Positions 1 through 23,503 of a stretch of 23,503 nucleotides of DNA are shown in pieces (the stretch's first letter is position 1; the number at the start of each line of letters is the position of its first letter). The position numbers and the translations under genes were made by a program. A model generated the notes under the pieces. That model did no database searches. It saw only the letters and a program-made list of their open reading frames with translations, and was not told the DNA's origin. The DNA comes from a virus, in IMG/VR virus record IMGVR_UViG_3300025086_000251, positions 1-23,503 of that record; one strand, written 5' to 3'.

Positions 1-11
1 TTGCTGAAATA

Positions 12-461
12 ATGAGTAAACGAAGTAAAGTAACAGATATATATGGTACTGGCACAGACGCTACAAGATGGTCTAAAAAACTTATAAAACAATCTGATGA
101 TAGTACAAAGTTTTGGGGTAAAGATAATGATTGGGATATTGGTGGATCATCCAAGGGCCATACTTTACCAGAAGGACAAGAGGTTTATCTTAAAGGAACT
201 GACTGGACTGATAACGAGTCTATGTTGGTTGCAGCAATGAAACAGCCTTTAACAGAATTAACTAACACATACACAGGTACAAGTGATTTATTCTTACAAA
301 AAGATGGAGATGGTCAAATGTGGCTTGGTGAAGACGACCCACTAGAGAATGATTGGGTTAGACTACAATTAGGATCTAAAGGTCCTGAAGTATTAATTGA
401 AGATGAATGGATTCCTATTGGGGAAGCTATAGATGATTTACATAATGAATTTGGCTCATAA
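12..461 (+). CDS. Hypothetical protein, probably virion-associated
   Basis: I do not recognise the family. The 149-residue product has no cysteine, seven tryptophans (20, 35, 41, 65, 104, 115, 133) and an acidic C-terminal half ending in IDDLHNEFGS. It has a basic N-terminus and no signal peptide or membrane segment. The ATG at 12 is taken as the start; the bases before it are too few to judge a ribosome site. Only 9 nt separate its stop from the next gene, which has a strong Shine-Dalgarno, so the two are co-transcribed with the giant protein downstream. Position ahead of probable ejected proteins suggests a structural or virion-assembly role, but this rests on context alone. Confidence 0.7.
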   Translation: MSKRSKVTDIYGTGTDATRWSKKLIKQSDDSTKFWGKDNDWDIGGSSKGHTLPEGQEVYLKGTDWTDNESMLVAAMKQPLTELTNTYTGTSDLFLQKDGDGQMWLGEDDPLENDWVRLQLGSKGPEVLIEDEWIPIGEAIDDLHNEFGS

Positions 462-470
462 GGAGATATA

Positions 471-1868
471 ATGGCAGGTACTGGAATACAATTCGGAGGT
501 GGTCAACAAGAGATGATTACCCCTCAAGAAAGACAATTAAAAAACGAACGTACCAGAGTTTCTAGTATGATTAAGGATTTTGAATTAAATCCTAAAAATT
601 ATACTCCTCAAATGATTGCGTCTTTAGAGCGTATGGCTTCACAATATGGAGTAACATTTAATAGGCCTAGAACTACTGATACAGCTGGTATAGCTGCAAA
701 AACAGGTGCGTTTTTAGGTGGTGTGGTCGATTCAGTATTACTTGATTTTATACCTGACTCATGGTATTCATCTGATAGAACTAATTCAGCCAAGAATTGG
801 GGTAAAGGTGTCGGTACTGTAGGATCTATTGGTCTTACATTAGGAGGAGCCGCTGCCGCTAGAGGTGCATTAGTTGCAGGTAAAGCAGGAGCTAAAGCTA
901 TAGCAAATAAACAAGCAGCTAGAATAGCAGGTAGAACTAAAACTTTAAAAGGCCAGCCAGCTAAACCATTTACAGAAAAAGTTCCTGGTAACTCAGCTCA
1001 AAGAAGAAAAGCTAAAAGAGAATTTGATAGACAGCCTGAAAATAAAGGTACTCCAGATAGACAATATTCAAATATAGAAGACGCTCCTGGTAAAGTGGGA
1101 AAACAATTTGATAATGTTGACCCAGAAACTATAAGAAATGTTGCAGAAAATTTAGGAGAAGGGGCTACTAAAGCAGGTGAGGCTTTAGGTTTAGGTAGTG
1201 CTCCTGGGGCATTAGCAAACTATGCTAAGAATAATATAACAAAAGGTTTAAGAGATATAGGCCAGGCAAGTGGTTGGAAGTTTGCTCAAAAACAATTAAC
1301 AGATGACATTATAGGCGCGGTAAATGGAGTAGGTGGAAAAACAGTTGGTAATGTAACTGAACTTATTGGAAACCATAAACTAACTCCTGAGCAAATAAAA
1401 GAGATAAGTAAAGCAATTACTAATAAGTATGGTACAAAATCTGTAGGTAAAACATTATTAGCTGAAGTTAAGGGTTCTGGTGCGAGCTTTACATCTGCTT
1501 CTTCTGATGAAATATTAAAGTTTGTTGATGCTATTGGGAATAAGAGTAAAATTACTACTACTAACTTAGAAAGCATTAAAACAACATCTAAACTTTCTGC
1601 TAAGAAGATTAAAGAAATTGCTGAAGAATTGAAGAAGAGTGAAATAGATAACTTAACTGATGCTAAGAAATTCTTAATCAATTCAACTAAAACACCAGAA
1701 GTCAATTACTTAGAATTAGCTAAGAATACAGACTTATTAAAAGGTGCCGCAGCTGCTGGAGCATCTGTACAACCTATAACAGGAGCCTTTGGTTTGACTG
1801 GAGGCTTGACTCGAGGTAGAGATGAACAGATTGATGATATGTACGATCCTTTAAACGTACAAGGTTAA
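471..1868 (+). CDS. Putative internal/ejected virion protein, Gly/Ala-rich
   Basis: A 465-residue protein with no cysteine, family not recognised. AAGGAG lies 6 nt before the ATG. Seen in the sequence: a charged Gln-rich N-terminus; a hydrophobic Gly-rich stretch at about residues 76-92; a second, longer Gly/Ala stretch at about 112-147 (VGTVGSIGLTLGGAAAARGA); a Lys-rich middle; and a third Ala/Gly hydrophobic patch near 423-445 (KGAAAAGASVQPITGAFG). Alternation of charged helical regions with small-residue membrane-like segments is common in phage proteins stored inside the virion and ejected into the cell envelope. It is followed 12 nt later by the giant polymerase-like protein, consistent with co-packaging. 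Function is inferred from composition and context. Confidence 0.75.
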   Translation: MAGTGIQFGGGQQEMITPQERQLKNERTRVSSMIKDFELNPKNYTPQMIASLERMASQYGVTFNRPRTTDTAGIAAKTGAFLGGVVDSVLLDFIPDSWYSSDRTNSAKNWGKGVGTVGSIGLTLGGAAAARGALVAGKAGAKAIANKQAARIAGRTKTLKGQPAKPFTEKVPGNSAQRRKAKREFDRQPENKGTPDRQYSNIEDAPGKVGKQFDNVDPETIRNVAENLGEGATKAGEALGLGSAPGALANYAKNNITKGLRDIGQASGWKFAQKQLTDDIIGAVNGVGGKTVGNVTELIGNHKLTPEQIKEISKAITNKYGTKSVGKTLLAEVKGSGASFTSASSDEILKFVDAIGNKSKITTTNLESIKTTSKLSAKKIKEIAEELKKSEIDNLTDAKKFLINSTKTPEVNYLELAKNTDLLKGAAAAGASVQPITGAFGLTGGLTRGRDEQIDDMYDPLNVQG

Positions 1869-1880
1869 AATGGAGTATAA

Positions 1881-4800
1881 ATGGACGAACTTGATAGACT
1901 GGACCAGGTTGCTGGTTTTGACCCATTCTATGATGAAGAAGCTACAAAACGGCTTCTAGACACATATTACCAAGTTCCTCATACATTTGATGATAATTTA
2001 AAGACGCAGTTATTTGATCACGCGGCTTTTTATAATATCCCCTTAGAACAACAACAGGTTCAAAAGCCTGAAGATGATGATTTTAATCTTCTAAGAGGTA
2101 TAAAGCAAATGGGACAAGGATTTGTCTCTGGCTTTACAACATTTAATGTAGGGGAGCCTACTAACAATGAATATGAACGTATTATGCGCTCTATTGGTTC
2201 ATTAGGTGGTTTCCTTGGATACGTTCCTGCAGCTCCATTAAAAGCAATGAAAGCCTTTCAATTAGCCAATATGGCTAGAGCCCTGAAAGGTAACTCAGTC
2301 CCACTATATATATCTAGAAAAGCAACTGAACAGGCTGGTAAAGTAGCATCAGGTATACTTGATACTGCAAAGACTGCTAAAGCTGGTGCTTTTAAAGATG
2401 TAGCAACATTCTTATCAAAAGACCAGGCTAAACACGTAGCAGAGGGTGCATTTAATTTAGGTGTAGCATCTGGTGTCGGTTCTTGGCAGTATGGTATAAA
2501 TGAGGCTCTTAAATCAGTAGCATACGGTGCTACAACTGGTGGTGTATTTAGAGGTCTTTCTAATATGATAAATAAAGGGGGTATACCAAAACTTGATCAA
2601 GCGACAGGTAGGTACGTATATACGGCTTCTCAAAATGAGGATAGAATCTTACGTGCAGCAGCGTCATCATTATATGACGGACTCCAATCAACGATGCGTG
2701 GAGAAACAACGCCAGAGCAAATCTACTCATACCTCTTAGGTGCATATTTTGGTGCTAATGAAACGACTGCTGGACAAGATAGAGCAATGAAGTTTGTTAA
2801 TAAAGTTGAAAAACAGGCTCAAACAAGTGCTAAAGAATTGAAAAGATTAAATCCTGATGATGGAAAAGCTTTTACGAAGGATGCATTAGTTTATGACCCT
2901 AGGTTAGTTGATGGATATAACGATTTACCTAAAGATGTTCAAGAGTCAGTTGTCCATACTATTGCAATGAGACATGGTACTTTAGGTGCTCAAGCTGCAA
3001 TGGCAGGTAAAACTTTAGAAGGTATACAAGATGCTATTGAACTTGATATAGCTAATGTATTAATAGATGATTCTGTGAGAAAAACTCAGATAGAAAATGA
3101 AGCTGTAAAAGGTAATGTAAGAACATTAGATAAAGTTGATGCTGAAACTATTAGGCGTAATAAAGAAGAAATATTCTTAACAGAGACTGATTCACAATGG
3201 ATTAAAACAAAGAAAGGTTTGAAGCCTTTAAGTGGTCCTAAATTACAAGATAATGAATTAAAACTACCTTTAGGTGGTATGCAAGATGAAGACCTTAGAA
3301 TTAATAAAAAACTTATTAATGATTCATTAAAGCAGTTAGAGGACGATTCTCGTACTGTTGCTATTGATAAGAACCTTTTATTAGACTTTGATAATAGGGC
3401 TCCAGAGACTTCAAAGCACCTTAGACAACAAATAGTTAAACTTCAATTAAATAAAGATAAAGCTGAGCAAAGATTAGAAGCAGCTGATAAAATTAAAAGT
3501 CGTGCTGATGTAGATCATGACCCTGACGCAACAGGTGATACTGAATTTGAGTTGTCTGAAATTACTATTGAAAAGAAATCTAATGCATTTGTAGATAGGT
3601 ATTTGTCTGATTTATGGAAAAAAGATGATGCTCCTGATGTTATAGGGGGTATTAGAAAAGACGCCAGTAAAAAGGTTAGAAAAATATTAAATGATAATGT
3701 TGTATTAGATGATTATGAAGGTTTTATAAAAAAAGTAAAAGAAGAACCTAGCTTTGATACTGTATTTGGTAAAAAGGAAATTGGAGAAGAGGCTCAAGGT
3801 GAGTTAAGGCAGTTATTCTTAAGACAGGTTCAGCAAGTTAAATCTCCTCATTTATCCATACAGATACACGGCCAGGGAGGTGGTAACAGAGGTATCCAAT
3901 TAGTTGGTATGAATAAAGCTGGTAAAAATGCTGCTAATAATATTAAATCAATTGGTGAGTCTGAAAAATTAATTGAATCAGTTTATAAAAAGCTATATAA
4001 AGAAGAGACAGGTAAAGATTTTAATGATAGGTCTCTTGCGGTTATAGATCACGTTGTTAAGCAAGTTAATGGTAGAAAACAAGAAATAGCATTAAAAGAC
4101 TTAGGTAATAAGAAATGGTGGTCAGGTACTACTGCTTCTAAACCTAAATATATTAAAGATGCTGTAAATAGAACTATTGGTTCTGCTTTAAGGCAAGCTG
4201 ACGATGCAGGTTATTATTACAATGGTGGTAAAGGCGATACTGGTAAGATGTATTTGTATAAGTACCATCCAGCGATTGATAAACTTACCAATAATGATAT
4301 ATCTAAAAAAATAGCCAAGACTAAAGAGTTATTTAAAAAGAGTGATCCTGATGCAGCCGATGCTTATGAAGAGTTAAAGAAAAACTTTGTTTCTAAGTAT
4401 GTCACTACAACACGAGGTAAGAATGAGTTTAAAAGTTTTGGTACTAAAAAAGAGTTAGAAGATTATTTTGACAAATCATTCTTATCTAATATTGAATATG
4501 ATAAGGCTTTATATGGTATTGACGAGTCGAACTTAATTGACTTAGTTAAAGACCCTAAAACTGGAAAGACTAAAGAGGTTCCAATCACTTTTGAAGAGTG
4601 GTTAGCAAACAATTCTTCTATCAGAGATGCTAAAGGTTTTAATAAAAGAAATCAAATATGGCTAACAGATGGTTTTGAGCTTGATAACAATTACTTTAAA
4701 AGTGAATATAAAAGAATGGGTGGAAGAATACCTATTGAAAATGACCAGCTTAAATTTAGGTTATATGAAGACTCTGAAGTAGATGGATTAACTTCAAATG

Positions 4801-7800
4801 ACCCCGCTTTATTATATACTGAAGCATCAGATGGTCAGATATTAATTGAAAAAAGCGTCTTAGATGCTATAAACAAAGCATATGGCCATCCGTATTCAGG
4901 TCAAAATAAAGCTTTCTTAGTTGATAATGACCCTAAGCATGGTGCTTTATTAGGTAAAATGATGTTCCATAAAGCATCTGATAAAGCAAGTAAGTGGATG
5001 AGGGACAATAATATACATATGTTAGTTCCTAAGTCTGCAGCTAAAGAGTTTGGTTCTCGTAAAATTGGTAATTTAAAAGTCAATGACGATCTTACTGTAG
5101 ATTATAAAGGTGGAGAAGATTATGGTATGAATATATCTGCCATAAAAGGTTCTTTATCTGAAAAGCAGACTCAACATATGTTAGATCCACAAAAGATTCC
5201 TAAACAGCTAATGTCAAATCTAATACCTCATAGTTGGAGTGAGATTGACCAGGGGACAATTGATAATTTCTTTAAAGATATAATAGGTGAAAAGCATTTA
5301 GGGGAAACAGAGTGGAATAATAAGGTTTTAGAAACTTTAGACTCTGAAGTTATAGACCCTAGAGATGAAGCTGATATACTTAGAAATTTAGACAAGGTAG
5401 GCCTAGATGTTGTTGTAGATGCTATTAAAAACAACAATCATCCACAATTTGTAGCAAAGCTATACCAGAAAATTCTTCATTCTAATACAGATAATCTAAA
5501 ATTACAGTATGAAGAGGGTGAAATTGAGTCCCCAGAATTTAGAGAAGCTATGGCTGAGGCTAAAAATTATACTAGTGTTATAAATCGTATGATGACAGTA
5601 TATCCCGACCTTGCAATATTTCTACATAAAGACGTTAGAAATTATTTACAAGCAGCTATGAGAAACTTTGTTGTCAATAGAGTTATTAGGCCTAAGTGGG
5701 ACTACTCTGTATCAGTAAGAATGAGAGGGTATGATCCTTGGATAGCTAAAGAGCTTCCTGATATGGGAATGGATATGACTCCTGGAAGAAAAGGTATTGT
5801 TAAAGATAGAGCATATTTAAAAAGTGAGTATGGTGTTGAGAATCCAGACCAATTATTTTATCTAGATAACGCTTATGCAGACGTTGAGTATGATGTTAGT
5901 GATTTATTTGTTGGTGCTAAAAAGAACAAGAAGATGAAGCTAAAAGACATTTGGGCTCAAAGAGACAAGCCTAAAGTTAAAGAGTTCTTTAAAACTATAT
6001 CATTACGTGTGCCTATGGATAGTATATCTGGTGCTCATGAGCTAGCTTTTGCAGGCTTTACAGGTATTGATGGCCATGGAGCTATATTCCATCCAAGAAC
6101 AATGAGAGCTTTAGGTGGTGCTGACCTTGATGGTGATAAAGCATTTGTTATGTTTGGTATGAAAAAAGAGTACAGAGATATGTATCATAAAAACAAAGAT
6201 GAGTTTAAAGACCCTGATACATTAATAACACAAGATAACAAAACAGCTAACATTTCTTTAGTAGGTAAAAGTATTTTAGCAGATATGTTGAATCCTAAAG
6301 ATACACACGATGCCAGAATATTAGACTTAATAGCTAAAAATCAACCTATATCATATAGAGATTTATTTACCTTAACTAATGATGGTGGAAACAATGATTC
6401 TTATAAGTCGTTTATTAGTAAGTATACACCAGAAGCTAGAATGGATATATCTAATAAAGCGGTAACTGGTCGTGATCAATTAGGTCCTGCAGTTGTTGCT
6501 AAACAAATACTTAATGCATCTTATGACGCTATTAAAAACAATCCTGTTCAACGTTATGTTAATAAAGATGGTAAAATTTTAACTAGGGCTCAATATGATG
6601 GACTTTCTAAAACAGGTAAAAAACTATGGAAAGAAGACAATAGAGAGTCTTTAATATTTAAGTTATATGGTGATGATAATGAGTATGAAATATTCTTAGA
6701 ACCTCGTACATCAAAAGAAGAGTTAGCATTTTCAAGAGAAGTATCTAGGGCGCAGATAGCATTTGGTTCTGATCCACTTGATGAACTTGGTTTAACAGGG
6801 GCAAATCATTTTTACGACACCTTGTTCCATAGTTTATTTAAGATAGACTGGAATGGTAATGAAGGAATTAAAACACAATTTAGTCCTACATTCAATGCTA
6901 AAGGTGGAACTATAGGAACTTTTAGAAATTTCAATAGAGGTTATTTTTCAAGGAATTTCGACCAAAATAGAAGGTTCTATAATCACGAGATTAAAGAGTT
7001 TGCTGATAAGATTCAATTCTTAGAAGATAATCAAAAAGGTAATATGTTATCTAAAATGGTTGAAGTTTTACAGCCACTTGACTATTCAGATGATATAGCT
7101 GGACGTATTGACCCTGAAAAATTAAAAGATAGATATGCTGCTCATGAAAAATTAGCAGTTGAGTTGAAAGCAATTAATGATGCATTTGAAAGAACTGATA
7201 AAAAGACTCAAAAGAAAATAAGAGGGCTTTTAGGAAGAACTAGCTTTAGGTCCATTCAATCTACAGTATCTCAAAAAGTTATGGGGCAAGAGTTATATAG
7301 ACTATCTAAAAGACAAGAGTTGTCAGAAAATGAAACGATGTACAGAGATTTCTTTAAGGATTTAGGTGGTAGATGGGATTCTAACTACTTTAAAGCACAT
7401 AGCTTTCCTTGGGAGCATACATCTTATTTCAATAAGAAGGGCACCAAAGAGTTAGATCATGTTAAATATGATAGAGCAGTTGATAATGTTTGGAACTTTA
7501 GGTCTGATTCTGTAAGTAAAGTTTATAGACAAGGGACAGACTTTATTCAAAATGATGCTATGGACAGAGCCTCTGCTATACAATTAATGAAAGCTATTAA
7601 TATGGCAAGGAAGGCTGGCGTTTCTGATGAGTTTATAAATGTTGCAGCGAACTTTGTTCAAGGTATTAAAAATACAGCTAGTGCTCAAAGACAAGCATCT
7701 ATTGTTAAAAGTTTTGAAAAAGAAGGTGTCATGGATGACCAGGGTAACGATACCCGATCAATCATGAAAGTTGATGGTAATAACAAGGCTAGAGTAATTA

Positions 7801-10800
7801 ACTTGTTTACTGAGCCTAATAAAGAAGTTGATTTTCAAAACAAAGAAATTATTGATGCTAGAATTGAAGCATTTAAACAAAGAAATAAATGGCAAATGGC
7901 TGATGGTAAGACTAGAGCTTTAGGATATGAAGAATCATTCCTTGTAGATACCTTATTATTGTCTAGTTACCATAAAGGTAAAGACTTATCTAAGTTAGAT
8001 GACTATCAAAAATTACCACCTTCTATGAAAGATATAGTTGACCCTTTAATTAAAGAAATAAAACTTGGTGGTAGTGCTACTTTGTTTGAAAAAACAGGTC
8101 TTAACTCTAGTTGGGTTAATGATACGGCTGTTGCTGAGTTTCTAAGGGAATATAGCAAACAGTTTGATTATAAGGAAAATGTCAAATTCTCTGATGATAT
8201 TGATTATAATAAAGCTTTGAATGAGGATACTAAGAGTCCAGAGCTAGAAAAGATTGCTCCAAGCGATGTTTTTGAAAAAGACTATGAAGGTATTATTGAA
8301 GTCAGAGACCGTTTAAAAGATATGGGTAAAGTAAAATTAAGCGATTTCGAAAGGAAAATGGTAGATAAGCTTATAGGTCACTTAAACTATTATCATAACA
8401 GTTTGGGCAACACAAGGTCCTTAAATCAAATAGTAAGAGGGTTAACTCGTAAAAACTTTGACGCTATGGGTGTAGAGGACTATAGAGTAGTTAATCAGTT
8501 TTTTGATGATCTTAGAGCTGGTACTGTCTTTACTAAAGCAGGCGCATTAACAAAAGATAATATTGTTAAGCTAGCTAAGCGTCACTGGATGTTATTCCCT
8601 AAAACAGTATCCAGAGAAATGATGGTTAAAGATTTTGAAATATTTACCCAACAAGGTAGGTTTCAAAATTATAAAGGTGAATGGGTAAGGGGTAATGTAG
8701 GGAGGCCTACACATACTATAGAAAATATTCAGTTTGTTCTAGGTAAAGTAGAAGCATTAGCTATTAAAATGGATGAAGAAGAAAGTTCTAAGCTTGATGA
8801 GTTATTAAAAGCTGAAACTGGATATGAGTCAATTCCAGATAATATGGGACAGTTATTTTCTCAAATTGCTACTGCAAGAAAAGATTTAAGAAACTTTTTA
8901 GATACTAATTCAAACAAAGCTCCTAATTATCATGTTAATAAAAAGATTTATGAACAAAACTTAAAAGAAGCTGAAGAATTGGCTGACTTTAGTAATACTA
9001 AGGGTACAGAGTATGCCGTCAAGACAGCAACTGGTACTTGGAGAAGAAGTGGTGAAAAGGTTGTCCAGTCTATTGACAATACTATTACTAATAGAGCTAT
9101 AGAGACTTATGGATGGGTAGCTGGTAAACATTATAAGTATGATCCAGCAATAGGTAAACATGTTAGAGATTTAAGTGTAGCAGACCCTTTAGATCAGTTT
9201 GTACGATATAAAGATAAAAAGAAAACTAAAGTAGACTATTGGTTTGGTAATGAATCTTTACCAAAAATTAAAGCTGATGAGTTCCGTTCTTATATTATGG
9301 ATATAATGAAAAAAGGGGACCTGCTTGATATGGGTATTGGTTTAGATAACCTTAGAAAAATATCACGTTCTATTCAAATAGAGCAAGTTTACAAGCTAAG
9401 GGATCTAAGCACTGATGCTAAACAAAAGTCTTTATATAATGAGTTGGCTAAAAATTTAGGTAAAGCTAAGTATGGAAGAACAGGTCAGTTTAAAGCTAAG
9501 AATTATCATCCTCATTTCATTCAAAATAAAGCAGTAGCTCAAAATGCTATGGAAGCTGCAATTAAAGAGATTAATAAAAAGACTGGAATAGCTGATGAAA
9601 TAAGAGAAAAAGAGATAGCTAGAGTAATATTAAGATACAAGTCTATGACAGGTGATTGGATTGTTAATGATGTGGCCGAGAGTAATATGTTGGATGGTGC
9701 TTACAGAGAAATTGCAGAGAGAAGGAAAGGTCAACATTTAAAGCAATTAGAATCAGACCCTATATCTGGTAATATGATGTCACGTTCTATTCATTTACCA
9801 GGTTGGAACAGAGATATTGGTTCTTGGGATATATATCAAAAGAATTTAATCGATACTTTCTACAGACAAATTGGTCAAATAATTTCAAAACAGATGTTAA
9901 ATGACTTTAATGATAGAGCATCTCAAACTTGGAAGAACCCTGAGCAGGTTAAAGCATGGAATAGTTATATCTATGATTATATAACACGTGCTATGGGCTT
10001 TCCTTCCAAATTACCAGAACAATGGATGGATGGTCCAGAGGCTGATATTATGAAAGTTAAAGGGACTCCTTATGCTTGGTTTGCTGATAACCATGTTAAA
10101 GATATGATAAATAGGATACGTGGTAAATTTGGCTTTAAAGATGATCCTAAGTTGCCTGATGAAATAAAAGGTGTTGATGAAATGGATATTAGACACTGGT
10201 CTAATCTTGAAGCTAAATATCAGATGGCTACATTGCTTGCTCACCCTAAATCTGCTGCAGGTAATATATTTGGTGGTACTGTACATACTATACAATCTAC
10301 AGGTTGGAGAAATTTCTTAAATGCTAGAAGTGTTGAACATTGGAGAACACATATAGGAAATGAAGCTAGTAAATGGAAGTCTAAAGAAGATATAGAACGT
10401 TGGGCTATTAGCCATGGTGTTGTTCCTAACTTTGTACTTTATGAGGCTGGATTAAATCCAAACTTTAAATCTGGTAAATATAAAAGATTTTTAAAAGATG
10501 CTGAGCTTTTACTTAAAAAAGACCCTATGGTTAGAGATGAAAGCCTTATTAGTCTAGCTAAAAAACATCAGATTAGTGAAGCAATATTTCAAAAGGCTGC
10601 TTGGTTTATGAGAAGGCCTGAAAGAGCATTAAGGCGTGACGCTTTTGCTGCTCATTATCTACAAGCAAGAGAGCTTTATGGACATTCTAATATGGGTTTA
10701 AACGATCCATTATTAATTGAAATGGCTAAAAAAGGTGTACAGGCTACACAATTCTTATATTCTGCTCCATATAGACCAGCATTTAGTGCAACAGCACTAG

Positions 10801-11354
10801 GTAAAGTTATGACAAGATTCCAAACATGGGCTTGGAACTCTGTTAGATTTAGAAATGATATATATAGAGAAGCTAAGCTATATGGTTTTAGAAGAGGTAC
10901 TCAAGAATTTGAAAGATTTAAAAGGCAAACTATAACAGATATGTTTGTTCTGGGTATGTCAAATGTTTTTGCATACTCATTGTTCGAAACAGCTATGCCT
11001 CAACCTTATTCATGGTTCCAAGATACTGCAGATTGGATTTTTGGAAATGAAGAAGAAAGAGACAGAGCATTTTTTGGCAATTGGCCAACTGCTGTTGCTC
11101 CGCTCCAGATGGTTACTCCGCCAGGCTTGCGGTTGGCCCCTGCCTTATTTAATTCGATGTTAACTAATGATTATAGTAGGTTAACTGATTATTATATCAT
11201 GACAATGTTTCCTTTTGGTCGTATAGCTAGGGATTTTAAAGGCGTTGTTCAAAACCCATTTTATACAATAGAAAAAGCTACTGGAATACCTTATATACAA
11301 ATGTCTAGAGAAATTAAAAAGGACTTGGATGATGAAGATAACCTTATCTCATGA
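1881..11354 (+). CDS. Giant virion protein with DxDGD RNA polymerase core
   Basis: A 3157-residue single open frame starting at an ATG preceded by GGAG at a 5-nt spacing. Residues 1376-1419 carry the landmarks of the catalytic double-psi beta barrel of multisubunit-type RNA polymerases. They are R1376-x-P1378, G-x-A-I-x-x-H1404-P1405, then A-D1415-L-D1417-G-D1419, the three aspartates that hold catalytic Mg in beta-prime, in QDE-1-type polymerases and in phage YonO. The R-to-H and H-to-D spacings (28 and 11) are close to E. coli beta-prime (25 and 10). A second, beta-like barrel would be expected N-terminal of this; a lysine-bearing GALLGKMMFHKAS near residue 1020 is only a guess. Hydrophobic, small-residue segments occur near the N-terminus (about residues 107-135), and a membrane-like stretch lies at about 3019-3045. 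Size and layout match virion RNA polymerases of crAss-like phages, which are injected to transcribe early genes. Remaining regions are unassigned. Confidence 0.9.
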   Translation: MDELDRLDQVAGFDPFYDEEATKRLLDTYYQVPHTFDDNLKTQLFDHAAFYNIPLEQQQVQKPEDDDFNLLRGIKQMGQGFVSGFTTFNVGEPTNNEYERIMRSIGSLGGFLGYVPAAPLKAMKAFQLANMARALKGNSVPLYISRKATEQAGKVASGILDTAKTAKAGAFKDVATFLSKDQAKHVAEGAFNLGVASGVGSWQYGINEALKSVAYGATTGGVFRGLSNMINKGGIPKLDQATGRYVYTASQNEDRILRAAASSLYDGLQSTMRGETTPEQIYSYLLGAYFGANETTAGQDRAMKFVNKVEKQAQTSAKELKRLNPDDGKAFTKDALVYDPRLVDGYNDLPKDVQESVVHTIAMRHGTLGAQAAMAGKTLEGIQDAIELDIANVLIDDSVRKTQIENEAVKGNVRTLDKVDAETIRRNKEEIFLTETDSQWIKTKKGLKPLSGPKLQDNELKLPLGGMQDEDLRINKKLINDSLKQLEDDSRTVAIDKNLLLDFDNRAPETSKHLRQQIVKLQLNKDKAEQRLEAADKIKSRADVDHDPDATGDTEFELSEITIEKKSNAFVDRYLSDLWKKDDAPDVIGGIRKDASKKVRKILNDNVVLDDYEGFIKKVKEEPSFDTVFGKKEIGEEAQGELRQLFLRQVQQVKSPHLSIQIHGQGGGNRGIQLVGMNKAGKNAANNIKSIGESEKLIESVYKKLYKEETGKDFNDRSLAVIDHVVKQVNGRKQEIALKDLGNKKWWSGTTASKPKYIKDAVNRTIGSALRQADDAGYYYNGGKGDTGKMYLYKYHPAIDKLTNNDISKKIAKTKELFKKSDPDAADAYEELKKNFVSKYVTTTRGKNEFKSFGTKKELEDYFDKSFLSNIEYDKALYGIDESNLIDLVKDPKTGKTKEVPITFEEWLANNSSIRDAKGFNKRNQIWLTDGFELDNNYFKSEYKRMGGRIPIENDQLKFRLYEDSEVDGLTSNDPALLYTEASDGQILIEKSVLDAINKAYGHPYSGQNKAFLVDNDPKHGALLGKMMFHKASDKASKWMRDNNIHMLVPKSAAKEFGSRKIGNLKVNDDLTVDYKGGEDYGMNISAIKGSLSEKQTQHMLDPQKIPKQLMSNLIPHSWSEIDQGTIDNFFKDIIGEKHLGETEWNNKVLETLDSEVIDPRDEADILRNLDKVGLDVVVDAIKNNNHPQFVAKLYQKILHSNTDNLKLQYEEGEIESPEFREAMAEAKNYTSVINRMMTVYPDLAIFLHKDVRNYLQAAMRNFVVNRVIRPKWDYSVSVRMRGYDPWIAKELPDMGMDMTPGRKGIVKDRAYLKSEYGVENPDQLFYLDNAYADVEYDVSDLFVGAKKNKKMKLKDIWAQRDKPKVKEFFKTISLRVPMDSISGAHELAFAGFTGIDGHGAIFHPRTMRALGGADLDGDKAFVMFGMKKEYRDMYHKNKDEFKDPDTLITQDNKTANISLVGKSILADMLNPKDTHDARILDLIAKNQPISYRDLFTLTNDGGNNDSYKSFISKYTPEARMDISNKAVTGRDQLGPAVVAKQILNASYDAIKNNPVQRYVNKDGKILTRAQYDGLSKTGKKLWKEDNRESLIFKLYGDDNEYEIFLEPRTSKEELAFSREVSRAQIAFGSDPLDELGLTGANHFYDTLFHSLFKIDWNGNEGIKTQFSPTFNAKGGTIGTFRNFNRGYFSRNFDQNRRFYNHEIKEFADKIQFLEDNQKGNMLSKMVEVLQPLDYSDDIAGRIDPEKLKDRYAAHEKLAVELKAINDAFERTDKKTQKKIRGLLGRTSFRSIQSTVSQKVMGQELYRLSKRQELSENETMYRDFFKDLGGRWDSNYFKAHSFPWEHTSYFNKKGTKELDHVKYDRAVDNVWNFRSDSVSKVYRQGTDFIQNDAMDRASAIQLMKAINMARKAGVSDEFINVAANFVQGIKNTASAQRQASIVKSFEKEGVMDDQGNDTRSIMKVDGNNKARVINLFTEPNKEVDFQNKEIIDARIEAFKQRNKWQMADGKTRALGYEESFLVDTLLLSSYHKGKDLSKLDDYQKLPPSMKDIVDPLIKEIKLGGSATLFEKTGLNSSWVNDTAVAEFLREYSKQFDYKENVKFSDDIDYNKALNEDTKSPELEKIAPSDVFEKDYEGIIEVRDRLKDMGKVKLSDFERKMVDKLIGHLNYYHNSLGNTRSLNQIVRGLTRKNFDAMGVEDYRVVNQFFDDLRAGTVFTKAGALTKDNIVKLAKRHWMLFPKTVSREMMVKDFEIFTQQGRFQNYKGEWVRGNVGRPTHTIENIQFVLGKVEALAIKMDEEESSKLDELLKAETGYESIPDNMGQLFSQIATARKDLRNFLDTNSNKAPNYHVNKKIYEQNLKEAEELADFSNTKGTEYAVKTATGTWRRSGEKVVQSIDNTITNRAIETYGWVAGKHYKYDPAIGKHVRDLSVADPLDQFVRYKDKKKTKVDYWFGNESLPKIKADEFRSYIMDIMKKGDLLDMGIGLDNLRKISRSIQIEQVYKLRDLSTDAKQKSLYNELAKNLGKAKYGRTGQFKAKNYHPHFIQNKAVAQNAMEAAIKEINKKTGIADEIREKEIARVILRYKSMTGDWIVNDVAESNMLDGAYREIAERRKGQHLKQLESDPISGNMMSRSIHLPGWNRDIGSWDIYQKNLIDTFYRQIGQIISKQMLNDFNDRASQTWKNPEQVKAWNSYIYDYITRAMGFPSKLPEQWMDGPEADIMKVKGTPYAWFADNHVKDMINRIRGKFGFKDDPKLPDEIKGVDEMDIRHWSNLEAKYQMATLLAHPKSAAGNIFGGTVHTIQSTGWRNFLNARSVEHWRTHIGNEASKWKSKEDIERWAISHGVVPNFVLYEAGLNPNFKSGKYKRFLKDAELLLKKDPMVRDESLISLAKKHQISEAIFQKAAWFMRRPERALRRDAFAAHYLQARELYGHSNMGLNDPLLIEMAKKGVQATQFLYSAPYRPAFSATALGKVMTRFQTWAWNSVRFRNDIYREAKLYGFRRGTQEFERFKRQTITDMFVLGMSNVFAYSLFETAMPQPYSWFQDTADWIFGNEEERDRAFFGNWPTAVAPLQMVTPPGLRLAPALFNSMLTNDYSRLTDYYIMTMFPFGRIARDFKGVVQNPFYTIEKATGIPYIQMSREIKKDLDDEDNLIS

Positions 11355-11454
11355 TTATTTTTCTGAGTCAGATTCTATTGATATACCAGTTTTTTATTGC
11401 GCTGAGCAATACGATTATATAACTTCAGAAGACAATAACAATAACCAGAAGTAA
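11332..11454 (+). CDS. Small hypothetical protein between polymerase and attP
   Basis: A 40-residue frame, MKITLSHDYFSESD through NNNNQK, with AAGGA about 9 nt before its ATG. It overlaps the last 23 nt of the giant protein and stops exactly one base before the tRNA-like sequence begins. It is acidic, with one cysteine and an Asn-rich tail; no domain is recognised. An alternative 23-residue hydrophobic peptide (11351-11422) lies in another frame of the same DNA, but it lacks a ribosome site of its own. In an integrated prophage this gene would sit at one edge of the element. Confidence 0.45.
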   Translation: MKITLSHDYFSESDSIDIPVFYCAEQYDYITSEDNNNNQK

Positions 11455-11503
11455 AGTGCCTCCTAAGCATTAGATGCAGGTTCGATTCCTGCCGAGGGTA
11501 CTA
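11455..11503 (+). other. attP: attP: 3' half of a tRNA-Arg(CCT) gene
   Basis: The sequence holds an intact anticodon arm: stem 11455-11459 and 11467-11471, loop CTCCTAA with anticodon CCT. It also holds a T arm (GCAGG / TTCGATT / CCTGC, 11476-11492), the 3' acceptor strand CGAGGGT (11493-11499) and a discriminator A at 11500. The next bases are CTA rather than CCA. No D arm or 5' acceptor strand (ACCCTCG expected) lies upstream, where a protein frame ends at 11454, so this is not a working tRNA. A tRNA 3' half beside an integrase gene is the classical attP core, which rebuilds the host tRNA on integration. The target is therefore inferred to be the host tRNA-Arg(CCT). Confidence 0.85.
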
Positions 11504-11526
11504 TTACTTCGCTACTAGGAGTAATA
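11502..11526 (+). promoter_or_regulatory. Hairpin overlapping the integrase ribosome binding site
   Basis: TATTACT (11502-11508) and AGTAATA (11520-11526) form a perfect 7-bp stem with an 11-nt loop. The 3' strand covers the last two bases of the AGGAG that serves the integrase ATG at 11528. It starts right after the tRNA remnant. It could limit integrase translation or act as the tRNA's 3' boundary after integration; both are inference. Confidence 0.45.
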
Positions 11527-11527
11527 T

Positions 11528-12223
11528 ATGTCTTTTGAGCATGTCATCCCATTTAAAGAACAATTTTTAGCTGCAGATCACGGTTGGTCGCCTAATACTA
11601 AAGGAATATATCAAAAAAGCCTTAACCGATATGCGCTTGATGGTTTTCCAGATACTAACTATAGAGCAATGATTATTAGATGCTTAAATAGGCTTAGTAA
11701 ATGGTGCTTAGAGGAAGGATTAACAGATAATCATGTTCCTATGACAGGTGGGAATAAATTTACCCATAAAACGCGTGTTTTTAATGATGAAGAGTTAAAA
11801 AAAATATTGAACCTAATAACTCCACTACATTTCCAAGAAATGGTGAGGTTTATATATTATACTGGTGCCAGGCAATGTGAGGTACGTTCTTATGACTTTG
11901 AAAACCATGGACATTATATTAAAGCTAAGAGTAAGGGAGAGGATAGGCTTATTAGAACAAATCAACAAGCTCAAGAAGTTTTACAAAGAGGAGAGAAGTG
12001 GAAATATACTGCTTGTACTGCAAGTAGAGCTTTTAGGGACAACATGAAAAAATTAGGTATTAAGGGAACATTGCACGACTTAAGGCGTACGTTTGGAATC
12101 AAAATGATAAAAAAAATAGGTATCTATGAGACGTCCAAATTACTTGGACATAAAAGCGTAACAACAACTGAGAAACACTATGCTCCCTTAATGGCTATTG
12201 ACGTTGATGATTTTGTTTTATAA
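11528..12223 (+). CDS. int: Tyrosine recombinase (phage integrase), compact
   Basis: Site-specific integrase expected to recombine attP with the host tRNA gene. All catalytic residues are visible: R115 in TGARQCEV, a lysine at 134 or 136 in AKSK, H183-x-x-R186 in LHDLRRTFG, H208 in LLGHKS, and the nucleophile Y218 in EKHYAP. At 231 residues it is shorter than most phage integrases (usually over 300). A brief SAM-like core-binding region fills residues 1-75, and no arm-type-site-binding domain is evident ahead of it. AGGAG lies 6 nt before the ATG. It is the last plus-strand gene and faces the early genes convergently, separated by a GC-rich hairpin. No excisionase is recognised nearby. Confidence 0.95.
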   Translation: MSFEHVIPFKEQFLAADHGWSPNTKGIYQKSLNRYALDGFPDTNYRAMIIRCLNRLSKWCLEEGLTDNHVPMTGGNKFTHKTRVFNDEELKKILNLITPLHFQEMVRFIYYTGARQCEVRSYDFENHGHYIKAKSKGEDRLIRTNQQAQEVLQRGEKWKYTACTASRAFRDNMKKLGIKGTLHDLRRTFGIKMIKKIGIYETSKLLGHKSVTTTEKHYAPLMAIDVDDFVL

Positions 12224-12241
12224 GGGGTGAATTAACACCCC
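12224..12241. terminator. Bidirectional hairpin between convergent blocks
   Basis: GGGGTG (12224-12229) and CACCCC (12236-12241) form a perfect 6-bp stem around AATTAA, starting at the base after the integrase stop codon. It sits where the plus-strand and minus-strand transcription units meet. No long T-run follows on either side (CTATAAATTTG on plus, TTATAAAAC on minus), so intrinsic termination would be weak or factor-assisted. Confidence 0.55.
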
Positions 12242-12283
12242 CTATAAATTTGCCTCTTGGCTGAGGTCTACATAGAGTTCGGC

Positions 12284-12550
12284 TCATTTAACTTTGTCAG
12301 TTTGACCATCAGGCTTGTATGCCAGATAGATCTCATAGTCACCAAATCGTAGTTTAGAATGGTCCATATTAAGATATTTAACTTCTACATCAGTCCCTTG
12401 TTTAGGGCTTCCGTTCATATCTTCCAGACTCTCTAATATACGACATCCTACTAGAAATCTCCAAGCAATAAGTCCCATGTTGCCGTTGTCAGCCTTCATG
12501 TTTTGCTCTATATATTCCTCCGCATCTTTAAGTGGTTTTATTTCCTTCAT
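12284..12550 (-). CDS. Hypothetical protein, last gene of minus-strand block
   Basis: The 88-residue product is not recognised. It has an Ala/Glu-rich helical N-terminus (KPLKDAEEYIEQNMKADNG) followed by an apparent beta-rich second half (VEVKYLNMDHSKLRFGDYEIYL). The start is placed at the ATG at 12550 because AAGGA lies about 8 nt upstream; the in-frame ATG at 12556 would be only 2 to 3 nt from it. The gene overlaps the end of the DUF1599-like gene by 23 nt, so translation is probably coupled. It closes the early operon before the convergent hairpin. Confidence 0.65.
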   Translation of the reverse strand: MKEIKPLKDAEEYIEQNMKADNGNMGLIAWRFLVGCRILESLEDMNGSPKQGTDVEVKYLNMDHSKLRFGDYEIYLAYKPDGQTDKVK

Positions 12551-12971
12551 TATCATATCCTTCCACTTTGAATCTATCAGGTTCTGACTTCCATTCGTCT
12601 TTATATTTCTTAGCCAAATGGTGTTCAGCGCTAACTTCTTTATCTATTGAATTTCTTTCATCTTCAATATCATCTTGATCAGCCATTCCCCATAAAAGGG
12701 TTAGATAGACTATTATATCAACAATTCGACCTCTAACATCTTCTCGTTGACTTTTATGACCTTTGATATACGATTGTATTCCATCGATATGCTTAAATAC
12801 ATATGTCATTAGAATAGTCTCACGACTTAAGTCTTGTAACCTTGCAATTCTTTCAAAGTTTGCAAAGCAATTATCCTTGTCGTGAGCGTATTCCTTCTGA
12901 CCAGCTAATCGTATTTTTCGAACCTCATTGAATATATCTTCTAGAAGTTCATTGTGTTCTGCTAGTCGCAT
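12528..12971 (-). CDS. DUF1599/MazG-like nucleotide-metabolism protein
   Basis: The 147-residue helical protein contains the block KEYAHDKDNCFANFERIARL followed by KHIDGIQSYIKGHKSQREDVRGRIVDII. I know this pattern from phage proteins annotated as DUF1599 (nucleotide modification associated domain 1) or as MazG-like/dNTP diphosphohydrolase relatives. Conserved acidic and Arg residues (KEYAHD, SQREDVRGRIVD) fit an all-alpha NTP-binding fold. Assignment is from memory of the motif, not a search. The start at 12971 is chosen because GGAGG lies 8 nt before it; the in-frame ATG at 12986 has no ribosome site and itself forms part of that GGAGG. It overlaps the preceding gene's stop by 10 nt. A role in nucleotide pools or modified bases is inference. 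Confidence 0.75.
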   Translation of the reverse strand: MRLAEHNELLEDIFNEVRKIRLAGQKEYAHDKDNCFANFERIARLQDLSRETILMTYVFKHIDGIQSYIKGHKSQREDVRGRIVDIIVYLTLLWGMADQDDIEDERNSIDKEVSAEHHLAKKYKDEWKSEPDRFKVEGYDNEGNKTT

Positions 12972-13186
12972 TTGGGATTCCTCCATGTTAGTTCGCGATA
13001 AACATAATCATAGACCCACCAACATTTGCCGTTGTTTGATACTGATAAAGCGGCCTTCTTTGCTCTTTCTATAACAGACAATCCTTGATATTCTGGTAAA
13101 AGATTGGTGCGTCTTTCTTGTGGTTTGTTGTCTCGCATTCTTATTTTTGCGTTTTCAGCATCACTTAGATTTACTAGTGTTGCCAT
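12962..13186 (-). CDS. Hypothetical small basic protein
   Basis: A 74-residue product, not recognised. It is basic, with an N-terminal half rich in Asn and Arg (AENAKIRMRDNKPQERR), a central helix (SVIERAKKAALSV) and a C-terminal aromatic stretch (CWWVYDYVYRELTW) with cysteines at 55 and 73. Its start lies inside the end of the preceding 42-residue gene (26-nt overlap), and its stop overlaps the start of the DUF1599-like gene. GGGGGT sits about 5 nt before the ATG. The tight overlaps support it as a real member of the operon. Confidence 0.65.
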   Translation of the reverse strand: MATLVNLSDAENAKIRMRDNKPQERRTNLLPEYQGLSVIERAKKAALSVSNNGKCWWVYDYVYRELTWRNPKCD

Positions 13187-13289
13187 ATTGTACCCCCGTT
13201 TCTCTTAACGATAAGATATATTTAATTGCCTCTTCTTGAGTAAGTATGAAGTTATAGCTAAACAATTCTTTTATCTCATCTATTGACAT
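13161..13289 (-). CDS. Hypothetical 42-residue protein
   Basis: A short frame starting with MSIDEIKELFSYNFI and continuing through LTQEEAIKYILSLRETG. It begins 2 nt after the stop of the SSB-like gene and overlaps the next gene by 26 nt, so it fills what would otherwise be an empty gap in a packed operon. No strong Shine-Dalgarno is seen, so translation would depend on coupling to the SSB-like gene. It is helical and acidic at the N-terminus, with no recognised domain. Small proteins of this style are common in phage early blocks. Confidence 0.5.
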   Translation of the reverse strand: MSIDEIKELFSYNFILTQEEAIKYILSLRETGVQYGNTSKSK

Positions 13290-13291
13290 TG

Positions 13292-13546
13292 TTAAAACGG
13301 CAAATCACCCTCCGTGTCGTCAGTGTCTATGCCGTCGGTCTTCAGATCATCTTCTTTTGCTGATACTGCAAAGAATAATGATTTATCAGACCCTTTTTCA
13401 TTTAACCACCCAGCTACACCTATTGATGCACCTTTCGGTATTGTTTGATCTATTGTGATATTGCCTCTAAAATGAGGTTGTTTATTTTGTTCTGTAGCGT
13501 CTTTATTCGCGTACATTGTTACTTTTCCTAACTTGATAAAAGCCAT
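13292..13546 (-). CDS. Small SSB-like protein with acidic C-terminal tip
   Basis: The 84-residue protein starts MAFIKLGKVTMYANKDATEQ and shows alternating beta-like segments (HFRGNITID, ASIGVAGWLNE, KSLFFAVSAK). This layout is common in short phage OB-fold-like proteins. It ends in DDTEGDLPF (residues 76-84), closely resembling the acidic PF-ending tip through which bacterial SSBs recruit partners. A strong AAGGAG lies 5 nt before the ATG, behind a long A-rich leader (13550-13575), so it is probably made in quantity. A role coating ssDNA or recruiting the replication machinery is inferred from the tip and the operon. It could instead be a scaffold-like protein with a chance tail. It is the first gene after the large structured intergenic region. 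Confidence 0.75.
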   Translation of the reverse strand: MAFIKLGKVTMYANKDATEQNKQPHFRGNITIDQTIPKGASIGVAGWLNEKGSDKSLFFAVSAKEDDLKTDGIDTDDTEGDLPF

Positions 13547-13624
13547 GAGCTCTCCTTTTTTTTGTTTTTTGTTTTACTAGTAATGTTTGATTGTTTTGGG
13601 TAGCTTGCAGTACTATTGAGGGTT

Positions 13625-13648
13625 AGTGTCGCTAAAAGATGAGACACT
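13625..13648. other. Hairpin related to the tandem repeats
   Basis: AGTGTC (13625-13630) and GACACT (13643-13648) form a 6-bp stem with a 12-nt loop. The surrounding word TTAGTGTCGCTAA (13623-13635) is the exact reverse complement of TTAGCGACACTAA, which occurs once in each 104-bp repeat (13818-13830 and 13922-13934). The hairpin could therefore alternatively pair with either repeat copy. Confidence 0.5.
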
Positions 13649-13674
13649 GATATATTGCGTAGTGGAGAAAGACT

Positions 13675-13747
13675 AAAGGGCTCAGGTCCTTGTACATAGT
13701 TAGATTCCTCAATAGTTTCTTCTACGCACAGGGTTCCAGAGCCCTTT
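13675..13747. other. 73-nt element bounded by 9-bp inverted repeat
   Basis: AAAGGGCTC (13675-13683) pairs with GAGCCCTTT (13739-13747). A second stem, TGCGTAG (13656-13662) with CTACGCA (13722-13728), interleaves with it, giving a pseudoknot order or two alternative folds. On the plus strand the outer stem runs into TTTTT (13745-13749). No protein frame with a ribosome site covers it. It could be a structured leader or small RNA; strand and function are unknown. Confidence 0.5.
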
Positions 13748-13759
13748 TTACGTTCTTGA

Positions 13760-13780
13760 TATTGCGTCTGAGATGCAATA
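13760..13780. promoter_or_regulatory. Operator-like dyad, copy 1
   Basis: ATTGCGTCTGAGATGCAAT (13761-13779) is a near-perfect 19-bp dyad centred on 13770. Only one base-pair position breaks symmetry on each side of the centre, and the flanking T (13760) and A (13780) extend it. This size and symmetry are typical of a dimeric repressor site. A half-site-like TATTGCGT recurs at 13653-13660. No cognate repressor is recognised in the window. Confidence 0.5.
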
Positions 13781-13863
13781 AAGCTATTAATTGGGGGAGA
13801 TTGCCGCATCGCAGGACTTAGCGACACTAATCTCCTAAAGTGCGCTTTCTCCCCCTCTTGTGA

Positions 13864-13884
13864 TATTGCGTCTGAGATGCAATA
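13864..13884. promoter_or_regulatory. Operator-like dyad, copy 2
   Basis: This is the identical dyad in the second 104-bp repeat, exactly 104 bp from copy 1. That spacing is close to ten helical turns, which would put two bound dimers on roughly the same DNA face. The phasing argument is inference. Confidence 0.5.
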
Positions 13885-13998
13885 AAGCTATTAATTGGGG
13901 GAGATTGCCGCATCGCAGGACTTAGCGACACTAATCTCCTAAAGTGCGCTTTCTCCCCCTCTTGTGCTAATAGAGCAAATTTAACTATTGTTAAATAA

Positions 13999-14166
13999 TT
14001 AGTCAATATACCCTGATGCTTCTTTAAAAGTTGCTTCATCGAACTTTTCATTATCATTCTTCAGATGCACTATTAATGATTCCATTATTGCTTTTGTCGC
14101 TCTTTTGTGTAATACTATATGGCCTTTCATTACTGCTGCCATTAACTCGTAATCTTTTTTTGTCAT
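13999..14166 (-). CDS. Small phage protein, MTKKDYEL family style
   Basis: A 55-residue product beginning MTKKDYELMAAVMKGHIVLH and ending EASGYID. Short proteins opening with T/S-K-K-D-Y-x-L are frequent in phage early regions, usually of unknown function. AAGGAG lies about 11 nt before the ATG. It is helical throughout and has no cysteine. It follows the zinc-ribbon gene with a 46-nt gap and is the last gene before the repeat-rich non-coding region. A competing frame at 13827-14057 overlaps it but lacks this signature. Confidence 0.7.
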   Translation of the reverse strand: MTKKDYELMAAVMKGHIVLHKRATKAIMESLIVHLKNDNEKFDEATFKEASGYID

Positions 14167-14212
14167 GATCACCGACTCCTTTAATTTCCTCCAACGGGGG
14201 AATAGTTACATC

Positions 14213-14314
14213 TCAACCATCTGTATATCCACAATATGGACATCCAAAGTTGCAAGCTGCAGCTGAGATAAATTTTTGACAAGCCATGCACTTTGTCATT
14301 TTATATTTAGCCAT
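14213..14314 (-). CDS. Mini zinc-ribbon protein
   Basis: A 33-residue protein, MAKYKMTKCMACQKF then CNFGCPYCGYTDG. Two CxxC knuckles (C9/C12 and C25/C28) are the hallmark of a rubredoxin-like zinc ribbon, with an extra C21. The ATG lies inside the end of the upstream gene (8-nt overlap), giving translational coupling. Such mini ribbons in phages may bind nucleic acid or act as protein adaptors; its partner is unknown. It is too short for routine gene callers. Confidence 0.75.
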   Translation of the reverse strand: MAKYKMTKCMACQKFISAAACNFGCPYCGYTDG

Positions 14315-14498
14315 TGAAAATAATCCAACCATTCTTTAGCATATCTAAAGTGTCTTCGTTTATCTTTACGTTTTCTTTAAACTTGCCTTCAAGATTGTGT
14401 GCGCTAACCATTTTAACCTCTATGGTCATTCCATAATTATCTGGAACTAGTTTCATATTTTTCAATTTAAATACTCTGTCTTTATAGTTAATACTCAC
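14307..14498 (-). CDS. Hypothetical 63-residue protein, GTG start
   Basis: The product is predicted mainly beta: YKDRVFKLKNMKLVP, then YGMTIEVKMVSAHN, then a short acidic helix and WIIFNG. It has no cysteine and no recognised family. Translation starts at GTG (14498), with AAGGAG about 7 nt upstream; no ATG fits this ribosome site. The gene follows a 165-nt gap containing a long inverted repeat, so it may begin its own transcript or be controlled by that structure. It is coupled to the zinc-ribbon gene downstream. Confidence 0.65.
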   Translation of the reverse strand: MSINYKDRVFKLKNMKLVPDNYGMTIEVKMVSAHNLEGKFKENVKINEDTLDMLKNGWIIFNG

Positions 14499-14523
14499 GC
14501 TTTTCTCCTTTTCTATAAGAAAC

Positions 14524-14647
14524 TGTGTAGGACTTTTAGAGTTTTTATTTTATTAGGCTTTATTATCCCCTAATTCTCTGCAACTTCCAGCCAGTCAATC
14601 CCGACGAATGACCAATCACTTAGTCACCTGTATCTTTTGCCTACACA
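14524..14647 (-). other. Inverted-repeat-bounded leader, 124 nt
   Basis: TGTGTAGG (14524-14531) and CCTACACA (14640-14647) are perfect 8-bp complements enclosing an otherwise gene-free gap. On the minus strand an internal hairpin ATTAGG/CCTAAT closes around GGATAATAAAG just before the 3' arm. The element ends about 12 nt before the ribosome site of the gene starting at 14498. It may be an RNA leader or a processed RNA. Confidence 0.45.
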
Positions 14648-14663
14648 TTTCTTATACTTTTAA

Positions 14664-14879
14664 TTAAAGACCAATTTCTTTCAGTCTTTTGTCTATTTTT
14701 TTCCTTAAATCATCAGGAATTGTATCAAAGTGATCCATTAAATAATTATACGCTGTATAATATTTAAGCGCTCTTGCGACCGCTATCGACAGATCCTTCT
14801 GATAAAACTCTAGTTGCTTCAGAAGTTGCTCTTTTGACATCTGCTTTAATTCGTTCCTGGTGCTTTTGTTTTTTGACAT
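14664..14879 (-). CDS. Hypothetical helical protein
   Basis: The 71-residue product is Lys-rich and almost entirely helical (MSKNKSTRNELKQMSKEQLL, then a coiled-coil-like stretch through ALKYYTAYNYLMDHFD). It has no cysteine and no recognised domain. AGAGGAG lies 7 nt before the ATG, one of the clearest ribosome sites nearby. It overlaps the 3' 116 nt of the upstream 123-residue gene in another frame. Since the ribosome site supports this gene strongly, either both frames are used or the upstream protein is misjudged at its C-terminus. Confidence 0.65.
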   Translation of the reverse strand: MSKNKSTRNELKQMSKEQLLKQLEFYQKDLSIAVARALKYYTAYNYLMDHFDTIPDDLRKKIDKRLKEIGL

Positions 14880-15135
14880 AAGCTTCTCCTCTAGTTTCAG
14901 GATAGTGCTGCTGACACTTTCTGCGTGATCTTGATATATTAAAAGCAGAAGAACAAACTCCTTCTTTCCAACATCTCATTAGTTCTTTAGCTGTCATTTT
15001 AGATATATCGCGTGCAGGCTTAGCATTTTTAAGTTGCCAAGCCCATATTGCGTATATCAAATCAACATCACTGTTTGATAGTTCGGGTTTTGCTACTATA
15101 AACCCTCTAACTACATTTACCATGTTAACTCTCAT
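14764..15135 (-). CDS. Hypothetical protein coupled to HNH endonuclease
   Basis: A 123-residue product, not recognised. The N-terminal half is helical and well formed (SNSDVDLIYAIWAWQLKN, then KMTAKELMRCWKEG). The C-terminal half is Arg/Lys/Ser-rich (ISRSRRKCQQHYPE onward) and may bind nucleic acid. The start ATG overlaps the HNH stop codon as ATGA (4 nt), indicating coupling. The last 116 nt overlap the next gene out of frame, where the composition turns more polar, so the true end or function of that tail is uncertain. The short HNH-linked protein could be a regulator or partner of the nuclease; this is inference only. Confidence 0.6.
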   Translation of the reverse strand: MRVNMVNVVRGFIVAKPELSNSDVDLIYAIWAWQLKNAKPARDISKMTAKELMRCWKEGVCSSAFNISRSRRKCQQHYPETRGEAYVKKQKHQERIKADVKRATSEATRVLSEGSVDSGRKSA

Positions 15136-15611
15136 TTAAAATCATCCCCCTTTGCTAATTTTCTTAATACATAACGTTTCATGTTGTCAGGCCTAGTTTC
15201 TAAAAACTTTAACAATGATTTGTATTCTCCATCTGTTAAATGACCTTTTCTAGTATTACATCTTTTACAAATTATGGTGAGATTTTTAGGAGTTGAATCG
15301 CCCCCCAAAGAAAGAGGATACATATGGTCGCATACAATGTTAGATACCACAAGTACATCAGGGCAGTACCTACACTGCTTCCCATAAAACTTAAGAAACA
15401 AACTTCTAATTTGTTCCAGGCTAATATCAAATACGACTTCATATTCTTTGCTCCTTTTCTTTAGAGAAGATTTTAAGGTAGAGGTTTTCTTCATAAGTCT
15501 ATGGAAGATTTTTTTAGCGAAATGCCCGTGGTGTTTCTTTAACACCTTTGAAAATTTGTCTTCCCATGACTTAACAGCTCCTCTACGTACTATGTTCTTT
15601 TTGTATGCCAC
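15132..15611 (-). CDS. HNH endonuclease
   Basis: The 159-residue protein has a basic helical N-terminus (residues 1-55, nine Lys in KKIFHRLMKKTSTLKSSLKK) that probably contacts DNA. A zinc HNH core follows at about 95-140: CRYC, then VCDHMYPLSLGGDSTPKNL, then CKRCNTRKGH. DH and the downstream N and H/K residues form the metal-binding catalytic element, and the two CxxC pairs hold structural zinc. Translation uses GTG at 15611, with GGAGG 7 nt upstream; an ATG two bases earlier is out of frame and closes quickly. In phages such enzymes may be homing nucleases, terminase partners or nucleases of host DNA. Its place among replication genes argues against a terminase role but does not settle which. 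Confidence 0.85.
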   Translation of the reverse strand: MAYKKNIVRRGAVKSWEDKFSKVLKKHHGHFAKKIFHRLMKKTSTLKSSLKKRSKEYEVVFDISLEQIRSLFLKFYGKQCRYCPDVLVVSNIVCDHMYPLSLGGDSTPKNLTIICKRCNTRKGHLTDGEYKSLLKFLETRPDNMKRYVLRKLAKGDDFK

Positions 15612-15623
15612 ATTTTGCCCTCC

Positions 15624-15782
15624 TTATATCCAGGCAAAACTCAGAAATGTATTAAACTTTAGAAATTTGAATGATATAGTAATAGATGTTTCATCATCTT
15701 GTTCTACTTTACTAAAACCAAATCCTATCGTTTTAAATAACAATATCATCATAGCACCATCATTTTTCGTTATCTGTATCAT
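15624..15782 (-). CDS. Hypothetical 52-residue protein
   Basis: A short frame starting MIQITKNDGAMMILLFKTIG and ending FLSFAWI. The ATG shares one base with the stop of the Gp157-family gene (TAATG), with GGAGG 6 nt upstream inside that gene. It stops 12 nt before the HNH gene's GTG. The product is beta-rich and hydrophobic but lacks a clear membrane helix. No family is recognised. The coupled start and strong ribosome site make it a real gene despite its size. Confidence 0.65.
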   Translation of the reverse strand: MIQITKNDGAMMILLFKTIGFGFSKVEQDDETSITISFKFLKFNTFLSFAWI

Positions 15783-16333
15783 TAAGACCTCCTTACACGT
15801 TTAGCTTTTTCTATTCTAAAACCAGAAATACCCATACCATTTTCTGCTGCTTCAATAGCCTCTTTTCGAGCCTTTTTCTTATCGATTTCTACTTTATAAC
15901 GTTTGTAGTTATCGCTTATAGCATCTTCATCAGTAACTTGTAATGGCCCCCAGGTTTCAAACATTTTATACCTAGTCGTGTCAGTTTGGAATACACCATC
16001 ATTACCACATGTTTCTATGATCATTGGTAATAGTTGTTTATTAAAATATTCCTCTGTTTTCTCAATAGACTTCTTTCTATTTCTTAAACGAGTTATTTCA
16101 GTCATGTAAGAATCGATTTCTGCCTTTATGAGGTCTTTACTTTTATTCATTTCAACTATCATATAGTCGATACCGCTTGTTTTATTAGCGATAAGGCTTT
16201 TGACTTTTTCAATCGAGTCATCAATGAGAGCCAATGGACCAGGATTATCTGGTTCCATAAGCTCTTGATTGTCTCTATCGATTTGAAGGTCAATTAAAGA
16301 ACTTATTAAGTCCTTTGTGGTTGGTTTACTCAT
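15782..16333 (-). CDS. Gp157-family phage protein
   Basis: A 183-residue protein with a long central coiled coil (about residues 55-100, SGIDYMIVEMNKSKDLIKAE then RLRNRKKSIEKTEEYFNKQL). The signature of the Siphovirus Gp157 family follows: a short beta region (RYKMFETWGPLQVTDEDAIS), then YKVEIDKKKARKEAIEAAEN and a GISGFRIEKAKRVR end. Family members occur in phage replication/recombination clusters, often with SSB-like and ERF/Sak proteins; the biochemical role is unclear, though some are linked to resistance against other phages. GGAGG lies 4 nt before the ATG. The start overlaps the primase-helicase stop by 8 nt, tying it to replication. Confidence 0.85.
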   Translation of the reverse strand: MSKPTTKDLISSLIDLQIDRDNQELMEPDNPGPLALIDDSIEKVKSLIANKTSGIDYMIVEMNKSKDLIKAEIDSYMTEITRLRNRKKSIEKTEEYFNKQLLPMIIETCGNDGVFQTDTTRYKMFETWGPLQVTDEDAISDNYKRYKVEIDKKKARKEAIEAAENGMGISGFRIEKAKRVRRS

Positions 16334-18017
16334 ACGTCCTCCGTAATCTAAAAGAAGGTGTCCATTCTAATTTTGCATCGAATAGTTCACCGTCTGTGTT
16401 TTTGAATAACTTAATTTCCTTAACAGATGATTTTGCTTGTCCATTAAGGCCAATTACTTTTCTAGAAGCGTTTTCTATTGCTCCAGAACCTTTACCAGCA
16501 TATAAGTCAAGCACTTCGTTTCTGCTGTACTCTCTACTTACCTGCGATACTTGTACTATTATAACATCTAGATTAACAGCCATACTTGATAATCCGTGAG
16601 AAATATATTTGATTTGTTCATACTCACCTTTTACATGTGGTGGTGTTTCAACTAAATCAATATAATCTACGATTACCATAGATGGATTTAATTCTGATAT
16701 TTTCTTTTGTATCTGCTCTAAAGTAGGGGGGACAGTCTGTACGTTTATGTGCTTTACTTTGTCTGCTACTAATGGATATATCGATTGATAGTCAGCCGTG
16801 ACTGATTGCTTGCTTTGATTTGCAGCGATTTGTAATGATCGTCTGTGCATATACCAACCTGCAAGCTCTAATGATAGATATAACGTAGGGACTTGGGCAT
16901 CGACATTTATCCTGTCATTTAAATGGTCGTATCCTAATGCAATATTGTGAGCTAAAGTAGTTTTACTACTACCAGTGGGCCCAAATATTGTAACTAGATC
17001 TCCAGGATAAAAGACACAATCTTCTTTTACACCTAGTTGCTTTGAAAACTCATAGCATCTACCTGTAAAATCAGTTGTAAGTCTGCTTTCTAGCTCTTTT
17101 TGCATATCTTTAGCAGTTAATACCTCTACAGAATAATCTTTCCTTTTGTAGTAAATACATTTAGGATTACAAAGATTAGACATAAGTTCGTCATTGCAGC
17201 CATATTGGTATCCTTTGTTATAAGCATACTCAACATTAGTTACTACTTCCTGATCATTTAGTTGTCCATCGTTCCATTCTAACATTGCAGCTTTCGTTGC
17301 AACAGAAGGGACACCATGTCTTCTAAAATGAGATATTATTCTGAGCATTGTTTTGTGTCTTGAACCTTGTTGTGGTCCTTGATTGTACATTGCTTGTATG
17401 CATGTTGCGACTTTTCTTGGTTCCATCACTTTACCCATTTTACGCGTCATCGATACTTCACTTACTTTTAAATCTTCCAATTCGCCATCTCCCATAAGCT
17501 CTGTATATGGAAATTCGTATCTTGGAGTCTTTGCTAAGTCGTGAATTTTCTGCCATGCGCTTGACATGATTTCATTATAGGTCAGTGGAATCTTATATAG
17601 TCCAGTCTTTTTGTTGATCGTATGTGCTACACGATAAAGTCCTGTTCTCATATAAACCATAGAGTCAATTTCTGGAAATAACTTCATCATAGTTTCTTTC
17701 ACATGAAATGGTAACTCTTCACAAGGATTAAAATTGAAAACTGAATTTGGAATTACTATATGGTATCCAGAGCCAGAGAAATATACCCGAAATGCCGTGT
17801 CAGGAACGTCTAACTCTGCTGTAAGCGAATAAACAATAGATTGACATCTTTTGAGAGTATAATCATCTGTATTTTGCTCTCTGTCAATATCAATTAATAT
17901 ATTATCTATAGCCCTGGAACCATAATAATTCCTTAAGCTGTTGTTGTTTGAATCTGCAAAATCAACAGCCGAATGATCATATAAATACATAGATCTGTAT
18001 AGTGGTATCCCATTCAT
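16326..18017 (-). CDS. AEP-type primase fused to RecA/DnaB-like helicase
   Basis: Numbering from the ATG at 18017 (563 residues). An archaeo-eukaryotic primase domain fills about residues 1-200: catalytic DID (43-45), SGSGYH (81-86), a third acidic EID (near 117-118) and the Arg/Lys strip YRVAHTINKKTGLYKIPL. A Cys cluster follows (C274, CNPKC at 283-287), probably metal-binding. The C-terminal ATPase has Walker A GPTGSSKTT (346-354) and a Walker B-like MVIVDYIDLVE. It would lay primers and unwind DNA at the phage fork. The frame stays open up to 18140, but residues encoded there come from a terminator-like hairpin, so the start is placed below it. The ribosome site there is weak (AAAGAG, 15-20 nt upstream), and the next Met nine residues on is an alternative. 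Confidence 0.9.
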   Translation of the reverse strand: MNGIPLYRSMYLYDHSAVDFADSNNNSLRNYYGSRAIDNILIDIDREQNTDDYTLKRCQSIVYSLTAELDVPDTAFRVYFSGSGYHIVIPNSVFNFNPCEELPFHVKETMMKLFPEIDSMVYMRTGLYRVAHTINKKTGLYKIPLTYNEIMSSAWQKIHDLAKTPRYEFPYTELMGDGELEDLKVSEVSMTRKMGKVMEPRKVATCIQAMYNQGPQQGSRHKTMLRIISHFRRHGVPSVATKAAMLEWNDGQLNDQEVVTNVEYAYNKGYQYGCNDELMSNLCNPKCIYYKRKDYSVEVLTAKDMQKELESRLTTDFTGRCYEFSKQLGVKEDCVFYPGDLVTIFGPTGSSKTTLAHNIALGYDHLNDRINVDAQVPTLYLSLELAGWYMHRRSLQIAANQSKQSVTADYQSIYPLVADKVKHINVQTVPPTLEQIQKKISELNPSMVIVDYIDLVETPPHVKGEYEQIKYISHGLSSMAVNLDVIIVQVSQVSREYSRNEVLDLYAGKGSGAIENASRKVIGLNGQAKSSVKEIKLFKNTDGELFDAKLEWTPSFRLRRTYE

Positions 18018-18046
18018 ATGACTTGTTAAGTCACTCTTTGGGATTA

Positions 18047-18070
18047 AAACCCCCCGTTTCCGAGGGGTTT
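18047..18070 (-). terminator. Terminator-like hairpin inside replication operon
   Basis: On the minus strand AAACCCC pairs with GGGGTTT (7 bp, 10-nt loop) about 20 nt after the stop of the ssDNA-binding gene, ending in TTTT. The T-run is short, so it may attenuate rather than stop transcription, lowering primase-helicase relative to the upstream genes. Confidence 0.5.
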
Positions 18071-18090
18071 CTTTCGCTATTTCTATATAT

Positions 18091-18690
18091 TTATAGGTTT
18101 GCAATATCAATATTTCCAGTTGGTAATGATCCTGTACCATTCATTTGTACAGATTGAGCTGGATTATTCATATCTTTAGGAGCCTCTTTTAAGAATCCTT
18201 TAGATTTCATGAAATTGATATAGCCTTGCAGTTCTTCTTCAGACTTAGCTGATACAGCAAGTACTTTATTATGTACTCTAGTATAAGCTTGACCATTCTT
18301 AGCTAACTCTTTATAAACATAAATTGTTAGAGAAGTACCAATGTATTGGTTTAAATGAGCCACAATATCATCTATTGGTTTTTCATTTTCATCAACCCAT
18401 TGTCCTAATTGGTTTGGTCCACCCATTTCACCAACAGCATCAAATAGATGTGTAATCTTCTTTAAAAGACTACAATCTTTTATGTTGCCATTAGGCTCTT
18501 TATCAAAAGAACCTGCAACTGCCATTCTTCTTGGGTAATCTGAACCTTCCACAGTGAACTCAACGTTTAAATAAACGTCTGCCCATGCATATTTAGAAGA
18601 TTCATCGGTAATTGCTGATATAGTACCTGTTTTGATACCTAACCAGTCACCACCACCACTTTTCTTAATTTCTGATCTCATTATTGCCAT
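18091..18690 (-). CDS. Putative ssDNA-binding protein paired with Sak4
   Basis: A 199-residue protein with a beta-rich first 150 residues (KTGTISAITDESSKYAWADV, VYLNVEFTVEG, RRMAVAGSFD, GTSLTIYVYKEL) consistent with an OB fold, and a flexible Asn/Pro/Gly tail (DMNNPAQSVQMNGTGSLPTG). It lies directly behind a Sak4-like ATPase, with stop and start sharing one base (TAATG). Sak4 genes are commonly coupled to single-strand-binding proteins in phages. AAGGAGG lies 7 nt before the ATG. The tail lacks the acidic SSB tip, unlike the small protein at 13292-13546. The family is inferred from fold pattern and neighbour; no sequence signature is decisive. Confidence 0.65.
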   Translation of the reverse strand: MAIMRSEIKKSGGGDWLGIKTGTISAITDESSKYAWADVYLNVEFTVEGSDYPRRMAVAGSFDKEPNGNIKDCSLLKKITHLFDAVGEMGGPNQLGQWVDENEKPIDDIVAHLNQYIGTSLTIYVYKELAKNGQAYTRVHNKVLAVSAKSEEELQGYINFMKSKGFLKEAPKDMNNPAQSVQMNGTGSLPTGNIDIANL

Positions 18691-19553
18691 TATTTATCCT
18701 CCTTATAGGATTTTATTTCATTGATTATTGTTTGATAATTAAAAGGTAGTACTTTATTTGCTAAAGGCTTTAATCGTGAGCCAACCATTCTTTCATCATA
18801 GCCTTCAAATGATACTTCATAATCTTGACTTGATTTATTTATTGTTGCATATCCGATTACATCTGCTTTAGCGCATAATACTCTACCTAGTCCGCTTGGT
18901 AGGGAAGGGGCTAATTGTGCTTTATCATCAGTCATAGCTGTTTGCTTTGCATGTGATATAAGAATAAGATTACCGCCTACTTTCTTTAAGAAATCTTGAA
19001 GTTTCTTAACTATATCTGCGTTCTTTTTCTTAGCTGCAGCCCAATCTGCTCCCCATGAGCCTTCACCCATATTTTCAATACCTTGGTCAGCTTTAACAAC
19101 ATCTTCAATCCAGCTATTAACTTGATCTATAGTGTCTATAACCACTGTATCATAAGGGTATTCGTCCCAGTTTTTCATTAAATCAGCTAGTATTTCTGCT
19201 AATGAATAAACATGACATTGCTTACCTTTATCTGGTCCACCTCTGTAATAAAATCCCCTCTCATTTGTGGGGACTATTTCTATTACTTCTGCACCATTTT
19301 TAGTAACTGCAACACCATCTTTCATTTGCACCCTTACTGGCGGGTTTAATGCACAGCATGTAACAACGTTAGCTTTATCTACAAAGTCTGCTCCAAGGTC
19401 AGTATCAATAACTAATACTCCTTCTGAACCTTTTGGACTCCAAGATGAGGCTTGTGTTGTTTTGCCACTTTTTGGTTGGCCTATGAAATACCATGTAATA
19501 CCACCTGGTAAATCATCAGACCATTGGTTTTTGATTTGATTTACTTTTAACAT
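18690..19553 (-). CDS. Sak4-like RecA/AAA ATPase, recombinase
   Basis: The 287-residue P-loop ATPase has Walker A GQPKSGKTT (residues 25-33), Walker B YDTVVIDTID (134-143), and a sensor strand NLILISHAKQ (195-204), followed by LPSGLGRVLCAKADVIGYA. This is the layout of phage nucleotide-binding/Sak4 proteins (AAA_24-type), single-strand annealing or RecA-like recombinases acting with an SSB. The length is typical. An unusual insert at about residues 72-112 (VRVQMKDGVAVTKNGAEVIE to GGPDKGKQCH) separates the P-loop core halves. GGAG sits 4 nt before the ATG. The gene follows a structured 116-nt gap, the only break between the ubiquitin-like cassette and replication genes, so it may have separate expression control. 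Confidence 0.85.
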   Translation of the reverse strand: MLKVNQIKNQWSDDLPGGITWYFIGQPKSGKTTQASSWSPKGSEGVLVIDTDLGADFVDKANVVTCCALNPPVRVQMKDGVAVTKNGAEVIEIVPTNERGFYYRGGPDKGKQCHVYSLAEILADLMKNWDEYPYDTVVIDTIDQVNSWIEDVVKADQGIENMGEGSWGADWAAAKKKNADIVKKLQDFLKKVGGNLILISHAKQTAMTDDKAQLAPSLPSGLGRVLCAKADVIGYATINKSSQDYEVSFEGYDERMVGSRLKPLANKVLPFNYQTIINEIKSYKEDK

Positions 19554-19567
19554 ATATCTCCATTTTT

Positions 19568-19624
19568 AGAGACACCTATCCCAGTGTAAGAGTTGTGGAT
19601 AGGATAGTAGGGACAGATGTCTCT
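19568..19624 (-). promoter_or_regulatory. Structured leader ahead of Sak4 gene
   Basis: An outer 7-bp stem AGAGACA/TGTCTCT (19568-19574 with 19618-19624) encloses an inner 7-bp hairpin CCTATCC/GGATAGG (19575-19581 with 19597-19603). On the minus strand the 3' arm ends about 7 nt before the GGAG of the Sak4 gene. Closer to the E1 stop a further hairpin occurs (GTTTC/GAAAC, 19655-19670). It could be a leader controlling translation or an RNA-processing site. Confidence 0.5.
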
Positions 19625-19669
19625 GAGTTAATTGTAGACGCAGTTACATACGTTGTTTCTTAAACGAAA

Positions 19670-20353
19670 CTACGCTACACTTTTTTCTATTTTTTCTGAG
19701 GGTTTTACGAGATGTTCTCTACGCAAACTCACAGGACCTAACGACCCCCAAATGTACGCATAATACAATCTATTTTGCAAGACATTAAATGCCTGTGAGA
19801 GGCCAAATGATGCTGCTAGACTACCACAAAAGATTGTGTGTTTTGCTGTACAAGGATCGTCTGCGATAGAAGAAGAAGGGACATAAGAATCCATGAAATA
19901 ATCGTTCTCTCTTGTAACGGTTATTATCTCATAGCCTAATGCCCCCATTCTCATATCTATTAAGAACTGTCTATCTGGGTTTTCTTTCCATTGGTTGTAT
20001 ACAGCAAGTCTACATTCCATGTTATCAGGAGTTAGAAATACTTTATTTTCCAATGGCATCCCAGTTTGCCAGAATTGAGGTCTCATTTTTACAGTAACTT
20101 TCTTATTTATTCTTTTAAGAGTAATTTCTGCAGCTGCTACTTTAGGTTGATTTAAAAATCCTTCAGGCCATGATGTTGTGGATAAATTGTGTTCCTCTAA
20201 CATATCAGGGTCCCAGACTGTTATCTTTTTAAATCCCATTATTGCAGCGTTCTGTAGTAATGCAGAGCCAATACCACCAGCTCCGATCACTGTTATCTTA
20301 TCTAGCCTTGATTGGTCGATAAGGTCTTTGTTACGCAGGTATCGGTCTGCCAT
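19670..20353 (-). CDS. ThiF/E1-like ubiquitin-activating enzyme
   Basis: A 227-residue adenylating enzyme, expected to activate the Ubl C-terminus with ATP and pass it to the E2. The Rossmann loop is GAGGIGS (24-30), followed by the acidic strand end WDPD (47-50), N56-L-S (where E1s usually have N-L-x-R), K71 in PKVAAAE, and a D110-x-x-x-x-R motif. Candidate catalytic cysteines are C168 and C176 in PCTAKHTIFCG; C114 is a third. It is a minimal adenylation domain: no zinc-binding CxxC pairs and no ubiquitin-fold domain for E2 docking. The Arg normally after N-L-x is Thr here, which may alter ATP binding. It overlaps the JAB gene by 23 nt and has AGGAG 9 nt before its ATG. Confidence 0.9.
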   Translation of the reverse strand: MADRYLRNKDLIDQSRLDKITVIGAGGIGSALLQNAAIMGFKKITVWDPDMLEEHNLSTTSWPEGFLNQPKVAAAEITLKRINKKVTVKMRPQFWQTGMPLENKVFLTPDNMECRLAVYNQWKENPDRQFLIDMRMGALGYEIITVTRENDYFMDSYVPSSSIADDPCTAKHTIFCGSLAASFGLSQAFNVLQNRLYYAYIWGSLGPVSLRREHLVKPSEKIEKSVA

Positions 20354-21218
20354 ATTCGTCTACTCCTATCTTTTTCAGTTTCTTATTTAACTGTGTTTTG
20401 GTTATCTTACCTCTTTCATAGTCCATCATCACGTCGTCAAACTCATCGAATAGATCCCAGCTATACATTTCTTCTTGTTGTCTTTTATTTAAGCCACTAT
20501 AAGAAGCGTTATAACTAAGCGCGTCAATATGTTCTTCGTATCTGTCTTGTTTTGTTTCTTTTTGTTGGCCTTTTTGTTGGCCTTTAGACACATAGCTACC
20601 AAACAACTGTGCTTGACCTATATTGTTATATTTATTCTGTTTGCCACGTTGATAAAGCGCCAATGTGTTTGGTTCAGCTTTCTTATTCTTTTTAATAAAA
20701 GCTGCTTGTTCTTTCCATGACTTTTCTACATGATAAACTTCTTGTACTTCAATATCATCTATTTCTTGAATATGGACTTGACCAAACTGATCGGGGTATG
20801 AAACACCAAAATGCCATTCTTTATCTTTCTTTGTTGATACTACTAATGAATAATAAAAGTTTTCATTAGCACCATCTATACATTGCTGCTCATCAGTCCC
20901 AGAGTAAAATGCTCCCATGTTATGATGTGAATGTATATTTCCCTGTACCCAAGATTTACCTATTTCTGGATGCTTTTTCCTTAGTTTTGAATATATTTTA
21001 ATAAGGTCTTCGCCATCCCAATCAGTATTACTATGCGTACCTAAGTCTAATGGGTGCCAATATTCTAATGTTATAATCGATGGAAAACCTTCTTCATCTT
21101 TAACATGAGAATACCAAGCTGGGCCTGACCATTCAACATTCTTAAATGTTTTCAGAAAATAGCGTACCTTGTCCAATTGAGTCGGGGATATTACTAATTT
21201 CGGGTCTGTTGAGCTCAT
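20331..21218 (-). CDS. JAB/JAMM metalloprotease (deubiquitinase-like)
   Basis: The 295-residue protein has a JAB/MPN domain in residues 1-155. The zinc site is complete: E29 in VEWSG, then HSH (96-98), seven residues, S106-x-x-D109, i.e. the canonical E...HxHx7SxxD. It should trim the Ubl precursor and/or cut isopeptide bonds. Residues 156-295 are a charged helical tail with a GQQKGQQK duplication and acidic YSWDLFDEFDDVMMD, not part of known JAB cores; it may bind substrate or the E1. AGGAGG precedes the ATG inside the E2 gene, with 77 nt of out-of-frame coding overlap. It overlaps the E1 gene by 23 nt. Intact active-site residues argue for a working enzyme. Confidence 0.92.
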   Translation of the reverse strand: MSSTDPKLVISPTQLDKVRYFLKTFKNVEWSGPAWYSHVKDEEGFPSIITLEYWHPLDLGTHSNTDWDGEDLIKIYSKLRKKHPEIGKSWVQGNIHSHHNMGAFYSGTDEQQCIDGANENFYYSLVVSTKKDKEWHFGVSYPDQFGQVHIQEIDDIEVQEVYHVEKSWKEQAAFIKKNKKAEPNTLALYQRGKQNKYNNIGQAQLFGSYVSKGQQKGQQKETKQDRYEEHIDALSYNASYSGLNKRQQEEMYSWDLFDEFDDVMMDYERGKITKTQLNKKLKKIGVDEYGRPIPA

Positions 21219-22518
21219 TAATGAACCTCCTTTTATCTTTTTCTAGTTGTTGTATAGCGATATTGTATGCATGCTTTTTAATTCTACTAAACTCTCGTTT
21301 TACCTCATCTTCATTTATACTTTCTTTAGTGTTGTTTAAGTATGTTTTAGCACTAGCTAAATGAGGTGACTTTTTTCTTAGTAGTATTAAGAAGTTTGAT
21401 AAATGATGACCTAGATATTTTAGTTCTAATCCAAATCTATTCCTTTCTCTTCGATTAGAATAAGGATTCACATAATATCTTTTAACTTTTGACCAAAGAA
21501 CTTTAGTTTTTTCGTAATGCTCATCATCTATTCTAGAAGTATATCTAGTATTTACCCTGAAACTTCTATCAGTTTTAGTAGCATATAGGATTGTAGCCAT
21601 TTCTTTCAGCTCTTTTAGTACTTTAGGACTCATATCACCTTCATATTGAACTTGCAAAGACATAAGAAATATTCTTACAAATTCAAAAGCTTGATATAAT
21701 GGTAATTCTCCTATAACTATAGCTGCTTTTACATATCCTAACACTTTTAAAACCTGGTCATCACCATGATCTACTACTCCTATGCTGTGATAATCTTTTA
21801 AAACAGGATATTTAACTTTCTTTACCCAATTTTTTAAAAGATGCCTTTCTTGACCTTTGATTTCAATCTTTGTCCAAGCTGTTAAGTCTTTAGGCCAATT
21901 CCACCTCATAGGATCATATGCTATTTCTCTTATTGATGTTGCATTAAGTTCGTTTTCAGTTTCTCCAGAAAATATTTGACGAATTTCCTCATAACTCTGT
22001 AAGTGTCCAGACATTTCAAATATCTTGTATTCTAATCCTTTACTATATGTGCTTCTACCATTATATGCTGATAAATAAGCTCTCATAATTGAAAAGAATT
22101 GAATAAAGTTATTAGCTGTAAATGCTGTCTGTAAATCTCCTTGAAAACTTCCTAAACAGGGGATACCACTGCTTAAATGAGGATGTACTGCATCTACTAC
22201 TACTTCATTACCATCTTCTGGTTCTATCATAGTATAAAAGTGGTAATTTGGAACACTGTCGACTATGTTTACACTTAACCAGTAGTCTCCCAATTGGAGG
22301 TGTGGTCTGTATTTACAAACAATATCCTTAAATCTTATGAGTATTTTATTTTCTTTTACGATATTGCTGTCATCACTGTCTCTATCATATTGGATAACAT
22401 CTAATTCGTACTCTTTTATCTCATATTTTTTAGAAAGATAGGTTGCTTGATTTTGTAAACTCATCTCAGGTGTTATTTCTGGTAGATTATTGTGCCATTC
22501 TAATAATAAATCTTCCAT
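21142..22518 (-). CDS. E2-like ubiquitin-conjugating protein, long C-terminal domain
   Basis: A 458-residue protein. Residues about 35-155 show the E2/UBC pattern: beta strands (ELDVIQYDRD, KILIRFKD, YWLSVNIV), then HPHLSSGIPCLGSF (112-125) with C121 as the predicted thioester cysteine, followed by a hydrophobic helix (ANNFIQFFSIMRAYLSAYNG). HPxx...G..CLG is the conserved signature of prokaryotic E2-like families. Only one other cysteine (C68) exists. Residues about 160-458 form an unassigned, mostly helical domain, ending in an Arg/Lys-rich helix (EKDKRRFINELNRPE); it has no cysteines, so it is not a RING. It could select substrate or replace an E3. AGGAGG lies before the ATG. Ordinary E2s are about 150 residues, so the extra domain is notable. 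Confidence 0.87.
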   Translation of the reverse strand: MEDLLLEWHNNLPEITPEMSLQNQATYLSKKYEIKEYELDVIQYDRDSDDSNIVKENKILIRFKDIVCKYRPHLQLGDYWLSVNIVDSVPNYHFYTMIEPEDGNEVVVDAVHPHLSSGIPCLGSFQGDLQTAFTANNFIQFFSIMRAYLSAYNGRSTYSKGLEYKIFEMSGHLQSYEEIRQIFSGETENELNATSIREIAYDPMRWNWPKDLTAWTKIEIKGQERHLLKNWVKKVKYPVLKDYHSIGVVDHGDDQVLKVLGYVKAAIVIGELPLYQAFEFVRIFLMSLQVQYEGDMSPKVLKELKEMATILYATKTDRSFRVNTRYTSRIDDEHYEKTKVLWSKVKRYYVNPYSNRRERNRFGLELKYLGHHLSNFLILLRKKSPHLASAKTYLNNTKESINEDEVKREFSRIKKHAYNIAIQQLEKDKRRFINELNRPEISNIPDSIGQGTLFSENI

Positions 22519-22540
22519 TTAACCTCCTTGGTTAGAGAAG

Positions 22541-22613
22541 GGGAGTAGTGCGCTAGATGTCTTAGTAGGGATATAAGGTCGTTAAGTCCTCATATAATAC
22601 CCATACTACTCCC
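22541..22613 (-). promoter_or_regulatory. Structured 73-nt leader between Ubl and E2 genes
   Basis: GGGAGTAGT (22541-22549) and ACTACTCCC (22605-22613) are a perfect 9-bp inverted repeat. Inside, on the minus strand, ATATGAGG pairs with CCTTATAT (one G-U) around a 9-nt loop, extended by GGG/CCC. The structure lies 23 nt after the Ubl stop and ends about 13 nt before the AGGAGG of the E2 gene. It could set a high Ubl-to-enzyme ratio by attenuation or RNA processing. It does not match a tRNA: no T-loop motif. Confidence 0.5.
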
Positions 22614-22636
22614 GTTCTGATTTCAATTGCCGACGA

Positions 22637-22876
22637 CTATTTTCCTGACTTATTCTTAGCTTTCATGATTACAATAGTATCACCTTCTTGTAAGTTCATT
22701 GCAGCTGTAGTACGTCTTTCTTCACCATCATCTCCAGTTACTTCAATGATAGCTTCGCCTTGATCAACTTGATACTCTCTAAGTACGTCAGCTAACTTTG
22801 CGAATGATCCTGATTCAAATGTACCACCTCTTGTATATGATGATACTTCTACGTTTACTGTGTTATTTGCTGGCAT
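22637..22876 (-). CDS. Ubiquitin-like modifier (beta-grasp)
   Basis: A 79-residue protein with a beta-grasp pattern: strand NTVNVEVSSY (5-14), strand GGTFESGSF (17-25), helix AKLADVLREY (26-35), strand EAIIEVTG (41-48), a turn, RRTTAAMNL, and the closing strand EGDTIVIMKA (64-73). EGD plus hydrophobic strand is the usual end of ThiS/MoaD-type Ubls. It ends N-K-S-G78-K79: removing one Lys would expose a C-terminal Gly, the group an E1 adenylates. That makes it a likely precursor for the JAB peptidase two genes down. It has no cysteine and no Gly-Gly. A strong GGAGG lies 6 nt before the ATG. Fold assignment rests on pattern plus the unmistakable E2/JAB/E1 context. Confidence 0.82.
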   Translation of the reverse strand: MPANNTVNVEVSSYTRGGTFESGSFAKLADVLREYQVDQGEAIIEVTGDDGEERRTTAAMNLQEGDTIVIMKAKNKSGK

Positions 22877-22896
22877 AAATGCCTCCTTTTTTTTAT

Positions 22897-23124
22897 TTAC
22901 AGGTTTAAGTCCTTCTTGGACGGTTTTATTTTCATCATTTTGTAAGCTTCTAACTTTACTTTTAAGAAGTTTACTTGCTTACCAAAACCATTGTTGATCT
23001 CAATAGCTTCCTTTGTTTCGTAGTGTAAGTCTTTATTTATTATGGACTTTAAGACAATCCTGTGATCTTTAGCCATTTCTGAAAAATCACTGTAATCACT
23101 ATTGTCTGATCGTTTGTTTGCCAT
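22897..23124 (-). CDS. Hypothetical protein upstream of Ubl cassette
   Basis: The 75-residue product is not recognised. It has a polar Ser/Asp-rich N-terminus (KRSDNSDYSDFSEMAKDHR) and a Lys-rich helical C-terminal part (KQVNFLKVKLEAYKMMKIKP). There is no cysteine and no membrane segment. Its ATG shares one base with the stop of the preceding gene (TAATG), with AGGAGG 4 nt upstream. It ends 20 nt before the Ubl start, so it belongs to the same transcript and could be an accessory or substrate of the Ubl system. That is position-based inference only. Confidence 0.65.
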   Translation of the reverse strand: MANKRSDNSDYSDFSEMAKDHRIVLKSIINKDLHYETKEAIEINNGFGKQVNFLKVKLEAYKMMKIKPSKKDLNL

Positions 23125-23438
23125 TAATCCTCCTTTAGTATTCTTTTCATATGTAATTCCTGTTTTTTAGCTTGCACTAATTGTTCAGGAATGTCTTTTG
23201 GCTTTAGAATACTATTATCAGCCATAAGTCGTTTGATATAAGGGCCTTTCATCTTTTTTCTATATGATTCTTGAATATTCTTATAATATTTACTGTGCTT
23301 CTTATACTTTTCTCTAGCTTTCTCCAATCTATCGTCACAAGCACTACATATAGTGTAGTCTGCTAAATGTGATAATATATCTGGTAGTTGTCTTGGCTTT
23401 GTACCATTACATTTGTTTAAACATTTAAGGCATTTCAT
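23124..23438 (-). CDS. Cys-rich HNH-like small phage protein
   Basis: A 104-residue product starting MKCLKCLNKC. Two cysteine pairs (C3-x-x-C6 with C10, and CSAC in YTICSACDD) form a likely zinc knuckle. A long basic helix follows (EKAREKYKKHSKYYKNIQES), then a tail YIKRLMADN to DIPEQLVQAKKQELHMKR. That tail, ending in IP-x-x-L/I-x-x-K, resembles small marine-phage proteins often labelled HNH or zinc-finger proteins, but no H-N-H catalytic triad is visible. The start at 23438 is chosen because it overlaps the stop of the upstream peptide as ATGA. A longer frame from 23480 would add residues that overlap that peptide. Confidence 0.65.
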   Translation of the reverse strand: MKCLKCLNKCNGTKPRQLPDILSHLADYTICSACDDRLEKAREKYKKHSKYYKNIQESYRKKMKGPYIKRLMADNSILKPKDIPEQLVQAKKQELHMKRILKED

Positions 23439-23503
23439 AGTCCTAACCAGTCTAAGACATAGAATACTATAAAATACCATATGATGATGCTAAATAGAGC
23501 CAT
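23435..23503 (-). CDS. Single-pass membrane peptide at window edge
   Basis: A 22-residue frame MALFSIIIWYFIVFYVLDWL plus two residues, nearly all hydrophobic, so a single membrane helix. Its stop overlaps the ATG of the next gene (ATGA). The ATG is the very last codon of the window, so the ribosome site cannot be seen and the true start may lie outside. Phage early blocks often carry such tiny membrane proteins, sometimes linked to host-envelope takeover or superinfection exclusion. Confidence 0.45.
   Translation of the reverse strand: MALFSIIIWYFIVFYVLDWLGL

Follow-up and report, generated by a model that had tools for sequence, protein, structure and literature searches.

Introduction

The bacterial BilABCD operon has the gene order ubiquitin-like protein (Ubl), E2, JAMM peptidase and E1. 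BilA carries two Ubl domains, BilB carries a CEHH motif and BilD combines an inactive and an active adenylation domain with a Cys domain (PMC11354881). The Prok-E2_D type of E2 has no His before its Cys (PMC1779556, row 6d). Studies of prokaryotic Ubl conjugation have so far treated it as an activity of cells, directed mostly against phages; the predicted complete cascade described here belongs to phages, and a literature search, which covered no preprints and only a minority of subscription journals, found no published account of a phage-owned Ubl/E1/E2/JAMM cassette.

The window analysed is a 23.5 kb fragment of an uncultured phage. The original prediction of a complete Ubl, E2, JAMM and E1 set within it is supported by domain matches, by invariant residues, by synteny in dozens of contigs and by a homologous operon in cultured phages.

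Gene arrangement and conservation

All features given below lie on the minus strand. ORF calls placed four genes at positions 19670–22876, encoding the Ubl (22637..22876, 79 aa), the E2-like protein (21142..22518, 458 aa), the JAMM/JAB peptidase (20331..21218, 295 aa) and the E1/ThiF-family adenylating enzyme (19670..20353, 227 aa). As had been claimed, the genes are closely spaced or overlapping: E2 and JAMM share 77 nt and JAMM and E1 share 23 nt, with a gap of 118 nt between Ubl and E2. Ribosome sites of the AGGAGG type precede Ubl, E2 and JAMM, and a weaker AGGAG precedes E1.

The site beside phage replication genes was also borne out. The cassette is adjoined in the replication module by a Sak4-like recombinase (18690..19553; phrog_124, 3.6e-24), and the same operon contains an SSB-like protein (18091..18690; phrog_378, 0.0035, with conserved synteny), a DnaB-like primase-helicase (16326..18140; PF03796, 2.6e-14; phrog_19, 9e-33), a Gp157/Gam-like DNA-end protein (15782..16333; PF05565, 4.5e-8; phrog_253) and an HNH/endonuclease VII-like protein (15132..15611; phrog_1035, 6e-16). 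Sak4, SSB and primase-helicase always adjoin the cassette, and this position is fixed across the clade. From its position alone the operon may be expressed early.

Relatives in IMG/VR number in the hundreds. Among contigs of one phage clade that were long enough, E1 was kept in 56/56 and JAMM in 50/50. E2 was kept in 31 of the 33 long enough (33/33 by eye; lineage L215, missed in the count, does have HPH..C), and a small Ubl was found at the expected place in 28/33. Chance is excluded because all 56 contigs keep E1, and the cassette is core in this ocean phage clade. A search of 17 relatives of 46–55 kb, limited to PolA, PolB and beta-clamp domains, found none of these, so that the phages are expected to rely on the Pol III and clamp of the host.

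Relatives in cultured phages

A homologous Ubl-E2-JAMM-E1 operon was found in Crassvirales (gp79–gp76 of crAss001), Dulem virus 41 and Flavobacterium phages. This independent operon adjoins primase, UDG and nuclease genes in crAss001, DAC15, frurule, cr85–cr128, Dulem 41 and the Fpv phages, and its genes are annotated as 'metalloprotease', 'thiamine biosynthesis' or hypothetical only. The cassette is present in every related ocean phage examined and, distantly, in cultured crAss-like phages, and is therefore probably a part of replication and not a stray defence gene. In the human gut, crAss-like phages belong to the most abundant viruses. Laboratory Bacteroides support the growth of crAss001 and DAC15, so that the role of the phage Ubl system is directly testable.

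The four proteins

The profile searches proposed with the original prediction recovered ThiF for E1, Prok-JAB for JAMM and ThiS for relatives of the Ubl; E2 had no Pfam match. The catalytic residues predicted to be intact are invariant across diverged phage homologues.

The AF2 model of the Ubl (pLDDT 75) has a beta-beta-alpha-beta topology and, together with Foldseek, gives a beta-grasp fold as proposed; the top matches were nearly all of Ub/SUMO/MoaD type with a probability of ~1.0 and a best E-value of only 2.5e-3. In Pfam, ThiS was matched by 7 of 25 Ubl members (best 1.8e-4), and ThiS, Rad60-SLD and SAMP2 matches occur among the relatives. S77 and G78 are invariant across diverged homologues, and the C-terminal S77-G78-K79 (22640..22648) is the presumed processing site. 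The window protein ends in KNKSGK, giving a -KSG-K tail and not -GG; relatives end in KSG, KSGK/I/R/N/D/L, TSGC, ESGS, KSGRA or NNKTGG plus one or two residues, a sister lineage carrying -TGG plus one or two residues. Since 0–2 residues follow the Gly, processing is needed in most.

The E1 is a ThiF-fold enzyme with a predicted catalytic Cys (ThiF, 1.3e-16 in Pfam). Its profile is closest to the conjugating E1s, namely UBA5/UBA6/UBA1 (3e-15 to 7e-14) and the SUMO E1, and also matches Cap2 (7e-9) and BubCD (5e-8). G24, G26, S30, D48, D50, K71, R115, D133 and C168 are invariant across diverged phage homologues; C168, the predicted thioester cysteine in PCTAKHTIF (19850..19852), is so in 30 E1s from marine, crAss-like and Flavobacterium phages.

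The E2-like protein is the weakest call of the four, its fold being supported by the model topology, by the motif and by profile agreement with UBC. The AF2 model (pLDDT 87.5, pTM 0.80) places a helix, a strand meander, HPH, Cys and further helices in this order, which suggests a UBC-like N-terminal domain (about residues 1–150) and a helical C-terminal domain. H112-P113-H114 (22177..22185), at the position of the canonical HPN motif, and C121 (22156..22158), the predicted thioester cysteine in G-x-x-C-L, are invariant in 38 sequences down to 14% identity; a sister lineage has HPF/HPY instead of HPH. C121 had been correctly named as the E2 cysteine, and it aligned with the UBC catalytic Cys in HHalign. 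In that program 45 marine E2 cores scored 25.7 against UBC, a value reached by 0/60 shuffles (maximum 13.6), and marine against crAss E2s scored 34.0 (shuffle figure 16.5). With 18 E2s the profile match to UBC had been marginal, 3/100 shuffles doing as well, and crAss E2s alone did not beat shuffles against UBC.

The structure and family libraries gave no E2 assignment. No E2 member matched any Prok-E2 Pfam family, the full-length model had no UBC match by Foldseek against the PDB and found unnamed viral proteins only in BFVD, and E2 profiles gave chance matches only against PDB sequences. A search for Prok-E2_B gave nothing in 299 Bacillota genomes nor in the controls, which were equally silent. 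The window E2 had no tblastn match in INPHARED though crAss E2s are present there, so that a single-sequence search fails at such distance. No part of the operon evolves faster than the E2 outside residues 112–160 (25–41% identity for residues 37–111, against 74–89% for E1).

The window JAMM matched Prok-JAB in Pfam at 5e-4, below the cut-off; 28/28 family members matched it, the best at 4e-7. The zinc-site residues of a JAMM/MPN+ peptidase are invariant (E29...H96-S-H98...S106...D109). A linker peptide, QAQLF (residues 202–206; 20601..20615), in a flexible region of the protein is predicted from motif statistics and the consensus to bind the bacterial sliding clamp (PMC4549789; PMC9690074). 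Beyond the catalytic core, the pattern Q..[LMI]F or Q..[LI].F was found in 15 of 28 JAMM sequence clusters, against 1.9 expected, and was absent from about half; the negative controls gave 0/51 for E1 and 3/43 for helicase. Most of these motifs match the full consensus weakly; the JAMM of one crAss-like phage has a perfect motif, QLSLF.

A second QxxLF at the E2 C-terminus (QGTLF; 22/42 E2s, 8.5 expected) was dropped as evidence for a clamp motif: it lies in the 77 nt overlap, where its letters arise because the conserved D/N-K-V-x-Y-F of JAMM reads in the other frame.

Cellular genomes were scanned with the JAMM alignment A5, alignment A4 being too poorly conserved. Six MAG loci were obtained, including a crAss-like phage contig and two loci that clearly belong to a different Prok-E2_D system. 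The crAss-like JAMM had no match in plasmids.

Functional interpretation

These observations point to a reversible phage Ubl conjugation cascade, fixed in the replication module, with its JAMM tethered to the host clamp and acting at forks; we give this reading a probability of roughly 0.55. The chemistry is drawn from the named families. JAMM would expose a C-terminal glycine by cutting off the one or two residues that follow the conserved (S/G)-Gly; E1 would adenylate this glycine before taking the Ubl onto C168. C121 of E2, with HPH in place of HPN, would then receive the Ubl and pass it to a target lysine, the helical C-terminal domain substituting for a RING E3 in the choice of substrate, and JAMM could later strip the Ubl off again. 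Since many of these phages have the linker peptide, host beta-clamps on replicating DNA would be the probable site of at least maturation and removal. With JAMM located there, the most likely targets would be the clamp itself, Pol III or fork proteins of the host, or the phage Sak4, SSB or helicase, in analogy to the action of ubiquitin and SUMO on PCNA. Of the roles first proposed, action on replication proteins is thus the one to which the predicted clamp motif points, and this motif is a concrete first target to examine.

Counter-defence is unlikely. Here the Ubl would be put on immune proteins of the host, such as components of CBASS, Bil or Bub, or JAMM would strip tags from them, and defence would be blocked. 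Bacterial CBASS, Bil and Bub Ubl pathways have links to immunity against phages (PMC10097602; PMC13373217), and the fast-evolving E2 body is what an arms race would give. Such genes are usually patchy, however, yet the cassette is never missing (56/56); two phage groups unrelated to each other also have it within their replication module, and the JAMM linker points to the sliding clamp.

A sulfur-carrier role is improbable. In this reading the Ubl would act like ThiS as a thiocarboxylate donor once activated by the ThiF-like E1, a nucleotide, tRNA or DNA would be thiolated, and the 'E2' would be another cysteine enzyme. ThiS and ThiF are the nearest Pfam families of Ubl and E1, ThiS/ThiF/JAMM sets are known from sulfur pathways (PMC1779556) and Foldseek did not confirm the E2 fold. 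However, the scanned window proteins included no desulfurase, rhodanese or PAPS-reductase-like product, and the E1 profile lies closer to conjugating E1s than to ThiF/MoeB. If there were no E2, it would be hard to account for an HPx..GxxCL motif that is invariant across phages and comes with a UBC-like topology.

A role in self-processing or assembly, with the Ubl serving to modify structural proteins of the phage or to mark virions, as is supposed for the lambda-type tail Ubl/JAMM pair, appears quite improbable. The tail-assembly clusters of lambda/T1 contain Ubl and JAMM pairs (PMC1779556), and Bil is described as acting on phage assembly (Hor et al. 2024, as cited in PMC13373217). The present cassette lies in a replication operon and has the clamp motif in its JAMM; in the relative G004 the portal, head and terminase genes lie far away from it on the other strand. 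The G004 portal matches Vibrio/Pseudomonas-type phages, with no crAss-like phage among the matches listed.

Superinfection exclusion by a Bil/PRTRC-like system carried as accessory cargo, one of the functions first proposed, has the BilABCD-like gene order and the components described in PMC11354881 in its favour but is very improbable given the universal retention and fixed synteny in the replication module, the missing defining features of Bil and PRTRC, and a PADLOC result of weak E1-domain similarity for E1 and nothing for Ubl, E2 or JAMM.

Beyond the conjugation cascade itself, we tentatively suggest that clamp-docked reversible Ubl signalling might control host polymerase or clamp traffic during phage replication, possibly as a viral counterpart of PCNA ubiquitination and SUMOylation common to ocean and gut crAss-like phages. 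The phage E1/E2/JAMM set also broadens the sampling of early ubiquitin-type enzymes.

Comparison with described systems

The parallel first drawn with bacterial operons stood for gene order, which matches BilABCD, and failed for membership of both Bil and PRTRC. The phage cassette resembles Bil in its four genes and in the expected maturation of the Ubl C-terminus by JAMM. Its Ubl is one 79-aa domain and not two in tandem, its E2 has HPH-x6-C where BilB has CEHH, and its E1 is a 227-aa single adenylation domain whereas BilD is multidomain; identity with Bil was therefore rejected.

PRTRC/Prok-E2_D systems likewise cluster Ubl, JAMM, ThiF and an E2-like protein, and the Prok-E2_D loci L143/L144 share the JAMM signature HSHxxMGAFFSGTD with the phages. 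The PRTRC models scored far below their cut-offs (ThiF 18 against 144.75 bits, A 15.7 against 101.8 bits), PRTRC-B and PRTRC-C had no match, the phage E2 has an invariant HPH and no Prok-E2_D match, and no ParB-like protein, a PRTRC feature, was found among the proteins scanned in the window, which is a fragment. PRTRC identity was rejected on these grounds.

Type II CBASS Cap2 and Bub share the E1 fold. Cap2/BubCD chains are 458–600 aa long with the E1 part starting at residue 184 or 376, whereas the phage E1 and E2 are encoded separately beside a dedicated Ubl; the window annotation has neither a CD-NTase nor a fused E2-E1 of the Cap2 kind. Modification of PCNA by ubiquitin or SUMO serves as a working analogy for Ubl enzymes docked on a sliding clamp; homology is not claimed, and the phage case involves a bacterial clamp and motif.

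The operon of Crassvirales (Steigviridae; gp79-gp78-gp77-gp76 of crAss001 and relatives) and Fpv phages differs in its E2 motif, HSH with a longer loop, in its primase, UDG and nuclease neighbours, and in its Ubl, which continues C-terminally for well over 100 aa beyond SG, so that cleavage must occur there or no conjugation follows. It shares with the window the gene order and the replication neighbourhood, a homologous JAMM (EWSG...HSHxxM...FSGTD), a ThiF protein with an invariant CxxK, an E2-like HSH...PCLG protein and a Ubl domain with KxxSG.

Gene organization

The window record is a fragment (23,503 bases) of one IMG/VR virus. Large ORFs, most of them lacking a match, occupy the start of its plus strand. 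Among these, a 3,157-aa ORF (1881-11354, plus strand), which gave no Pfam match and has a counterpart of 2,977 aa in the relative G008, is probably a giant virion protein. A tyrosine recombinase/integrase gene was identified at 11528-12223 on the plus strand (PF00589, 1.6e-8), and the phage may thus be temperate or resolve its genome through recombination. The minus strand, read leftward, carries small ORFs followed by the Ubl, E2-like, JAMM and E1 genes (19670-22876), whose coordinates and strand in the ORF calls matched the original prediction. Downstream of E1 the same strand continues with Sak4, SSB, a primase-helicase, Gp157 and endonuclease VII. The E2-like and JAMM genes overlap by 77 nt and the JAMM and E1 genes by 23 nt. 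Within the former overlap (21142-21218), DKVRYF in the first JAMM helix and the closing residues QGTLF of the E2-like protein restrict one another's sequence from overlapping frames, an arrangement kept in relatives.

E1, JAMM and Ubl

The window E1 is clearly assigned to the ThiF family by its Pfam match (1.3e-16). The profile of the E1 family matched structures of UBA5, UBA6, UBA1 and SUMO E1, and also those of ThiF, MoeB, Cap2 and BubCD. Residue C168 is invariant, in a C-(S/T/A)-x-K context, across the marine, crAss-like and Flavobacterium phages; three crAss-like E1s (L074, L075 and L076) carry an N-terminal extension of ∼100-150 aa before the adenylation domain. The window JAMM taken alone fell below the Prok-JAB cut-off, and 28/28 tested members of its family matched Prok-JAB; E29, H96, H98, S106 and D109 are invariant in this family. 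The catalytic residues had been described as intact, and this was borne out in the homologues for JAMM, for E1 and for H112-P113-H114 and C121 of the E2-like protein.

A structure model of the Ubl gave the expected beta-grasp (pLDDT 75). Its best Foldseek neighbours were nearly all ubiquitin, SUMO, MoaD-type and related domains (probability ∼1, best E-value 2.5e-3), and relatives matched ThiS, Rad60-SLD and SAMP2 in profile searches. The tail consists of an invariant Ser-Gly followed by no, one or two residues (K, I, R, N, V, D, L, S, C, RA or NI); one lineage ends in NNKTGG plus 1-2 residues. The pattern is that of a predicted precursor in need of trimming.

The E2-like protein

This protein is the least secure call of the four. 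None of 38 members matched the Pfam E2 families, and no UBC domain came up when the full 458-aa model was searched with Foldseek. The model itself is confident (pLDDT 87.5, pTM 0.80), and its succession of helix, strand meander, HPH, Cys and two helices is the one found in UBC domains. Against three human E2s, the profile built from 45 marine cores scored 25.7 (maximum of 60 column shuffles, 13.6), and marine against crAss cores scored 34.0 (shuffle maximum 16.5). Model topology and UBC profile score speak for the proposed E2 fold; Foldseek on the full model and the Pfam families gave it no support. The only invariant residues among sequences down to 14% identity are H112, P113, H114 and C121; their context, HPH-L-x-x-G-x-P-C-L-G, resembles the eukaryotic E2 pattern HPN-V-x-x-x-G-x-x-C-L. 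In a sister lineage the motif reads HPF or HPY, together with TLCLSS or TCFGSF. Residues 112-160 are best conserved (49-82% identity versus 25-50% across most remaining parts). The gene is the fastest evolving of the cassette, with 52% identity between the window and its relative L004 compared with 89% for E1 and Sak4. It is treated here as a putative divergent E2 whose C-terminal domain is helical.

Homologous operons in cultured phages

Searches with the window E1 and JAMM (tblastn) led to Flavobacterium phages and crAss-like phages. In crAss001, gp79 has a Ubl domain with KKIKSG and then a long extension, gp78 is an E2-like protein (YMHSHVSS...QTPCTG), and gp77 and gp76 are annotated as 'metalloprotease' and 'thiamine biosynthesis protein', respectively. 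The layout is common to DAC15, frurule, cr85, cr106, cr111, cr126, cr128, Dulem 41 and Fpv1/Fpv3, and recurs, with the cassette complete, in L139, a crAss-like phage contig binned in Clostridium sp. MAG SUG825; the exceptions are an interrupted Ubl gene in cr106 and an interrupted JAMM gene in Fpv1, and the E2 pattern was unmatched in cr111. Among phage records the crAss-type E2 was present in 45 and JAMM in 74. Neighbouring genes encode a primase, Sak4, UDG, an endonuclease and an exonuclease; replication and repair genes again surround the cassette, which therefore occupies this module in two groups of phages that otherwise share little.

In Fpv1 a group I intron (L073, 5988-6936; RF00028, 43.4 bits, E 2.6e-9, under the gathering score) with an endonuclease-like ORF of 249 aa on the opposite strand divides the JAMM gene just upstream of HSH; that of Fpv3 is intact (L227). 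In cr106_1 an annotated HNH endonuclease gene appears to split the Ubl gene (L224, 1405-2608). Selfish elements, which often occupy conserved phage genes, have entered the cassette twice.

These operons are the closest relatives of the window cassette and were previously unrecognized. No paper describing them as Ubl systems was found in a search whose coverage stopped short of preprints and most subscription journals, and the main text of a crAss-like phage genome analysis (PMC7886860) leaves ubiquitin, JAB and ThiF unmentioned. The cassette is provisionally regarded as novel.

Distribution and retention in ocean phages

The IMG/VR search returned 70 loci with the E1 query and 362 with the JAMM query, and the order Ubl-E2-JAMM-E1-Sak4-SSB-helicase was kept in nearly all loci whose contig reaches that far. 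Retention was counted from the helicase, a gene independent of the cassette. E1 was present in 56/56 helicase contigs that extend 2.3 kb or more upstream, JAMM in 50/50 that extend 3.2 kb or more upstream and the E2-like protein, by pattern match, in 31/33; both misses belong to a single lineage, carrying HPHSSSGNDLCMG. PHROG matches identify portal, terminase and head proteins in one relative of complete size, G004 (53.9 kb), whose portal gave only distant matches to Vibrio and Pseudomonas phages. In 17 relatives of 46-55 kb, a search that recovered its positive controls detected neither a PolA or PolB domain nor a beta-clamp domain, and use of the host Pol III and clamp is therefore expected.

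Sliding-clamp motif

Bacterial partners of the beta-clamp bind through peptides of the form QL(S/D)LF or through weaker, QLxLF-like ones, which are often found at the C terminus or within unstructured stretches (PMC9690074, PMC4549789). The window JAMM carries QAQLF (residues 202-206) C-terminal to its catalytic core. Homologues retain Q-x-x-(L/M/I)-F, which in most marine phage cases lies 83-97 residues beyond the JAMM aspartate (QGTLF, QGSLF, QSSLF, QRSMF, QTHMF, QSYLF, QTTIF); crAss-like variants are QGELPF, QEELPF, QNELPF, QTNLPF and QSTLDF, and L139 has the perfect consensus QLSLF. When 114 JAMMs were clustered at 50% identity, the motif occurred in the post-catalytic region of 15/28 clusters, compared with 1.9 on shuffling that region; controls gave 0/51 for E1 and 3/43 for the helicase. 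Docking of JAMM on the sliding clamp is predicted from these sequences as an even chance.

The C-terminal QGTLF of the E2-like protein was rejected as a clamp motif because it lies within the overlap with the JAMM start, where conserved JAMM residues in the other frame dictate its letters.

Many of 44 Sak4 relatives have QKxLPF near the C-terminus, and a clamp-like motif was found in 25 (2.2 expected); the window Sak4 (18690-19553) has NKVLPF instead. The peptide may be either clamp-like or structural.

Proposed mechanism

Gene content and order, the invariant residues, the Ubl fold prediction, retention and JAMM motif enrichment are established directly; judged from the protein families, the cassette is a functional conjugation cascade with a probability of about 0.85. 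JAMM would expose the Ubl glycine, E1 would adenylate the Ubl and form a thioester at C168, and the E2-like protein would accept it at C121 and carry out the transfer with no RING involved; as originally noted, the cassette showed none. JAMM would also strip the Ubl from its target. As JAMM is predicted to dock on the sliding clamp and its operon is a replication operon, fork proteins or the clamp would be the likely proteins modified; that fork proteins are the main targets is a tentative suggestion.

Comparison with known Ubl systems

Two MAG loci, L143 (3464-12083, Lentisphaerae) and L144 (3711-8994, Thermoplasmata), encode Prok-E2_D, JAB and ThiF proteins beside a reverse transcriptase, the former also a ThiS-like Ubl. 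Their JAMM signature, HSHxxMGAFFSGTD, is the same as that of the cassette; they are a different Ubl system, coupled to reverse transcriptase. An Izimaplasma MAG locus (L141, 4148-8612) has Ubl-like, 297-aa, E1 and JAMM genes interspersed with GIY-YIG-like homing ORFs, and its surroundings look like phage DNA.

The original prediction had drawn a parallel in gene order to PRTRC and Bil. Cassette proteins scored far under the cut-offs of the PRTRC models, and the PRTRC-type E2 has no His ahead of its Cys (PMC1779556), whereas HPH is invariant in the window family. Bil is characterized by two Ubl domains in one protein, an E2 with a CEHH motif and an E1 of two domains (PMC11354881), none of which occurs in the cassette; the CD-NTase and E2-E1 fusion of type II CBASS are likewise absent from the window. 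The cassette thus resembles these systems in how it would operate while standing apart from each of them.
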